Positions 1 to 64,000 of a DNA stretch of 64,000 bases are shown one piece after another. The notes under the pieces were generated by a model. It saw only the letters and a list, made by a program, of their open reading frames with translations, had not been told where the DNA came from and searched no databases. The number at the start of each line of letters is the position of its first letter. Positions within the stretch are counted from its first letter, which is position 1. Both the position numbers and the translations under genes were made by a program. The DNA lies in NCBI RefSeq assembly GCF_005281475.1, contig NZ_CP040106.1, forward strand, positions 2,570,501-2,634,500, read 5' to 3'. Source of the stretch: Echinicola rosea. Lineage in GTDB: Bacteria; Bacteroidota; Bacteroidia; Cytophagales; Cyclobacteriaceae.

Positions 1-207
1 CCAAAAAAAACCGCCGCTACGCCACGGCGCACAGGTGTGCAGCTATTGGTCTAAAATTAAAGCCTACCCCTCATGCAGGCAAACTCCTCCTGTCTAAAGC
101 CAAGAAGGCCTATCTAAAGCCAGATAAACCTTTTCTAGCTGCCAACATTCTTTTTGGCTATTATTTCGTCAAACAAGCCTGCCTTCTTGCCTGCCCGCTT
201 TATGCAT
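1..207. repeat. Dispersed intergenic repeat, copy 1 (cut by window start)
   Basis: Aligns closely with 14245-14443 and more loosely with 5775-5920. Shared blocks include CGCCGCTACGCCACGGCG, GCACAGGTGTGC, CATGCAGGCAAACTCCTCC and TTTCGTCAAACAAGCCTGC. Relative to the 14-kb copy it carries about 40 extra bases near 95-135. The hairpin that precedes the other two copies would lie just left of base 1. No convincing coding potential is seen. The rest of 208-345 contains only weak similarity to 6364-6400 (TTTATGCRTTAGGAATC). Confidence 0.75.
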
Positions 208-345
208 TAGGAATCGTTATGAGAGCTGAAACTACAAGAAAATCAGTCCCGGTCAATCGGGAAGAGAAGCAACTGATTTTTAAGTGGTTTCAGGTCGAAA
301 TAGATAGGCTAGTGCATAATGCGGGTTCAAAAGTACTGTCATAAA

Positions 346-403
346 CAAAAACACCGTCATAGCGGACCTGTCTGTGATAAAAGCCAGGTCGGCTGTGACG
401 GTG
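346..403 (-). terminator. Intrinsic terminator of metZ
   Basis: A long hairpin: CACCGTCA (352-359) pairs with TGACGGTG (396-403), with inner pairs AGC/GCT and GACCTG/CAGGTC and single mismatches between them. On the minus strand the stem is followed by a T-rich run (complement of 346-351 and beyond). It lies 44 bases beyond the metZ stop. Confidence 0.75.
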
Positions 404-446
404 ATGAATAGTCGCCATCTTTTCAGTATCTATTTTTTAGGGTAGG

Positions 447-1622
447 CTATTTGGATTTTTCCAGTGCCCGCTCAATATCGGCGATGATGTCATCATGGTG
501 CTCCAGTCCCGCAGAGAGCCTGATCAGCCCAGGGAGAATGCCTACGCGCTGGCGTTCATCTTCAGTGAGCTTGCTGTGTGTCGTGGAAGCAGGATGGGTA
601 ATGATGCTTCTGGTGTCCCCTAGATTGGCGGTGACGGTGATCATCTGCAGCTCGTCAATGAATCGCTGAGCCCTTTCAATTCCTCCTTTCAGCGTGAGTG
701 TGACTATGCCGCCGCCATGTTTCATTTGCTTCTTGGCAAGGTCATGCTGCGGATGGGATTTTAGGAAAGGGTATTTTACAAATTCTAGCTCTTTGTTGTC
801 CTCGAAATAAGACGCTACTGCCAATGCATTGGCGCAGTGTCTTTCCATTCTGACCGAAAGTGTTTCCATGCTTCTGGAGAGAATCCAAGCATTGAAGGGA
901 GAAATAGATGGCCCCGTGTGGCGTGTAAAGAACTGTACATCTTTGATAAGTTCTTGCTTTCCAAGGATTAATCCGCCCAGTACCCGTCCTTGTCCATCGA
1001 TGTATTTGGTGGCGCTGTGGGCGACGATGTCCGCTCCCCATTTGGCAGGCTGCTGGAGGTAGGGAGTGGCGAAGCAATTATCGACCACTAGGATCAAGTT
1101 GTGTGCTTTGGCAAACTTGCCGATCCATTCCAGGTCGATTACCTCTAGACCAGGATTGGAAGGAGTCTCTATGAAGAGCATTTTTGTATTGGGCTTGACC
1201 AGCTTTTCCCAGTTTTCGATATCCGAAATGTCCCCGTAGGTAGAAGTGATGCCCCATTTGGGAAAGACCCTTGTGAGCAGCTGGTGGGTAGATCCAAACA
1301 ATGATCTGGAAGCAAGGATATGGTCTCCTTGTTGTAGGAGAGAAGCGATGCTTCCAAACATTGCGGCCATTCCAGAGGCAGTGGCGATGCCGTCTTCGGT
1401 GCCTTCCAGGGCACAAACCTTTTCGATCAAGTCCGAGCTGTTGGGGTTTGCATACCTGGAGTAGATATTGCCCGGGATTTCCTCTGCAAACATCTGACGT
1501 GCCTCTTCGGCACTGTCAAAGGTGAAGCTGGAGGTCATGTAAATGGGGGCAGAATGCTCCCGTTGGTTGGATTTGGATGAAGCGATCCTGATGGCTTCTG
1601 TTTCAAAATGCTTATTTGACAT
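447..1622 (-). CDS. metZ: O-succinylhomoserine sulfhydrylase-type PLP enzyme (methionine biosynthesis)
   Basis: A 391-residue Cys/Met-metabolism PLP enzyme (fold type I, cystathionine gamma-synthase superfamily). Visible are the PLP-phosphate segment TASGMAAMFG (81-90), the cofactor-ring aspartate D181 in VVDNCFATP, and the Schiff-base lysine K206 in SATKYIDGQG. The motif HSATKYIDGQGRVLGG is typical of MetZ, which makes homocysteine directly from an activated homoserine and sulfide; MetB/MetC-type activity cannot be excluded. Length is normal for the family. A SAM-I riboswitch and promoter lie directly upstream and a strong terminator follows, so this appears to be a monocistronic, SAM-repressed gene. 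Start is ATG at 1622. Confidence 0.9.
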   Translation of the reverse strand: MSNKHFETEAIRIASSKSNQREHSAPIYMTSSFTFDSAEEARQMFAEEIPGNIYSRYANPNSSDLIEKVCALEGTEDGIATASGMAAMFGSIASLLQQGDHILASRSLFGSTHQLLTRVFPKWGITSTYGDISDIENWEKLVKPNTKMLFIETPSNPGLEVIDLEWIGKFAKAHNLILVVDNCFATPYLQQPAKWGADIVAHSATKYIDGQGRVLGGLILGKQELIKDVQFFTRHTGPSISPFNAWILSRSMETLSVRMERHCANALAVASYFEDNKELEFVKYPFLKSHPQHDLAKKQMKHGGGIVTLTLKGGIERAQRFIDELQMITVTANLGDTRSIITHPASTTHSKLTEDERQRVGILPGLIRLSAGLEHHDDIIADIERALEKSK

Positions 1623-1759
1623 GGTATTTAATATCTTTCAGTTTTATAGAATCGGTCATTAATCAAGAAAAGTCAATATTAGTCGAACATGGCATAGACC
1701 CACGAAATCCGATAATGGATAAGAAAAAAGCGGTGAAAAGGCAGATTGGTCATAATGTC

Positions 1760-1870
1760 TAATTTATAGGTCCCTAATTCGTTTTGGGCAGGTTTTGGCA
1801 CCTTTTCGCAGCAGCGAATGGTTGCCAGAGGGTCAAAGAGCCTGGTCTCTCGCCTCTTCTGTATAAATCA
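1760..1870 (-). ncRNA. SAM-I riboswitch (S-box leader) of metZ
   Basis: Read on the minus strand, the 5' strand of P1 (complement of 1862-1870) pairs over nine positions, including one G-U, with its 3' strand (complement of 1760-1768). Between them are the SAM-I landmarks: AGAGGCGAGAGACCAGGCTC, then CCCTCTGGCAACC, a P3 stem TTCGC/GCGAA, and GGTGCCAAAACCTGCC. It begins about 10 bases after the predicted transcription start and ends about 137 bases before the metZ ATG. Binding of SAM should reduce expression. I did not find a convincing overlapping terminator, so control may be translational or by a weak hairpin. Confidence 0.88.
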
Positions 1871-1886
1871 GTCTCCTGAAGTCATG

Positions 1887-1918
1887 CAAAGTAACATCAG
1901 CCCGGTTGATTTTCCAAA
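1887..1918 (-). promoter_or_regulatory. Bacteroidetes-type promoter of metZ
   Basis: On the minus strand TTTG (complement of 1915-1918) lies 20 bases before TTACTTTG (complement of 1887-1894), one mismatch from TAnnTTTG. The expected start near 1880 puts the riboswitch at the 5' end of the transcript. Confidence 0.6.
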
Positions 1919-1950
1919 CAATTTGGCTTTTGAGTGTACAGGAGGATGGC

Positions 1951-2625
1951 CTATGGAATGTGTGGTTCAAGCATTTCTGCCCATCCCTCATAGCCCAGTT
2001 TGGTCATGTGGAGGCTGTCGGAGAGGAAGATTTCCGGCTTGGGTCGTCCTTCTTCATTAAGGGCAATGTCCCAAACATTAACAAATGCAACCCCGCTGGT
2101 CTTTTCGGCATATACTTTCAATAGCCGGTTTAGTGATTCATATTCTTCTCTGAGCTGCCAACGAGATGGACTGGGTTTGGGGCTTATGAGGACTATTTCA
2201 GTTTCTGGAAGTGCTGCCTGGAGTTTGCCGACCAGTTTTTGCATGGTGTTCAGGATGGTGACGGGAGTTTTACCGCTCGCCAGGTCATTGTCACCTTCGT
2301 AGATAAAAACCTTGTGTGGAGCGTAGCGAATGATCAGGTCATCAGCATAATGTAGCAATTCAAACGTCTGCGAACCCCCAAACCCGGTATTGACTACCGT
2401 CACGTCAGGGAAAAAGCGGTTGATGTCCTTCCACATTCTCACACTGGAGCTTCCTGTAAAAAGATAAATATCTCCTGATGGTACAGGGGTGTTGGAGACA
2501 ATTTGATCTACTTCTTTTTGGAATTTTTCCGGTTTGTCCTGTGCTGATAGTGCATGGATAATGCATGCTTGGAGAAGTACAAGTAGTATGCCTGTGATAC
2601 GGTGAAATGAAGCTGAGAGGGACAT
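1951..2625 (-). CDS. Secreted SGNH/GDSL-family hydrolase
   Basis: A 224-residue protein with an N-terminal signal peptide (hydrophobic 8-27, cleavage probably after ALSA). SGNH blocks are present: block I FTGSSSVRMW (56-65, nucleophile serine), block II glycine in NTGFGGS (79-85), block III GDND (111-114, asparagine), and block V DSLH near the C terminus with the catalytic Asp and His. It resembles PAF-acetylhydrolase-like GDSL esterases of Bacteroidetes, so it likely removes acyl or acetyl groups from an exported lipid or carbohydrate. The substrate cannot be read from sequence. The metZ promoter starts about 30 bases beyond its stop, with no clear terminator between. Confidence 0.82.
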   Translation of the reverse strand: MSLSASFHRITGILLVLLQACIIHALSAQDKPEKFQKEVDQIVSNTPVPSGDIYLFTGSSSVRMWKDINRFFPDVTVVNTGFGGSQTFELLHYADDLIIRYAPHKVFIYEGDNDLASGKTPVTILNTMQKLVGKLQAALPETEIVLISPKPSPSRWQLREEYESLNRLLKVYAEKTSGVAFVNVWDIALNEEGRPKPEIFLSDSLHMTKLGYEGWAEMLEPHIP

Positions 2626-3016
2626 TTGTGCTAGTGGTTAGTGTTAAGGTTTTATCAGTTATTCTGTTATGTAAATAACTAAAAATATTGGAAAAGGAGA
2701 AATGTTAATACATCTGAAAAGGGAACGGAGTGTTTAAACCCGGATCCCGAATGCCCAAACTGGGTCTAGCTTATTTTTTCATTTCCGAACATATTGTCGT
2801 ACATAGGCGGTACCTGTGCGATTTTGGTCAATGAGATTTAAAAGGCTTTGACGGACTGGGCAGGAGTTTTTACACCTTGAAAGTGCTGATTGGTGGCATT
2901 ATAGGGTGTTTTCATCACATTGGTTATTGGATGTGTTTTCCGGTGCGTAATTTCAGAGGATTGTTGCTCGCTTTTTGAGTGGAAGAAGTGGAGTATCCCA
3001 ATGAAATAGATTGTCA
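2626..3016. other. Intergenic region, no gene recognised
   Basis: About 390 bases between two divergently transcribed genes. A minus-strand reading frame at 2838-3035 lacks family features and partly overlaps the DUF4407 start, so I do not call it. No clear TAnnTTTG box, terminator or repeat was identified. Confidence 0.5.
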
Positions 3017-4189
3017 ATGGAAAAAGTGAAAGCATTCTTTTGGTTTTGCAGTGGCGCCAATATGGCCATTCTTAAAAAATGTCCTACCGAAACGAACAAA
3101 TATGTAGGAATCGGAGGTACGGTATTCTTTACAGGCGTATTGGCGGGATTGTCGGCTGGATATGCCCTGTACACGGTATTTGAAAGTTGGTATTTTGCGG
3201 TGACTTTTGGGTTGGTCTGGGGCGTGATGATTTTCAATTTAGACCGTTTTATTGTATCAAGCATGAGGAAGAAAGAAAGGTCTTGGGCTGAGTGGAAGCT
3301 GGCCTTTCCCCGGCTATTGCTCGCCGTGTTTTTGGCGATGGTGATCTCCAAGCCGCTGGAATTGAAGATCTTTGAGAAGGAAATCAATCAAAAAGTGGGG
3401 GAGCAAAAGGTGGTGGAGATGCAAGAGGCCAAAGAGAATTTGGGAGCTGCTTTTCCCGAGATAGTCCGTCTGGAACGGGAGAATCAACAGCTGCGCGATG
3501 AAATTGCGGCAAAGGCCACCTTCAGGGATCAGGTACAAAAGGAGTATGATGAGGAGCGTTTTGGGATAAAGACCCCAGGCACCACGGGCGTAGTAGGCTT
3601 GGGGAGCAATGCAAAAAAGAAAGAAGAGCAGCTGGATGCAGCCCAACAGGATTTGGAGCGAATGCAGGAAAGGAATTGGGCGAAGATCGATGAGAATGAG
3701 AGGGAGATCGCAGCAGTATTGGCCAGAAAGCAACAAGTGTTTGAGAAGCAGCAAATTTCAATCGATCAGCTTGACGGGTTGGCAGCTAGGATGCATGCCC
3801 TGTCGGAGCTGACAGGGGAGAGTCAAGCGGTCTATCTGGCCAATTTTTTCATTATGTTGCTTTTTGTGGCGATGGAAACTGCTCCTGTGCTGGTCAAGTT
3901 GATGGCAGGAAGAGGGCCTTACGACCAAATGCTGGACAAGTCAGAGCGTGCTGTAAAGGTGTATGCCGATGAGTACAACTATAAAAACCAGGCTGAAAGC
4001 ACCAGCCGGATCCGGGTATTCGATGAGGTGATCGCCGCAGAGACCTTATCGCTCATTAAGAAAAAACTCCATCGCAATGAGGTCTTGACCGAAGCAGAAA
4101 TGAACCTTCTCGAAAAGCGGATAAAAGATGCCAATGAGCTTAAAGGACAGGACAAAACTGAGCATCAGGAGGAGGCCATTAAAGATTAG
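3017..4189 (+). CDS. DUF4407 family membrane protein
   Basis: A 390-residue protein starting at ATG 3017 (a TTG two codons upstream is also in frame; the family usually begins just before the FFWFCSG motif, so the ATG is preferred). The N terminus WFCSGAN and the segment FNLDRFIVSS are characteristic of DUF4407. Predicted membrane segments lie near residues 30-55, 58-78, 95-115 and 275-295. Residues about 115-245 form a long charged coiled coil. The function of the family is unknown; the layout, with membrane helices flanking a large coiled-coil loop, suggests a structural or scaffolding role. It converges with the DUF5995 gene, only one base separating the two stops. Confidence 0.8.
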   Translation: MEKVKAFFWFCSGANMAILKKCPTETNKYVGIGGTVFFTGVLAGLSAGYALYTVFESWYFAVTFGLVWGVMIFNLDRFIVSSMRKKERSWAEWKLAFPRLLLAVFLAMVISKPLELKIFEKEINQKVGEQKVVEMQEAKENLGAAFPEIVRLERENQQLRDEIAAKATFRDQVQKEYDEERFGIKTPGTTGVVGLGSNAKKKEEQLDAAQQDLERMQERNWAKIDENEREIAAVLARKQQVFEKQQISIDQLDGLAARMHALSELTGESQAVYLANFFIMLLFVAMETAPVLVKLMAGRGPYDQMLDKSERAVKVYADEYNYKNQAESTSRIRVFDEVIAAETLSLIKKKLHRNEVLTEAEMNLLEKRIKDANELKGQDKTEHQEEAIKD

Positions 4190-4190
4190 T

Positions 4191-4973
4191 CTATAGTGAA
4201 GCGGTTCGTAGGTTGTTAGGGGTTGCGGTTTGCGCAATTCCTTCCAGTCTGTCCATTACTTGAGGGATGGATTTCCACTCGGTAAGGTTGATGACAAATA
4301 CGATCCACCCAAAGAATTTTCCCGGATTGGCTATTTTGTTCCCGATTCGGTGAATGGCTTGGTCGCGGATCATGAAGCATCGATCAATATCCTGGGTGGT
4401 GCTGTATTCTTGGGCAAACTTCCATGCCCCGTCCCTAGCGATTTGGATGCTGAAATTGAGCAGGAGTTCATCTTTCCCATCGGCCAGCTGGATCAGAAAA
4501 CCAAATAGTGGAGAAATGATGGAAAGGTTGGTTTTTACACCGTCCACCATGCTTGCCAAGATAATGTTGATCTTATCAAAGTCATCTTTTATGGTCTCCA
4601 GGCCGTTTCCCTGCATGGTTTGGACGGTCGCAATGCCTAAGTCCAGGTTGATGTGGGCGTTTATGCCCAAGAGTAAATGCTGGAGAATAACCTTTCCGGT
4701 TTTTTTGGTGGTGTCAAAGGCACAAAGCCAGCTTTGACTGGTGGGGACCCCAGAAAGGTAGTTCTCGTACGCGTCGAAAAATCGCTTGGCAAAGATGATG
4801 TCAAGTCGCTCCATGCGTGCGTTGTCTTCAAACTCTCCAAGGTCTATTCCTTCTTTTATCCTCTTGGTGACTTGCCGATACAAAATGGCAAAGTAGCCAA
4901 TTCTGCTTTTTTGTGTTCTGCAGTCGGCTACTATTTGATCCATTCTGGTGATTACCTCTTCTATTGAAAGCAT
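4191..4973 (-). CDS. DUF5995 family protein
   Basis: A 260-residue soluble, mostly helical protein with the segment LLLGINAHINLDLGIA (98-113), which I associate with DUF5995, and further conserved-looking histidine and aspartate residues such as RDQAIHRIGNKI. These could form a metal site, but this is inference. No signal peptide. No function is established. Its 3' end abuts the DUF4407 stop without room for a terminator, so the two convergent transcripts may overlap. Confidence 0.6.
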   Translation of the reverse strand: MLSIEEVITRMDQIVADCRTQKSRIGYFAILYRQVTKRIKEGIDLGEFEDNARMERLDIIFAKRFFDAYENYLSGVPTSQSWLCAFDTTKKTGKVILQHLLLGINAHINLDLGIATVQTMQGNGLETIKDDFDKINIILASMVDGVKTNLSIISPLFGFLIQLADGKDELLLNFSIQIARDGAWKFAQEYSTTQDIDRCFMIRDQAIHRIGNKIANPGKFFGWIVFVINLTEWKSIPQVMDRLEGIAQTATPNNLRTASL

Positions 4974-5374
4974 AGTCGAAAAGTCCGTGCAATTGGTATG
5001 TTTTTTTTAAGATAATAAAATTATTGATGTTTTTGGTTTAATTCGACCTGTATGGAGCGTTTTTCGAATGTGATGGGTAGTTTGTGATTGTTTTGGGAAA
5101 GTTGGGAAATTATCGAGATACTATGGCTTTCTTAGGAAAGTGGAGAATTAATCGTTTTAGTATGGATTGTAGAGGTGTAGTTGTATTTCGGATGGAGTGG
5201 GATTAAGTGTTGATTAAGGAACTGAACGATTGATCGGAGAAATTATTTTTGGTGTTTTATTGTAATCAAAAATATTTTTATTAAGTTTAAAGAAGTTTTG
5301 GTTCTAAAAACGAGGATTAACTTCCTTTTTTCCAAAATATATACGGCTGTTAGTCAGTTAAAATAAACCCATTC

Positions 5375-5406
5375 GAGGAATCTCTGCAAGGATTCCTCTT
5401 TTTTTT
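5375..5406 (+). terminator. Orphan intrinsic terminator
   Basis: A perfect 8-bp stem GAGGAATC (5375-5382) / GATTCCTC (5391-5398) with an 8-base loop, followed by eight T residues. No plus-strand gene lies in the 400 bases upstream, so it may end a small RNA. Confidence 0.75.
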
Positions 5407-5739
5407 GTCTTTTTTTAAACCAGTTTTCGTTTGTTTTGCATAAATAATTTGATTTTCGTGTTGTTTTTAAACCTGTTTTTTGATTTTTAACAAAATCAAT
5501 TTTCTATTGGGCTGTTGTATTAACCGGTTTTTGGTGTAAGTGTCAGTTTTTAAGTGTATTAGGTTTTTATTTTAGCCTGTTTGTGCTACTGGTAGGCTTT
5601 GAGCCAGTGTAAAGCTCGTTCCTGACTTGGTGTTAATTAATTGTTAAGTAGGTGTGGCGAGTTGGGGGATTTGGTTCTATATGATTTGGTGTGGGTAAGT
5701 ATTAGGGTAGATTGTTAAATTTCAGTGAAATGGCTCCTT

Positions 5740-5925
5740 TAACCTTTGTCACTTTTTTGCTACAGGTCAAAAAAGTGACCAAAAAACCCTGCATACATGC
5801 AGGTAAACTCCTCGTGTTTAGCTTCCAATAACCATTTTTCCCACTATTTCGTCAAACAAGCCTGCCCTTTTTCCGCCTGCTTGTTTAATTTCTTCACGCC
5901 CAATAGCTGCTAGGCGGATGATGTC
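5740..5925. repeat. Dispersed intergenic repeat, copy 2, with hairpin
   Basis: Begins with the hairpin GTCACTTTTTTG (5748-5759) / CAAAAAAGTGAC (5768-5779), then CATGCAGG, AAACTCCTC, TTTCGTCAAACAAGCCTGC and CGCCCAATA..CTGC.AGGCGGAT, all shared with the copy at 14.2-14.4 kb. The hairpin differs from that copy by a paired T-A to C-G change. Confidence 0.75.
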
Positions 5926-6078
5926 CTTGGGGCTATTTTACTAGGTGATGATTAATCATCAGGATTTTTGAAAAAAATCTACCCACTGTAATCCATATAG
6001 AGCCTGGGGTTTATAGGATCAGGCCATACTTCTTGGGTTTATCTGCAAGGAGGATTAACCTCAGTTCGATTATAAAAC

Positions 6079-6194
6079 CGTCACTGCGAGGCTTAGAGGT
6101 AGGCCTGAGCGGGTGGAAGCCGTGGCAGCTCGCCGCGGCGAGTTGCCACACCCTTTTCCAACCCACATCCTCCTAAAAAGGGTTCGCAATAACG
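6079..6194. repeat. Palindromic REP-like element
   Basis: The ends CGTCACTGCGA (6079-6089) and TCGCAATAACG (6184-6194) are inverted copies allowing G-U pairs. The centre 6122-6149 is a near-perfect 28-base palindrome (GTGGCA, CTCGCC, GCG, GGCGAG, TGCCAC). The outer sequence resembles the CGTCATTGCGA-type extragenic repeats found in many genomes. Confidence 0.65.
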
Positions 6195-6304
6195 CTTTTT
6201 ATAATAAAAATAAGTCGAGCTCAGGTTATTACAAATGCCTTTCTCAACAGTTTGCATTTCAAATGTGGAACAAAAGATAGGGGTATGGCAAAGGCGTTTA
6301 TTAA

Positions 6305-6361
6305 AGTGAAGGGAAACGAATCACGTGTAGGGTGAGGATCATCCGTGCCGCTGGCACTTTA
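6305..6361. repeat. Short repeat shared with 13892-13948
   Basis: Both copies carry GAAGGGA.ACGAAT/GAAGGGAGACAAT, CGTGTAGG, ATCATCCG and GCCGCTGGCACTTT in the same order with a few substitutions. It has no coding sense that I can support. Confidence 0.6.
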
Positions 6362-6511
6362 ACGCTGTTTATGCGTTAGGAATCACATTCAAGACTGAAA
6401 AAGAAAGAACATCAATTGGCTTGAAGATTGAGGCATTCGCCGCGACGGATCAGGTCACAATACCTGTGGTTGTGGGGTAGATAGGCCAATGTATCTTCTT
6501 GCCAATAATAT

Positions 6512-6541
6512 AAAAGCCATTCGTTTAAATGAATGGCTTTT
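6512..6541 (-). terminator. Intrinsic terminator of the Gfo/Idh/MocA gene
   Basis: AAAAGCCATTC (6512-6522) pairs perfectly with GAATGGCTTTT (6531-6541) around an 8-base loop. The flanking A and T runs would let it act on both strands. It lies 41 bases beyond the oxidoreductase stop. Confidence 0.8.
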
Positions 6542-6582
6542 GACATTATGGGATTACGTACGGTGTCGTGACCGTGTGCGGT

Positions 6583-7791
6583 TTACCCATAATTATATTC
6601 TGGTTTCCAGTTTTCGATGGTTTTGTTGAACAGGGAATGGTTGGCCAAATGGATGCAGGTGGCGGTAGTGGCGCCACTGATGACATTAGAGGCTGGGTAT
6701 TCTTTGTTCTGAATGGATTTATAAAAATCGCTGAAGGCATACCAAGTTCCGTCTTTGGTCTTTTCTTCCAAAATAGGGATTCCTTTACCTTCTTTCCAAG
6801 TGAGCTTGGTGGCGCCAGATACGCCATCGACAATTTGCAATTCATCCATTCGCTCTTTTTCAGGATAGAAATATCCTTCACTCATCAATAGCTCTACGGT
6901 TCCTTGTGTGCCTTTGATTGAGAAAGAATATCCTTCTCGTGCGTTGCTGCAGGTAGCACCAAAATTACCGATCATCCCTTCCTTTTCATATCTTAGGAGA
7001 AGCTGTACATTATCGTAGGTTTCTCGACCATCGTGATAATTGTCGATCCCTCCCGTTCCGATGATGGTGTCAGGGTGGGTCTCGAAGGCCCAGTTGATGA
7101 AGTCAATTTGGTGGGAAAGGAGTTCGGCGGGAAGTCCTCCGGAAAATTCCCTATACATTCTCCAATTAATGATCCTTTCCAAGGAAGGATCGGGAACAGG
7201 TCTTTTCCAATTCCAGTTTCTGTCCCATCGGGAATCGATTTGGGTGATTTTTCCCATATAGCCCGATTGGATCATATCTTTTACTTTATAGTACAGAGGA
7301 GTGTAGCGATATTGGTGGCCTACCTGAAGGGTAAGTGAAGGATTCTTCTTCACCAAATCGATAAGCTCCATGGCCTCAGGGATGTTATAGGTCATCGTTT
7401 TTTCGAGATAAACATGCTTTCCTGCTTGCAGGGCTGCTTTTGCCGGGGCAAAATGCATGTTAAGTGGGGTAGCAATGGCCACTGCTTCTAAGGAGCTGTT
7501 ATCCACTAAATCTTGGTAGTTTTTGTAGGATTTGGCTTTTAGGTCTGGGAAAGCTTTGCGGGTTTGATCCAGCCGAAAGTCCATGTTGTCACAAATGGCG
7601 ACGATCTCAAATTGCTCAGGCATGCCCGACATGACGTGCATTAGTCCCTTTCCCCTGTCTCCACAGCCTATGACGCCTATTTTGATAGGACCTTTATCGG
7701 TGTTGTTTCGGAACGCGTTTGCGAATTGGTAAGGGAGAATGGATCCGCCTAAAACTACACCACCGGTTTTCATAAAGTCCCTTCTATTCAT
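6583..7791 (-). CDS. Tat-exported Gfo/Idh/MocA-family oxidoreductase
   Basis: A 402-residue protein. The N terminus MNRRDFMKTGG followed by a hydrophobic stretch is a twin-arginine signal peptide, so the enzyme is probably exported folded with its NAD(P) cofactor. The Rossmann motif GVIGCGDRG (about 39-47) and the EK pair in EKTMTY (about 131) identify the family; the C-terminal alpha/beta domain follows. Such secreted members in Bacteroidetes are often linked to glycan or polyol breakdown, some acting as NAD-dependent glycosidases. No carbohydrate genes lie beside it, so the substrate is unknown. A terminator follows and the gene appears to stand alone. Confidence 0.85.
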   Translation of the reverse strand: MNRRDFMKTGGVVLGGSILPYQFANAFRNNTDKGPIKIGVIGCGDRGKGLMHVMSGMPEQFEIVAICDNMDFRLDQTRKAFPDLKAKSYKNYQDLVDNSSLEAVAIATPLNMHFAPAKAALQAGKHVYLEKTMTYNIPEAMELIDLVKKNPSLTLQVGHQYRYTPLYYKVKDMIQSGYMGKITQIDSRWDRNWNWKRPVPDPSLERIINWRMYREFSGGLPAELLSHQIDFINWAFETHPDTIIGTGGIDNYHDGRETYDNVQLLLRYEKEGMIGNFGATCSNAREGYSFSIKGTQGTVELLMSEGYFYPEKERMDELQIVDGVSGATKLTWKEGKGIPILEEKTKDGTWYAFSDFYKSIQNKEYPASNVISGATTATCIHLANHSLFNKTIENWKPEYNYG

Positions 7792-7958
7792 GATTGCATT
7801 TATTAATAATTTGAACGATTATATTTCTTGACAAGGTTTAAATATATAAGATTAATGGTTGAAAGAAAAATGAATAATTTTTTAGTGGGGACATGGTCTG
7901 GTTGTTTGGTGGTTTTACGGTGTATTAGGTAAACGGTAATGAAAATTGTAATTCTTCC

Positions 7959-7966
7959 TATATTTG
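7959..7966 (+). promoter_or_regulatory. -7 promoter box upstream of the acyltransferase/Crp pair
   Basis: TATATTTG is an exact match to the Bacteroidetes -7 box TAnnTTTG, 28 bases before the ATG at 7995. No clear -33 TTG at the usual spacing. Confidence 0.5.
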
Positions 7967-7994
7967 AACCTGTTATAAATCAAAAGCAACCGAA

Positions 7995-8576
7995 ATGTAT
8001 TTGTTTGGAGCATCTGGTCATGGCAAGGTCGTGATCTCAAATTTGGAAAGCCAAGGTGAAGTAGTCCACGGTTTGTATGATGACGACCCTTCCGTCAAGG
8101 AATGCTTGAATTATCCGGTATTTCAGTGGGACGGTACTGCTGATATTAGCCAACATTTAATTGTAAGTATTGGGGATAATTCCATACGGCGTCAAGTGGT
8201 GGAGAGGCTGTTGGGAAGAGTGGTTTATGGCAGGGCAATTCACAGGCATGCGCTAGTCAGTGGCCATGCGGTAATAGCTGCGGGAACTGTGGTGATGGCA
8301 GGGGCCGTTATTCAGCCCGACGCCAGGATCGGCTCCCATGTCATTGTCAATACATCGGCTTCGGTAGATCATGATTGCAGGGTCGGGGATTATGTACACA
8401 TCGGGCCAAAAGCAGTCCTGTGTGGAGAGGTGAAGATAGGAAAGGGAGCTTTGATCGGTGCAGGGAGTACTTTAGTGCCAGGGATTCGTGTGGGGGCGGG
8501 CTGTGTGATTGGTGCGGGAAGTACGGTGTTACGGGATGTGGCTGATGGGGAAAAAGTATGGGGGACAGTAAAGTGA
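7995..8576 (+). CDS. NeuD/PglD-like sugar O- or N-acyltransferase
   Basis: A 193-residue protein. The N terminus MYLFGASGHGKVV forms the small Rossmann-like PglD_N domain that binds a nucleotide sugar. From about residue 85 onward there are left-handed beta-helix hexapeptide repeats (for example VVMAGAVIQPDARIG, VIVNTSASVDHD, IGKGALIGAGS), the acyl-CoA-binding fold. H120 in SVDHD is the likely catalytic base. Members acetylate sialic acids, bacillosamine or O-antigen sugars. It lies only 7 bases before the Crp-type regulator and may be co-transcribed with it, although no sugar genes are adjacent, so its role here is unclear. Confidence 0.82.
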   Translation: MYLFGASGHGKVVISNLESQGEVVHGLYDDDPSVKECLNYPVFQWDGTADISQHLIVSIGDNSIRRQVVERLLGRVVYGRAIHRHALVSGHAVIAAGTVVMAGAVIQPDARIGSHVIVNTSASVDHDCRVGDYVHIGPKAVLCGEVKIGKGALIGAGSTLVPGIRVGAGCVIGAGSTVLRDVADGEKVWGTVK

Positions 8577-8583
8577 AACGAGT

Positions 8584-9246
8584 ATGAAAGAAAATAGGAT
8601 CCGGGCATCGGTGCCTACGATTACGGACGAGCGCTTGTTAGATGAAATGGATCAGCAGGGAGCATTGGTGGAGATTGCCGCAGGGGAAGCGATCATGGAA
8701 CCAGGAAAATTTATAAAGACCGTGCCGATCGTGTTGGAGGGCGCCATTAAGGTCTTGAGGTTGGACGAAGAGGGAAAGGAGCTTTTCTTGTACTACCTGT
8801 ATCCCGGCGAGACATGTGCCTTGTCACTAACCTGTTGCGAGGCAGGGAGGGCAAGTGAAGTAAAAGCAATAGTGGAAGAAGATACCAAGATGCTCATGGT
8901 TCCTGTCCAGTATCATGAGCAGTGGTATGAGCAGTATAAACAATGGAAAGATTTTGTCATGGCAACGTACCAAAAGCGTTTTCAGGAAATGCTGAAAGTG
9001 CTTGATTCTGTGGCATTTCTTAAAATGGATCAGCGATTGGCCAGGTACTTGGTGGCCAGAATGAAGAAAAACGGCACCACTGATCTTTCCATTACCCATC
9101 AGGAAATAGCCAATGAACTGGGGACTTCACGGGAGGTGATCTCCAGGCTCCTCAAGCAATTGGAAAAGAAAAAGTGGATTGAGCTGGGACGAAACAGGAT
9201 CTTTGTCCGGGGTGATTTTGAGGAACTGGCAGAAGTGGGAAGGTGA
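8584..9246 (+). CDS. Crp/Fnr-family transcriptional regulator with a Cys-rich sensor region
   Basis: A 220-residue regulator. Residues 20-140 form the cyclic-nucleotide-binding-type beta-roll, with the conserved YPGE turn (73-76). Residues about 150-210 form the HTH_Crp domain, with recognition helix SREVISRLLKQL. Just after the turn lie three cysteines in CALSLTCC (C78, C84, C85), a pattern suited to thiol, persulfide or metal sensing rather than cAMP binding. It sits immediately before a block of sulfur-handling genes, and matching Crp-type palindromes occur upstream of two of them (10153-10170 and 11041-11058). I infer it controls that block. The effector is not known. Confidence 0.85.
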   Translation: MKENRIRASVPTITDERLLDEMDQQGALVEIAAGEAIMEPGKFIKTVPIVLEGAIKVLRLDEEGKELFLYYLYPGETCALSLTCCEAGRASEVKAIVEEDTKMLMVPVQYHEQWYEQYKQWKDFVMATYQKRFQEMLKVLDSVAFLKMDQRLARYLVARMKKNGTTDLSITHQEIANELGTSREVISRLLKQLEKKKWIELGRNRIFVRGDFEELAEVGR

Positions 9247-9259
9247 TGTTGATCAGTAA

Positions 9260-10075
9260 CTATGGTTTTTTGGACTTGAGCACTAAAAGGGGCGTGGTAG
9301 TGTGGAGGGCCATTTCCGCACAGTGGCTAGTCCTGAAAAGGTAGTCAAAAAAGCCGTGGTGTTTCGAAAACATGGTCAGAAGTGTTCTGGGGTGGTGTTG
9401 GGCGTATTGTTGTAGTCCTTCGTTGACCTGATCGGCATTTAACGTGTCAAAGGTGATGGACAACTCGGGGAACCGGTCTTTTAAAAACATGGACAATTCC
9501 GAAAAGGGTATTTCGGGAAGTGGGTCGTTGTCCTTTTTGATGTGGATGATTTGATATGGGAGTTTGTAATGACGGGTAAGTGCAATAAGTTGGCCCAAAA
9601 AGACAATATCTTCCCTGTTTAGCTCCATGGCCATGGAGATAGTATCTACTGCCTTAAACGTGGCGCTGGCGGGAATGGTAAGTACAGGCGTACGGCTTAG
9701 CCGGATAACCTCCGAAGTGGTTGAGCCAAATATTTTGGAAGGGAAGTCACTTTTTCCTTGGCTGCCCAGAATGATCAAGTCATAAGCCCCTTTTTCGGAT
9801 TCCGCACAAATGGCCGAAGAGGGTGCCGTCTGCTCAATCAGGTAGTTGGTTTCTATTCCTTCTTTATTACAAATCTTTTTCAAGGACTGCAATGCCTTTG
9901 TGGCTTGCTGCTCTATCGTGGTAATGTATTCGGCTGTTTGGGCCGCAAAGTCATATACAGGCGTGTAAGCAAACAGCAGCGTAATTGAACTGCTGTGAGC
10001 TTTGGATAGATGCAGTGCGAAATCCAATGCGTTTTGCGCATTTTCGGAAAGATCAGTACCTACTAATAATTTCAT
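9260..10075 (-). CDS. Tandem universal stress protein (UspA family)
   Basis: A 271-residue protein with two Usp domains. The first (1-140) has the canonical start MKLLVGTDLSENA and the ATP-binding signature ending GSQGKSDFPSKIFGSTTSEVIR (G-2x-G-9x-G-S/T type). The second (about 145-271) keeps the fold but lacks an obvious nucleotide-binding glycine signature. Function is stress or redox adaptation in the cytoplasm. It is divergent from the TauE gene, sharing a 151-base regulatory region with a Crp-type operator, and it converges with the Crp gene. Confidence 0.82.
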   Translation of the reverse strand: MKLLVGTDLSENAQNALDFALHLSKAHSSSITLLFAYTPVYDFAAQTAEYITTIEQQATKALQSLKKICNKEGIETNYLIEQTAPSSAICAESEKGAYDLIILGSQGKSDFPSKIFGSTTSEVIRLSRTPVLTIPASATFKAVDTISMAMELNREDIVFLGQLIALTRHYKLPYQIIHIKKDNDPLPEIPFSELSMFLKDRFPELSITFDTLNADQVNEGLQQYAQHHPRTLLTMFSKHHGFFDYLFRTSHCAEMALHTTTPLLVLKSKKP

Positions 10076-10152
10076 CCTTGGTCATAAATGCCTATAACAA
10101 TTAAAGATAACAACATTGGAGGATATTCTCAATAAGAACGGGGCTGATATAA

Positions 10153-10170
10153 TGTAACAAAAGTCACTGA
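10153..10170. promoter_or_regulatory. Putative Crp/Fnr operator (site 1)
   Basis: TGTAACAAAAGTCACTGA, an imperfect GTNA-N6-TCAC palindrome. It is identical in 13 of 18 positions to the site at 11041-11058. It is followed after exactly 19 bases by TAGCTTTG (10190-10197), an exact -7 box, placing its centre near -42 as in class II Crp activation. It could also act on the divergent usp gene. Confidence 0.6.
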
Positions 10171-10189
10171 ATAAGCGGAATGGATAAGG

Positions 10190-10197
10190 TAGCTTTG
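10190..10197 (+). promoter_or_regulatory. -7 promoter box of the TauE gene
   Basis: TAGCTTTG, an exact TAnnTTTG match, 29 bases before the ATG at 10227 and 19 bases downstream of operator site 1. Confidence 0.55.
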
Positions 10198-10226
10198 TAC
10201 AAGTTTGATGAAAGAGGAACAATCGC

Positions 10227-11030
10227 ATGGAAGTAAATTCACTAATCGGGTTGGTAGGGGCAGTATTGATAGGTATCAGTCTTGGAATGATCGGTGGTGG
10301 AGGGTCTATTTTGACCGTACCCATTTTGGTCTACCTTTTAGGGATAGAACCAATATTGGCCACCGCCTATTCACTTTTTGTCGTGGGAAGCACCTCTTTG
10401 GTGGGGGCAGGAAGCTACCTGAAGCGAGGAAAGGTGTCTTATCGAATTGCGCTGGTTTTTGCCATTCCTTCTTTTTTGGCGATTTTTCTCATGCGCAAAT
10501 TTGTGGTGCATGCCCTGCCTGAGATTTTATTTACAATGGGTAGTTTTACCGTTTCAAAGGACTTGGCGATCATGGTGTTCTTTGCTGCCATCATGTTGTT
10601 AGCGGCATATTCCATGATAAAAAATGGAGCCAAGCCAAAACCGGAAAGTAAGACAAAAGCACTCAATTATCCACTCATCGCAGTGCAGGGAATGGTGGAA
10701 GGAAGTATTACGGGGATCGTAGGAGCAGGAGGAGGCTTTTTGATCATTCCAGCATTGGTGCTGATCGCTAAGCTACCCATGCGAGTGGCGGTCGGTACTT
10801 CCTTGTTGATTATTGGGATTAAGTCACTTTTGGGGTTTACAGGAGACCTTGTCTCTCAAGATATTGATTGGTTTTTTCTTTTGGTCTTTACAGGGCTGAG
10901 TATTCTAGGGATTTTTATTGGCGGGAAGCTTTCCCGTAAGGTGAATGAGGCAGCCCTGAAAAAAGCCTTTGGGTGGTTTGTGCTGCTGATGGGAGCCTAT
11001 ATTCTGATCAGGGAAATCTTTATCGGGTAG
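10227..11030 (+). CDS. TauE/SafE-family sulfite/sulfonate exporter
   Basis: A 267-residue integral membrane protein with about eight hydrophobic segments in two repeats. The repeat signatures are GMIGGGGSILTVP (near 20-33) and GIVGAGGGFLIIPAL (near 158-172), the hallmark glycine-rich loops of the TauE/SafE (DUF81) family. Members export sulfite, sulfoacetate or other small organosulfur anions. Its position between a Crp-type regulator and an MBL-rhodanese protein suggests export of sulfite or thiosulfate formed by persulfide oxidation. The operator at 10153 and -7 box at 10190 point to regulated transcription. Confidence 0.87.
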   Translation: MEVNSLIGLVGAVLIGISLGMIGGGGSILTVPILVYLLGIEPILATAYSLFVVGSTSLVGAGSYLKRGKVSYRIALVFAIPSFLAIFLMRKFVVHALPEILFTMGSFTVSKDLAIMVFFAAIMLLAAYSMIKNGAKPKPESKTKALNYPLIAVQGMVEGSITGIVGAGGGFLIIPALVLIAKLPMRVAVGTSLLIIGIKSLLGFTGDLVSQDIDWFFLLVFTGLSILGIFIGGKLSRKVNEAALKKAFGWFVLLMGAYILIREIFIG

Positions 11031-11040
11031 TGGGGGCTTA

Positions 11041-11058
11041 TGTGATAGATGTCACTGA
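11041..11058. promoter_or_regulatory. Putative Crp/Fnr operator (site 2)
   Basis: TGTGATAGATGTCACTGA contains the perfect GTGA-N6-TCAC palindrome typical of Crp/Fnr proteins. The -7-like box TAAATTAG (11078-11085, one mismatch) follows after exactly 19 bases, the same spacing as at site 1. It begins 10 bases after the TauE stop and drives the MBL-rhodanese operon. Confidence 0.65.
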
Positions 11059-11170
11059 GAAAATGATTTGCCTACCTTAAATTAGTAGTATTATTTACCA
11101 AACGGAACTAGCACGTGTTCCTTTGGCATTTATTATAGAAATCAACCGCAAATATAACTAAAAGATAAAA

Positions 11171-12592
11171 ATGAAAATTGAACAAATCTATACGGGATGT
11201 TTGGCGCAAGGGGCTTATTACATTGAGTCCAAGGGAGAAGCTGCCATCATCGATCCACTTCGGGAAGTAGATCCCTATGTCGAAAAAGCCAAGCGGAATG
11301 ATGCTGCGATCAAGTATGTCCTTGAGACGCACTTTCACGCTGATTTTGTGTCAGGGCACAAGGACTTGGCGGAGAAAACAGGTGCCAGTATTGTCTTCGG
11401 TCCCACTGAAGCCAAGTTGGGTTTTGATGCGATCATTGCTGAAGATGAACAAGAATTTAAAATTGGGGATATCACCATAAAATTGCTGCATACACCGGGG
11501 CATACCATGGAAAGCTCATGTTACCTGTTAAGTGATGAAACAGGAACACCCAAAGCGATATTTACTGGTGATACCTTATTTATTGGGGATGTGGGGAGAC
11601 CGGATTTGGCGCAGAAAGTATCCGAAGACTTGACACAAGAAAAACAAGCAGGGCATTTATATGACTCTTTGAGGAATAAAATACTACCGCTTCCAGATGA
11701 TCTGGTGGTGTATCCTGCTCATGGGGCAGGAAGTGCCTGTGGGAAAAATATGAGCAAGGAAACTTCGGATACCTTGGGCAATCAGAAGAAAACAAATTAT
11801 GCCCTTCAGGAAATGACCAAAGAGGAATTCATCAAAAAGCTAATAGAAGGGCTTACCCCACCGCCAGCATATTTTCCACAAAATGTCAAAATGAATATTC
11901 AGGGGTATGATAGTATCGACGAAGTGCTGGAGCGGGGCGTCAAGGCCTTGTCCCCAGTGGATTTTGAGGCAGTAGCCAATGATACAGGAGCCGTGTTACT
12001 GGATACCAGAAGCCCTCAGGTATTTGCCCAAGGGTTTATTCCCAATGCTGTTAACATTGGCATAGACGGAAGCTTTGCCGTTTGGGTAGGTACAATGATC
12101 CCAGACGTGAAACAGAAGATCTTGGTCATTGCGGAAGAAGGCAGAGAGGAAGAGGTGATCACGCGATTGGCCAGGGTAGGCTATGACTTTGCCTTGGGGT
12201 ACCTGAAAGGTGGTTTTGAAGCTTGGAAAGCGGCTGGAAATGAAGTGGATACCATTACTTCCCTCCAACCCGAGGAAGTAGCTAAAGTCACTAAAGACAA
12301 TCCCAATGCTGTTATTTTGGATGTCCGTAAGCAAAGTGAATATGATAGCGAGCATGTCAAAGGGGCAGAACACGCTCCCTTGGATTATATCAATGAACAT
12401 ATGGGGCAATTGGAGAAGGACAAAACCTACTTCGTGCACTGTGCAGGAGGATACCGTTCCATGATTTTCGCTTCGACCATGCGGGCAAGAGGTTATGACA
12501 ACTTAGTGGATATATCAGGCGGGTTCAAGGCCATCAAAGAATCGGAAGCGTTTGACTTGACTGATTTTGTTTGTCCCACCACTAAATTATAA
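11171..12592 (+). CDS. MBL-fold hydrolase fused to two rhodanese domains (persulfide dioxygenase/sulfurtransferase, CstB-like)
   Basis: A 473-residue fusion. Residues 1-240 are an ETHE1-like metallo-beta-lactamase domain, with the metal motif THFHADFVSGH (about 55-65), HTPGHTMES and GDTLFIGDVGRPDL. Two rhodanese domains follow. In the first (about 265-355) the active-site loop reads VIAEEGREEE and has no cysteine, so it is probably inactive. The second (about 370-465) has the catalytic loop HCAGGYRS with C424. The layout matches CstB-type proteins that oxidise low-molecular-weight persulfides and form thiosulfate. It leads a cluster with two YeeE/YedE proteins, 12 bases before the first, and has a Crp-type operator upstream. 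Confidence 0.88.
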   Translation: MKIEQIYTGCLAQGAYYIESKGEAAIIDPLREVDPYVEKAKRNDAAIKYVLETHFHADFVSGHKDLAEKTGASIVFGPTEAKLGFDAIIAEDEQEFKIGDITIKLLHTPGHTMESSCYLLSDETGTPKAIFTGDTLFIGDVGRPDLAQKVSEDLTQEKQAGHLYDSLRNKILPLPDDLVVYPAHGAGSACGKNMSKETSDTLGNQKKTNYALQEMTKEEFIKKLIEGLTPPPAYFPQNVKMNIQGYDSIDEVLERGVKALSPVDFEAVANDTGAVLLDTRSPQVFAQGFIPNAVNIGIDGSFAVWVGTMIPDVKQKILVIAEEGREEEVITRLARVGYDFALGYLKGGFEAWKAAGNEVDTITSLQPEEVAKVTKDNPNAVILDVRKQSEYDSEHVKGAEHAPLDYINEHMGQLEKDKTYFVHCAGGYRSMIFASTMRARGYDNLVDISGGFKAIKESEAFDLTDFVCPTTKL

Positions 12593-12604
12593 TCGGTAAC
12601 TATT

Positions 12605-13186
12605 ATGGAGAATTTTATAGAATGGATCAGTCAGCCTTGGCCCTGGTATGTAGCAGGGCCTTTGCTCGGGCTGACGGTGCCCATATTGCTCTTGATTGGC
12701 AACAGGTCATTTGGCGTGTCTTCATCGTTACGGCATGTCTGTGCCGCTTGTGTGCCCGCTAAAATCCCCTTCTTTTCCTATAATTGGAAGGCGGAAGCTT
12801 GGAACTTGTTTTTTGTGGCGGGTATCGTACTTGGCGGAGTGGTGGCCGCATCGGTTCTGTCCAACCCTGCGGAGGTCATCGTTGCCCAAAGTACACAGCA
12901 GGATTTAAGGGCTCTGGGGATTACCCGGTTCGAAAACCTCTTGCCATCCGAGATATTTACTTGGGACAACCTATTGACGATGAAGGGATTGGTTTTCTTT
13001 GTCTTTGGAGGATTCCTGGTTGGGTTTGGCACCCGGTATGCGGGCGGCTGTACTTCTGGTCATGCCATCATGGGGATCAGTAACCTCCAGTGGCCTTCTG
13101 TGGTGGCTACGATCTTCTTTATGCTTGGAGGATTTGCGATGACCCATTTATTACTACCATTTCTGATGCGGCTGTCAGGGTTTTAG
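12605..13186 (+). CDS. YeeE/YedE-family sulfur transporter, N-terminal half-type
   Basis: A 193-residue membrane protein with about four to five hydrophobic segments. The signature [14 protein letters not shown] (about 141-154) carries the conserved cysteine of the YeeE/YedE (sulf_transp) family, where cysteine relays move thiosulfate across the membrane. A second Cys pair (VCAACVPAK, about 44-52) lies near the first loop. This and the next gene together equal one full-length TsuA-like transporter split into two proteins. Uptake or export of thiosulfate or another sulfur compound fits the MBL-rhodanese neighbour. Confidence 0.85.
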
Positions 13187-13254
13187 GTTGACCATTTTAG
13201 GGGCTCCTATGTTTTCGGTTGCTAAAAGGAATTACGAATTAAGAAATTATAAAT

Positions 13255-13692
13255 ATGAGTACTATAAAATCAGAAAAAGGGTTTGCCTTGGCCAAATACC
13301 TCTTGGTAGGGATGTTTTTTGGAATTGTACTGGTGAAGGCCGAGGTGATTTCCTGGTTCAGGATCCAGGAAATGTTTAGACTCCAATCTTTCCATATGTA
13401 TGGTGTGATAGGAGCTGCAATAGCCGTGGGCATGCTTTCCATATTCCTTATCAAGAAATTTAACATTAAGACCGTTTCAGGAGAGAAGGTGGTCATAAAA
13501 GACAAGGAGTTTAGAAAAGGACAGGTGATTGGCGGATTTATATTTGGGTTGGGATGGGCTGTCACTGGTGCCTGTCCAGGGCCGATATTTGCCCAAATAG
13601 GCATTGGCTATACTGTGGTCATCGTGACCTTTATCAGTGCGCTTTTAGGCACTTGGGTGTATGGTAGGTTGGCTGATAAACTCCCCAATTGA
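13255..13692 (+). CDS. YeeE/YedE-family sulfur transporter, C-terminal half-type (DUF6691-like)
   Basis: A 145-residue membrane protein with about four hydrophobic segments. The signature GLGWAVTGACPGPIFAQIG (about 99-117) is the second cysteine-containing repeat of YeeE/YedE transporters. It follows the first half by 68 bases in the same orientation. The two probably assemble as a heteromeric transporter. No clear intrinsic terminator follows; the repeat region begins soon after. Confidence 0.83.
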   Translation: MSTIKSEKGFALAKYLLVGMFFGIVLVKAEVISWFRIQEMFRLQSFHMYGVIGAAIAVGMLSIFLIKKFNIKTVSGEKVVIKDKEFRKGQVIGGFIFGLGWAVTGACPGPIFAQIGIGYTVVIVTFISALLGTWVYGRLADKLPN

Positions 13693-13891
13693 TACATGTT
13701 TGTTTTTTGGCAGTTATCAAATGGTTACAGTAGTTCTTACAGCTGTGCTGCGGGACCACGAGGTTTAAGTTTTTAACTAATGCTACTAGTGGAGCATCCC
13801 TACTGATGCCGGTGCCCACTAATAAACACGAAATCAGATATACACTATCTAAAAGATATAGATGCCTTCGCAGGGCAAACGCGTTTAGTGT

Positions 13892-13948
13892 TTTGAAGGG
13901 AGACAATTTTCGTGTAGGCATGGCTATCATCCGGGCCGCTGGCACTTT
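13892..13948. repeat. Short repeat, partner of 6305-6361
   Basis: Shares CGTGTAGG, ATCATCCG and GCCGCTGGCACTTT in order with 6305-6361. Confidence 0.6.
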
Positions 13949-14110
13949 GCCCCGATTTCCCTGCGATTTGTACATTGGAAACCGCAGTAGCCTATCTTAC
14001 AGAATGGCGGGAAAGGCTGAAAGAATGATGAGTTGATTTGGATCGAACAAGCCGTCGCAGCTATCTGTTCATGTATAGTGGTTGGCTTGGTTGAGGTTAA
14101 ACTCAGAATC

Positions 14111-14689
14111 AATGCCGTTTAGTTAGTGTGTATCTGGAAAATATGGGTTCTATATTTTTTCCTTGGGCAGTTATTTTTCTAGCTAAATCCCTAGGTGGTT
14201 TTCATCTCTTTACCTTTGTTACTTTTTTGCTTCAGGTCAAAAAAGTAACCAAAAAACCCCGCCGCTACGCCACGGCGCACAGGTGTGCATCTATTGGGCT
14301 AAAATTAAAGCCTTCCCTCATGCAGGCAAACTCCTCCTTTTCTAGCTGCCAACATTCTTTTTGGGCAGCCTTTCGTCAAACAAGCCTGCGTTCTTGCCCA
14401 CCCGCTATTTAATTCCTTAACGCCCAATACCTGCAAGGCGGATCCGATTAATAAGTTTCTTATGGATAAATTATCATCATTATTCCATGTAGTGGTATAT
14501 TTTCTTAAGTAACCAAGGACCTAGATTTTTTCTTTCTTTTTTCATCAATAGCCTGCCCCGAAGGCTTTCGGGGGAAAAAAGGAAAAGGATAAAATCCACC
14601 AAAATGGCCAAAGCCATACAATTAAAGTCAAATAGAAAAGAAACTCCTAGCAGGTGAAAACAGGGAAATGGCCTTAACTAAACGGCATT
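14111..14689. mobile_element. MITE-like element with 15-bp terminal inverted repeats
   Basis: The left end AATGCCGTTTAGTTA (14111-14125) is the exact inverted copy of the right end TAACTAAACGGCATT (14675-14689). The 579-base interior encodes no transposase. Its first about 110 bases match the reverse complement of 33830-33923 (GTGTATCTGGAAA, TGGTTTTCATCTCTTTACCTTTGTT). Clear target-site duplications were not found. Confidence 0.55.
14205..14443. repeat. Dispersed intergenic repeat, copy 3, with hairpin
   Basis: Starts with the hairpin GTTACTTTTTTG (14218-14229) / CAAAAAAGTAAC (14238-14249), then the blocks shared with 1-207 and 5775-5920. It is nested inside the MITE-like element. Confidence 0.75.
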
Positions 14690-14749
14690 AAACCAAGAAT
14701 AGGTGTAAGCAACTGAGCGTCCTGCCTAATCCGCCTATATGGCCAGATT

Positions 14750-14830
14750 TTATTTGAAGACTTTTTTATATACTGTCCGGATGATAAAGATGGCGATGAG
14801 GACGGTGCCTCCAGCGATTACGAATTCCAT
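14750..14830 (-). CDS. Possible 26-residue single-pass membrane miniprotein
   Basis: A complete frame from ATG at 14830 to TAA at 14750. It encodes 26 residues: MEF, a run of about 15 hydrophobic residues including VIAGG and LIAIFII, then a basic tail RTVYKKVFK. The clean transmembrane-plus-positive-tail design is more orderly than expected by chance. There is no recognisable promoter box and no known family. Confidence 0.38.
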   Translation of the reverse strand: MEFVIAGGTVLIAIFIIRTVYKKVFK

Positions 14831-14965
14831 TTTGAAGTGATTTTGTACGTTAAGGTAGTTTTAAAATTACATGAATCGGAGTGAATGGAGAAAAAACATT
14901 TCAGCTGCAATCGATTGTGTTGTTTTTTGTTAGAAAATCAGGGTTTTTAATGCTGAAAAAGTCCT

Positions 14966-14973
14966 TTACTTTG
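14966..14973 (+). promoter_or_regulatory. -7-like box of the MFS gene
   Basis: TTACTTTG, one mismatch from TAnnTTTG, 29 bases before the ATG at 15003. It overlaps the alternative GTG start at 14973, favouring the ATG. Confidence 0.4.
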
Positions 14974-15002
14974 TGGTATCAAACCTATTTGACAGAGCAA
15001 CT

Positions 15003-16184
15003 ATGAACTTACTAAGAAAACGGCGTATCGCGTTAAGCGGACTTTTCTTTCTGGCCGGTTTAAGTTTCGCCTCATGGGCATCAAGGATTCCAGATTTCCA
15101 GCAGCTGTTTGACCTGAGCGAGGGGCAATTGGGGACATTGCTGCTAGGGATGCCCCTTGGCTCCTTGATAGCTTTGCCACTGGCGGGCTGGGCAGTGGAT
15201 AAGTATGGCAGTCGTAGAGTGATTGTGACAGGAAGTTTGCTGTATGCATTGTCCTTATTGAGCTTAGGCTATACCGGTTCAGTGATACAGCTGGGCGTGG
15301 CGGTGGTTTTGTTTGGGATGATGGGAAATATCATGAACATTTCCTTGAATACCCAGGCCCTGCTGGTAGAGGATGGGTACAATCGCAGTATTTTGGCCTC
15401 GTTTCACGGTTTATGGAGTTTGGCAGGATTTGCGGGAGCAGGTATCGGAGCACTAATGATCAAGCTCGGTTGGGCACCGGTCAATCATTATTGGCTGGTA
15501 GCCGGCATTATGCTGCTGATTTTGGTGTCAAGTTTCAATTTGCTTTTCAAAGAGGAGAAAAGAGCAGGTAGTGGCGGTTTAATGCTCAAAAAGCCCGATG
15601 CATTATTGCTTAGGATAGGCTTGGTAGGTTTTTTTGGGATGATGTGCGAGGGATGCATGTTTGATTGGAGCGGTGTTTATTTGAAGAAAGTGGTTGTGGC
15701 GAGTCCTGATTTGGTGCCACTGGGCTATGTGACCTTCATGGCTGCCATGGCCTCCGGAAGGTTTTTCTCTGATGCCCTGGCCAATAAGTGGAGTAAAATC
15801 GTGATGCTGAGGATTTCCGGTACCTTGATATGCATCGGGCTTTTGATAGCGGTGATCTATCCTGCGTTTGGGACAGCTGTGGCAGGTTTTTTATTGGTTG
15901 GTTTTGGGACAGCTTCTGTTATTCCATTATCATATAGCATCGCTGGTAGGTCCAAAATGTACGCTCCAAGTATATCTTTGGCATTGGTGTCCACGATTTC
16001 ATTTTTTGGCTTTTTACTGGGCCCTCCGATGATCGGTTTTATTGCGGAATTGTTCGACCTCCAGGTGTCTTTTGCTGTGATAGCCATGATGGGTATGTGC
16101 ATTACGCTTTTGGTCAGCATAAAAACGCAATTATTTGAAAGTTATAAGATTCCTGCAAATAAAAAAGCTGCGGCAGGAAAGTAA
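15003..16184 (+). CDS. MFS transporter (YbjJ-like)
   Basis: A 393-residue major facilitator protein with about 12 hydrophobic segments. The N terminus RIPDFQQLFDLSEGQLG followed by AVDKYGSRRV, the loop 2-3 motif (D-x-x-G-x-R), supports the assignment. It resembles the YbjJ/fucose-permease-like branch. The substrate cannot be inferred. A GTG at 14973 would add 10 residues but sits inside the promoter box, so ATG 15003 is chosen. It lies about 100 bases before metG. Confidence 0.83.
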   Translation: MNLLRKRRIALSGLFFLAGLSFASWASRIPDFQQLFDLSEGQLGTLLLGMPLGSLIALPLAGWAVDKYGSRRVIVTGSLLYALSLLSLGYTGSVIQLGVAVVLFGMMGNIMNISLNTQALLVEDGYNRSILASFHGLWSLAGFAGAGIGALMIKLGWAPVNHYWLVAGIMLLILVSSFNLLFKEEKRAGSGGLMLKKPDALLLRIGLVGFFGMMCEGCMFDWSGVYLKKVVVASPDLVPLGYVTFMAAMASGRFFSDALANKWSKIVMLRISGTLICIGLLIAVIYPAFGTAVAGFLLVGFGTASVIPLSYSIAGRSKMYAPSISLALVSTISFFGFLLGPPMIGFIAELFDLQVSFAVIAMMGMCITLLVSIKTQLFESYKIPANKKAAAGK

Positions 16185-16272
16185 TGTAATACGGCCAGAA
16201 ACTTCCAAAGGGTGTTTTGAGAAAGGTGGAAATCACCTTGGTATTTATTCCTTAAGAAAAATCAAATTTCCC

Positions 16273-16280
16273 TATCTTTG
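16273..16280 (+). promoter_or_regulatory. -7 promoter box of metG (probably leaderless)
   Basis: TATCTTTG is an exact TAnnTTTG match ending 6 bases before the ATG at 16287. Transcription should begin at or within about 3 bases of the start codon. Confidence 0.6.
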
Positions 16281-16286
16281 CAGCCT

Positions 16287-18347
16287 ATGAGCAAAAGAGA
16301 CTTTAAAAGATATACCGTTACTTCAGCGTTGCCTTATGCGAATGGGCCGCTCCATATTGGCCATTTGGCAGGGTGTTATATTCCATCAGATATTTATGTG
16401 CGCTACTTGAGATCGCTTGGCAAGGATGTGGTGTATATTGGTGGCTCTGACGAGCATGGCGTTGCCATTACCATAAAGGCCAAAAAAGAAGGTGTCAGCG
16501 CTCAGGAAATCGTGGACCGCTATCATGGCATTATGAAGGGCAGTTTCGAAGAATTTGGGATTAGCTTTGATCATTATAGCCGTACCAGCTCGCCGGTGCA
16601 CCATGAGACGGCCTCTGAGTTTTTTAAGGACTTGTATGAAAAAGGTGAGTTTTTGGAGCAGACTACAGAGCAATATTACGACGAGGAGGCCGGCCAGTTT
16701 TTGGCGGATCGCTACATCGAAGGGACTTGCCCAAAATGCGGGCACGAAGGTGCCTATGGTGACCAATGCGAAAAGTGTGGGTCATCACTGAGCCCTACCG
16801 AGCTGATCAATCCTAAATCCAAACTCAGTGGCAATTCACCTGTTCTTAAAGAAACCAAGCATTGGTTTTTGGATCTGGGAAAATATGCTGGTTTTCTGAG
16901 AAAGTGGATATTGGAAGAGCACCAAGAGGACTGGAAAAATAATGTACTGGGGCAATGTCGGTCTTGGCTCGAGACAGGCGATGGCCTTCAGGCGAGGTCG
17001 ATGACCAGGGATATGGACTGGGGCGTACCCGTGCCTGTAGAAGGAGCAGAAGGGAAAGTGTTATATGTGTGGTTTGATGCGCCGATAGGCTATATCTCCT
17101 CTACCAAAGAGTGGGCCGCCGAAAAGGGAGTGGACTGGGAGCCTTATTGGAAAGATGAAGATACGAAACTGGTGCATTTCATCGGTAAAGATAATATTGT
17201 GTTTCACTGTATCATTTTTCCAGCCATTCTAAAAACCCACGGAGAATATATCCTTCCAGATAATGTGCCGGCCAATGAGTTTTTGAACTTGGAAGGAGAG
17301 AAGATATCTACTTCTCGAAACTGGGCCGTGTGGCTTCATGAGTACTTGAAGGAATTTCCCGGCAAACAAGACGTGCTGCGGTACGTTCTTACGGCCAATG
17401 CACCGGAAGCAAAGGACAATGACTTTACCTGGAAGGATTTTCAGGGAAGGAACAATTCCGAATTGGTGGCCATTTATGGCAACTTTGTCAATAGGGCGGT
17501 GGTGCTTACCCATAAGTACTTTGAAGGAGTTATCCCACAGCGGGGAGCCTTGTCACCATATGATCAAGAAGTGCTGGCAGCATTGGAAGGTTATCCAGAT
17601 AAAATAGCCGCTTCTATCGAAAAATTCAGGTTTAGGGAAGCGCTTGGGCTAGTGATGGATTTTGCCCGCTTGGGCAATAAGTACTTGGCAGATACTGAGC
17701 CCTGGAAGAGCATTAAGCAGGATAAGGAGCGGACTGGTACGGTGCTAAACATCGCACTGAACATTGCAGCGAATCTCGGTGTGGTCTCAGCGCCTTTCCT
17801 TCCATTTACTGCTGAGAAACTTGCCAAAATGCTGGGGACAAAGGAGGTAGATTGGACAAAGGCTGGTAATGGAGAAATCCTCAAGGGTGGAGAAACTATC
17901 GGGGAAGCTGCTTTACTGTTTGAAAAAGTGGAAGATAGTGTAGTCGAACAGCAAGTGAACAAGCTACTGGAGACCAAAAAACAAAATGAATCCGCAAACA
18001 CTCCTGCTGAACCAGTGAAGGATACCATTGCCTTTGATGATTTTATGAAAATGGACCTAAGGGTGGTTACCGTACTGGAAGCAGAGAAAATGAAGAAATC
18101 CAAAAAACTGCTTAAACTAGTGGTGGATACTGGCCTTGGCAAGCGTACTGTCCTCAGTGGGATTTCAGAACACTTCAAGCCGGAGGATTTAATAGGTAAG
18201 CAAGTGACCATGTTGATTAACTTGGCTCCCCGTAGGATGATGGGAATCGAATCTGAAGGAATGATCTTGATGGCCGAGGACAAAGATGGCTCACTCCGCC
18301 TGATGATGCCAAGTGGCCCTGCCGCTCCAGGGTCTCAGATCAATTGA
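16287..18347 (+). CDS. metG: Methionyl-tRNA synthetase
   Basis: A 686-residue class I synthetase charging tRNA-Met. It shows the HIGH motif in [11 protein letters not shown] (about 17-27), a zinc-knuckle insert with CPKCG and CEKCG (about 150-170), the KMSKS-equivalent KISTSRNW (about 338-345), the anticodon-binding helical domain, and a C-terminal EMAP-II/Trbp111-like tRNA-binding domain from about 580 ([13 protein letters not shown]). The ATG at 16287 is preferred over an upstream TTG because the promoter box ends 6 bases before it. An intrinsic terminator follows 21 bases after the stop. Confidence 0.97.
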
Positions 18348-18368
18348 TACGGATCAATTTTAGTTTGG

Positions 18369-18401
18369 AGTCCGCTTTTCTTTGGAAAGCGGACTTTTTT
18401 T
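18369..18401 (+). terminator. Intrinsic terminator of metG
   Basis: AGTCCGCTTT (18369-18378) pairs with AAAGCGGACT (18386-18395), 7-base loop, followed by a run of T. Confidence 0.9.
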
Positions 18402-18605
18402 GATCCCTATGAAAATGCTTTATTTCTTTAAAAAAATATATGGAGTGTTTGAAATTTATAATTTACGATATCGGCTTGTATCATCTTGACTAAAACGGTT
18501 TATTATTGGTTTGGGAATAAATTGGTTATTAGCATAATAAATTGAGATATTGATTTAATATAAGAAATAGGATTAAAAGTAGATGTTGTTTTTGAATTCT
18601 GTTCT
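18402..18605. other. AT-rich intergenic stretch, nothing recognised
   Basis: Lies between the metG terminator and a second hairpin terminator with no gene between them. A short untranslated RNA ending at 18634 is possible, but no promoter box was recognised. Confidence 0.4.
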
Positions 18606-18634
18606 AAAAATACCCGATTTGGGGTATTTTTTTG
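18606..18634. terminator. Hairpin terminator, bidirectional
   Basis: AAAAATACCC (18606-18615) pairs with GGGTATTTTT (18622-18631), 6-base loop, flanked by A and T runs. On the plus strand it has no gene in front. Confidence 0.75.
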
Positions 18635-18649
18635 TTGATATTAAAGTTT

Positions 18650-18657
18650 TAGCTTTG
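18650..18657 (+). promoter_or_regulatory. -7 promoter box of the 76-residue gene
   Basis: TAGCTTTG, an exact TAnnTTTG match, 29 bases before the ATG. A TTTG at 18631-18634 lies 15 bases upstream, slightly short of the usual spacing. Confidence 0.55.
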
Positions 18658-18686
18658 AAATATTGTGAACCTTACCAATTCCTAGC

Positions 18687-18917
18687 ATGACCTTCTATTA
18701 TCTGACCAATTTTTATAGCCACACAGCTCCACATATTATTCATGCCCTAAATTGTCCGGATATGCCCGATATGAGTGAGCTAAGTTACTTGGGACCTTTT
18801 AATAATTGCTTAGAAGCGCATAGGCATGCCTCTAAGAAATTTGAAAATGTCACCGTATGCGAGTGCTGCTGTGACAAGCACAAAAAGGCAATCATTAATA
18901 AAGCCTCTTGCCAATAG
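18687..18917 (+). CDS. Small cysteine-rich protein of unknown function
   Basis: A 76-residue protein with an acidic/aromatic N-terminal half and the C-terminal cluster VCECCCDKHKK. Cysteines lie at 23 (NCPDMPDM), at 58 and 60-62 (VCECCC), and at 75; with histidines at 12, 16, 19, 45 and 47 they could bind zinc or iron. No signal peptide or membrane segment. I do not recognise the family, but a clear promoter box, a sound start and ordered composition support a real gene. It converges on the PPTase gene with about 40 bases between the stops. Confidence 0.65.
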   Translation: MTFYYLTNFYSHTAPHIIHALNCPDMPDMSELSYLGPFNNCLEAHRHASKKFENVTVCECCCDKHKKAIINKASCQ

Positions 18918-18957
18918 GCTAGGTTATTCTATTGATTGGTAGGAGGGGTATTGATCA

Positions 18958-19698
18958 TTATACATCAAAAAAACGAAGTTTTCGATATTTTACTGGGAAT
19001 GACAGGCTGATAAAGTATGTTTCGTCCATCAGCAGGCTCTTTATTTTCCAATCCGAGAAGCCTCCCCCTACTTCATAGGGAATATACTGCGTGCCGTCTA
19101 GGCAGTTGATGGTATGGAGGTTGTCCACCATGCCTACAGAAGTGGCTTTTAGCAGGGACTCTTTACGGGTCCAAAGTTTATAAAATTCATGACGAGGTGA
19201 ATACGCATTTTCAATAAAGTGTGTCTCAGGTTTGGTAAAACAGTTATTGATCAATGATAGAAAGTCAAAATCGCTGTCAACGTGTTCAATGTCCACTCCA
19301 ACTTCATCACGACAAAAACTGAAAATCACCCAGTCTTTGGAGTGGGAAATATTAAAATGGATGTTCCGGTCGCTTTTTAATATCGGTTTTTTATTGATGC
19401 CTTCGATAAATTCAATTTCCTTGGGAGGTTTGTTAAGGTATTTTGATAGCAAGACTTTTAGGTACCCTTTACCAATAATATACCTTATCCGGTCACTTTC
19501 CCGTTGGTACCTGTTCATGGTTGTGAGTTCTTCTTCTGTAAGGTGTTGCTGAAGTGGAGAAAGTTTTCCCATCAGTTCTTTTACAGATACTCTCCAAAGG
19601 TCAATATGATCATCGATCATATAATCCGATTGTTGGTTCCAGTTGGGAAGTAAAACGGTGCTGCAATGAATCTTACTGATATATAGTTGGCTATTCAT
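18958..19698 (-). CDS. Sfp-type 4'-phosphopantetheinyl transferase
   Basis: A 246-residue protein counted from ATG 19698; an upstream in-frame TTG at 19734 would add 12 residues. It transfers phosphopantetheine from CoA to carrier-protein serines. Diagnostic Sfp/Gsp motifs are GVDIEHV (Mg-binding D136 and E138) and WTRKESLLKA (W176, K179, E180); KGY and PILKSDRNIHFNISHSKDW match P1/P2. The two-domain length is of the Sfp class, not AcpS. Located about 500 bases downstream of the NRPS gene on the same strand, it is the obvious activator of the five carrier/synthase proteins' T and ACP domains in this locus. Confidence 0.9.
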   Translation of the reverse strand: MNSQLYISKIHCSTVLLPNWNQQSDYMIDDHIDLWRVSVKELMGKLSPLQQHLTEEELTTMNRYQRESDRIRYIIGKGYLKVLLSKYLNKPPKEIEFIEGINKKPILKSDRNIHFNISHSKDWVIFSFCRDEVGVDIEHVDSDFDFLSLINNCFTKPETHFIENAYSPRHEFYKLWTRKESLLKATSVGMVDNLHTINCLDGTQYIPYEVGGGFSDWKIKSLLMDETYFISLSFPVKYRKLRFFDV

Positions 19699-19850
19699 AG
19701 GACACGTTTTATTCTCCTGGTATTTAAAATGCAAACAACATTTTTGCTATTAATTTTGCAGCTTGATAATCGTTGATAGGTTATAATACTGTATAATGTA
19801 GTAGCGGGTAGGGTAGTTTTATTATTCATTTTTATGTTAGTGTTTTCCAT
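19695..19850 (-). CDS. Possible 51-residue leader ORF coupled to the PPTase gene
   Basis: An open frame from ATG 19850 to TGA 19695. Its stop overlaps the PPTase ATG as ATGA, a translational-coupling arrangement. The product is rich in Asn, Thr, Lys and Ile and resembles no family; composition is close to that of the surrounding AT-rich DNA. It may be a chance frame. Confidence 0.25.
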   Translation of the reverse strand: MENTNIKMNNKTTLPATTLYSIITYQRLSSCKINSKNVVCILNTRRIKRVL

Positions 19851-20195
19851 ATTGAATGGAAGGTCTTAACAAGAAGCACTTGACAACTTTGTTTTTTTTT
19901 ACTTTATCGTCTTTTTCCTACGTTGGTTTTATTTAGTGTAAGAAAGAAGGTACCATTGTCTTTTGCCCGTGTTAATCAAAAGTAAATCTAGTTAATTTTT
20001 AAATCAATAAAAATGTATTTTAAATTAAAAAAAATGAATTTAAATAAAATGTAATTGAAATGAAACTATACAGCAATAATCCAGTGTAAATAGTGTATAA
20101 CACCAAGAAAAAATTATCTTTTATCTATAGATTATTCTACGCTAGGGAATTGGCGGTATCCGGTTTATGGCCGGACACCGCTTAATTACAGTTGC
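19735..20195. other. AT-rich intergenic region between NRPS and PPTase genes
   Basis: Carries the shared 20-base element (20006-20025), and a minus-strand -7 box TACTTTTG (complement of 19977-19984) that would give the PPTase an independent promoter with a leader of about 270 bases. Confidence 0.5.
20006..20025. promoter_or_regulatory. Shared AT-rich element, copy A (putative operator)
   Basis: AATAAAAATGTATTTTAAAT, identical over 20 bases to 31024-31043, with similar flanks (GTTAA on the left, AAAAAA-Y-GAAT on the right). It contains the interrupted palindrome AAAAT-GT-ATTTT. It lies 21 bases upstream, on the minus strand, of the TACTTTTG box in front of the PPTase. Confidence 0.5.
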
Positions 20196-23100
20196 CTACT
20201 CCCTAGCATTCAGAGTTTCTTGGAGTTTGTAGCCAAATGGTGCTACAAAAGGGTGATCAAACATGCTGTTATGATCGCCTTCTATATCGATTACTTGGAT
20301 GGAATTTACATATGGAGTCCAGCCGTAGTATTTTTCCTCACTTACTGGTGCCAGCTTGATTTTTGCTTTGAAAAGTACCATGTCAACGTTTATAGGTTTT
20401 AAAGAATAGTTGAGCAAAGCCTCTTTATTGATTTGTTTTATCCTCTTGATAATAGCGGCACGGTCATGGGGGGAATTGTCTTTTTGAAGCCCCATTTTGG
20501 TCAGCAGGTTTTCGGTTTTCCGCTTGATCATTCTTCCTTTGGTGGTTTTAAATGTCTCAGGAGCTTCTACCAGAAGTTGTATTTCCACTTTTCTTTTGTG
20601 GAATTCTTTGGAAATCATGTCGAATATCCCCTTTTTGTCACCTTCCTCTTCCATCGGCTCCACGCTTGTGTCGAAGATGATCAATTTTCCCATGGCTTTG
20701 TTTTTTGCGATGAGTTGCCTCGCCATTTCGAATGCCACATAGCCACCAAAGGAATAACCACCGATATGGTATGGGCCTTCAGGATTATGCTCAATGATTT
20801 CATTGACATAGTGTGCGGCAATATTTTCCAATCCTGAATTTGGGGTGTCAATACCGTTTAGGCCCTTCGCTTGAAGCCCATAGATAGGCTGGTCTTTATC
20901 TACGTGGTCGATGAGCTTATAGTAATTGGTGATATTGGCAGCGATACCATGGACTACATAGATGGGTGGTTTACTGCCCTCAGGCTTGATAGCGACCAGC
21001 GAACTCCATTCGTTGCTTACTGCTTTGGTCTCTTCCTTATTTTCTAGGAGTGCAGCAAAAGACCGTACGGTGGCATGCTTAAATATCGTCGTTAAGGGCA
21101 GCTGAGCATCGATTTTTTTGTCCAGTTTGCTCATGACTTCTACCGCAAGGATAGAGTGACCCCCAAGCTCAAAGAAATCATCGTCCAAATCGATATAACT
21201 CAGTTTAAGGCTTTCCTTCCAGATCTCACCGATGATTTTTTCAATTTTGGACCACTCCCGGTCGTTTGGAGATGTTTTTTCTATAGCCTTTGAAGCAGGA
21301 AAGGGAAGGGCTTTATGGTCTATTTTTCCATTTGGTGTGAGTGGAAATTGCTTTATGCCCACCCAGTGGGAAGGTATCATGTACGATGGCAATTTAGCCT
21401 GGATACTTGATTTCCATCTTTTCAGGGTTTCATCCGATATGGCTGAAGGTTCATTGTGTGCGTTGACAGTATTCCTGGTGACATAAGCGACGAGTTGTTT
21501 ATGGCCTTGCTGGGATTCCTGTACCGTTACGTGAGAAGCCATGACACTTTCCAGCTGGTTGATCTGCTGTTCTATTTCTCCTAGCTCAATGCGGTGTCCC
21601 CTGATCTTGACCTGGTTGTCGATCCTTCCCAGGCACATCAATTCACCATTGGTCTTAAACTTGCCCAGGTCGCCTGTTTTGTACATCAACTTTCCATTAT
21701 TCGCAAACGGATTAGGGATAAATCGTTCCTTTGTTAAATCCACCTTTTGCCAATATCCCAGCGCTACACCATCTCCGCCAATATGTATTTCGCCGACTTC
21801 ACCAATATCGACCAACTGCCGGTTTTCATCAAGCAAATAGATCTCAGTATTATTTATAGGCGTGCCTATAGAATCAAAATCATCCGGTGTTTTTATGTGC
21901 TTCAGACTGGATAGTATGGTTGTTTCTGTAGGGCCATAAGCGTTCCATATCTCTTCGGTAATGGGGAGCAGTTTTTCGATGAGGTGCTTTTGGAAGGGCT
22001 CACCACCAGAGACGATTTTAAGCGGCAGAGGAAAATCCCATCCCACCTGGACCAGCATCTGGTAAGTGGCCGGTGTGGAAAATACCCGTGTGATTTTCTT
22101 TTCTCCAAGCGCCTTAAGAAGCAGCCGGCCATCTTTGAGGGTAGGTGTGTCCGCGATTACCAATGTAGCGCCGGCTATCAAAGGGCCAAAAAGTTCCATT
22201 CCCGCCACATCAAAGGAAATCGTCGTAACGGCCAATACGCGATCTGAATAGGAAATTCCAGGACGGTCTTGTAAACTGTATAGGAGATTAGTGAGGTTTT
22301 GGTGGCTGACTTTTACACCTTTGGGCAAACCGGTGGATCCAGAGGTATATAAGAGGTAAACTGGATCATTCATCTGGATATTTGCCTCTTGATAGGTGTT
22401 GGGCAAGGTTTCATAATCCCGGTGGAAGTCCTCGATAAATATCCGCTGCACTGTTGCTTGAGGAATATCCTTTATGGAAGTGGTCGTTACGATCGCTGTG
22501 GCACTGGCATCATTCAGCATGTGCTGGATACGGTCATGTGGCAACTCCGGATCGATAGGGATATAGGTCAGACCGGATTTGGCTACTCCCAGAAGCCCGA
22601 TCACCATGTCTGCTGATCGAGGCATCAAAAGGCCTATTCGGTCACCTTTTTTTAGGTTTTTACTTTGTAAAAATGCAGCAAACCTATTGGACTGGTCTTC
22701 TAGTTCCTTATACGTGACCAGCTGATGTTGGAATTCGATGGCAGTTTTGGTAGGGAATTGATTGGCCATGGCGTGCACCAATCTGGTAAAGGGTACATTC
22801 TTGGGATAATCCTGCTCAGTGTCATTCCACTTTTCATAAAAGCCGACCAGTTTGACAGGGTCAAAAAGGTGAATGTCCCTTAATTTCGTTTCGGGGTGAT
22901 GGACGATGGTTTGCAGAAGCCGATCGAATTCCTCCATCATCTTCCCAACGGTGGCTTTTTTAAACAGCTTCGTGTTGTAGGACCAGTCAAATTGGTAGGA
23001 GTCCCCACTGTTTGTCAAGTTAAGCGCCAACTCAAAATTATCAAAAGCCCTCGGGTTGCTGATCAGTTCATGGTCAAGGCCGTGAAACTGGACTTGTGCG

Positions 23101-24233
23101 TCCATCCCCATGTCCAGGTTAAAAATAACAGGCACTAAGGCCGTTTTTGAAAGGTCCCTTTTGCGGTTCAGCTTGTTTAGCAGACTACTGTATGTGAAAA
23201 GCTGATGGTCATAGCAATCGAGTATTTCCTCATTTCGCTGTTTTAGGAAAGAGAGGAAAGTAATGTCGTTGTCAATCTTACTGTATAGTGGTAAAAGGTT
23301 GACGCAGTGTCCCACAAGGTTAAAAAGACCAGTCGCGGACTGCCCAGCTGCAGGAATGCCCAAGATCACTTCTTGGCGTTGACTTTTCTTCGAAAGAAAC
23401 AGCTCAAACGCAGCGATAAAGGTGGTCACAAGAGACGCACCAGCAGTTTTACCCAAGGCTTGAACCTTATCGATCTGAGTTTTGGGCAATTTAAATTGCA
23501 GCCGTTCACTATCGTAGGTTTTTATTGCAGGACGGATGTGGTCAGTAGGAAGCGTAAAATCTTCCGTTTGATGGTTGAATTTTTCCATCCAAAATGAAAT
23601 GGTATCGGCATGTTCCGGGAGGCTCTCCAATTCCGTTATTTGCCGACAGTAATCACTGAGAGGATTGACCTTGGGCAATTGGGGAGCGCCTTTTAGTACG
23701 TTGGCATTGTAGATTTTACAAATGTCCTCCAGTATCACACCAAGCGACCATCCATCGCCGATGAGGTGGTGGACGGAAAGGGTGAAGTAATGCTCCGTTG
23801 AAGATAATTTGTGAAGGGCCATTCTGAACAGCGGGCCATTTTCCAAGTCAAAAGCGGTCAGGGCATCTTCGCGGTGAAATTGCCCTATGTATTCGGCCTC
23901 TGTGGCAGCATCCAAGGCAGATATGTCTTCTGTATGGATCCGAATAGGCATTTTTTCCTGGATAAGAATCTGCTGGCCATCGATGGCAAATATGGCCCTT
24001 AGTGCTTCATGTCTATTGACTACTTCCTGAAGTGCTTCTAAGAAGGATGGCTGGTCAAACGTCCCTTTCAGCACCAATGAGATGGACTCGTTATAGGCCC
24101 TGTTGGCGTCTTCTCCTCCGATTTTGCAGGCTAGCCAAATTTCTCGCTGCGACGGGATACTGGTATAGGCTTTCTCAATGGCAATGCCAAAGGGGTCATA
24201 ATCAACAACTTCAAAGGTTAGATCAGTATTCAT
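20196..24233 (-). CDS. Nonribosomal peptide synthetase, C-A-T-TE
   Basis: A 1,345-residue terminal module. The condensation domain (about 15-450) has HHLIGDG (H155, H156, D160). The adenylation domain (about 470-985) has YTSGSTGLPKG, NAYGPTETT and KTGDLGK; the specificity residues read by eye are D-V-M-S-I-S-A-I-L-K, which I cannot assign. The carrier domain has GGHSI with S1027 as phosphopantetheine site. The thioesterase (about 1090-1345) has GYSFGG with S1161 and a late GDHNSM histidine. It begins 10 bases after the hybrid PKS/NRPS stop, so the two form one operon. It should add one amino acid to the upstream intermediate and release the product. No epimerase or methyltransferase domain is visible. 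Confidence 0.95.
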   Translation of the reverse strand: MNTDLTFEVVDYDPFGIAIEKAYTSIPSQREIWLACKIGGEDANRAYNESISLVLKGTFDQPSFLEALQEVVNRHEALRAIFAIDGQQILIQEKMPIRIHTEDISALDAATEAEYIGQFHREDALTAFDLENGPLFRMALHKLSSTEHYFTLSVHHLIGDGWSLGVILEDICKIYNANVLKGAPQLPKVNPLSDYCRQITELESLPEHADTISFWMEKFNHQTEDFTLPTDHIRPAIKTYDSERLQFKLPKTQIDKVQALGKTAGASLVTTFIAAFELFLSKKSQRQEVILGIPAAGQSATGLFNLVGHCVNLLPLYSKIDNDITFLSFLKQRNEEILDCYDHQLFTYSSLLNKLNRKRDLSKTALVPVIFNLDMGMDAQVQFHGLDHELISNPRAFDNFELALNLTNSGDSYQFDWSYNTKLFKKATVGKMMEEFDRLLQTIVHHPETKLRDIHLFDPVKLVGFYEKWNDTEQDYPKNVPFTRLVHAMANQFPTKTAIEFQHQLVTYKELEDQSNRFAAFLQSKNLKKGDRIGLLMPRSADMVIGLLGVAKSGLTYIPIDPELPHDRIQHMLNDASATAIVTTTSIKDIPQATVQRIFIEDFHRDYETLPNTYQEANIQMNDPVYLLYTSGSTGLPKGVKVSHQNLTNLLYSLQDRPGISYSDRVLAVTTISFDVAGMELFGPLIAGATLVIADTPTLKDGRLLLKALGEKKITRVFSTPATYQMLVQVGWDFPLPLKIVSGGEPFQKHLIEKLLPITEEIWNAYGPTETTILSSLKHIKTPDDFDSIGTPINNTEIYLLDENRQLVDIGEVGEIHIGGDGVALGYWQKVDLTKERFIPNPFANNGKLMYKTGDLGKFKTNGELMCLGRIDNQVKIRGHRIELGEIEQQINQLESVMASHVTVQESQQGHKQLVAYVTRNTVNAHNEPSAISDETLKRWKSSIQAKLPSYMIPSHWVGIKQFPLTPNGKIDHKALPFPASKAIEKTSPNDREWSKIEKIIGEIWKESLKLSYIDLDDDFFELGGHSILAVEVMSKLDKKIDAQLPLTTIFKHATVRSFAALLENKEETKAVSNEWSSLVAIKPEGSKPPIYVVHGIAANITNYYKLIDHVDKDQPIYGLQAKGLNGIDTPNSGLENIAAHYVNEIIEHNPEGPYHIGGYSFGGYVAFEMARQLIAKNKAMGKLIIFDTSVEPMEEEGDKKGIFDMISKEFHKRKVEIQLLVEAPETFKTTKGRMIKRKTENLLTKMGLQKDNSPHDRAAIIKRIKQINKEALLNYSLKPINVDMVLFKAKIKLAPVSEEKYYGWTPYVNSIQVIDIEGDHNSMFDHPFVAPFGYKLQETLNARE

Positions 24234-24243
24234 GACAAGGATA

Positions 24244-27200
24244 TTAGGTAGTCTTAAAAGTTAAATGAAGGTATTTTCCGGGGCGATCTGGGTCAGGGAC
24301 AAACCAAGCAGCCTTTCCTTCTTGGTCTTGTCCTAGCTTAGCACCGGGTACAGGCGGCTGATCTTTGGAGATGACATGTGGAGAAGAATGGAGGCTTTCG
24401 GAAAGGCCAGGGATGATTTCGTCCCAAAACGTAGCCGAGATAAGTTGCTTAAAGCCGCTTATGATAATTTCCAAGATTTTGTCAATATCCTCGTCCTGGT
24501 AGGCTGCAGTAGCGAAGCATGGGAAACCATCATAAATATGAAGTCCTTGCTCTCTAAAAGTGGCAAATAACAGCTCCGTGTACGGGAGTTCCGCTTTGAA
24601 TTTTATTTTCCATAGCGAACCAAAATTGGCTACGTATGCGGGGATCTTGTGGTCTTGGAAGAAACCGTTCAGTCCGTCTGCCAACCGTTGGATTTTGGCA
24701 GCCAGCTTTTCTTGAAGCTTGCCATTGTCCTGTTGGATATATTCGAGGGAAGCTTTTGCAGTGGCCAAGGCCAGGGGATGCCTTACGAAGGTTCCTGCAA
24801 AATAGGTGACCCCAATATCTGGGACGGAGTTGTCTCCATACTGCCAGTGACCACCATCCAGAGCGTCCATGAAGGCTGCTTTCCCGGCAATGACCCCGAT
24901 AGGCAATCCTCCGCCTACGACTTTTCCATACGTCGCCAGATCTGCTTTAATACCGAAGATGCCTTGGGCGCCCTGCGGGTGCATCCTGAACCCAGTGATC
25001 ACCTCGTCGAAAATCAATGCGGAGCCAGAAGCTGCGGTGATCTCACGGACCTTTTTCAGGAATTCTATCGGCTGAAACTCCGGCCTTCTGCTTTGGACAG
25101 GTTCTACGAGTACCGCAGCGATTTCATCTTTTCGTTCCTCTATTATTTTTAGGGCTTCTTCCGTGCCATAGTCCAGTATAAGGATGTTTTCGACTGCCTC
25201 GGACATGATGCCTGCGGCTGCAGGAAATGATTTAAGGCTTTTGGTTCCCCGAACGATGACTTCATCAAAGATGCCGTGGTAAGACCCGTTAAAGGCAACC
25301 ACGAGCGATCGCTGGGTGATGGTTCGGGCCACGCGTAAGGCGCCCATTACGGCTTCAGAGCCGGTGTTGCACAAAGCAGACCGGTCGTGGCCGGTGATGT
25401 CACAGATGAGTTTGCACACTTCACCGGAGAGCTCATGCTGGGGGGCTATTTCGTAGCCCTTATCTATCTGGGCTTTTAAGGCCTCGTCGATAAAGGATGG
25501 CTTATGTCCGAATAAAATTGAGCCAAAGCCATTCAGGATGTCCAAGTATTCATTGCCATCGATGTCCCAGATCCTACTTCCTTTTGAGCGGTTTACGACA
25601 AGGGAATAGACTGTCTCTTTGATGCTTGGATTAAAGCCACTGACCACCCGTGGGTCTGCCATGTGGCTCCTGTTTTGCTGGGTGTAGGCTTTGCTGGAGG
25701 CTGTTTTGGAAGTATATCTTTTGGTAAAATCAGCAATAAAGTTATGCTGCTTTTCGGGTAATTTTTGACCCTTCTTATCGATTCGGGCCGTGGCACCGAA
25801 AGGTTTTTTCAGGTTTTCGGTTTCTTCCTTCGTTAACTTGACCGTGGTCCCGTTGGTAGGCAAAGGTGCATTGGCTTGGCCATTTCCGTTTGGTGGAGCC
25901 GTTGGCTGCGGGGCGGGAGCTGAGGTGGGCAGAGGTGTGCCTTGCAAAAGGGCCAGCTGCTTGGATAGAAGTTCTAGCTGTTGACCGATTAATCCGATGG
26001 CAGATTGGTTGTGTGCCGGCGGATAAGATGGTGCAGTCATGGTGTGATTGCTGCCGTTTTTAGGCTGCGAGGCAGCAGTGGGTGATGGTGCAGAACTGGC
26101 AGCGGGAGCGGTAGCAGGCGCAGGCTGAAATTGATCCGCAGGAAGTTCTTGGTCCAAATATCCCACCAATGCATCTATAGTGTTGATTTGGGAATTCAGC
26201 TGTCTGAAAGAAAGTGGTACACCAAATGCTTTTTTGAGGGCAAATGATAATTGAGTGAGCAAAAGGGAGTCCAATCCAAGTTCCAGAAAAGTGCTGTCAC
26301 CAGCTTGGAGACTGATTTCCAGACCAGAAAGGTCCTCCAATACGTCAATGGCTTTTTTTCGTATAGTATCGGTTCTCATATGTTTAGTAGTAGTTTCGTT
26401 ATTATTAGTATTTGTAGAGGGTTGAGCAAGTGTCGGCGTAGTAACTTCCCTAGGGAGCGGGTCGATCCAGCACCTTTTCCGGTCAAAGGCATAGGTGGGC
26501 AGATCATCTAGTCGGATGCGTTTTTGCCCCGAATAGAAGCGTGTCCAATCTGGCTGAATACCAGCAATGATCATTTCTCCCAAATTGCCCAGCAGTTCTT
26601 GGTAGTGATGTTGATTGCTTTGGCGATTTATACTGTTGACTGTTGTGGCGCTTTTAGCGGAAGGGTGCTGTTTGATCAGCGTGCTGATGACATTTCCTGG
26701 TCCTATTTCCAAGAAGACACCATTTGGGTCATTGCCCAAAAGGTATTCGATGGCAGGAGAGAAAAGCACGGATTTTCGCAAGTGGTCCGTCCAGTATTGG
26801 CTGCTTGTAGCTTCTTGATCAGTAAGTGGCAAGGCTGTGACGGAAGATATAATGGGCAGTTGAGGAGTACTCAGCTTGGCCAGTTCGACCTCTTTGCCAA
26901 AGTCATCAAGAACAGGATCCATCATGGAAGAATGGAAGGCGTGACTGGTAAACAGTTTTTTGTGAAGGATGCTTTCCTGATCAAGTTTACTGCTGATCTC
27001 AGCAATAGCTTCTGACGGACCGGCCAGCACACATAAATTGGGGGAGTTGACTGCAGCTAAAGAGATATTTTCCTTAATGAGGTGTTGTATTTTGGACTGT
27101 GGAGCCCTGACCGATAGCATGTCGCCACCGGGTAAGTCGGCCACCAATTGTCCTCTTTTGGCTACTAATCTGGTGACGTCTTCTAGGGAGAAAACACCTG

Positions 27201-30200
27201 CCAAATGGGCCGCTACAAACTCACCGATGCTATGTCCGACCAGTGATGAAGGAGCGAATCCCCATGCCATCCATTGCTGTGCCAGCGCATATTCAATAGC
27301 AAATATGGCCGGTTGCGTATAGCGCGTGTTTTTTAGGATGGCTTCCGCCTCATGGCTTTCTTCCGCAGGATAGATGATGTCCAAAAGCGGCTTGTCCATT
27401 AACTCATCAAACAAAGCAGCACAATGCATCAATGCCTCCCTGAAAACCGGAGCATATTCGAACAAGTCCTTGCCCATGTTCAAGTATTGAGCTCCCTGTC
27501 CGGGAAATACGAATACGGTGTTTTGAGGCAATTGCTTCATTGCTTTTTTCCTTGCTGTGGCCCCATTTGTGCCTTCCAGTTGGGAAAGAAGGTCTTCTTT
27601 GTCCTTGAAGGTGAGATAGCTTTTATAGAGGAATTGCTGGGGTTTGGTATTGATGGAAAAGCTTAGGTCAGCCAGGTTTAGGGCAGTAGAGGATTGTACA
27701 AATCGATGTAGTTTAGCCTTATAGAGTTCAAGGCTGTTTTCCGTTTTTGCAGAAAAGGAGAGAAGGTGGTAAGGGGCCGTGGATTCATCAGAAGACTGCT
27801 GAATGTGCGGGTATTCTTCTAAGATCACATGGACATTGGTGCCGCCGATACCAAATGAGCTGACACCTGCCCTAAGTGGAAATTCCCCTTCCCAATCTAC
27901 CGTAGCTCCGTTAATGTAGAAAGGACTGTCTTTTAAATCTATTTGTGGATTTAGCTCCTCAAAACCCCGGGTGGCCGGAAGTTTTCGGTGGTGCAGGGAA
28001 AGGACCGTTTTGATCAACCCTGTCACTCCTGCGGCAGCGGTGAGGTGGCCAAAATTACTTTTGACCGAGCCAATGCCGCAAAAATGTGCCTTGGAATGTC
28101 TCCCGAAGGCCATTTTCAATCCTTCGATTTCGATAGGATCACCCAAAGGAGTGGCCGTGCCATGCGCCTCTACATAACTTATGGATGCTGAAGATACCTT
28201 GCTGTCCTGTAGGGCTGCTTTAATGACATCTGCTTGGCCTTTGGTGCTAGGGGCAGAGAAACTGCCTTTTCCATTACCGTCATTGTTGATGCCGAATCCT
28301 TTGATGGTGGCATAGATTTTATCCCCGTCCTGGATAGCGGTGTCGAGGTCTTTGAGCATGATGGCAGCCGCACCATCGCTAAATAAGGTTCCTGTCGCTT
28401 TAGCGTCAAATGGCTTGCAGTGACCGTCTTTGCTGAAAATAGCACCTTCTTGGTATAAGTGTCCGCTGTGGATAGGAGAAGTGATGGTGCTTCCTCCGGC
28501 GATGGCCATCACGCATTGGCCAGAACGAATACTCTGTACTGCCTGTGCTACCGCCAACAAAGAGGTAGAGCAGGCCGAATAAACGCTTATCGCTGGTCCT
28601 GTGAGGTCAAACTGGTAAGCTGTTCGGGTTGCGATATAATCTTTTTCATTAAGGGTCATGATCTGAATCGCACCATTTTGCTCGATCAGGTCAGGGTTGC
28701 TGAGGAGATTTTTTTGGTAATAGGTGTTATTGTTGGTGCCCGCGAATACACCAGTCTTGTGCGATGTCTCTGAAGTCGTTTGCTGGGTTTTCTCGATAAG
28801 TTCCCAGGCCAGCTCCAGAAATAAGCGCTGCTGGGGATCCATCAAGGCCGCTTGGTGGGGTGTGATGCCAAAAAAGCTATGATCAAATTTATCCGCATTT
28901 TCGATAATGCCACGCGCTTTTACGTAATGGTCGTCTTTCTTGAGATCCTCAGGGATCAAATCGTCAAGTTCCTCATCACTGAAGCGGGTAATGGATTCTT
29001 TCCCCTGCACCAGATTGTCCCAAAATGTGGCGATATCCTCTGCTCCTGGAAACCTCCCCGCCATTCCTACGATGGCCACAGCCTTGGATGAAGAAGGTTT
29101 GGTACTTGTGCTTGCTGTAGGGGATGGCTGTTGGTCTTCAGAAAGGTAATCAGTCAGTTGCTTAATGGTGGGGTATTGATATATGCTCGTGACAGGAACT
29201 GTCAAACCAAGCTCTAGCCGAATGTCGTTGGACAATTTTTGCACGAGCAGGGAGTTGCCTCCAAATTCAAAGAAGTTGTCAGAAGTACCTATTTGGTCAA
29301 AATGAAGTGCCTTTTCAAATAGTTTGGCCAGTTTCTTTTCCAAGGCTGTTTTGGCGGGAACAATAGGGGTTTCGACATGTTCACGCTTATTGATGGGGTC
29401 AGGAAGTAGCTTGCGGTCTATTTTTCCACTGGTTGTTTTGGGGAAAGCATCCATTTCGTAGAATACGGCCGGGATCATGTATTCCGGTAGGCTTTGCGCC
29501 AAGTGGTCGATCAATTCCTTTTGGCTGGGCCGTTGGTTTTCTGAAGGGATATAATAGGCTACCAAGTATTTTTGTCCGTCATCATATGTCTTAGCCAGTA
29601 CGGCGACTTGGTAAACGGCGGTAAATTTGCCAAGCACTGCTTCTACTTCCCCGAGCTCGATACGGTGGCCGCGGATTTTAACTTGATCATCACGCCGACC
29701 AAGGAAGGTCACTTCCCCATCCTCGCTGATTTTGGCAATATCTCCCGTTTTGTAAGCCCGAAGGGAAGGCCTTTTTGGGAGGGTGGTGAGGGTTTTGAAC
29801 TTTTCTTCTGTGAGGATAGGCTGATTCAGGTAGCCAGAGGCCAAGCAATCTCCTGCAATGTACAATTCTCCTTCCTTGCCATAGGAAACAGGCTGATCGT
29901 TTTCATCCAATACGTATAGCTGGACGTTGTTAATGGCATAGCCAATGGAAGGCAAGGACGGCCAGTTGTTGATGTTTTGAGGTTTGAGGACCAATTGGGA
30001 TACCACATGGGCTTCTGTAGGTCCGTACTGGTTGAAGAGTGTGGTGTTGGGCAGGTGACTGAAAAGCCGCTTGACTTGGTCGGTGATTTTAAGCTGCTCT
30101 CCGGCTGTGATGACATCTTTTAAGGAGCTGGGGTAGAGATTATGCGCGACGGCGGTATGTGCCAGCGACTGAAGACTGACAAAAGGCAGGAAAAGCCTGT

Positions 30201-30933
30201 TGATCTTATTTTTGTCGATAACCTGTAAGAGGGCCAGTGGATCTTTTACGGTTTCTTCATCCACCAAGTGTAACGTCCCCCCTGTAGTCAGGGTACTGAA
30301 AATTTCCTGAAAAGATACGTCAAAGGTGAATTTTGAAAATTGGAGCGTTTTTGATCCCTGTAACTTGTCAAACTGCCCTTCTTGCCACAGCAATAGGTTT
30401 ACCAGGGCACCATGAGGCATGCAAACACCTTTTGGCTCTCCTGTGGATCCTGAAGTAAATAGGATATAAGCCGTGTTTTCAGGCGCAAAAGTGATCGCAG
30501 GAGCTAAAATTGGGTAATTGGAAGGGATTTTTTCCAAAAGATCAATCTGCTGTAAGCTTTTTGGAGCTTCGTCCAGATAGTTACGGTCACGAATCAATAG
30601 TTTTGCCTCTGCTGCTGTGCAGATAAACCTTTTGCGCTCCACTGGAAATTCAGGAGCAATAGGGACATAAGCAGCACCGCATTTTAAAATGGCCAGCATC
30701 GCAACAATCATTTCTATGGATCGATGGGCACACAGCGCGACCTTGTCGCCCGGAGATATACCCTTGTCTATGATCAAATGAGCCAGCCGGTTACTGTCGT
30801 CTTCCAATTTTTGATAGGAAATATGGCTCTTTTCAAACGATATGGCATCTCGCGTAGAGGCAGTCATTGGCCGCCTTTTTAAAAGGTCAACAAGGGTCAT
30901 CTTGGGAAGGGGGGTAATGTTATGGGTATTCAT
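24244..30933 (-). CDS. Hybrid NRPS-PKS with aminotransferase: A-T-KS-AT-ACP-AMT
   Basis: A 2,229-residue loading and extension protein. Adenylation (about 10-520): FTSGSTGEPKG, NQYGPTEAH; specificity residues by eye D-V-Q-F-I-A-Q-V-V-K, near the proline-type code. Carrier: FGGNSLL, S561. Ketosynthase (about 615-1045): ACSTS with C788, plus EAHGTATPLGD and the KSNFGH histidine. Acyltransferase (about 1140-1440): GHSIGE with S1235 and HAFH, typical of malonyl-CoA selection. ACP: LGLDSLL, S1556. A Pro/Ala-rich linker (about 1600-1700). Class III PLP aminotransferase (about 1750-2180): IFDEVITGFR and YGKVVGGG with K2004, as in MycA/McyE-type beta-transamination domains. There are no KR, DH or ER domains. 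The C-terminal tail FVPDPDRPGKYLHL probably docks to the NRPS C domain encoded 10 bases downstream. Confidence 0.95.
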   Translation of the reverse strand: MNTHNITPLPKMTLVDLLKRRPMTASTRDAISFEKSHISYQKLEDDSNRLAHLIIDKGISPGDKVALCAHRSIEMIVAMLAILKCGAAYVPIAPEFPVERKRFICTAAEAKLLIRDRNYLDEAPKSLQQIDLLEKIPSNYPILAPAITFAPENTAYILFTSGSTGEPKGVCMPHGALVNLLLWQEGQFDKLQGSKTLQFSKFTFDVSFQEIFSTLTTGGTLHLVDEETVKDPLALLQVIDKNKINRLFLPFVSLQSLAHTAVAHNLYPSSLKDVITAGEQLKITDQVKRLFSHLPNTTLFNQYGPTEAHVVSQLVLKPQNINNWPSLPSIGYAINNVQLYVLDENDQPVSYGKEGELYIAGDCLASGYLNQPILTEEKFKTLTTLPKRPSLRAYKTGDIAKISEDGEVTFLGRRDDQVKIRGHRIELGEVEAVLGKFTAVYQVAVLAKTYDDGQKYLVAYYIPSENQRPSQKELIDHLAQSLPEYMIPAVFYEMDAFPKTTSGKIDRKLLPDPINKREHVETPIVPAKTALEKKLAKLFEKALHFDQIGTSDNFFEFGGNSLLVQKLSNDIRLELGLTVPVTSIYQYPTIKQLTDYLSEDQQPSPTASTSTKPSSSKAVAIVGMAGRFPGAEDIATFWDNLVQGKESITRFSDEELDDLIPEDLKKDDHYVKARGIIENADKFDHSFFGITPHQAALMDPQQRLFLELAWELIEKTQQTTSETSHKTGVFAGTNNNTYYQKNLLSNPDLIEQNGAIQIMTLNEKDYIATRTAYQFDLTGPAISVYSACSTSLLAVAQAVQSIRSGQCVMAIAGGSTITSPIHSGHLYQEGAIFSKDGHCKPFDAKATGTLFSDGAAAIMLKDLDTAIQDGDKIYATIKGFGINNDGNGKGSFSAPSTKGQADVIKAALQDSKVSSASISYVEAHGTATPLGDPIEIEGLKMAFGRHSKAHFCGIGSVKSNFGHLTAAAGVTGLIKTVLSLHHRKLPATRGFEELNPQIDLKDSPFYINGATVDWEGEFPLRAGVSSFGIGGTNVHVILEEYPHIQQSSDESTAPYHLLSFSAKTENSLELYKAKLHRFVQSSTALNLADLSFSINTKPQQFLYKSYLTFKDKEDLLSQLEGTNGATARKKAMKQLPQNTVFVFPGQGAQYLNMGKDLFEYAPVFREALMHCAALFDELMDKPLLDIIYPAEESHEAEAILKNTRYTQPAIFAIEYALAQQWMAWGFAPSSLVGHSIGEFVAAHLAGVFSLEDVTRLVAKRGQLVADLPGGDMLSVRAPQSKIQHLIKENISLAAVNSPNLCVLAGPSEAIAEISSKLDQESILHKKLFTSHAFHSSMMDPVLDDFGKEVELAKLSTPQLPIISSVTALPLTDQEATSSQYWTDHLRKSVLFSPAIEYLLGNDPNGVFLEIGPGNVISTLIKQHPSAKSATTVNSINRQSNQHHYQELLGNLGEMIIAGIQPDWTRFYSGQKRIRLDDLPTYAFDRKRCWIDPLPREVTTPTLAQPSTNTNNNETTTKHMRTDTIRKKAIDVLEDLSGLEISLQAGDSTFLELGLDSLLLTQLSFALKKAFGVPLSFRQLNSQINTIDALVGYLDQELPADQFQPAPATAPAASSAPSPTAASQPKNGSNHTMTAPSYPPAHNQSAIGLIGQQLELLSKQLALLQGTPLPTSAPAPQPTAPPNGNGQANAPLPTNGTTVKLTKEETENLKKPFGATARIDKKGQKLPEKQHNFIADFTKRYTSKTASSKAYTQQNRSHMADPRVVSGFNPSIKETVYSLVVNRSKGSRIWDIDGNEYLDILNGFGSILFGHKPSFIDEALKAQIDKGYEIAPQHELSGEVCKLICDITGHDRSALCNTGSEAVMGALRVARTITQRSLVVAFNGSYHGIFDEVIVRGTKSLKSFPAAAGIMSEAVENILILDYGTEEALKIIEERKDEIAAVLVEPVQSRRPEFQPIEFLKKVREITAASGSALIFDEVITGFRMHPQGAQGIFGIKADLATYGKVVGGGLPIGVIAGKAAFMDALDGGHWQYGDNSVPDIGVTYFAGTFVRHPLALATAKASLEYIQQDNGKLQEKLAAKIQRLADGLNGFFQDHKIPAYVANFGSLWKIKFKAELPYTELLFATFREQGLHIYDGFPCFATAAYQDEDIDKILEIIISGFKQLISATFWDEIIPGLSESLHSSPHVISKDQPPVPGAKLGQDQEGKAAWFVPDPDRPGKYLHLTFKTT

Positions 30934-31487
30934 GGCAAAAGAGTGTAGTTCTGTAGAGACAAACAGCTTTTGAAATAGAGGTAGTTATTGTCTCCGATGA
31001 ATAAAGTTAAATAATTTAAAACAAATAAAAATGTATTTTAAATAATAAAAAACGAATATAGATTATTTTTTTATTAGGGCTTGTTTTATGAAAGTCGAAT
31101 GTTTGTTTTGAATAATTATTTTTTTGTTGATAAAAACCAAATAGTAGTAAGATATAAGAATTTATGGTTAAATTTTTATGTTTTTCAAAGGTTGGACTGT
31201 TTTTGTTTTTTGGTAAGGGGTTGTTGGTCAGTATGGTAAGTTGGAGAGAACATGTGTTCTATCCTTGTGGTTTCAAGACGTCATGACAATTTGATGGGGC
31301 ATTTTAATCAACATTTGGGGTGTTGGTTTTAAAATTTTATTTTGTATATTTCTTTGATAGGGTATATGGAAGCTGAAGCTAAGTTTTAGCTACCACATTC
31401 ATGTGTTTTGTTCAACTTTTTAGGTTCAGAAAACACTAAAGGCATTTGTTCATAAAACTGTATCAATACACCCAAAGGGTCTTGTCC
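30934..31487. other. Divergent AT-rich regulatory region of the biosynthetic operon and the DUF5687/ABC operon
   Basis: Contains the shared element copy B (31024-31043) and a one-mismatch -7 box on the minus strand (TAACTTTA, complement of 31003-31010) for the hybrid synthetase. No gene was recognised in the remaining sequence. Confidence 0.5.
31024..31043. promoter_or_regulatory. Shared AT-rich element, copy B (putative operator)
   Basis: Identical over 20 bases to 20006-20025, 91 bases upstream of the hybrid synthetase ATG. Contains AAAAT-GT-ATTTT. Confidence 0.5.
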
Positions 31488-32957
31488 ATGATTAAACATC
31501 TTATAAAACTTCAATGGAAATCTTTCTTTAGGTCTGCTGCTTTTTCTTCCAATCTCGCCATTAAGATTCTGATGGGATTTGCAGCATTGTATATGATGCT
31601 AAGTTTCGGATTCTTGGGGGTGGCTTCATATTATATTATGGAAGAGATGGGGCTAAATGCCTTGGATACGGTGAACAGGCTGTTGGTTTATTATTTGATT
31701 ATTGATCTGGTCATTAGGTATTTGCTTCAAAAAATGCCTGTCGTGCAGATAAAGCCATTGCTTTTCTTGCCCATTAAGAAATCGGCCATTGTTCAATATA
31801 GTATTTGGAAGACGGTGTTGTCTTTTTTTAATATTATCCACGCTTTTTTCTTTATCCCTTTTGCAGTGGTTTTGGTGATCAATGGATACGCGACCGTCTC
31901 TGTTGTCATGTGGCTAATGGGGATTTATGCCTTGATCATGGCAAATAATTTTATCAATATTTTTCTGAACGGGGTGGACGCTGTGCTCTATTCAGTTGCG
32001 GGGATATTGGCATGTTTGGGGGGGATGCATTATTATGGCGTGTTTGATATTTCGGTATATACCGGTCCTTTGTTTCAGTATCTTTATGAATTCCCCGGTG
32101 CTGCATTGATTCCACTGGGGCTAATGGTGGCCGTCTATTGGGTAGCATATAGGTATTTTAGGAAGCGGCTTTATATGGACGCGGGGCTTTCAAATAAGCT
32201 AAAAGAGGCCAAATCCGAAAACCTGGAGTGGCTTGATCGGTTTGGGAGTATTTCGGTGTTCTTGAAAAACGATATCAAACTTATCAAAAGAAACAAGCGC
32301 TCCAAGACTACCGTGCTCATGAGTGTCATGTTCCTTTTTTATGGCCTTTTGTTTTTCACAAATGCCATTGATGCATACGAGGGACCGGCATGGAGGATTT
32401 TTGCAGCACTTTTTGTGACGGGAGGCTTTCTGTTTAGCTTTGGCCAGTATGTGCCCAGCTGGGACAGTTCCTACTATCCCTTGATGATGAGTCAAAACGT
32501 CCGCTACCGGGATTACCTCAATGCTAAATGGTGGCTGATGGTAATGGCCACGGTGGTTTCTACGATTTTGGCTTCTTTCTATGCGTATTTTGGATGGGAG
32601 GTTTACTTGGCCATATTGGTAGCTGGGCTATACAATGTAGGCGTCAATTGCTACATGGTTTTGTGGGGAGGTGTATATGTGAGGACTCCCATTGACCTTT
32701 CCAGCAATAAAGGGGCTTTTGGCAGTTCCCAGGCATTTAATGCCAAAACCTTATTGCTAACCATTCCCAAGATGATCGTTCCAATGATCCTTTATGTCAT
32801 TGGACATATGGTAAAGGGACCTTACCTGGGGTACCTTTTCGTAGCGATAGTGGCCGTTCTCGGGTTTGCATTTAAAGAAAGGGTGTTCAATTTAATTGAG
32901 AAAAATTATAAAACGGAGAAATACAAGACCATAGCTGCTTATAAGCAAAAAAGCTAG
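31488..32957 (+). CDS. DUF5687 family membrane protein (ABC transporter permease)
   Basis: A 489-residue multi-spanning protein from ATG 31488. A TTG at 31446 would add 14 residues, but the family begins near MIKHLIKLQWKSFFRS. About 11-12 hydrophobic segments, with the cytoplasmic segment LPIKKSAIVQYSI and a large charged loop (about 240-280). DUF5687 proteins of Bacteroidetes are encoded next to an ATP-binding protein, as here, 5 bases before it. The cargo is unknown. Because it diverges from the NRPS/PKS genes it could be their exporter, but the pair is widespread without such clusters. Confidence 0.82.
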   Translation: MIKHLIKLQWKSFFRSAAFSSNLAIKILMGFAALYMMLSFGFLGVASYYIMEEMGLNALDTVNRLLVYYLIIDLVIRYLLQKMPVVQIKPLLFLPIKKSAIVQYSIWKTVLSFFNIIHAFFFIPFAVVLVINGYATVSVVMWLMGIYALIMANNFINIFLNGVDAVLYSVAGILACLGGMHYYGVFDISVYTGPLFQYLYEFPGAALIPLGLMVAVYWVAYRYFRKRLYMDAGLSNKLKEAKSENLEWLDRFGSISVFLKNDIKLIKRNKRSKTTVLMSVMFLFYGLLFFTNAIDAYEGPAWRIFAALFVTGGFLFSFGQYVPSWDSSYYPLMMSQNVRYRDYLNAKWWLMVMATVVSTILASFYAYFGWEVYLAILVAGLYNVGVNCYMVLWGGVYVRTPIDLSSNKGAFGSSQAFNAKTLLLTIPKMIVPMILYVIGHMVKGPYLGYLFVAIVAVLGFAFKERVFNLIEKNYKTEKYKTIAAYKQKS

Positions 32958-32962
32958 TGATT

Positions 32963-33682
32963 ATGATAAATATAGAAAATCTATCAAAAAAATACGGGAA
33001 AGATACTGTACTGGATATCGACGCAATGGAAATTCCCTCAGGGGAGATTTTTGGCCTCGTAGGAAACAATGGTGCGGGGAAGACCACACTTTTTAGTTTG
33101 CTTTTGGATCTTATCATGCCCAGTTCTGGAAAGGTGCTGAACAATGGGATTCAAGTAAACACCAGCGAGGACTGGAAGCCGCTTACCGCAGCGTTTATCG
33201 ATGAAACTTTTTTGATCGGGTACCTGACGCCAGAAGAGTATTTTTATTTCATCGGGGAGTTGCGCGGGATGAACAAGCAGGATGTCAGTGAGTTTCTGGT
33301 GCCTTTTGAGGATTTCTTTGATGGAGAAATCCTTAGAGGGAAAAAATATCTTCGGGATCTTTCAAAGGGAAATCAAAAGAAAGTGGGGATCGTTGCTTCA
33401 TTTCTGGGGAATCCAAAAGTGATTATCCTTGACGAGCCCTTTGCCAATCTAGATCCCACCACTCAAATTAGGCTCAAAAAAATTATTGTCAAATACAAGG
33501 ACATGGATGAAGTGACCTTGTTGATCAGTAGTCATGATTTGCTGCATGTGACGGAAGTTTGTCAACGCATCGTAGTGCTTGATAAAGGCAAAGTGGTGCG
33601 GGATACCAAAACATCAGAGGCTACCCTTAAGGAATTGGAAGGTTTTTTCGCGGAAGAAATCCAGTCCACAGAAGGGAATTAA
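32963..33682 (+). CDS. ABC transporter ATP-binding protein
   Basis: A 239-residue ATPase from ATG 32963 (GTG at 32957 adds two residues). Walker A GNNGAGKTT (about 34-42), signature-like LSKGNQKKVG (about 134-143), Walker B VIILDEPF (about 155-162) and the H-loop SSHD. It powers the DUF5687 permease encoded immediately upstream. The short accessory domain and class resemble ABC-2-type exporters or membrane-stress systems. Confidence 0.9.
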   Translation: MINIENLSKKYGKDTVLDIDAMEIPSGEIFGLVGNNGAGKTTLFSLLLDLIMPSSGKVLNNGIQVNTSEDWKPLTAAFIDETFLIGYLTPEEYFYFIGELRGMNKQDVSEFLVPFEDFFDGEILRGKKYLRDLSKGNQKKVGIVASFLGNPKVIILDEPFANLDPTTQIRLKKIIVKYKDMDEVTLLISSHDLLHVTEVCQRIVVLDKGKVVRDTKTSEATLKELEGFFAEEIQSTEGN

Positions 33683-33753
33683 GAGAGGTTATTGGCGATC
33701 GACCATGAGTGCGAATAGCATAAGAGCCTCAATGACCATTGACCCAATCAATC

Positions 33754-33923
33754 AATGTCGTTTAGTTAAAGAGATTTTCCAATACGGATCGTCCATTGAG
33801 AAAATTATGGTTTTAATCCATGGCCTTTTTTAAACAAAGGTAAAGAGATGAAAACCATCTTGGAATTTAACATGAAAAATAATTAAACCAATATTTCCAG
33901 ATACACGCTAACTAAACGACATT
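33754..33923. mobile_element. Short MITE-like element with 15-bp terminal inverted repeats
   Basis: AATGTCGTTTAGTTA (33754-33768) and TAACTAAACGACATT (33909-33923) are perfect inverted copies, differing from the 14-kb element ends at one position that is changed on both sides. The right part, read on the minus strand, matches the left part of the 14-kb element over about 100 bases. It is 170 bases long and noncoding. Confidence 0.6.
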
Positions 33924-34022
33924 GCCTAATCAATCCAATAACCTCCCCTTGAGACACACGGTACAATCGATCTTCTTACAATATACCAATTGTCAAACGG
34001 TCTTGTATTAGAGGACTTTCCT

Positions 34023-34037
34023 GGGGGGGGGGGGGGG
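34023..34037. repeat. Homopolymer tract of 15 G
   Basis: Fifteen consecutive G, starting 10 bases beyond the oligopeptidase stop codon, in an otherwise moderate-GC sequence. It is in the 3' untranslated region, not in a gene or promoter that I recognise. Confidence 0.9.
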
Positions 34038-34047
34038 TTACAGTGTT

Positions 34048-36102
34048 TTATGTTTGTGCTGCGAGATCTATTAAGAAGGCATAGTCCATGGCCGTTTCTT
34101 TTAAAGCATGAAACCTCCCCGAAGCACCTCCATGTCCTGCGTCCATATTGGTGTAAAGTAAGAGCAGGTTTTTGTCTGTTTTTTTATCCCTTAGCTTGGC
34201 CACCCATTTGGTAGGTTCCCAGTATTGGACTTGGCTGTCATGTAGTCCGGAGGTGACCAGTAGGTGAGGGTAGTCTTTGCTTTCCACATTGTCATAAGGC
34301 GAATAAGCAAGCATATAGTCATAATAGTCCTTGCTTTTAGGATTTCCCCATTCGTCAAATTCACCCGTGGTCAGCGGAATGCTCTCATCCAGCATAGTGG
34401 TCACCACATCCACAAACGGTACGGCGGCGATGACACCTTGGTACAGCTCGGGGCGCATATTGATGACCGTACCCATCAACATTCCCCCAGCACTACCGCC
34501 CATGGCGAAAAGCTTCTTCGAAGAGGTGTACCTTTCATTGATCAGGTGCTCGGAACAGGCGATAAAGTCCGTGAAGGTGTTTTGCTTTTTGAGCATTTTT
34601 CCATCATCATACCAGTGTCTTCCCATTTCCTGTCCACCACGGATGTGGGCGATGGCAAAGACAAAACCCCTGTCGAGAAGGCTGAGACGGTTTGAGCTGA
34701 ACACGGCATCGGTGCTGAATCCATAAGAGCCATATGCATACTGTAGCAATGGATTGGAACCATCTTTTTTGAAAGTGTCCATTTTGTAAACGAGTGAAAT
34801 AGGGACTCTTGTGCCATCTGGGGCAATGGCCCAGGTTCTCTCGGATTGGTATTGGGAAGGATCATAGCCCCCCTGAATTTCTTGCTGTTTCAGTAGTTCT
34901 TTTTCACGCACTTCCATGTCATAGTCATAAGTGGAAGAAGGAGTGGTCAAGGAATTGTAGCCAAATCGTAAAGAAGTAGTGTCAAATTGTGGGTTGTAAC
35001 CTAGCCAAGCGGTATAGGTGGGATCGTCAAAAGTGATATAGTGACTTTCCGTACCGTCCCACGGCATGATTTGTATTTTTGTCAGTCCATTTGTACGTTC
35101 TTCGAGTACCAGATACTGTTTGAATACCTCAAATCCCTCCAACAGCGTATCCTGATGATGAGGGACCACGTCTTGCCAGTGTTCTTTTTGTGGATTCGCG
35201 ACAGGGGTTTTGACCAATTTGTAATTGCTGGCCTTTTGATGGTTGGTAAGGATCAAGAAGTGATCCTCAAAGTGTTCCACACTGTACTCCAGATCACGCT
35301 CTCGTTCTTGTATGAGCTGGAAAGATGAGGTCGGTTGATGAGCGTCCAAGTAGCGGGTTTCTGAGGAAACGGTACTTTCGCTGACGATGAAGACAAAATC
35401 TTTGGATTTGGATTTGGCGACATGACAGGTGAACGTTTCATCGGCTTCTTCATAAACTAAAATATCCTCTTCCTGTGGCGTTCCCAATGTATGTCTGTAA
35501 ACCTGAAAAGCCCTTAGTGTGTTGGGGTCCTGTTTGGAGTAAAAGAGGGTTTTGTTGTCATTTGCCCAGACCATGTTGCCTGTGACCTCGGTGATTTCAT
35601 CTGTTAGGATCGTATCGGTGCTGAGGTCCTTTACCTTGATGGTATATATTCTCCTGCCGATATTATCTTCAGCGTGTGCAAGCAATTGTTGATCATAAGA
35701 AAGGGTAATTGCATTGACGTTAAAGTATTCGTGCCCTTCTGCTATTTGGTTTACATCCAAGAGCACCTCTTCACGGTTTTGTAGAGCGTCCTTTTTTCTG
35801 CAAAAAACAGGGTATTCACCACCTTTTACAAATTTGGTGTAGTAAAAATAACCATCTCTATAGTAGGGAACACTTTCGTCATCCTCTTTGATGCGGTTTT
35901 TCATCTCCAGATAGAGCTTCTCCTGTAGTGGCTCCGTATGCGCTAAATTGGCTTTTAGAAAATCATTTTCCTTGTTGAGGTATTGAATGACTTCAGGGTT
36001 TTCCCTGTCATTCATCCAATAATAAGGATCGATTCGGGTATGGTTATGGTAAGTGATTTCCTGTATTTTAATGGGAGCCTTGGGGGCTTCTACTCTTTTC
36101 AT
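34048..36102 (-). CDS. ptrB: Oligopeptidase B (prolyl oligopeptidase family S9A)
   Basis: A 684-residue serine peptidase cleaving short peptides after basic residues. The N-terminal seven-bladed propeller covers about 70-400. The catalytic domain carries the nucleophile in GGSAGG (about 530), the Asp in GLHDSQVQY (about 615) and the His in DAGHGG (about 655). The conserved substrate-binding glutamates around FEEWG are represented by FDEWGNP. Start is ATG 36102: the longer reading from TTG 36138 would begin within the promoter box. Cytoplasmic, no signal peptide. Confidence 0.92.
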   Translation of the reverse strand: MKRVEAPKAPIKIQEITYHNHTRIDPYYWMNDRENPEVIQYLNKENDFLKANLAHTEPLQEKLYLEMKNRIKEDDESVPYYRDGYFYYTKFVKGGEYPVFCRKKDALQNREEVLLDVNQIAEGHEYFNVNAITLSYDQQLLAHAEDNIGRRIYTIKVKDLSTDTILTDEITEVTGNMVWANDNKTLFYSKQDPNTLRAFQVYRHTLGTPQEEDILVYEEADETFTCHVAKSKSKDFVFIVSESTVSSETRYLDAHQPTSSFQLIQERERDLEYSVEHFEDHFLILTNHQKASNYKLVKTPVANPQKEHWQDVVPHHQDTLLEGFEVFKQYLVLEERTNGLTKIQIMPWDGTESHYITFDDPTYTAWLGYNPQFDTTSLRFGYNSLTTPSSTYDYDMEVREKELLKQQEIQGGYDPSQYQSERTWAIAPDGTRVPISLVYKMDTFKKDGSNPLLQYAYGSYGFSTDAVFSSNRLSLLDRGFVFAIAHIRGGQEMGRHWYDDGKMLKKQNTFTDFIACSEHLINERYTSSKKLFAMGGSAGGMLMGTVINMRPELYQGVIAAVPFVDVVTTMLDESIPLTTGEFDEWGNPKSKDYYDYMLAYSPYDNVESKDYPHLLVTSGLHDSQVQYWEPTKWVAKLRDKKTDKNLLLLYTNMDAGHGGASGRFHALKETAMDYAFLIDLAAQT

Positions 36103-36430
36103 AAGTAACGTTTCGCTTTTCAAATTGAACTCCTGCAAATTTACAGTCTGCCAAAAAAGAAACCTATGGATCCTTTAAATTGATTGAAAAGAATAGGACA
36201 GCAATGATGGTTTGCGGGCACTTAATAAGTTTAGTAGTTACTGCCGGTTTAAGGATGGGTGTTTTCAATGTTGATAATAGGGTATGGGCAGTTAGGGAAG
36301 TGTGCTAAAAGTCCAAATATATTGGGCATTGGTTTACGAGCAATAAAGTTGATGGGTATGAAATTAAATATTTAAATAATGTATAATTGGCAAAATAAAT
36401 TATATTTATAAGTTTTTAAAGATATTTAAT
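36103..36430. other. Divergent promoter region of ptrB and mscL
   Basis: Contains the ptrB -7 box. The last 100 bases before mscL are very AT-rich but show no exact TAnnTTTG box. No gene recognised. Confidence 0.5.
36136..36143 (-). promoter_or_regulatory. -7 promoter box of ptrB
   Basis: Minus-strand TAAATTTG, an exact TAnnTTTG match, 33 bases before the ATG at 36102. Confidence 0.5.
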
Positions 36431-36847
36431 ATGGGTATTATTCAAGAGTTTAAAAAGTTTGCCCTAAGGGGGAATGTGGTTGACCTTGCTGTAGCGGTCA
36501 TCATTGGAGGTGCATTTGGTAAAATCGTCACCTCTTTGGTCAATGACGTGGTCATGCCACCGATTGGATTGGCTCTTGGCGGAGTCAATTTCAAGGAACT
36601 GATGGTGGTTCTTAAGGAGCCTTCTGTGACTGCTGATGGAATAGAAGTGGCGGCAGTAGCAATCAAGTACGGTGCATTTATCAATACTATTGTTGATTTT
36701 GTGATCATTGCTTTTGTGATCTTTATGGCTATTCGCACCATGAACAAACTAAAGAAGAAAGAAGAAGCGAAACCAACTCCTCCTCCGGCTCCTTCAAAAG
36801 AGGAACTGTTGCTTGCTGAAATCAGGGATATCCTGAAGGAAAAATAG
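36431..36847 (+). CDS. mscL: Large-conductance mechanosensitive channel
   Basis: A 138-residue channel protein that opens under membrane tension to protect against hypo-osmotic shock. The N-terminal helix and TM1 [21 protein letters not shown] (about 10-30) hold the conserved pore-gate residues; TM2 is [16 protein letters not shown] short periplasmic loop and the C-terminal amphipathic bundle ([15 protein letters not shown]) complete the family layout. An intrinsic terminator follows. Confidence 0.97.
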
Positions 36848-36873
36848 TGGCAAAGTTCCTACAATGAATTATG

Positions 36874-36913
36874 ATCACGCTGCTGGATAAGCAATGGCAG
36901 CGTGATTGATTTT
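36874..36913 (+). terminator. Intrinsic terminator of mscL
   Basis: ATCACGCTGC (36874-36883) pairs with GCAGCGTGAT (36897-36906), followed by TGATTTTTT. Confidence 0.85.
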
Positions 36914-36989
36914 TTCCATTTACGCTATAGCCTTCAGCAGACTTATTGGCGATCGAATTTGTTGTGCTGCGATTTCTGTGGCTTCAGGT

Positions 36990-39068
36990 TTATCGGTTAA
37001 ATTGATAGCGGACCTGAAATGTCAGCTCGCTTAGGTGAGTGCCCTTTACCTCTTGAAGCCCACTGCTGATGGTATTACGGTCGGTATAGCTCGTCCTTGC
37101 CCAGCGGAGCCAAAAGCTCAATTTTCTTATTGGCTTAAATTGGGTAAGCAGGTAGTAGCGCATCCCCTGGCCATAGTAACTGGGGATGGAAAATGCCCAA
37201 AGCACATTTTTTTCATATACATACTGTCGGTTATCATAATCGTCGGTGTCAAAAAGGGCAATCCTGCCACTCCATTTCCATTTTTTGTATTCGAAGTTCA
37301 GGTCTTGGACAATGGTATAGCCTTTTGTGAGTTTTTGATTGTAGTCAAAAGTGCTCATTTGGATCCTGGAGCGTATGGAGAAATATTCATTGATTTCTAC
37401 GTCCAGGTTAAGCAGGTAATTGTATTTTTTTCCTGTTTGGATTTGATAGGTGGCAAGATCATTTTGAGCTGCGGTGACGTTGCGGTCCTTTACTTCCTCT
37501 CGCACCTGAAGGTATAGCTCCATTGATTTTTTTGGTCGGTAGCTAATGCGCTGGAGCCACTCATGACCAGATGAAGGAGCATATACGCGGTACCTCATCC
37601 ATGGAAATTTAAATTGATCGTAATAGCCACTCCACTGAAGCTTTTTAGTGGGGTGATAGCTTAAGCCGAGGTAGATGCCTTTTTCATTGATCGGCCGTGA
37701 GGCTTCACCAAAGGCATTGCCATAGAAGCTATGAAAGTTACGGTCATAATTTCTGATGTGCAGTACCAAATCCAACTGCTTGCTGAGGCTGCTCATGATC
37801 CCCGCCACATAAGCAACTCCCTTACTCTTCGATATGGCTGTTTCTCCAAAGAAGAAGTGGTTTTGATGGTTATAGGAAAAGTACGCACTGTGGAGGTGGT
37901 TCATTTTGCCCCTGAATTCAAACCCATTGTAGTTCCGAAGATCCCGGTTATAGGGCAATTCAAACCGCGTCAACAAGCTGTTGAGGCCTATTTGTAGGTT
38001 GCGGTCTTTGGACGAATAATTAAGGTTGATGCCTACATCCTTTTCGTTTGCAGCGGCTTTTCTACTTATTTCGGATGCAGTCCTGTGGTAGCCACTTGAT
38101 GGGAGTGAGGTGATGTGATGGAGTATGGCAGAGGTGTCGATATTGGCATCTCTGGATGCAGAAGAGACCATGACGGATCCTTCAAATCGTCCTTTTTGGT
38201 AGGTGGCGGAGATGCCTCTGAAATACCCCGATTCCATGGAGGAGGTGTAGGGCTTGATGCCAGTAGAGCTTCTTCGTGTAGTGGTAATGGTTTCTGCACC
38301 TTTTCCTACCGAAAAGCCCGCACCGAAGACCAATCCTTGGCCATATTGGGCTTGGTAATCTCCTACCGTGATTTGCTTCCAGTGGCCTTTATCATAGAGG
38401 GTAAAGTGGTAGCTCAGAAAATTAAAGCCATACCTCCGGGATCCTGGATCCCAAATAAACATTTCGCCGGCATCCCGATCCATAGTGATGCCAAAACTAA
38501 AGTCCCCGCTGTGCTGGCTTCTCATTCTCAGGTACTGTGTACCAGGAGGCCCTTGGTATCTACTGGTGAGGGATCCGTTTTTTAATGTATCCGGTGGCGT
38601 AAAGCCTTTTCGCTTTTCCAGGTATATGCGATGCCTGTATATAACGTAGGCCGTTTGCTCACTCAAAATCCTCTTGGGCAGTTTATGGGCGTACTTTTCC
38701 GGCGTTTTCTCCAAGGTGACAAAAGGGTCGAGCTTTCTGATTGTCTCCACATCAAATGACGGAATGGCCTGGAGCTCGTGAATGGACAGGAATTGGCCAT
38801 AAATCCTGCGATATTTGAAAAAATTGCTCACCTGAAGTGGTGTCAGAATGTAAAGTGACTGTAGGTCATCTGGGGAGCAGCGGTTAAGGTCAATAGGATT
38901 GAGGTAACGCTGAAGAAGATTCTCATATAGCTGCTCATAGTCTAGGTTTTCCTCTTGGAGTGAAAACAGTTCCTCTGCAAATGCCTCCACATCAAAGTCA
39001 GTCTGTGCCTTTGTCTTTTCGCCGCAGACAAGGATAATGGATAAAAGTAAAATTCGACAGGTTTTCAT
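36990..39068 (-). CDS. Helix-hairpin-helix protein with predicted outer-membrane barrel
   Basis: A 692-residue exported protein (signal peptide 1-21, cleavage near TKAQ). After the signal comes a ComEA-like HhH region (about 50-115: PIDLNRCSPDDLQSL, TPLQVSNFFKYRRIYG, SIHELQAIPSFD), a fold that normally binds DNA. The remaining about 550 residues are rich in alternating aromatic strands, with a C-terminal barrel-type end ELTFQVRYQFNR. This HhH-plus-barrel family is widespread but uncharacterised in Bacteroidetes. Its start overlaps the stop of the PorV/PorQ-like gene by 4 bases (ATGA), so the two are probably co-translated. Confidence 0.8.
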   Translation of the reverse strand: MKTCRILLLSIILVCGEKTKAQTDFDVEAFAEELFSLQEENLDYEQLYENLLQRYLNPIDLNRCSPDDLQSLYILTPLQVSNFFKYRRIYGQFLSIHELQAIPSFDVETIRKLDPFVTLEKTPEKYAHKLPKRILSEQTAYVIYRHRIYLEKRKGFTPPDTLKNGSLTSRYQGPPGTQYLRMRSQHSGDFSFGITMDRDAGEMFIWDPGSRRYGFNFLSYHFTLYDKGHWKQITVGDYQAQYGQGLVFGAGFSVGKGAETITTTRRSSTGIKPYTSSMESGYFRGISATYQKGRFEGSVMVSSASRDANIDTSAILHHITSLPSSGYHRTASEISRKAAANEKDVGINLNYSSKDRNLQIGLNSLLTRFELPYNRDLRNYNGFEFRGKMNHLHSAYFSYNHQNHFFFGETAISKSKGVAYVAGIMSSLSKQLDLVLHIRNYDRNFHSFYGNAFGEASRPINEKGIYLGLSYHPTKKLQWSGYYDQFKFPWMRYRVYAPSSGHEWLQRISYRPKKSMELYLQVREEVKDRNVTAAQNDLATYQIQTGKKYNYLLNLDVEINEYFSIRSRIQMSTFDYNQKLTKGYTIVQDLNFEYKKWKWSGRIALFDTDDYDNRQYVYEKNVLWAFSIPSYYGQGMRYYLLTQFKPIRKLSFWLRWARTSYTDRNTISSGLQEVKGTHLSELTFQVRYQFNR

Positions 39069-39892
39069 GGCGATGCAAACGTATAATTCAAAGAAACGTG
39101 ATGCGTGAAACCTAACTGGTTGTTTTGGGCGACTGCATAGTCAAATCGGAATTGCTTCGGTTTGAAACCGATGCCAAAGTGGAAATTGGATGGATTGGTT
39201 CGAATGCCGCATCTGGCCCAAAAGCGATTGATAAAGTTATATTCCATTCCTATTTTGGCGAAAGGCGGCAGTAGAATGTCCTTTTCAGCTTCCATGGTGA
39301 TAAGCAGTTTTTTCGAAGGTTTATAAGACAATCCGGCCTTTATGATGGTCGGGAGGTAATCTTGGGAGTCACGGCTCAGTTGGCTTCTGGTAAAATTATA
39401 GACGTGGGCTCCAAAAATTAGCTTTGGTCCAAGTACTGCAGTACCTCCAAACTCCATTATAGGAGCCCCGGTTCTTCCATATCCAGCGATGTTGGTCTGG
39501 AGGTAGGTGGCTTTGATGCCAAAACTGGCGATCCCCATCTGGTGAGCGTAGCCAATTCCTGCTGCTTGCTGATTAAATAATTCGCCACCGTAATGGGATA
39601 GCCCAATACCGAAGTTGCCCTTGTCTGTGGCAATGACGGCGCCTGCTCCTAAGGTGGTCAGCTCATTGAGTCCTAACCGGTGGTCATAGCCTAATACCGC
39701 TGTAGAGGTTGACATTCTTCCCATAGCTCCTGGGTTGTTAAAGACACTCCAAGCGTCTGCCAATGTCACATGGGCATTTGCCATTCCGTAACTTCTGGCG
39801 CCTTTCGCAAAAATCTCAGAACCATTCTGGCCATAACTGCAATATGGTGCAATAAGGATTAAATACGAAAAAGCATTTAAAATAAACTTCAT
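39065..39892 (-). CDS. PorV/PorQ-like outer-membrane protein
   Basis: A 275-residue protein with a signal peptide (1-21, ending YCSYGQ), then GARSYGMANAHVTLADAWSVFNNPG, the N-terminal signature of PorV/PorQ and UPF0164-like outer-membrane barrels, in which a small hatch segment precedes FadL-like strands. The end HHVSLNYTF fits a final beta strand. It may be a transport or secretion-associated barrel. Overlap with the HhH-barrel gene suggests a joint function at the outer membrane. The specific role is unknown. Confidence 0.75.
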   Translation of the reverse strand: MKFILNAFSYLILIAPYCSYGQNGSEIFAKGARSYGMANAHVTLADAWSVFNNPGAMGRMSTSTAVLGYDHRLGLNELTTLGAGAVIATDKGNFGIGLSHYGGELFNQQAAGIGYAHQMGIASFGIKATYLQTNIAGYGRTGAPIMEFGGTAVLGPKLIFGAHVYNFTRSQLSRDSQDYLPTIIKAGLSYKPSKKLLITMEAEKDILLPPFAKIGMEYNFINRFWARCGIRTNPSNFHFGIGFKPKQFRFDYAVAQNNQLGFTHHVSLNYTFASP

Positions 39893-40328
39893 ATTAGTAT
39901 AAATAAACAGTTAAAAAATGTCTTTGAATTAAACTATTAAAAATCCTGGAAAAATAAAAATTCTTTCTTTAAAGCGAAGAAATCGCTTTTACCCCCAAGA
40001 GGCTATTTAATTTCAGGCAAAAGTAGTCAGCCCGAGCGGAGTCAAGGTCCAACGTCTAACCTTAGACGCTACCTGGTGGAAAGACCATTGCCGTCAGTAT
40101 AAGCCATTAGCAACACACCAGCTATCACAAATAAATGTACTTAGCTGTTCGGGATGTGTATGTTCGGGGTTTAAAATCCCCTACGCCATTTGTAAAGAGC
40201 ACAATTATCAATAAGGATATAGAATTTCAGCAACTTACGTACGTTAGCCTGACAGCTATGGGAGGATAGACAGGTCCGCTCAGGCTGATATCTCTTTTCT
40301 AATAGTTTCAAAGTGATACCCCTGTTCT
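39893..40328. other. Intergenic region with small palindromes and REP-like fragments
   Basis: No gene recognised. Contains CGTCTAA-CC-TTAGACG (near 40047-40063), GGGG-N8-CCCC (near 40175-40192), the AGCCCGAGCGGAGTCAAGG phrase common in Bacteroidetes intergenic repeats (near 40030), and GACAGGTCCGCT (near 40270), which recurs inverted in the metZ terminator. Confidence 0.5.
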
Positions 40329-41813
40329 TTAAAGCGGGGCCTTAATATTGATAAAAAAACTTCCTACCTGTTGGCTGTTGACAGAGTATTCAAATCGAAT
40401 AACTTGGTCATAAAAAGTGATCAAATCTAGCCCCAGTCCATATCCATAAAGGTAGGTATTGGTAAGTGCGGCATTTTCGGGGATGTGGTTGCGATCGTTG
40501 ACGTAGCCATGGTCAAAATTGGCACTGAGGTAAGCCCTGATCGGGAAGGTGTTGAATTCCTCAATTGGGATCAGCTTAGAGATATCATAAGCCACATCCA
40601 GCAGTTTATACCTAAAGCTGTTTTTGTGGATGAAGGTTTGCTGGCCTTCGATCACGTTAATTTCATACCCCCGTATAAAATCAGGAGCATAGCCAATTCC
40701 ACGAACCAAGGTATAGGGCTGCCTGGAGCTGAGGTAGCTGGATACAGAAATACCCGTCACGAAGTGCGTTTTATCGCTAAATCTAAAATACTTATTGGCA
40801 ATCAAGGAGATCTCCGTTTCATTGACGTCATCGTTGGTGAAAAGCCCGTACCTTGTGACGCCGACATTGATAAGTTCGCCCTGTGTGGCATAAGCGATAT
40901 TGTCCCTGCGGTCGTGCTTGAAGTTATAGGAGGCGTAGAAGTATTTTTGCCTTGTGCTGTCGTTGAGAAAATAATTTGGATTCTGGGTCAGTACGTCTTC
41001 ATGGACCTTAGTATTACTAAAACCTATGGTGAGGTAATTGAAATTATAGAAATTGCCCCTGTATGTATATTGTAGGCTGGCGCCCAGGTTTTTACGAAGG
41101 ATTTCCTCGTTTTCATTGGTGTAAAAAACCTGTTTGTTTTGAGCTGATTTTACAGCTATGGTTTTATTGGTGTTATAGTTGATCCTGAAGGCAAGGCCAT
41201 GCTCCTGCTCCTTATCGATATAAGGAATGCTGTATATGAGATCAAATGCTTGGGTAAATCCTAGCTGTCCCATGACGCGCAGTTTTTCATTTCGTCCACC
41301 GACGTTGTTATGATTGAGCTTCAGTCCGTAATTTACCCTGGAGAGGTCCCGGTTTTGATTGATCCACCATTCTGAGAAATTCCGGTCGGCCAAGTCAAAT
41401 ATAATGCTCGGGATTACATACCAGCGTTCTTTTACGGATACCAATAGTTCTACTTCCTCGTCTTCTACAAAGAGAGGGGTGATTTCTACTGAGGTAAATA
41501 ATTGAAGGTTGTATATCCGTTGTTGATCTGTTTTTAGGATGCGTAAAAATTCTTCCCAGTCATATACTATTCCCGGAGCCACGTTCATCTCCCTTAGGAT
41601 GATGTTTTTGCGGGTTTTTTCATTTCCGATGATAAAGACATTGTTGACGGAGACTTGCTTGGGGATCTTTAAGGCTGTGGTATCTTGGGGGACAGTTTCA
41701 GGAGTTTGTGCCAGGGTCGTGTGCTTATTTATCAAGACCAAGCAGATAAGCGCCATAAGCAAGTAAAGGCTTTTGATGTATCTTTGCGGTATTGATAAAC
41801 GATATTGTTTCAC
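40329..41813 (-). CDS. BamA/TamA (Omp85) family outer-membrane protein, short form
   Basis: A 494-residue protein beginning at GTG 41813 (an in-frame stop lies six codons upstream and no ATG is available). A signal peptide (hydrophobic 15-35) is followed by one POTRA-like domain (about 50-125: VNNVFIIGNEKTRKNIILRE) and a 16-strand Omp85 barrel to the C-terminal aromatic/hydrophobic end FFINIKAPL. BamA proper has five POTRA domains, so this is a minor Omp85 paralogue, perhaps assembling a specific outer-membrane protein. It diverges from yidD. Confidence 0.82.
   Translation of the reverse strand: MKQYRLSIPQRYIKSLYLLMALICLVLINKHTTLAQTPETVPQDTTALKIPKQVSVNNVFIIGNEKTRKNIILREMNVAPGIVYDWEEFLRILKTDQQRIYNLQLFTSVEITPLFVEDEEVELLVSVKERWYVIPSIIFDLADRNFSEWWINQNRDLSRVNYGLKLNHNNVGGRNEKLRVMGQLGFTQAFDLIYSIPYIDKEQEHGLAFRINYNTNKTIAVKSAQNKQVFYTNENEEILRKNLGASLQYTYRGNFYNFNYLTIGFSNTKVHEDVLTQNPNYFLNDSTRQKYFYASYNFKHDRRDNIAYATQGELINVGVTRYGLFTNDDVNETEISLIANKYFRFSDKTHFVTGISVSSYLSSRQPYTLVRGIGYAPDFIRGYEINVIEGQQTFIHKNSFRYKLLDVAYDISKLIPIEEFNTFPIRAYLSANFDHGYVNDRNHIPENAALTNTYLYGYGLGLDLITFYDQVIRFEYSVNSQQVGSFFINIKAPL
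41779..41786 (+). promoter_or_regulatory. Possible -7 box for yidD
   Basis: TATCTTTG, an exact TAnnTTTG match on the plus strand, 80 bases before the yidD start and inside the 5' end of the divergent Omp85 gene. No proper -33 element is visible. Confidence 0.35.
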
Positions 41814-41866
41814 GCAGTGGAACTTTGTTTAATGTTTCAGCCTTTTATTACCAAATGAACTAAATC

Positions 41867-42088
41867 TTGAAAACTATTTTAAGAAAAATAGCCGTTTTTC
41901 CAGTGTTGTTTTATCAGTACTTGATTTCGCCAATGTTTCCTGGAGCTTGTAGGTACACCCCCACTTGTAGCCAATATACGAAAGAGGCTATTCTCAAGCA
42001 CGGAATAATCAAAGGAGGCTGGCTAGCGATCAAGCGCATTGCCAGCTGTCATCCATGGGGTGGCCATGGCCATGACCCCGTTCCTTAA
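41867..42088 (+). CDS. yidD: Membrane protein insertion efficiency factor YidD
   Basis: A 73-residue protein with the full family pattern [21 protein letters not shown] and [10 protein letters not shown]. It supports YidC/Sec-dependent membrane protein insertion at the inner face of the membrane. Start is TTG 41867; an in-frame TAA two codons upstream rules out a longer form and the family N terminus MKxILR matches. Its last 4 bases overlap the end of the convergent lgt gene. Confidence 0.93.
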
Positions 42089-43188
42089 TCGGTTTGAGTT
42101 GGGTTGCCTATTTTTAGTGCTCGTATTACCAGTACAATGCCTCCCAATACCAACGGGATGCTTAGTGTTTGCCCCATGTTCAAGGTCAGGTTTTCTTCAA
42201 AGTCCACTTGGTTTTCTTTGAAAAACTCCCAAACGAAACGCATACCAAAGACAGTGATCAAGAACAGGCCAAGCAGTAGTCCGTCAGGAAGCTTTTCCCT
42301 GTATTTGTGCCATAGGGCATACAGCAATATGAAAATAGCAAAATAGGAAAGTGACTCATAGATCTGTGTGGGATGTTTGGTCAGGCCGAATGTACGGACT
42401 GTAGCCAGATAATGGTCTCCTTCATCCTTTAAATCATAATCCAAAGGGGTGTTTTCGGGCTCTGCCATGTACTTTTCAGCACTGTTAAATTTGGTGAGGA
42501 CGTATTTTACGTCATTTTCCAAGGTTCTTCTCAAGTCCACTTCTTGGTAATTTCCCTTTTTGATTTCAATGTCGATATTTACAGGGACATGTCCATTGCC
42601 CTGCAGCTCTCCAGAGCGGTCATCCGGTTTATAGGCAGAAACATGCTCGACGGGTACATTCAGGGTTTCCAGGATTTCTTCTATGCTATGGGCATAGACG
42701 AAGCCATTGTCAGTACCGGTAGGTTTACCGCCGATCTCAGAATTCATCAGGTTACCAAATCTGATCAGTGCCCCTGTCATGGCCACTACGATGACAATCC
42801 TGTCCACCACCCAAAGGTAGCGTTGCTTTGGCGTATTGCGCACATAAAGCCAGAGGGCTATCAATATGGCAATGGCGGCACCATGGCTGGCAAGTCCACC
42901 TTCCCATACTTTGAGGATCTCGATGGGGTTGCTAAGGTATTTTTCGGGTTCATAAAACAGCACATGGCCCAATCGTGCACCTATGATGGTCGCCAAGACC
43001 ATATAAATGGTGAGCTTGTCCACCAGCCTTTCATCATGACCTTCTTTTTTGAAAATATAAATGACGATTTGTTGCGAAATGATAAAGCCAAGTGCAAATA
43101 ACAGGCTATACCATCTGATCCTGTCAAAACCTGGAAAAACAGCCGGGTTAGGGCTCCAGACTACGTAATCTAAAATTGTGCTGATCAT
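42085..43188 (-). CDS. lgt: Prolipoprotein diacylglyceryl transferase with an internal insertion
   Basis: A 367-residue membrane enzyme adding diacylglycerol to the lipobox cysteine of lipoproteins. Motifs: [18 protein letters not shown] and the Lgt signature [16 protein letters not shown]. About 90 hydrophilic residues (about 160-250) between the signature and the conserved HPTQIYES explain the length, against roughly 260-290 in most bacteria. The insertion should face the periplasm, and similar insertions occur in other Bacteroidetes. It lies 32 bases after nadE on the same strand. Confidence 0.94.
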
Positions 43189-43220
43189 TGGTCTAGTTAA
43201 TTTCTGCTAAGATAGTTTTA

Positions 43221-45074
43221 TTATTCGTCTAATTGATCCAGTTCATGTAATTCTTCTGTAAAGCCCCCTGACAGTATCGGAAATCTACACCATGTCTTGG
43301 GATCCACATTGAAGTCGTCCAAATGGAAGGAAGGTGCCAAGCGCTCTCGTTTCCACTGATTCCTGGACCATAGCCGGAAGAATTTATGGATGTAAATTTT
43401 TAATTGAACGGGCGATATGTCAAGTTCTTGTTTTAGGATCAGGTAAATGTCAGCAGGTTTTCTGCGGTCTCGAATGGCTAAGCGTTCGATTTCGACAATG
43501 ACCGGATAGGGCATCAGGTCTTGTTCATCCGTTTGATGTTGCTCTTGTGGTCGCAGTTCGGCAGTAGGTTGAAGGGAATTTACCTTTCGGAGTCCTTTGT
43601 ATCCCAGCTCCTCCTCGGCCCATCTCAGCCACTGAAGGATAAAATCCTTGTCCACTGCAGCAATAGGGGAAATACTTCCGCTGGTGTCCCCGTCCATGGT
43701 GGCATACCCTACATCTCCTTCGCTCCTGTTTGAGGTGGCAAGGAGAAGGGCGTTGTTCAGGTTGGCGAGCATCCAGATGATGGGGGCTCGTACCCTGGCT
43801 TGGATATTTTGTAGGGTGATATCATCTTGGCTCCACGTGAGCTTTCTGTCAATGGCATTTTCTATTTTTTGGGTATAAGAACTTACCTCTTCACTGATTT
43901 TCCAGTCATAAAAGGTGGCCCCAAGGCTTTCTGCCAAGCTCCGCGCACTGGCCAACGTGTCATCTGAAGAGTTTTCGGAACCTTGGTAGGCGGTAGTCAA
44001 TATGTGCTTTACAACCGACTTTATCGGGGTGCTTTCATCTACGGAGATGCTTAAATGGCTCCGTTTTAGAAAATTGTCCAGCCCTAATTCGCTTATTCCT
44101 CTTCTGACCATTTCTGCCACCAAGGTAGCAATTGATGAAGAATCAGCACCTCCGCTGAGTGAAAGCACGAACCCTGTACTGCGACTTTTTCGCATATAAT
44201 CGAACAAGGCCAAACAAACTGCGGCGGTAAATTCCTCGTTCTTGTTGTGCGATGAATCTATTTTTGGTGCCGGGACAGGTGACGTTGAAAAGTCAATCCC
44301 ATAGATTTGGTAAGACTTATAAGAAAGCAATTTGTTTTTAATGAGCAATTTGCCGTTTTGGGCGAAAAGTATTTCTCCGTCAAAGATCATCCTTCCAGCC
44401 TCATTCCCCAACAAGTTGACATAAAAGTAGGCTGCATTCAGCGAAGCACTGCTTTCGGTGACAAGTTCTTCTCTATGTGCGCTTTTTCCCATGGCAAAGT
44501 GACTGGCGCTTGGATTGAATATAAGGTCCACATTGCGGTCCTTTAGGCGGTGGCCAGGACGAAGATCCCCTCTCCATGCATCTTCACAAATTTCAAATCC
44601 ATAAGTAATCCCTTTTTTGTTGAAAACAATGTCCCCAAAGGGAATACTCCTGCCATAAAAGTCCAACGAACCGATTTTTCCAGCTTCCCAAGGGGTGAAC
44701 CATCGAAATTCATAATGCACTCCATCGATGGCCAAGAATTGTTTGGCCATTATCCCTGAGACTTTTCCATCATCAAGCACGGCCGTACAATTATATAGTA
44801 GCTCTCCTATTCTTACGGGTAAGCCAATACAGACCGTCATATCCTTGGTGAAGGGGAGGAGTTTTTTGAGCTGTCCAAGGGCTTTCTCAGGGTACCACCT
44901 ACTTAGAAAGAGGTCTTCGCTACCATAGCCTGTGACGGCAAGTTCTGGAAAGCACAGCAGTTCGATTCCTGCTGCCTTGGCCTCTGTAATGGCATCAGAG
45001 ATATTTTTAAGGTTGCCTTCCCAATCAAGGGGAGTCTGATTGACAGTGGCCCCACCTATTTTCAAAATTGACAT
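43221..45074 (-). CDS. nadE: Glutamine-dependent NAD+ synthetase
   Basis: A 617-residue two-domain enzyme. The N-terminal nitrilase-type glutaminase (about 1-270) has the Glu in CFPELAVTGYG, a Lys in KQFLAIDG and the Cys in FEICEDAWRG. The C-terminal synthetase domain (about 290-590) has the PP-loop SLSGGADSSS and TSNRSEGDVGYATMDGD. It amidates nicotinic acid adenine dinucleotide to NAD+. It has its own -7 box in front. Confidence 0.95.
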   Translation of the reverse strand: MSILKIGGATVNQTPLDWEGNLKNISDAITEAKAAGIELLCFPELAVTGYGSEDLFLSRWYPEKALGQLKKLLPFTKDMTVCIGLPVRIGELLYNCTAVLDDGKVSGIMAKQFLAIDGVHYEFRWFTPWEAGKIGSLDFYGRSIPFGDIVFNKKGITYGFEICEDAWRGDLRPGHRLKDRNVDLIFNPSASHFAMGKSAHREELVTESSASLNAAYFYVNLLGNEAGRMIFDGEILFAQNGKLLIKNKLLSYKSYQIYGIDFSTSPVPAPKIDSSHNKNEEFTAAVCLALFDYMRKSRSTGFVLSLSGGADSSSIATLVAEMVRRGISELGLDNFLKRSHLSISVDESTPIKSVVKHILTTAYQGSENSSDDTLASARSLAESLGATFYDWKISEEVSSYTQKIENAIDRKLTWSQDDITLQNIQARVRAPIIWMLANLNNALLLATSNRSEGDVGYATMDGDTSGSISPIAAVDKDFILQWLRWAEEELGYKGLRKVNSLQPTAELRPQEQHQTDEQDLMPYPVIVEIERLAIRDRRKPADIYLILKQELDISPVQLKIYIHKFFRLWSRNQWKRERLAPSFHLDDFNVDPKTWCRFPILSGGFTEELHELDQLDE

Positions 45075-45151
45075 ATCGCAAGGTGAATTTTAAGTTAACC
45101 TTCCTTCAGACATAAGATGGAAGGCCGCTTAATACCGATTAACACAATGGG

Positions 45152-45159
45152 CAAATATA
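45152..45159 (-). promoter_or_regulatory. -7 promoter box of nadE
   Basis: Minus-strand TATATTTG, an exact TAnnTTTG match, 78 bases before the nadE ATG and 6 bases beyond the rnc stop. Confidence 0.5.
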
Positions 45160-45164
45160 GGGTA

Positions 45165-45908
45165 CTATAGGGCCAATTTTAGTTTTTCGCAGGCATTTTT
45201 TGCAGCTTCCTGCTCTGCTTTCTTTTTTGTAGGGCCTTTTCCCTCGGTAAAAACCTCCTTCTCGATCAATAAATCTATGGTGAATTCTTTAAAGCGCTGA
45301 GAGCCGGTTACCGATTGAAGGGTGAATTCCACCTCCTTATTTTCCCGTTGGGACCATTCTATGATCTTGCTTTTGAAATTGGTGATCGTAGTGATGATAT
45401 TCTCAAGGTCAAAATATGGGGATAGGATTCTGGAAAGGATGAATTTCCTGCAAAAGTCATAGCCTCTGTCCAGATAGACTGCGCCCACCAAAGCTTCCAA
45501 GGTATCACCGTAGATGGATTTGTGGGTGTAAAGCCCTTTGTCCGAGAGGTCCGATTCGACGATATTGGAAAGGCCGATTTTCTGTCCTACCCGGTTTAGG
45601 GATTCCCTGTTTACGATTCTGGAGCGGGTTTCGGTAAGGAAACCTTCGTCCCGGTAGGGGAATTTGATAAAAAGGTGTTCGGCTACTACTGCACCGAGGA
45701 CGGCATCGCCGAGAAATTCCAATCGCTCATTAGAAACTTTTATGCCTTGCCTGATTTCCTCTGCTGCTGAGGAATGTCGGACGGCGAGCTTATAAAGCGA
45801 CAAATTCAAAGGCTTGCTGCCTACCATTAACTTGATGGCAGCAGCAAGCCTTTTATCTTTTTTATTATAAAGTAGTTCGTGTAATCTGAGTCTTCGAAAT
45901 ATTTTCAA
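45165..45908 (-). CDS. rnc: Ribonuclease III
   Basis: A 247-residue double-stranded RNA endonuclease. The signature NERLEFLGDAVLG (about 60-72) carries the catalytic acidic residues; a second acidic site lies at GDTLEALVGAVYLD. The C-terminal dsRNA-binding domain ends with KGPTKKKAEQEAAKNACEKL. The start is TTG 45908, 7 bases after the fabF stop, with no alternative ATG before residue 28. It is the last gene of acpP-fabF-rnc, an arrangement conserved in many bacteria. Confidence 0.94.
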   Translation of the reverse strand: MKIFRRLRLHELLYNKKDKRLAAAIKLMVGSKPLNLSLYKLAVRHSSAAEEIRQGIKVSNERLEFLGDAVLGAVVAEHLFIKFPYRDEGFLTETRSRIVNRESLNRVGQKIGLSNIVESDLSDKGLYTHKSIYGDTLEALVGAVYLDRGYDFCRKFILSRILSPYFDLENIITTITNFKSKIIEWSQRENKEVEFTLQSVTGSQRFKEFTIDLLIEKEVFTEGKGPTKKKAEQEAAKNACEKLKLAL

Positions 45909-45915
45909 GGTCGGT

Positions 45916-47169
45916 TTACTCAGTTATTTTTTTGAAAATGACAGAGGCATTATGTCCGCCAAATCCAAAGGTATTACTCAAAGCTACATTTACTTCCCGC
46001 TCCTGGGCTTTGTTGAAAGTCAAGTTCAGCTTTTCATCAAACGCTTCGTCTTTGGTGAAGTGGTTGATCGTCGGCGGTACCAAGTCATGGTTAATGGCCA
46101 TGATAGAAGCGATGGCCTCAATGGCACCGGCGGCACCAAGAAGGTGTCCTGTCATGGATTTGGTACTGCTGATATTGAGGTTGTAAGCATGGTCACCAAA
46201 GATCCGCTGTATGGCTTTGATTTCACTTACGTCTCCCAATGGAGTGGAGGTACCGTGTACATTGATGTAATCGACCTCTTCCGGTTTTATTCCGGCATCT
46301 TCCAGTGCAAACTTCATCACATTGCCAGCGCCTACTCCTTCAGGGTGTGGTGCTGTGATATGGTGAGCGTCTGCGGACATGCCGCTACCGATGATCTCCG
46401 CATAGATTTTGGCTCCACGTGCTTTTGCGTGTTCATATTCTTCCAGGATAATGGCTCCAGCGCCTTCACCGAGGACAAAACCGTCACGGTCTTTGTCAAA
46501 CGGTCGGGAAGCGGTTTCTGGATCATCATTACGTTGGGAAAGTGCTTTTAGCGCATTGAATCCACCAACACCTGCCTCTGTGACAGCAGCTTCAGAACCT
46601 CCGGAAACAAAAACATTGGCCTTGCCCAGCCGGATGTAATTGTAGGCATCAATCAGGGCATTTGTGCCAGAAGCACATGCGGATACCGTCACAAAGTTGG
46701 GACCTTGAAGGCCATACTTCATGGAGATAAATCCTGCACTGATGTCAGCGATCATTTTGGGAATAAAGAACGGGTTGAAACGAGGCGTTCCATCACCAGT
46801 AGCAAAACTGACTACTTCGTCCTGAAAAGTCTTCAAGCCCCCAATGCCAGAACCCCAGATCACACCGGCCTTACTAAGGTCTATCTTATCAAGGTCCAGT
46901 CCGGAGTCTTTCATGGCTTCCTCAGATGCGATAACGGCATACTGGGTGAAAGGATCCATTTTCCGGGCTTCTTTTCTATCAATAAATTGCTCGATGTCGA
47001 GGCCTTTGACCTCGCAAGCAAATTGAGTTTTGAATTTTGAGGCGTCGAATCTCGTAATAGGAGCAGCACCACTTACCCCATTAGCTAGCCCCTTCCAGTA
47101 TTCTGGAACGGTGTTTCCCAATGGCGTAAGGGCGCCTAAACCTGTTACTACAACTCTTTTTAAATTCAT
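45916..47169 (-). CDS. fabF: Beta-ketoacyl-ACP synthase II
   Basis: A 417-residue condensing enzyme of fatty-acid elongation. Catalytic triad: Cys in SVSACASGTNA (about 163), His in NVHGTSTPLGD (about 304) and His in SMTGHLLGAAG (about 341). It sits 22 bases after acpP and 7 bases before rnc. Length and motifs are fully typical, clearly a housekeeping FabF rather than part of the PKS cluster. Confidence 0.96.
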   Translation of the reverse strand: MNLKRVVVTGLGALTPLGNTVPEYWKGLANGVSGAAPITRFDASKFKTQFACEVKGLDIEQFIDRKEARKMDPFTQYAVIASEEAMKDSGLDLDKIDLSKAGVIWGSGIGGLKTFQDEVVSFATGDGTPRFNPFFIPKMIADISAGFISMKYGLQGPNFVTVSACASGTNALIDAYNYIRLGKANVFVSGGSEAAVTEAGVGGFNALKALSQRNDDPETASRPFDKDRDGFVLGEGAGAIILEEYEHAKARGAKIYAEIIGSGMSADAHHITAPHPEGVGAGNVMKFALEDAGIKPEEVDYINVHGTSTPLGDVSEIKAIQRIFGDHAYNLNISSTKSMTGHLLGAAGAIEAIASIMAINHDLVPPTINHFTKDEAFDEKLNLTFNKAQEREVNVALSNTFGFGGHNASVIFKKITE

Positions 47170-47191
47170 AAATGAATTTTGAGAAGTTAAA

Positions 47192-47428
47192 TTATTTTAC
47201 GTTTGCTTCCAGGTAGCTTACTGCTTGACCTACGGTGCCGATCTGCTCAGCTTGGTCATCTGGAATAGAAATGTTGAATTCTTTTTCGAATTCCATGATA
47301 AGCTCAACCGTATCCAAAGAGTCAGCGCCAAGATCATTAGTGAAGCTTGCTTCAGGAGTTACTTCAGATTCTTCTACGCCTAACTTATCCACGATAATGG
47401 CTTTTACTTTTTGTGCAATTTCAGACAT
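47192..47428 (-). CDS. acpP: Acyl carrier protein
   Basis: A 78-residue acidic helical protein carrying acyl chains in fatty-acid synthesis. The phosphopantetheine site is S37 in [11 protein letters not shown]. It heads the acpP-fabF-rnc operon. Whether this carrier is modified by a separate AcpS or by the Sfp-type enzyme in this window cannot be told. Confidence 0.97.
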
Positions 47429-47528
47429 TTTGTGATTAGTTTAGTTAAAACACTCCGCAAAGAAATATATTTAATACCTTAATGTCAAAAAAAACCGATA
47501 ACTAAATTTAAGATATTCCGGTGAAACA

Positions 47529-47557
47529 TTGAAGTTGAGCAATTATTTTTAATTTTG
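47529..47557 (+). promoter_or_regulatory. Promoter of the IPExxxVDY-pyk operon
   Basis: TTG (47529-47531), 18 bases, TAATTTTG (47550-47557), matching the Bacteroidetes -33/-7 consensus; 22 bases before the ATG. Confidence 0.6.
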
Positions 47558-47579
47558 TTCTTTTAAAAACCCTCCCTTC

Positions 47580-48008
47580 ATGAGGAAAACAAAACTCCAG
47601 GTAGAACATGATTATGATTTTGATCTTTTGGGTCTGGTAGCTCCATTGAAGGACTACAAGATGGCTTGGGTGGTCAATAGTTTTCTGGGAATCAGGATGA
47701 TAAAGATCGAGGATTTTAAATTGGAGTTTCTGAATCAGCCCAAGTTGGAGATTTCCAGGTACATTTTGGAAAAAGATCACGGGTATATTCAGTTATTAAA
47801 GAACCGTTCTTTTTCAGATTCGGGACAAACGCTGTATCTTGTGCCGGAATTAAAGATTATGGATTATTTTCTCCTTCTACAGGATTTCACCCAGGAGACT
47901 AACCTTAATCATTGTATTGGGCAGCTTTCTGAGAGTAGCTATGTACAGAATATAGTTAAGTTGGATGTGAGCAAATTAAAATCAAAAGAGAACCTATTAA
48001 CCTATTAA
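47580..48008 (+). CDS. IPExxxVDY family protein
   Basis: A 142-residue protein of a Bacteroidetes-specific family of unknown function. The family name motif appears as VPELKIMDYFLLL (about 88-100). No signal peptide or membrane segment. It is regularly encoded directly before pyruvate kinase, as here (19 bases), suggesting a link to glycolytic control or simply co-expression. Confidence 0.8.
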   Translation: MRKTKLQVEHDYDFDLLGLVAPLKDYKMAWVVNSFLGIRMIKIEDFKLEFLNQPKLEISRYILEKDHGYIQLLKNRSFSDSGQTLYLVPELKIMDYFLLLQDFTQETNLNHCIGQLSESSYVQNIVKLDVSKLKSKENLLTY

Positions 48009-48027
48009 ATATAATAATATACAAACA

Positions 48028-49464
48028 ATGAACTTACCCATCGCGAATAAGAAGACCAAGATTTTGGCTACAGTTGGGCCGGCTTCAAACAACGAAAAGA
48101 CACTTACCGAACTGGTAAAGGCCGGAGTCAATGTTTTCAGGCTGAATTTTTCCCATGGAAACCATGAAGTGCATGCCGAAGTGATCCAGTTGATCCGTAA
48201 GATTAACAAAGACTATGGATTGAACGTAGGGATCTTGCAGGATTTACAAGGACCTAAAATCCGTGTCGGTGAAGTAGAAAACAATGGAGTGGAGATCAAA
48301 GAAGGCGATCCTATCACGATTACCAATGACGCGGTAATCGGTACGTCGTCTTTGGTGAGCACCGTTTACCAAAACCTTCCACAGGATGTAGTTGCTGGAG
48401 ACAGGATTTTGATCGATGATGGTAATCTTGAGGTGGCCGTAAACAGTACTGATGGAAAAAATGTAAACTGTACCGTCGTACACGGAGGAATTCTAAAATC
48501 CAGAAAAGGCATCAACTTGCCCAATACGAAAGTGAGTGCACCATCACTGACAGAAAAGGATAAAGAGGACTTGGCGTTTGGCCTCGAAAATGAAGTGGAT
48601 TGGATTGCGCTTAGTTTTGTCCGTTCTGCTGAGGATATCATTGACCTTAAGAAAAGAATAGATGCCAAAGGAAAAGCGTGTAAGATCGTAGCGAAGATCG
48701 AAAAGCCCGAAGCCCTTGACAACATCGATGAAATCATCGAAGTGACAGACGGTGTGATGGTGGCCCGTGGGGACCTTGGTGTGGAAGTGCCTATGGAGAT
48801 GGTGCCGCTATGGCAAAAGAGAATAGTAGAAAAGTGCAAGCAAGCCAGCAAACCCGTGATCATTGCTACGCAGATGCTGGAAAGCATGATCCAAAACCCA
48901 CGCCCTACCCGTGCAGAAACCAATGACGTGGCCAATGCCGTATTGGATGGTGCAGATGCAGTGATGCTTTCAGCCGAAACTGCTTCCGGTGCATATCCTG
49001 TCCATGCCGTCCAGGCAATGACCAAAGTGATCCAATATGTAGAGAACAATTCCGATGTTTACCATTACCTCTATGATATTCCAGAAAACAGTAATTACTT
49101 TGTGAGCAACAATGTCATCATGATGGCTTCTGGCCTGTCCAAAAATGTCAATGCGAAGGCCATTGTGGGGATTACCGCTTCTGGGTTTACGGCTTTTAGG
49201 ATCGCTTCCCACCGACCATTTGCCAAAAACTTTGTGTTTACCCATAATAAGACGCTGATCACCCAACTTAGCTTAGTATGGGGCGTGACGGCTTATTTCT
49301 TTGAAGGAAAACAAGTATCGACTGATGATACCATTACATTTATCCAGGATACGCTGAAGGAAAAAGGCCATCTAAATGTAGGTGATATTATGATCAATAC
49401 CGCTAGCATGCCACTACAGGACAAAGGCAAGACCAATATGCTTAAAATCCACATGGTGGAGTAG
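48028..49464 (+). CDS. pyk: Pyruvate kinase
   Basis: A 478-residue glycolytic enzyme converting phosphoenolpyruvate and ADP to pyruvate and ATP. Motifs include TVGPAS (N terminus), NFSHGN, the active-site KIEKPEALDNIDEI (about 225-238), MVARGDLGVE and ATQMLESM. The C-terminal allosteric domain is present. An intrinsic terminator follows. Confidence 0.97.
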   Translation: MNLPIANKKTKILATVGPASNNEKTLTELVKAGVNVFRLNFSHGNHEVHAEVIQLIRKINKDYGLNVGILQDLQGPKIRVGEVENNGVEIKEGDPITITNDAVIGTSSLVSTVYQNLPQDVVAGDRILIDDGNLEVAVNSTDGKNVNCTVVHGGILKSRKGINLPNTKVSAPSLTEKDKEDLAFGLENEVDWIALSFVRSAEDIIDLKKRIDAKGKACKIVAKIEKPEALDNIDEIIEVTDGVMVARGDLGVEVPMEMVPLWQKRIVEKCKQASKPVIIATQMLESMIQNPRPTRAETNDVANAVLDGADAVMLSAETASGAYPVHAVQAMTKVIQYVENNSDVYHYLYDIPENSNYFVSNNVIMMASGLSKNVNAKAIVGITASGFTAFRIASHRPFAKNFVFTHNKTLITQLSLVWGVTAYFFEGKQVSTDDTITFIQDTLKEKGHLNVGDIMINTASMPLQDKGKTNMLKIHMVE

Positions 49465-49495
49465 AAGGTCGTTACCTATAGGTTTTTAACCTGTG

Positions 49496-49523
49496 GCACC
49501 TCGTGGAAACGGGGTGCTTTTTT
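49496..49523 (+). terminator. Intrinsic terminator of pyk
   Basis: GCACCTCG (49496-49503) pairs, with one G-U, with CGGGGTGC (49510-49517), 6-base loop, followed by six T. Confidence 0.85.
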
Positions 49524-49664
49524 ATTGGGTAAAGCCTAACTTGGAAAATGGGTAAGGAGTCATCTGTATCATTCAGATCGTTCTTCCTTCTTCGGGCTTC
49601 AAGCTTGCGACTTTACTCTTTCTTTGCTCTTTTCCCTTTAATCACAGCCAAGACTTCCTGTAGT

Positions 49665-51233
49665 TTAGCTACTGACAGGGCCCTTAGGAGCAACCATAAG
49701 CACCTTTTCCTGATCGACCATTACAGCACCAGCGGGTGAGCCTTTTACTTTTCTGACATATTTGCAAGGCGTGTAAATCACCGCGGCAAGAGATTCGTTT
49801 TTGCTTTTTGAGTAGTAGGCAGCCAACTCGGCGGCTCTTTCCAGGGTGGTTTGAGGAATGGGTTGGCCTGATTTGTATTTAATGATGACATGGGATCCTG
49901 CGACATCTTTAGCGTGAAGCCATACGTCATCTTTCCAACTGTAGTACCTGAGCATTTGGTCATTCGACTTAGCGGATTTGCCCACTAATATTTCAAAGTC
50001 ATCTATTTCAAACCGCTTAAATGGGAGATTGGTTTGGTCTTCCTTGGGTTTTGTAGATAATTGATGGGTTTTGGAAAATGCTCTTAGTTCTTTAAAATTG
50101 TCAATAGGAGCCAGCTCTTCCAATAATGTTTCCAGCTGCAGGTAGTAATCTTCTTTCTCCGATAGATTCTTTTGGAGCTGTTGGATTTCTAGTTTCCTGT
50201 TTTTTGATTTACGGTAGAGGTTTTCGGCGTATTTTTGGGGGGTAAGCCCTTTTTTCAGCTTAATGATGGTTTCCTTGTTTTGATAGAAGTCAAACAAAGT
50301 GGTTGTTTCAGCTCCTTGTGGGATTTGGTGGAGGTTGGCCATGATCACATCGGCCGTTTGGCTGGGTGGGGGGCTGTCTTGCAGCTCGGCCAGTTTGTTT
50401 GATGTTTTGTTTAGGTATGTATTGGTTTTCTTTTTTTGGTCTTCCAGCTTCTTTACCAATAGGCCTTTTTCTTTTTCGAAGGCTTGATGAATGACCGCAT
50501 GTTGAAAGTAGGCATTGCAGCTTTCTGTAGGGTCTGCCGAAGAAAATATGGCATTTTGGACAGGGAGAAGGGTAAGCTGATATTGGTCATTTTTCTTGAT
50601 GATGCTGAAGAGGGGGGCATTCAGCATGTCGAGCATTTCTTGCATTAACTGCCACTTGGTTTCGATATCCGCCTCTATGTACCCGTGGGACTTTAGCCAT
50701 TCGCGTGGGATTTTTCCAAGTGTCGGTAAGAATGCGGCAGCTTTTCCTTCCAGTTTTAGGAATTCTTCGTAGGAAAGGTCCAAGTGCCTCTCCAGTTCAT
50801 GTAGAGCGATATTGTGGTCTTCTTTGAGTTCATTTCTAAATAGGGCTTTAGGGTGTTGATGATCGCCATATGAATAAAGAAGTATGTTGCTGCGGCTTCC
50901 ATGAAGTTTGAAGAGCAGGGTTTTTTGGGACTTGAAATCAAACCTGAATGCCCTCTCAAATGATAATGCTCTAACGGAAACAACTGTATCTCCGATCAGC
51001 TCCGGAAATAGGTCAACGCTATTTTTTTTGCTGCGCTTGTAATCCTCCGGAAAACAAATGCAGGGGTTGGAAGGGCTCAGGTTGGCCCTTAGGTAATGGG
51101 ATTGTTCATCATCAGCGAACCCCATGACCAATTCGTCTTTGTGCTGGGAAAAACAGGTGACCAACTCCAGTCCCGCGAAGGTTGTCTCCAGTTCTGGACA
51201 GAGGTATTTAAGGAAATGGTAATTAAGATGCAT
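49665..51233 (-). CDS. NFACT-family protein (RqcH-like ribosome quality-control factor)
   Basis: A 522-residue protein: NFACT-N domain (about 1-190), central helical/coiled-coil arm (about 240-390) and the C-terminal NFACT-R (DUF814) domain, with DVWLHAKDVAGSHVIIK (about 436-452) and a basic end. RqcH proteins bind stalled large ribosomal subunits and recruit tRNA-Ala for C-terminal tailing. Bacteroidetes members lack some of the Firmicute active-site residues, so tailing here is not certain. It follows the MBL gene by 2 bases. Confidence 0.8.
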   Translation of the reverse strand: MHLNYHFLKYLCPELETTFAGLELVTCFSQHKDELVMGFADDEQSHYLRANLSPSNPCICFPEDYKRSKKNSVDLFPELIGDTVVSVRALSFERAFRFDFKSQKTLLFKLHGSRSNILLYSYGDHQHPKALFRNELKEDHNIALHELERHLDLSYEEFLKLEGKAAAFLPTLGKIPREWLKSHGYIEADIETKWQLMQEMLDMLNAPLFSIIKKNDQYQLTLLPVQNAIFSSADPTESCNAYFQHAVIHQAFEKEKGLLVKKLEDQKKKTNTYLNKTSNKLAELQDSPPPSQTADVIMANLHQIPQGAETTTLFDFYQNKETIIKLKKGLTPQKYAENLYRKSKNRKLEIQQLQKNLSEKEDYYLQLETLLEELAPIDNFKELRAFSKTHQLSTKPKEDQTNLPFKRFEIDDFEILVGKSAKSNDQMLRYYSWKDDVWLHAKDVAGSHVIIKYKSGQPIPQTTLERAAELAAYYSKSKNESLAAVIYTPCKYVRKVKGSPAGAVMVDQEKVLMVAPKGPVSS

Positions 51234-51235
51234 GG

Positions 51236-51997
51236 TTATAGGCTGATCGTAAGGCCATCATAGGCTAAGAAGACATTATCTGGCAGCTTTTCTTCCACCT
51301 TTTGGTGCGAACCAAGTTTATGGCTGATGTGGGTGAGGTAAGCTTTTTCAGGCTTGATGATGTCAATGAGTTCCAGCGCTTCGGAGAGAGTAAGGTGGGA
51401 GAGATGTTCTTTGAGCTGGAGGGCATTTAGCACCAGAACTTTCGTGCCCCTTACTTTTTCCAACTCTTCTTCGTCGATGTATTTTGCATCGGTGATGTAG
51501 GTAAAATCCTTTATTCTATAGCCAAAGACAGGTAACTTATAATGCATGACCAGAATAGGTGTGAATGTCGTTCCGAGCACTTCAAATGGCTTGTTGCTGA
51601 TTTCATTGGTGACTACCTGAGGGACGCCTGGGTATTTTTTTGGGGCAAAGACATATGAAAATTCCCTTTGGAGCTGGTCAAGTACAGCAGCGGTGCCATA
51701 GAGCGGCATGTCTTTCATCTGCATAAAATTAAATGGCCTGATATCGTCCATTCCGGCAGTATGGTCTTTATGCTCGTGCGTATAGATGATGGCGTCCAAT
51801 TGACGAATGCCTTCACGCAGCATTTGTGCCCTAAAGTCTGGGCCGGTGTCAATCACAAAGCTATTGTCGTTTACTTTTAGGTGGATGGAGCTTCTCAGTC
51901 TTTTGTCCCTAAAATCGACAGAACTGCATGTTTCGCATGTACAACCGATTACTGGGATTCCTTGTGATGTTCCTGTTCCTAGAAAAGTAACTTTCAT
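51236..51997 (-). CDS. MBL-fold metallo-hydrolase (PhnP-like)
   Basis: A 253-residue enzyme with GTGTSQGIPVIGCTCETCS at the N terminus, a Cys-pair insertion shared with PhnP-type phosphodiesterases, and the metal motif THEHKDHTAGMDD (about 73-85). PhnP hydrolyses cyclic phosphoribose phosphates, but no phosphonate genes are present here, so the Bacteroidetes enzyme likely acts on another cyclic or phosphodiester substrate. Forms an operon with the NFACT gene. Confidence 0.82.
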   Translation of the reverse strand: MKVTFLGTGTSQGIPVIGCTCETCSSVDFRDKRLRSSIHLKVNDNSFVIDTGPDFRAQMLREGIRQLDAIIYTHEHKDHTAGMDDIRPFNFMQMKDMPLYGTAAVLDQLQREFSYVFAPKKYPGVPQVVTNEISNKPFEVLGTTFTPILVMHYKLPVFGYRIKDFTYITDAKYIDEEELEKVRGTKVLVLNALQLKEHLSHLTLSEALELIDIIKPEKAYLTHISHKLGSHQKVEEKLPDNVFLAYDGLTISL

Positions 51998-52104
51998 TTT
52001 TTTGTTATTCTTATATTTACTGTTTTCCCGCGCAATAAAAGAGAGAGGGGTGGATCATAAGCGCAGGAGTGCAAATCCTCCGAGGTACAGCTGGAGTTTG
52101 ATGA

Positions 52105-52383
52105 TCAGAGCTTCAGTTCAGTTTGCTGTAGCTCGACATAGAAATCTTGGTTCTTTTTGTTCTCGAATTCTTTCGGATTAAAATCAAGCTCTTTTAGAAT
52201 GTCTATCAGGGTGTTTACCTTTCCTTCTAGCGTGTAATATTTATTTATTATTACGACTTTGGTGTCTTTTAAGATACAGTAGCCTGACTTAAAGTTCCCT
52301 TTTTCATACCGGAGCATATAGTCCGATTCAGCAAAAAGACTTTCGATTTTATCCAGATAAGTTTTTGTGTACTTTATTGCCAT
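52105..52383 (-). CDS. Conserved small hypothetical protein
   Basis: A 92-residue charged protein with alternating beta/alpha pattern (GNFKSGYCILKDTKVVIINKYY). No signal peptide, membrane segment or known motif. It follows the response regulators by 20 bases and probably belongs to their operon. I do not recognise a function. Confidence 0.65.
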   Translation of the reverse strand: MAIKYTKTYLDKIESLFAESDYMLRYEKGNFKSGYCILKDTKVVIINKYYTLEGKVNTLIDILKELDFNPKEFENKKNQDFYVELQQTELKL

Positions 52384-52403
52384 CAGGAATTTACAATATG
52401 GGA

Positions 52404-52787
52404 TTATTTTGGGCCAAGGTGTTTTTTGACGGTGGATAGCAATAGGTCATAGTCCAGTGGCTTCTGGAGGTAATCATTGAGCCCCGCCTGTTTAAAGTCC
52501 TCCATGGTGTAGTTTTTGTAATTGCCCGTAATGGCTATGACTGGAATGGCAGCTTTTTTAGGATCGCTAAGTGCCCGGATGGCCTTGGTACATTCGATAC
52601 CGTCCATTTTGGGCATGTTGATATCCATAAGGATTAGGTCATAATCTTCCTCTGCTAGTTTATCCAGAACTTGTTTGCCGTTTTTGACAGCGGTAATTTC
52701 ATAATTTTCAAACAACAGAACGTTTTTAGTCAGGTTGATAATCACCGAACTGTCTTCAGCTACTAAAACTTTTTTGCTCTCGCTCAT
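52404..52787 (-). CDS. Single-domain response regulator
   Basis: A 127-residue CheY-like receiver. The phosphoacceptor Asp lies in LILMDINMPKMDG (about 55), with acidic pocket AEDSS and the conserved Lys in YLQKPLD. There is no output domain, so it acts by protein interaction or as a phosphorelay intermediate. It starts 2 bases after a receiver-Hpt protein, and no histidine kinase is encoded nearby. Confidence 0.9.
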   Translation of the reverse strand: MSESKKVLVAEDSSVIINLTKNVLLFENYEITAVKNGKQVLDKLAEEDYDLILMDINMPKMDGIECTKAIRALSDPKKAAIPVIAITGNYKNYTMEDFKQAGLNDYLQKPLDYDLLLSTVKKHLGPK

Positions 52788-52789
52788 TT

Positions 52790-53536
52790 TTAAGATAGGT
52801 TGTTTAATTCTTCCAAATGCGATTTGAATACCTTGAGTTGATATTCTAATGTTAAATAATCTTCAATAATACCATTATATTTTGAGTCTTTTAATTTTTG
52901 TTCCAAAATACTGGCATGCTTAAACAATATCGTCGCCCCCAAAGTACCAGAGTTTCCTTTTAATATATGAAGTTTTTCATCAATTTCTGAATAATTTCCC
53001 TGATCAATTAACAACTTGATTTCATCCAAGAGTGTCTGGGCTTCTTCAAAAAAGTCTTCATAGACCGTTTTGATGTCTTCATTGGAGTTGTATTTTTTCA
53101 GCTGGTTGTACACCTTTTTATCCAGTATGTCTTGATCATCACCTGATGGTTGATTGGATGATTCCAAGGTGTTTTTATGAAGGTGGTTGCTGATACTTTC
53201 CAGTAGGTCCTTGGGCTTTACGGGTTTGTCGATAAAATCGTCAAAACCTGCAGATAAAAAATAGTCACGGTCTGTCTGGTCAGAATACGCCGATATGGCG
53301 ATGACGGGCGCAGCAGTGAGTCCTTCTGCTTTGATGATCTTAAGTGCGGTGATGCCATCCATCACGGGCATTTGGATATCCATTAAGATCAGGTCAAACC
53401 TTTCACATTTTATTTTATCAATAGCATCCTGACCGTTTTCAGCTGATGAAAATGGGAAATTGTGACAGATGATGTTTTCAAAAACTTTTCTGTTCAGGTT
53501 GTTATCGTCAACTATTAATATCCTTTTGTTTTCCAT
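52790..53536 (-). CDS. Receiver-Hpt phosphorelay protein
   Basis: A 248-residue protein. The receiver domain (1-120) has DDNN and the phosphoacceptor in LILMDIQMPVMDG (about 54). The C-terminal Hpt domain (about 140-240) has the phospho-His in LHILKGNSGTLG. Such proteins move phosphoryl groups between a hybrid kinase and a final receiver; the adjacent CheY-like protein is a natural partner. The kinase must be elsewhere. Confidence 0.88.
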   Translation of the reverse strand: MENKRILIVDDNNLNRKVFENIICHNFPFSSAENGQDAIDKIKCERFDLILMDIQMPVMDGITALKIIKAEGLTAAPVIAISAYSDQTDRDYFLSAGFDDFIDKPVKPKDLLESISNHLHKNTLESSNQPSGDDQDILDKKVYNQLKKYNSNEDIKTVYEDFFEEAQTLLDEIKLLIDQGNYSEIDEKLHILKGNSGTLGATILFKHASILEQKLKDSKYNGIIEDYLTLEYQLKVFKSHLEELNNLS

Positions 53537-53556
53537 GACCTAATCCTCTAATTTTG
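53525..53556 (+). promoter_or_regulatory. Promoter of miaA
   Basis: TTTG (53525-53528), 20 bases, TAATTTTG (53549-53556), a full match to the Bacteroidetes promoter, overlapping the 5' end of the divergent response-regulator gene. Confidence 0.6.
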
Positions 53557-53581
53557 GGCCATTGGTTCTCCCTAAATTTAT

Positions 53582-54505
53582 GTGGTGTCTTTGATAAAAA
53601 ATAATAAATATCTTCTTGTGGTAGCCGGGCCTACAGCTGTAGGCAAAACCGAATTGTGCATAAAGCTAGCTAAAAAATTTCAAACTGCTATCATATCTTC
53701 TGATAGTCGGCAATTTTATAAAGAAACCGATATTGGTACAGCCAAACCTTCCCATGCTGAAATGCAAGGTGTTCCTCATTATTTTGTAAACAACTTGTCT
53801 ATTCATGATGATTATGATGTACGGCAATTTGAAAAAGACGCCCTGTTGGTTTTGGATGATTTGTTTCAGACTAATGATGTGGTCATCATGACGGGAGGAT
53901 CCGGGCTCTATATTGATGCCATCTGCAATGGTTTTGATGCGATTCCCGAGGTCGATCCAGAAATTAGGCGATCACTGAATCAGCTATACCAAGATGAAGG
54001 CATCACTGCTTTGCAGGAAAAATTAGCAGAATTGGATCCCGATTATTATAAGCAGGTCGATAGCCATAATCCGCAACGCTTGATCAGGGGCTGTGAGGTG
54101 ACAATTGGGACAGGAAAGCCGTTTAGTAGTTATCGAAAAAGGAATAAAATCAATCGGCCATTTCAAGTGATCAAAGTGGGGCTGAAACGAGAGCGGCAGG
54201 AGCTCTACGACCGAATCAACCTGCGTATGGATCAGATGATAGCCGCGGGATTGTTTGACGAAGCCGAAAGATTGTTCCCGTTTCGCCAATTAAACGCTTT
54301 GCAAACAGTGGGATATTCTGAAATATTTGGTTATTTGGAGGGGAGATATGATAAAGATGAAGCGGTAAGATTGCTGAAACGAAACTCCAGGAGGTATGCC
54401 AAAAGGCAGATGACTTGGTTTAGGAAAGATGAGGAGATGCAATGGTTCGCTCCAGATGAGTATGAAAAAGTGGTGATGTTTGTTCAGGATCAAATGGGCC
54501 GGTGA
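53582..54505 (+). CDS. miaA: tRNA dimethylallyltransferase
   Basis: A 307-residue enzyme that prenylates A37 of tRNAs reading UNN codons. The P-loop GPTAVGKTEL (about 16-25), SSDSRQFYKETDIGTAKP and GGSGLY are family landmarks. No ATG is available: GTG 53582, GTG 53585 or TTG 53591 are all possible starts, and the promoter allows a short leader for any of them. Its 3' end overlaps the convergent 110-residue gene by 16 bases. Confidence 0.93.
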   Translation: MVSLIKNNKYLLVVAGPTAVGKTELCIKLAKKFQTAIISSDSRQFYKETDIGTAKPSHAEMQGVPHYFVNNLSIHDDYDVRQFEKDALLVLDDLFQTNDVVIMTGGSGLYIDAICNGFDAIPEVDPEIRRSLNQLYQDEGITALQEKLAELDPDYYKQVDSHNPQRLIRGCEVTIGTGKPFSSYRKRNKINRPFQVIKVGLKRERQELYDRINLRMDQMIAAGLFDEAERLFPFRQLNALQTVGYSEIFGYLEGRYDKDEAVRLLKRNSRRYAKRQMTWFRKDEEMQWFAPDEYEKVVMFVQDQMGR

Positions 54506-54822
54506 CCAGTGAGCTTTGCAATTAGGCTGTAGGGCTTCGTCTGGATCAGTTGATTGTATTGGTGTTTGAGAAGTTTGATATGGCCAATTTGCCGTTTAGC
54601 GGAATTTGTGTCAGGATGATCGGTGTCAAGAAGGCCTTGGATTTCTTTTTCCAGCATCACGATTTCCATGGTGTCATGAGATGGCTTTACGCCAAGATTT
54701 TTCTGAAGGGTTAGCAGAGCAGTTTTATATTGCTCTTTTTTCTGGTTGATGCTGTAACTGACCACCATGCCGAAGAGCAATATAAAGCCTGCTAAGGTGA
54801 GTAATATTGGAATAAACCCCAT
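54490..54822 (-). CDS. Small membrane-anchored hypothetical protein downstream of pfkA
   Basis: A 110-residue protein with one N-terminal transmembrane helix (about 4-22), then a charged helical or coiled-coil segment to the C terminus. It starts 1 base after the pfkA stop, so it is probably co-transcribed with it. No family recognised. The layout suggests a helix-anchored cytoplasmic coil. Confidence 0.65.
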   Translation of the reverse strand: MGFIPILLTLAGFILLFGMVVSYSINQKKEQYKTALLTLQKNLGVKPSHDTMEIVMLEKEIQGLLDTDHPDTNSAKRQIGHIKLLKHQYNQLIQTKPYSLIAKLTGHRPI

Positions 54823-54823
54823 G

Positions 54824-55798
54824 TTATATACTTAAGATTTCGATAAGTTTTAGGGTGTCTCTATTTAGGGGTTTGTTTTTGGTGATACAGTCTTCAAAAC
54901 TTGTATAGACCACTTCGTCATGGATAATGCCGGCCATGCAATTGGCCTGACCACTCATAAGGCCTTCCACCGCAGCCATGCCACACCTACTTGCGAGCAT
55001 TCGGTCTTTTCCGGTAGGGCTTCCACCTCGTTGGATGTGTCCAAGTGTGGTCACCTTGAAGTCTTTCGTTTCGTCATCGATGATGTTTTTGACCTTTTCC
55101 ATGATTTCGGCAGCGCTGCCTTCCTCATCCCCTTCGGCCACTACGATGACACTGGATGTTTTGGTTTTGCGGGAGCCTTTCAGTTTTTCCACTACTTCAT
55201 GAAGGGTGGTTTTGGTTTCCGGTACCATGACCATTTCTGCTCCGCCTCCTAGGCCACACTCTACAGCGATATAGCCACTGTCCCTTCCCATCACTTCGAT
55301 AAAGAAGATCCTGTCGTGTGCTGCAGCCGTATCCCTGATTTTGTCGATAGCTTCCAAGGCCGTATTAATGGCAGTGTCAAATCCGATCGTAAAGTCGGTA
55401 CCATAAATGTCATTGTCAATGGTGCCAGGGCATCCTATGGTAGGGATTCCATATTCCTCGTAAAACACCTTGGCTCCCGTAAACGTACCGTCACCCCCAA
55501 TGGCGACGAGTCCCTCGATGCCAAGTTTCTGTAATTGTTCGTAGGCGATCTTTCGACCTTCTTTGGTACGGAATTTTTCACTACGGGCAGATTTAAGGAT
55601 GGTACCGCCACGCTGGACAATGTTACTTACAGCATGGGATTCCATTTTTTGGATTTCACCATTGATCATGCCATCGTAGCCATACATGATTCCGTACATT
55701 TCCATCCCATGGAAAATCCCGGTACGGACCACCGCCCTGATGCAAGCATTCATGCCAGGCGCATCTCCTCCCGAGGTTAATACAGCAATTTTCTTCAT
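54824..55798 (-). CDS. pfkA: ATP-dependent 6-phosphofructokinase
   Basis: A 324-residue glycolytic kinase. Motifs: TSGGDAPGMNA (about 8-18, ATP), AIGGDGTFTGA (about 100-110), PGTIDNDIYGTD with the catalytic Asp, and GHIQRGGSPT. ATP rather than PPi use is supported by the GGDGT glycine. An exact -7 box lies in front. Confidence 0.96.
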   Translation of the reverse strand: MKKIAVLTSGGDAPGMNACIRAVVRTGIFHGMEMYGIMYGYDGMINGEIQKMESHAVSNIVQRGGTILKSARSEKFRTKEGRKIAYEQLQKLGIEGLVAIGGDGTFTGAKVFYEEYGIPTIGCPGTIDNDIYGTDFTIGFDTAINTALEAIDKIRDTAAAHDRIFFIEVMGRDSGYIAVECGLGGGAEMVMVPETKTTLHEVVEKLKGSRKTKTSSVIVVAEGDEEGSAAEIMEKVKNIIDDETKDFKVTTLGHIQRGGSPTGKDRMLASRCGMAAVEGLMSGQANCMAGIIHDEVVYTSFEDCITKNKPLNRDTLKLIEILSI

Positions 55799-55826
55799 CG
55801 GTTTAATTATAGGTTTTATAGTGAAC

Positions 55827-55834
55827 CAAAATTA
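55827..55834 (-). promoter_or_regulatory. -7 promoter box of pfkA
   Basis: Minus-strand TAATTTTG, an exact TAnnTTTG match, 28 bases before the ATG. Confidence 0.5.
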
Positions 55835-55963
55835 AGCATTAATGAATGGAATTATAATTAAATGGGTAAATCTTTTAGAGTGTATGAATTCCACGGCCAA
55901 ATATGTGAGAAAGGTTTATACTTTAAATAAACTAGTTAAAAATACAATTTTTTGGTGATTTTT

Positions 55964-55993
55964 TTTGATACGCCAATTGCTTTATTATATTTG
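55964..55993 (+). promoter_or_regulatory. Promoter of the T9SS cargo gene
   Basis: TTTG (55964-55967), 18 bases, TATATTTG (55986-55993). Confidence 0.6.
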
Positions 55994-56129
55994 TTTTTAA
56001 CCGACATAGTAAAATTTTATTTTATAATTTTTAAATTCATATAAATATGGTTTTGTGTTTTTTGAACCTATTTATGTGGATTTTGTAAAAATTATTTCCT
56101 GCGTTGATTAAGACCAGACACTAGGACAT

Positions 56130-59100
56130 ATGAAAAGAACTCTACTCTTTTGCATTATTGGGGTAATGCTATACCGTATTGCGTACCCTTTTTCCGGAGA
56201 GCCAGTACCAGGAGCTCCACCCGTAATTACCACTACTCCAGGATATACGGAATTTGAGCCTGGAGATGGCGCCGTTACGATTGATGGCGGAGTGACCGCG
56301 ACAGATGAGGATTCGCCAAAAGCCTCCAAAGCCATTGTCAAGCTTGCCAATCTGCTTGACGGCGGTAATGAAATTATGAATATCGGCCCTGACGTGGTGG
56401 ACTTGGCCAATGATAGTGGTCTCACGATAAATTACAACTTTACGAGTGGTGAGTTGACCATTACGGGAGAGGCGGATTTTTCTGTTTACCAACGGATTTT
56501 CAGGGAGGTAACATATAATAACCTTTCGCCATTTCCAGATACTGAAGATAGGGTGGTAGTATATACGGTTTTTGATACTGAAGGTAATCAAAGTGCCGAG
56601 CAGTCCCGAATTATCAAAATCAAGAACGTCCCCGCTGTCATCACCGAAGTAACAACGGTGGCAGATGGCCTGTATGGTATTGGCGACAAGGTTTCCATAG
56701 TGCTGGTTTTCAACAGACCGGTATGGGTAAATGGCGGTGAGCCGGATCTGACCCTGCAAATTGGGGATCAGACTGTGTCAGCTAGCTATACTGCAGGTTC
56801 GGGATCTAATGAGCTGGAGTTCAGCTATACTGTGGAGGAAGGCGACCTTGATGAGGATGGCATAGGGCTGACGGAGGAAGTGAATGTGGGAGGAGCCAGC
56901 ATTGTGGACAGCGAGGAGGAAGCGGCAGACCTTACGATTGGCCAGCTTCCCAACACTTCAGGTGTCCAGGTGGACGGTATCCGCCCAATTGTTTCCCAAG
57001 TGATGTTACCGGAAGATGCTACTTACTCGGTGTGTGGAGGAAGTGCCCTGGAGTTTACATTGGATATGAGTGAACCGGTCACCGTCAATGGGCCGGTAGT
57101 TTTGCAAGTGGTGTTGGATTCAGGTGAAATATTGGCCAATCTGGACACTGAGAAGAGCAGTGCCGAACGATTGATCTTTACCTATGAGATCATTTCAGGG
57201 GATGTGGACGAAGATGGAATTGAGGTGGTCGCATTGCAGGTAGAGGAAGAAGGGATCATGGATCTGGCAGGAAATGCTTTGATAGACCTAGAGTTGGAAA
57301 GTACGGAAATCCCTGCACAGAACAGTATTATCATAGATGGTTCTGCGCCACCACCACCCCAGGTAACTGGTATCAGCCCTGATACAGGAACTTCGGATGG
57401 CGACCAAATTACCAATACCTCCTCCATTACCATCACCGGCACAGCCGAGCCTAATCTAGCAGTCAGCCTTCTCGCCAATGACGAAAAAGTAGGCGAAGTA
57501 ACAGCAGATGATAGTGGGGATTGGGCTTTTGACGCTACAGAACTGGCTTGGGAAGAGGGACAATATGAGCTTGCTGCCGTATCGGTAGATGGCGCTTGCA
57601 ATGCCAGTGAGTCAAGTAATAAACTGTCGATAACCATAGATATGAATGGTCCAGTGATCAGTACCGTGGATCAGGAAATTACCTTAGGAGAGAATGGAGA
57701 GGCATCGATAGCGGTAAATGCCTTGGTGGAGGCGGTCAGTGATAATTTCTCCTCATCAGATGAAATAGTGCTTTCCTTGGATCAGGATTTATTTACCTGC
57801 GATGATTTGGGTGAAAATGAAGTGAGCGTTACGGCTACGGATATAGCTGGCAATGTGACTGAAACGATCGCCATGGTGACGGTGACCCACAGCGAGGCAC
57901 TTTCATTTGTGGTGGAAGAAGTGGAGGTTTCCTTGGATGAAAATGGAGCAGCGGAAGTGTCTTATACCGACATGGTGACAGGACTTAGCGGGACTTGTTT
58001 GGGCTTGGAGGATTTTAGTTATGAATTGAGTAGGTCAAGTTTCGGTTGTGCAGACTTGGGAGAGGTCAGTGTGGATGTTTTGGTGACAGGTGATCAAGGA
58101 TTTGCGGAAACGTTGACCACGTCTATACTTGTGGTAGATAGTACTTCTCCCACGATCACAGGGACGGAAGAAAATATTGATATCTATGTGGATGCAAGCG
58201 GAGAGTACGTATTGGAGGATTACCTGTCGGTATTGAGTATTTCGGACAACTGTACCGTGGTTTCGCAAGTGCAGGTCCCCGCAGAAGGTACGGTGCTCAG
58301 TGGCTATGAGACGCCCCATCCAATAACAGTAACCGCTGTAGATCAAGCAGGAAACGAATCGGTTTACGAATTTACCATTACCTTGAAAAGTAATATTATC
58401 GCTTCATTGATTGACCCTGAAATGCTGACGGTGAGTTGGGGGACAGCCCCGGAGGACTTACCATTGCCAATGCAGGTAGAAGCCGTGTTGGTTTCAGGAG
58501 TGACAGTGATGGTTGATGTGGTTTGGGATATTCAACAATACGATGAGTTGGTTCCAGGGATTTATCAGAATGCCGGTACACTGAATTTGGGAGATCACTA
58601 CAGCTACGATGGTGACCATCAGCCCAACCTGACCATTATGGTCAATGAGAAATCACTTCCGGAAGATATCTTGCTAAGTGATGACGAGTTTTCAGTTGAG
58701 GATGATCCGAATGCCCCGCTTGGTATATTGACGACTGTAGATGAGGACGACGATCAGCACACCTATGCCCTCACGGGCGAATATGAGGATGAGCAGTATT
58801 TCTACATCTTGGGGGATAGGTTGTTTTGGACATCCGCAGATATGCCAGATGGCCAGCAGGAATTTACCATTACCGTAAGCAGTACGGACAGAATGGGAAA
58901 TAGCATTTCCAAGACCTTTATGATCACCCGGTCAAAACCCGACTTGGATGATCTAAATATCAGCAATGTATTCAGCCCAAATGGAGATGGTATCAATGAC
59001 AGTTGGGGCGTGTCCTCATTGAAATTTTATGGTGATGTAAAGTTGATGGTTTTTGAAAGAGGCGGAAAGATGGTCTTTGTGACGTATGATCCAGAAGAGC

Positions 59101-59216
59101 GATGGGATGGAAGGTATGAAGGAGGGGATTTGCCGGTCGGAGCCTATTATTATGTGATCGAGTTAGGAGAAGAGCGACAAAAGCGTAGGGGAGTCCTTAA
59201 CCTCATTAGAAACTAA
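56130..59216 (+). CDS. Large acidic secreted protein with Ig-like domains and type B T9SS sorting domain
   Basis: A 1,028-residue protein with an N-terminal signal peptide. It is strongly acidic and built of repeated beta-sandwich segments: a cadherin-like N region, a GDLDEDGIGL-type repeat occurring twice (near 245 and 360), bacterial Ig-like repeats (ITITGTAEPNLAV, VTATDIAGNVTE), and a calcium-type Asp-rich stretch. The C terminus (about 945-1028) is the gliding-motility/CHU_C domain, NVFSPNGDGINDSWGV to the end, a type B signal for type IX secretion. It is probably a surface adhesin or motility-related protein. An SprF/PorP gene follows, which in known pairs is needed for export of the partner. 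Confidence 0.88.
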   Translation: MKRTLLFCIIGVMLYRIAYPFSGEPVPGAPPVITTTPGYTEFEPGDGAVTIDGGVTATDEDSPKASKAIVKLANLLDGGNEIMNIGPDVVDLANDSGLTINYNFTSGELTITGEADFSVYQRIFREVTYNNLSPFPDTEDRVVVYTVFDTEGNQSAEQSRIIKIKNVPAVITEVTTVADGLYGIGDKVSIVLVFNRPVWVNGGEPDLTLQIGDQTVSASYTAGSGSNELEFSYTVEEGDLDEDGIGLTEEVNVGGASIVDSEEEAADLTIGQLPNTSGVQVDGIRPIVSQVMLPEDATYSVCGGSALEFTLDMSEPVTVNGPVVLQVVLDSGEILANLDTEKSSAERLIFTYEIISGDVDEDGIEVVALQVEEEGIMDLAGNALIDLELESTEIPAQNSIIIDGSAPPPPQVTGISPDTGTSDGDQITNTSSITITGTAEPNLAVSLLANDEKVGEVTADDSGDWAFDATELAWEEGQYELAAVSVDGACNASESSNKLSITIDMNGPVISTVDQEITLGENGEASIAVNALVEAVSDNFSSSDEIVLSLDQDLFTCDDLGENEVSVTATDIAGNVTETIAMVTVTHSEALSFVVEEVEVSLDENGAAEVSYTDMVTGLSGTCLGLEDFSYELSRSSFGCADLGEVSVDVLVTGDQGFAETLTTSILVVDSTSPTITGTEENIDIYVDASGEYVLEDYLSVLSISDNCTVVSQVQVPAEGTVLSGYETPHPITVTAVDQAGNESVYEFTITLKSNIIASLIDPEMLTVSWGTAPEDLPLPMQVEAVLVSGVTVMVDVVWDIQQYDELVPGIYQNAGTLNLGDHYSYDGDHQPNLTIMVNEKSLPEDILLSDDEFSVEDDPNAPLGILTTVDEDDDQHTYALTGEYEDEQYFYILGDRLFWTSADMPDGQQEFTITVSSTDRMGNSISKTFMITRSKPDLDDLNISNVFSPNGDGINDSWGVSSLKFYGDVKLMVFERGGKMVFVTYDPEERWDGRYEGGDLPVGAYYYVIELGEERQKRRGVLNLIRN

Positions 59217-59248
59217 TTCCAACAGTGGTTACCATGAAAAGCAACAAC

Positions 59249-60193
59249 ATGAAAAAGCTCATATTTATATTTCTATTCATCGCCATGGTTCTAAACCAAG
59301 GGTATGGGCAGAGCAGAAAGTATTTTAGTTATTTTAATTCCCTCCAGAGCTATTATAATCCTGCATTGGTTGGATTGGAAGGAAGCAGTGCCAGAAGTAT
59401 TGTCCGGAACCAATGGAGTGGCATTGACGGAGCACCAAAGACCGTTTATGGAAGTGTAGAAGGTGATTTTGCACATATGGGAGGGAATGATAGCGTGCCG
59501 TCCATCGGACGAAATGCCATCGGCCTTTCTATCATGTACGATAAGCATGGAGCTTTTACAGAGACTGAATTGGTGCTCAATTATTCCAGTCGAATTAAAT
59601 TGTCCGAAAAGCACCATTTGGGTTTGGGGATAGGTGTCAAATACCAAAATACCGAGCTGGATGGAATGCGGTTAACTCCAGAGCAGTCCGATGATCCTTC
59701 CCTTTCCAAGTATTTGGGAGGATTTGCAGAAATGAAGTTTTTGGATTTTAATTTTGGTTTGGGCTTGCGGCATAAGCAGTATTATGTTGGGTATGCAGTA
59801 CAGAACATAGCTGCGGGTAAAATTTCATCAGGGGATGAGTTTTACGTAAATCGTCCAATGAGTCATAATCTCCAAGCAGGTTATAGGGGAGAAGTGAGCG
59901 AAAATATCGGATTGGTCGGTAATGTGCTTTATCGCATTCAGGAAGATTTGCCGTATAACGCAGAATTTAACGTGAAGGCGTTGTTTATGGATCGCGTCTG
60001 GTTGGGAGTCGGACACCGGGTGGACTATTCGACAGGATTGCAGGCGGGATTTTTGATGAATCGCGTCAGTGTGGGGTACAGTTATGAGATGGCTACTAAA
60101 AAGCAGTCTAGAATGTATGGAAGCACACATGAATTTATGGCATCTATTAGGCTCTTTGACCACTATGGAAAAGGGATCTTCGGTATGTGGTAA
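59249..60193 (+). CDS. PorP/SprF-family type IX secretion outer-membrane protein
   Basis: A 314-residue barrel protein from ATG 59249 (MKKL start with a typical signal peptide ending YGQ); ATG 59234 and GTG 59225 upstream are also in frame. The mature start YFNSLQSYYNPALVG and the barrel pattern are diagnostic of PorP/SprF. In Flavobacterium, SprF is needed to secrete SprB and other type B cargo; this gene sits right behind such a cargo gene, so a dedicated pair is likely. An intrinsic terminator follows. Confidence 0.9.
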   Translation: MKKLIFIFLFIAMVLNQGYGQSRKYFSYFNSLQSYYNPALVGLEGSSARSIVRNQWSGIDGAPKTVYGSVEGDFAHMGGNDSVPSIGRNAIGLSIMYDKHGAFTETELVLNYSSRIKLSEKHHLGLGIGVKYQNTELDGMRLTPEQSDDPSLSKYLGGFAEMKFLDFNFGLGLRHKQYYVGYAVQNIAAGKISSGDEFYVNRPMSHNLQAGYRGEVSENIGLVGNVLYRIQEDLPYNAEFNVKALFMDRVWLGVGHRVDYSTGLQAGFLMNRVSVGYSYEMATKKQSRMYGSTHEFMASIRLFDHYGKGIFGMW

Positions 60194-60220
60194 TCACTGT
60201 TTTTTTAATCAAACGAAAAA

Positions 60221-60247
60221 AAACACTTCATAGACGGAGTGTTTTTT
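60221..60247 (+). terminator. Intrinsic terminator of the cargo-SprF operon
   Basis: AAACACT (60221-60227) pairs with AGTGTTT (60238-60244), extended inward by T-G and C-G pairs, 6-base loop, followed by T. Confidence 0.8.
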
Positions 60248-60303
60248 TATATTCGCATGACAAATTGAAGTGGATCAGTGATTAAGTTTTGTTATGAAAA
60301 GCA

Positions 60304-60338
60304 TTTGTTTTAATGTTTAATACTTTTTTATATATTTG
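60304..60338 (+). promoter_or_regulatory. Promoter of the epimerase gene
   Basis: TTTG (60304-60307), 23 bases, TATATTTG (60331-60338); 69 bases before the ATG. Confidence 0.55.
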
Positions 60339-60407
60339 TTTTAGTGAATAGAAGAGAAGTATAAGAAATTGTTCCATTTGGAGCCTAATAGATAATAGAA
60401 AGACAAC

Positions 60408-61448
60408 ATGAAATTTTTAGTAACTGGAGTTGCTGGATTTATTGGCCATGGGTTATCAAAAAAACTTTTGCAGGAAGGGCACCAAGTGGTTGGTATTGAT
60501 AGCCTTAATGACTACTACGATGTGAATCTCAAACTAGATAGGTTGAAGGACCTAAAAATTGAGGTGGCTGATCTCAGTGATCATCAAAAGGTAGCCTCTA
60601 CCGACAAGAGTTGCTTTGAGTTTGTGAAGATGAAGCTGGAAGATGGGGAGGAGATGATGGCACTTTTTGAGGCGGAGAAGTTTGATGTTGTGGTTAATTT
60701 GGCAGCACAGGCCGGGGTGAGGTATAGTTTGGAAAATCCCAGGGCATATGTGGATGCCAATATTGTCGGTTTCTTGAATGTGTTGGAGGCTTGCAGGCAT
60801 CACCCGGTAAAGCATCTGGTTTATGCATCTAGCAGTTCCGTGTATGGCACCAATAAGAAGATGCCCTTCTCGACCAGTGACAATGTGGATCACCCAGTAA
60901 GTTTATATGCCGCATCGAAAAAGTCAAATGAATTGATGGCGCATACCTATAGCCATCTTTATGGTGTTCCGACGACCGGCTTAAGGTTTTTTACAGTATA
61001 TGGCCCATGGGGAAGGCCAGATATGGCCTTGTTTATTTTTACCAAAGCCATCTTAGAAGGTAAGCCATTGAAGGTCTTTAATTATGGGAAGATGAAGCGA
61101 GATTTTACTTACGTGGATGACATCGTAGAAGGGGTATATCGTACGGCTTTAGTACCTCCGACGGGAAAAGAGACGACAGAAGATGATCCGCTTTCCAAGG
61201 CTCCCTACAGGCTCTTCAATATCGGGAACTCCAAATCAGTGAATCTTATGGACTTTATCAGGGCGATCGAAAAAGCTACCGAAAAGGAAGCTGTCCTTGA
61301 GATGTTGCCCATGCAACCAGGGGATGTCCCTGCTACCTATGCGGATGTGTCGGCCCTTTCCGAAGTGACCGGGTATAAGCCCAATACCCTCGTGGAGGAC
61401 GGTGTGACGAATTTTGTAAACTGGTATAGAGATTATTATCAGGTATAG
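60408..61448 (+). CDS. NAD-dependent epimerase (UDP-glucuronate 4-epimerase type)
   Basis: A 346-residue short-chain extended reductase. The Rossmann motif GVAGFIGHGL (about 7-16), the N-terminal IDSLNDYYDVNLK typical of UDP-glucuronate epimerases (CapI/LspL), and the catalytic YAASKKSNE. It supplies UDP-galacturonate or a similar sugar for capsule or exopolysaccharide. First gene of a polysaccharide cluster that continues past the window. Confidence 0.86.
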   Translation: MKFLVTGVAGFIGHGLSKKLLQEGHQVVGIDSLNDYYDVNLKLDRLKDLKIEVADLSDHQKVASTDKSCFEFVKMKLEDGEEMMALFEAEKFDVVVNLAAQAGVRYSLENPRAYVDANIVGFLNVLEACRHHPVKHLVYASSSSVYGTNKKMPFSTSDNVDHPVSLYAASKKSNELMAHTYSHLYGVPTTGLRFFTVYGPWGRPDMALFIFTKAILEGKPLKVFNYGKMKRDFTYVDDIVEGVYRTALVPPTGKETTEDDPLSKAPYRLFNIGNSKSVNLMDFIRAIEKATEKEAVLEMLPMQPGDVPATYADVSALSEVTGYKPNTLVEDGVTNFVNWYRDYYQV

Positions 61449-61548
61449 TATGGGGTGTTATGGTATTGTTTTTGGTTGTTGTAAATTTGTTTTTGGGTTA
61501 GCCCTTAAATAAATAACCAATCTTATATAAAAGATACACATACATCCC

Positions 61549-62598
61549 ATGCAGAAATCAATTTTAATTACCGGTGGAGCAGGCTTTATTGGAAGCCATG
61601 TCGTCAAGCTATTTGTAGCGAATTACCCGGATTATACTATTGTGAACCTCGATAGCCTGACCTATGCAGGTAATTTGGAAAACCTGAAAGAAGTAGAGGG
61701 AAAGGAAAATTACCATTTCGAGAAAATCGATTTATTGGATGAAAAAGGGCTAGAAGCGGTATTTGGTAAATATCAAATTACCGATGTAATCCATTTGGCC
61801 GCTGAGTCGCATGTGGACAGGTCTATTTCTGACCCTTTGGCTTTTGTAAAGACCAATGTCATTGGTACGGTGAACTTGCTGAATGCTGCCAAGACTGCTT
61901 GGAAGGAATTGGATGGACATTTGTTTTATCATGTTTCCACGGATGAAGTTTATGGATCACTTGATGATGGTGGTTTTTTCTTGGAGACCACTGCTTATGA
62001 TCCCCAATCACCCTATTCCGCGTCCAAGGCATCATCTGACCATTTTGTCAGAGCCTATGCGAATACCTATGGCATGAAGACCGTCATCAGCAATTGTTCT
62101 AACAATTACGGTCCTAACCAGTTTCCTGAAAAATTGATCCCACTTTGTATCAATAATATCAAAAACCAAAAGTCACTACCTGTATATGGAAAAGGAGAAA
62201 ATGTACGGGATTGGCTCTATGTGGAAGATCATGCAGCTGCTATTGACGTCATCTTTCACCAAGGCAAATCAGGAGAGACTTACAATATAGGAGGCTGGAA
62301 TGAATGGAAAAACATTGACATCGTAACCCTCCTTTGTGAGATAATGGATAGAAAGTTGGGGAATGAAAAAGGGACATCCGCTCAGTTGATCACTTTTGTG
62401 AAAGACCGGGCTGGCCATGATTTGAGGTATGCCATTGATGCGGGGAAGCTTGAAAAAGAGCTAGGGTGGAAGCCTTCCTTACAATTTGAAGAAGGAATAG
62501 AAAAAACCGTGGATTGGTACTTGTCCAATGAAGTATGGCTGAAAAGTGTAACTTCGGGAGATTACCAGAATTATTACGATAAGCACTATGGGGAATGA
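61549..62598 (+). CDS. rfbB: dTDP-glucose 4,6-dehydratase
   Basis: A 349-residue enzyme of the dTDP-rhamnose (or other deoxysugar) route. GGAGFIGSHVVK (about 8-19), STDEVYGSL with the catalytic acid-base pair, and YSASKASSD (YxxxK). The companion rfbA/C/D genes are not in the window. A terminator follows 23 bases after the stop, so it may be transcribed with the epimerase. Confidence 0.93.
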   Translation: MQKSILITGGAGFIGSHVVKLFVANYPDYTIVNLDSLTYAGNLENLKEVEGKENYHFEKIDLLDEKGLEAVFGKYQITDVIHLAAESHVDRSISDPLAFVKTNVIGTVNLLNAAKTAWKELDGHLFYHVSTDEVYGSLDDGGFFLETTAYDPQSPYSASKASSDHFVRAYANTYGMKTVISNCSNNYGPNQFPEKLIPLCINNIKNQKSLPVYGKGENVRDWLYVEDHAAAIDVIFHQGKSGETYNIGGWNEWKNIDIVTLLCEIMDRKLGNEKGTSAQLITFVKDRAGHDLRYAIDAGKLEKELGWKPSLQFEEGIEKTVDWYLSNEVWLKSVTSGDYQNYYDKHYGE

Positions 62599-62621
62599 TG
62601 CTTGCGAGAGTGGTTAAAGAA

Positions 62622-62662
62622 AAAAAAGGATAGCCGAATATGTATTTTGGCTATCCTTTTTT
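62622..62662 (+). terminator. Intrinsic terminator of rfbB
   Basis: AAAAAAGGATAGCC (62622-62635) pairs perfectly with GGCTATCCTTTTTT (62649-62662), 13-base loop. Confidence 0.9.
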
Positions 62663-62724
62663 GTTGATGGTGAATGAAGCAGTTCATAATTGATATTTGC
62701 ATTTTCATAACTTGGATATTTGAG

Positions 62725-62732
62725 TATATTTG
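62725..62732 (+). promoter_or_regulatory. -7 promoter box of the export operon
   Basis: TATATTTG, an exact TAnnTTTG match, 43 bases before the ATG at 62776. A TTTG at 62696-62699 is at a slightly long spacing (25). Confidence 0.5.
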
Positions 62733-62775
62733 ATTTGATATAACACCAATCAACATAGTAGAATTCTAGTTTTGA

Positions 62776-63579
62776 ATGAATAAATTGCTGTTTGCTATCC
62801 CCATAGCACTGCTCATGATTTCGTGCATTAGTAATAAGCGTCTTAATTATTTGCAGAACTTACCCGAAAACGATCCAATTGATCTGGACGAGTTTATTCC
62901 TTATGCAGAGGTGGATTATGAATATATTCTGCAGCCTTTTGATATCGTAGATATTGATTTTGCTTCCTCCGATGAGGAGCTGACGAAGGTGTTTGAATAC
63001 CAGGGTGCTCGAAACGCACGCGGATCCGGAGGTGGTAATAATGGTGGTGATCCATTTTACTTTACTGGATATACCATCGACAAGGACGGAGCGGTACGGA
63101 TTCCAAAACTTGGCAGGATCAAGATCGCAGGACTATCAGAAGAGGCTGCGCGTGCCAAGATCGAAAAAGAAATCAACGAGTATTTCAAAGATGAGGTTTA
63201 TGTGAGGTTGAGAATAGGAGGGATACGTTTTACTACTATCGGGGAGTTCAACAGTTCTGGTACCAAGGTGATCTATAAAAACAGGGCGACTATTTTCGAC
63301 GCAATTGCTTTGGCAGGCGAGAGCGATATATTGGCAAAGAAAAATGAACTGTTTCTGATTAGACAATACGATGGAGGTACCAAAATCCACCAGATCAACC
63401 TAAACGATCGGGCCTTGCTCGCCTCACCATATTATTTTATCCAGCCCAATGACATTCTTTACCTGCAGCCAATGTCCGTTAGACAGGTCGGAGATGCTAA
63501 TAACCTTGCAACCACACTACAGCTGGCTATTGGATTGGTGACAGCAGTATTGTTCTTTGTTGCCCTTACAAAAAATTAA
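62776..63579 (+). CDS. Wza-like polysaccharide export lipoprotein
   Basis: A 267-residue outer-membrane lipoprotein: signal peptide with lipobox at ISC (cysteine 17), the PES/Poly_export domain (QPFDIVDIDF, GYTIDKDGAVRIPKLGRIKIAGL), one SLBB-like region (about 150-235), and a C-terminal hydrophobic helix (about 245-263). It forms the outer-membrane channel for exopolysaccharide or capsule. It is followed 3 bases later by the Wzc-like gene. Confidence 0.9.
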   Translation: MNKLLFAIPIALLMISCISNKRLNYLQNLPENDPIDLDEFIPYAEVDYEYILQPFDIVDIDFASSDEELTKVFEYQGARNARGSGGGNNGGDPFYFTGYTIDKDGAVRIPKLGRIKIAGLSEEAARAKIEKEINEYFKDEVYVRLRIGGIRFTTIGEFNSSGTKVIYKNRATIFDAIALAGESDILAKKNELFLIRQYDGGTKIHQINLNDRALLASPYYFIQPNDILYLQPMSVRQVGDANNLATTLQLAIGLVTAVLFFVALTKN

Positions 63580-63582
63580 TAC

Positions 63583-64000
63583 ATGAGAGATGCTTATGAC
63601 ATGCCGAAGTTTGAGGAAGACGATAGGCCGGTAGATATAAAGTACTATTTGCTAAAGTATTTTCGGTTTTGGCCCATATACTTGGTCAGTACAATGATAG
63701 CTTTGGCTGGTGTATTCATGTATCACCGGTACACGGTTGAGAGGTATGAAGTAAGGGGCAGCATGCTGATCAATGCTGCTCCAAGCCCTGAGGTGCGCAT
63801 ATTGGACCGGTCAAATATTTTTGAAAATCCGGGTACCCTGGAAAATGATATGTTGGTTTTTACATCCAAAAACCTTGCGGCAAAAGCACTTGAAAAAGTG
63901 CATTTCGATGTGAGTTATTTTGCTTATACCAATATAAAAGAGATAGAGCTGTACCAAAAATCTCCTGTCATGGTAAAGGTGGATTGGGACCATGTCCAGC
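63583..64000 (+). CDS. Wzc-like chain-length determinant/tyrosine kinase, 5' part only
   Basis: Begins at ATG 63583 and runs off the window after 139 codons without a stop. The N terminus MRDAYDMPKFEEDDRPVDIK, then LLKYFRFWPIYLVSTMIALAGVF as first transmembrane segment and a periplasmic Wzz-type domain (YEVRGSMLIN, TLENDMLVFTSKNLAAKAL). The C-terminal kinase domain expected of Wzc homologues would lie outside. It works with the Wza-like lipoprotein. Confidence 0.85.
   Translation, partial: MRDAYDMPKFEEDDRPVDIKYYLLKYFRFWPIYLVSTMIALAGVFMYHRYTVERYEVRGSMLINAAPSPEVRILDRSNIFENPGTLENDMLVFTSKNLAAKALEKVHFDVSYFAYTNIKEIELYQKSPVMVKVDWDHVQ

What the first reader, a model, noticed from the sequence alone, without database searches (positions are those of the whole stretch)
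18958..30933. Compact two-protein NRPS/PKS line with beta-transamination and its own PPTase
The domain order A-T-KS-AT-ACP-AMT then C-A-T-TE is visible with intact catalytic residues (C788, S1235, S561, S1556, K2004; H155/H156, S1027, S1161). There is no KR/DH/ER, so the AMT must act on the beta-ketone, giving a beta-amino (here beta,gamma-diamino) acid capped with a second amino acid. The A1 pocket code read by eye is close to a proline-type code, so a pyrrolidine-bearing beta-amino acid is possible. MycA/McyE-type AMT domains usually work on fatty acyl or Adda chains; starting from an amino acid, in a stand-alone dimodular line in a Bacteroidetes, looks unusual. No product is known to me for this layout.
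Basis: partly seen in the sequence, partly recalled or inferred. Interest (0 to 1): 0.75.

Follow-up and report, generated by a model that had tools for sequence, protein, structure and literature searches.

The report
Widespread beta-amino dipeptide assembly line
Two large enzymes that probably join two amino acids through an extra two-carbon, amine-bearing link are really there and look functional, but the same machine occurs in many related bacteria, where its unknown product often goes with genes for making surface sugars.

Summary
Protein 1 (24244-30933, minus) is A-T-KS-AT-ACP-AMT; protein 2 (20196-24233) is C-A-T-TE; a PPTase lies beside them.

The claim that it is unusual fails. The host is an Echinicola. 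The protein 1 layout is complete in 77 of 80 named related loci, 64 with C-A-T-TE next to it, in many Bacteroidota and three Lysobacter. It was tabulated in 2013 for Pedobacter heparinus, without a characterised product (PMC3870968). The PPTase is not private: four Echinicola genomes without the synthases keep it at the same site.

Best reading: an amino acid, probably proline, is extended by malonyl, aminated at the beta position, joined to a second amino acid and released by the TE. Product unknown.

Two family patterns look new. The AMT domain is missing, with the tail kept, in scattered relatives (four changes of state on a tree). Relatives sit among exopolysaccharide genes in 13 of 20 clusters tested, but not in Hymenobacter-type genomes, nor in the window.

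The parts
24244..30933 (-). Protein 1, hybrid synthase A-T-KS-AT-ACP-AMT with a C-terminal tail (residues about 2179-2228)
   Evidence: the tail is kept in AMT-less relatives; a docking role for the tail is inferred
20196..24233 (-). Protein 2, NRPS C-A-T-TE
18958..19734 (-). Sfp-type PPTase, older neighbour at this site, probably primes the carriers
   Evidence: present in 11 of 11 Echinicola genomes, four of which lack the synthases
29374..30933 (-). A1 (adenylation) part of protein 1, proline-like pocket
24247..25866 (-). AMT part of protein 1 with linker and tail
   Evidence: MycA is the best solved relative
34048..36138 (-). S9 prolyl oligopeptidase; flanking marker of the site, not part of the pathway
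   Evidence: stays next to the PPTase in four Echinicola genomes without the synthases

Best explanation
A two-protein hybrid assembly line making an amino acid + C2 + NH2 + amino acid compound. Inferred steps: A1 activates an alpha-amino acid, most likely L-proline, and loads the first carrier; KS and a malonyl-type AT add one C2 unit, leaving a gamma-amino-beta-keto thioester on the ACP; with no KR, the MycA-like AMT turns the beta-ketone into an amine, giving a beta,gamma-diamino acyl unit (with proline, 3-amino-3-(pyrrolidin-2-yl)propanoyl). Protein 2's C domain joins it to the amino acid chosen by A2, and the TE releases it as a linear acid or a lactam. The PPTase next door probably primes the carriers but is an older gene of the site. 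The cluster is the Echinicola branch of a large Bacteroidota family with varying starters. Shown here: domains, residues, pocket signature, constraint, synteny, family spread. Inferred: substrates, chemistry, release mode, product.
For: Domain order and intact residues; AMT scores 380 bits against MycA and 180 against the best aminomutase; no reductive domain; AT motifs GHSIGE and HAFH (malonyl reading recalled); A1 signature DVQ-IA-QVV, shared by many relatives (proline reading recalled); among single-stretch PDB matches A1 scores highest against tyrocidine synthase 2 at 339 bits, with GrsA at 272 (its proline module is recalled); AMT is the most conserved part, 93% against 79-86% for the other named domains and the tail, in the G003 comparison.
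Against: No substrate or product was measured. The A1 signature differs from the recalled proline code at position 322, and position 278 was read from a wrong column. A2 of the window was not assigned. A keto-reductase acting in trans, or loss of the intermediate as a lactam, is not excluded. Four of 11 Echinicola genomes do without the synthases.
Confidence: 0.6

Rival explanations
1. Same chemistry, but the gamma-amine closes on the ACP thioester, so protein 1 sheds a small lactam (an aminopyrrolizidinone or tetramate-like bicycle) and protein 2 works mainly on another substrate.
For: Gamma-amino beta-ketothioesters can form five-ring lactams (general chemistry, recalled); AMT-less relatives exist in which only the keto form could be made.
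Against: C-A-T-TE follows protein 1 directly in 64 of 80 named loci and is 10 bases downstream here, so the two act together in most of the family.
Confidence: 0.12
2. The starter is not proline but another imino or hydrophobic acid (for example pipecolate), with the rest of the scheme unchanged.
For: Position 322 is Q, not the H of the recalled proline code; other pocket types are common in the family.
Against: The remaining read positions agree with the recalled proline code.
Confidence: 0.2
3. The product is a building block or decoration of a surface glycan rather than a free small molecule.
For: In relatives 21 of 40 ten-kb flanks (13 of 20 clusters) hold glycosyltransferase, flippase, Wzz-like or FkbM genes, against 0 of 39 control stretches; in 18 of 74 named loci the gene just upstream on the same strand is of these families.
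Against: None lies beside the window's cluster, and the nearest of the 26 of 32 listed GT2 genes in this genome is about 200 kb away. The link depends on lineage: 0 of 5 clusters of family f13 and 0 of 1 of family f1. HMMs came from related loci.
Confidence: 0.15
4. A decaying cluster without present function in this strain.
For: Four of 11 Echinicola genomes lack the two synthases.
Against: Catalytic residues intact, dN/dS about 0.1, no internal stop.
Confidence: 0.04

Closest known systems
Pedobacter heparinus C6XWU5, layout A-CP-KS-AT-CP-PLP1 (Table 2 of PMC3870968)
   Same: Same domain order, same phylum, Aminotran_3 domain at the end; cluster predicted there as Nrp-Mal-Gly-Pk
   Different: Only a prediction in print; the sequence itself was not compared here, and A2 of the window differs from the type read in most relatives
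Mycosubtilin synthase MycA (PDB 6kfu, 6kfm, 6kfr)
   Same: Embedded Aminotran_3 domain of the same clade of solved structures, catalytic lysine aligned, after a KS-AT-ACP type module (MycA chemistry as told in PMC3870968 passages)
   Different: MycA works on a fatty acyl chain (recalled); here the starter is loaded by an amino-acid A domain
Echinicola, Spirosoma, Larkinella, Hymenobacter, Pedobacter, Mucilaginibacter, Maribacter, Winogradskyella and Lysobacter relatives
   Same: Same protein 1 layout, usually followed by C-A-T-TE
   Different: A1 and A2 pockets vary; 18 of 80 loci have about 1.2 kb more between an A and its T, a methyltransferase in the one checked; some lack AMT; many have glycan neighbours
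Cephabacins (Lysobacter) and TAN-1057 (Flexibacter)
   Same: Recalled as holding an amino acid + acetate or a beta-amino acid unit; Lysobacter loci L104-L106 are in this family
   Different: No gene-level comparison was made; a lead only

Membership tests
Bacteroidota A-T-KS-AT-ACP-AMT family | Protein 1 domain order | tested here: met
   77 of 80 named loci share it
Bacteroidota A-T-KS-AT-ACP-AMT family | C-A-T-TE directly after protein 1 | tested here: met
   64 of 80 named loci
Bacteroidota A-T-KS-AT-ACP-AMT family | Glycan-assembly genes within 10 kb (frequent, not universal) | tested here: not met
   Window: none within 10 kb by Pfam or the HMMs; relatives 13 of 20 clusters
MycA-type embedded aminotransferase | Aminotran_3 fold nearest to MycA, with PLP lysine | tested here: met
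   K2004 in 116 of 116
MycA-type embedded aminotransferase | Amination of an ACP-bound beta-ketothioester | not testable with these tools
   Needs enzyme assay
Iturin/mycosubtilin synthase | Fatty-acyl loading module | tested here: not met
   Protein 1 starts with an amino-acid type A domain (TIGR01733 above cut-off) with D235
Cluster with a dedicated PPTase | PPTase present only with the cluster | tested here: not met
   11 of 11 Echinicola genomes have it, four without the synthases
Proline-activating A domain | Proline pocket code | tested here: inconclusive
   Signature near the recalled code, Q at 322, 278 not read reliably
Cephabacin or TAN-1057 biosynthesis | Gene-level match | not tested
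   No reference cluster was at hand

The most novel reading that the evidence does not exclude
The family is a modular NRPS-PKS that supplies an amino-acyl building block to surface glycan assembly in several Bacteroidota lineages. Its AMT domain is a detachable option, lost or gained with the tail kept, so that sister lines make beta-amino or beta-keto versions. The Echinicola copy is a member that lies outside the glycan locus.
Probability: 0.15. Interest if true: 0.75.

Novelty: new member of a known kind. Interest (0 to 1): 0.42.

Why it matters
A gene cluster family found in 31 of 291 genomes sampled from the window's order, the own genome included, with no product found in the papers searched, is a ready target. 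Its small size (two proteins, one malonyl unit) makes reconstitution practical. AMT-plus and AMT-less relatives at one Echinicola site are a natural test of what an embedded aminotransferase does. If the exopolysaccharide link seen in some lineages reflects function, it would join modular peptide/polyketide synthesis to glycan assembly.

Tried and rejected
Prolyl oligopeptidase as a pathway gene or target: rejected, because it is an old neighbour also where the synthases are absent. The FabF-like KS at 45916-47169 as a partner: it lies among ordinary chromosome genes such as RNase III, NAD synthase and pyruvate kinase. Swap of whole cassettes between G006 (AMT-less) and G007: PPTases are 96% identical but protein 1 domains only 52-66%; the tree puts both in one Echinicola clade with unresolved order, so swap and fast divergence were not separated. 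Glycine call for A2: plausible for the wider family (recalled code; Pedobacter prediction), not carried over to Echinicola. Paper searches gave listings only; from these I read passages of PMC3870968, PMC9248904 and PMC7440613 and one section of PMC3870968; nothing else on this family was seen. The script took protein 2's A domain for protein 1's in some loci (L028, L033 and L105; L077 has only a partial protein 1); L028 and L033 are of the proline type, and the counts 40 of 76 and 61 of 112 are left as computed. In some searches pocket position 278 came from a wrong column and is not used.

Full report
WHAT IS THERE. Three minus-strand ORFs fill the finding: protein 1 at 24244-30933 (2229 aa), protein 2 at 20196-24233 (1345 aa) and a PPTase at 18958-19734. 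Pfam gives A-T-KS-AT-carrier-Aminotran_3 for protein 1, C-A-T-TE for protein 2, and ACPS plus AASDHPPT_N for the third. Nine protein 1 residues in both carriers, KS, AT and AMT are the same in 116 of 116 aligned sequences (the window and 115 full-length relatives of 120 listed). No reductive domain was hit. The AMT's nearest solved relative is MycA (380 bits; best aminomutase 180 bits).

WHERE IT IS. The window lies in a 6.06-Mb single-contig genome. The closest named relative is Echinicola soli, 85% over residues 1500-2229; the same-genus genome G003 has a contig of the same length as that record. Of 11 Echinicola genomes, seven carry the synthase pair next to the PPTase: the window and six others. 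Beyond protein 1 lies the S9 peptidase in some (with an extra A-T-TE gene between them in G006 and G007) and a DUF5687 plus ABC gene pair in others; metG was not seen beside the PPTase in G007. The other four (G001, G002, G008, G009) have the PPTase directly followed by the S9 peptidase and no synthases; G002 has two other ORFs between metG and the PPTase. The PPTase search gave one match per genome in ten of 11, and six in G002; identity is 57-60% in the four without the pair and 76-92% in the six others with it. So it is an older gene of the site, not private to the cluster. In relatives elsewhere a PPTase-like gene is in the fetched stretch in 56 of 80 loci.

HOW COMMON IT IS. The protein search kept 7209 hits among 7996 scored candidates (capped); of the 120 listed, 115 are full length (over 2100 aa), in Echinicola, Larkinella, Spirosoma, Hymenobacter, Dyadobacter and others. 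In these 80 the protein 1 layout is complete in 77 (the other three are pieces at contig ends) and C-A-T-TE follows directly in 64. Record titles include Cytophagales, Chitinophagales, Sphingobacteriales and Flavobacteriales members and three Lysobacter (orders recalled). In samples, 31 of 291 genomes of the order and 15 of 395 of the phylum, the own genome counted in both, have an AMT match at E at most 1e-120. PMC3870968 (passages, section 7 with Table 2 in full) lists A-CP-KS-AT-CP-PLP1 in Pedobacter heparinus with predicted product Nrp-Mal-Gly-Pk. PMC9248904 (passages) says only 12 of 306 Bacteroidetes cluster families clustered with MIBiG references, so an unknown product is no surprise.

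SUBSTRATES. The A1 signature (GrsA positions 235, 236, 239, 299, 301, 322, 330, 331) is D V Q I A Q V V, near the recalled proline code. By the script, 40 of 76 named relatives and 61 of 112 listed proteins have the proline type (some loci misassigned); the rest show other signatures, so the starter varies while the chassis does not. Among single-stretch PDB matches, A1 scores highest against tyrocidine synthase 2 (339 bits), then McyA (297), 5u89 (296) and GrsA (272); linear gramicidin synthase has more in all, over two stretches. This is weak support for proline. The AT carries GHSIGE and HAFH, malonyl-type as recalled (HAFHS in 115 of 116, HGFHS in one). A2 in 86 gap-selected A domains reads most often DIL-x-LGMIW or near it, recalled as glycine-type; Echinicola A2 reads DVM-x-VGAIL and is left uncalled. 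Eighteen of 80 loci have about 1.2 kb more between an A and its T; in the one checked, L039, Pfam finds a methyltransferase there.

AMT AS AN OPTION. Three relatives (G006 in Echinicola; G036 and G028 in the same family) lack the AMT domain but keep the C-terminal tail. A search with the end of the G006 protein gave 22 hits, of which three lack Aminotran_3: two of 1775 and 1786 aa, and one partial protein of 1191 aa. On a KS-AT-ACP tree of 90 rows, five AMT-less rows need four changes of state and starred branches force four; shuffled labels needed 4.9 on average and 27 of 500 shuffles were as low (quick method; L027 has a long branch). Loss and gain were not separated. Between the window and G003, AMT is 93% identical, A1 84%, KS 86%, AT 82%, tail 79%.

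GLYCAN NEIGHBOURS. Recurrent neighbours in the named loci include GT2 glycosyltransferases, a polysaccharide flippase, a protein with a sub-cut-off GNVR hit taken as Wzz-like, FkbM methyltransferases and DegT aminotransferases. By family label: f11 11 of 12, f23 2 of 2, f13 0 of 5, f1 0 of 1, so the link depends on lineage. Four test genomes (G223, G308, G397, G135) have contigs as long as training records (L032, L030, L086, L042); without them it is 11 of 16. Controls were placed by hand at round coordinates. The 80 named loci, which trained the HMMs, give 47 of 80. Pfam GT2 positions put GT2 genes about 16-20 kb from the AMT in G257, G065 and G267; in the window's genome the nearest of 26 listed (of 32) is about 200 kb away. 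In 18 of 74 named loci the gene just upstream on the same strand is of these families, with overlaps of 10-16 bases in three Pedobacter, by mechanical start codons. The window's own cluster has none beside it; the nearest are an epimerase/dehydratase at 60408, an export protein at 62776 and a Wzz-like gene past it.

VERDICT. It is a new member of a known, uncharacterised kind. On re-checking, the f13 result (0 of 5) led me to lower the odds of the glycan reading from 0.18 to 0.15. The detachable AMT and the lineage-dependent glycan neighbourhood are the most interesting outcome.

Noticed in passing
L127:5225-7930 (window genome G000:C1, about 1057224-1059929): A single-module A-T-TE protein (901 aa, 47% to the A-T-TE part of protein 2) elsewhere in the genome; similar lone open frames of about 910 aa show up in G004, G005, G006, G007 and G010.
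   Followed up: partly
L021:15286-17973 and L022:1862-4522: An extra A-T-TE gene lies directly upstream of protein 1 in Echinicola G006 and G007, 76% identical to each other.
   Followed up: partly
window 31446-33682: A DUF5687 membrane protein and an ABC ATPase lie between protein 1 and the S9 peptidase here and beside protein 1 in G003, G004 and G010, but not in G005, G006, G007 or the genomes without synthases.
   Followed up: no
window 56130-60193: Ig-like protein with a CHU_C type IX secretion signal domain followed by a PorP/SprF gene.
   Followed up: no
window 60408-64000: Start of a small polysaccharide set: epimerase/dehydratase, export protein and a Wzz-like gene continuing past the window.
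   Followed up: partly
L103:2097-2969 and 16 further copies in 12 named loci: Cupin_8/JmjC-like hydroxylase genes recur near the synthases in some relatives; possible tailoring enzymes.
   Followed up: no
L056:5042-18340: Parapedobacter soli carries two protein 1 cores in tandem before the C domain.
   Followed up: no
L104-L106: Three Lysobacter loci carry the family with a different A1 signature and an extra C domain in the second protein; on the tree they group with a Dyella protein and a Bacteroidia MAG.
   Followed up: no
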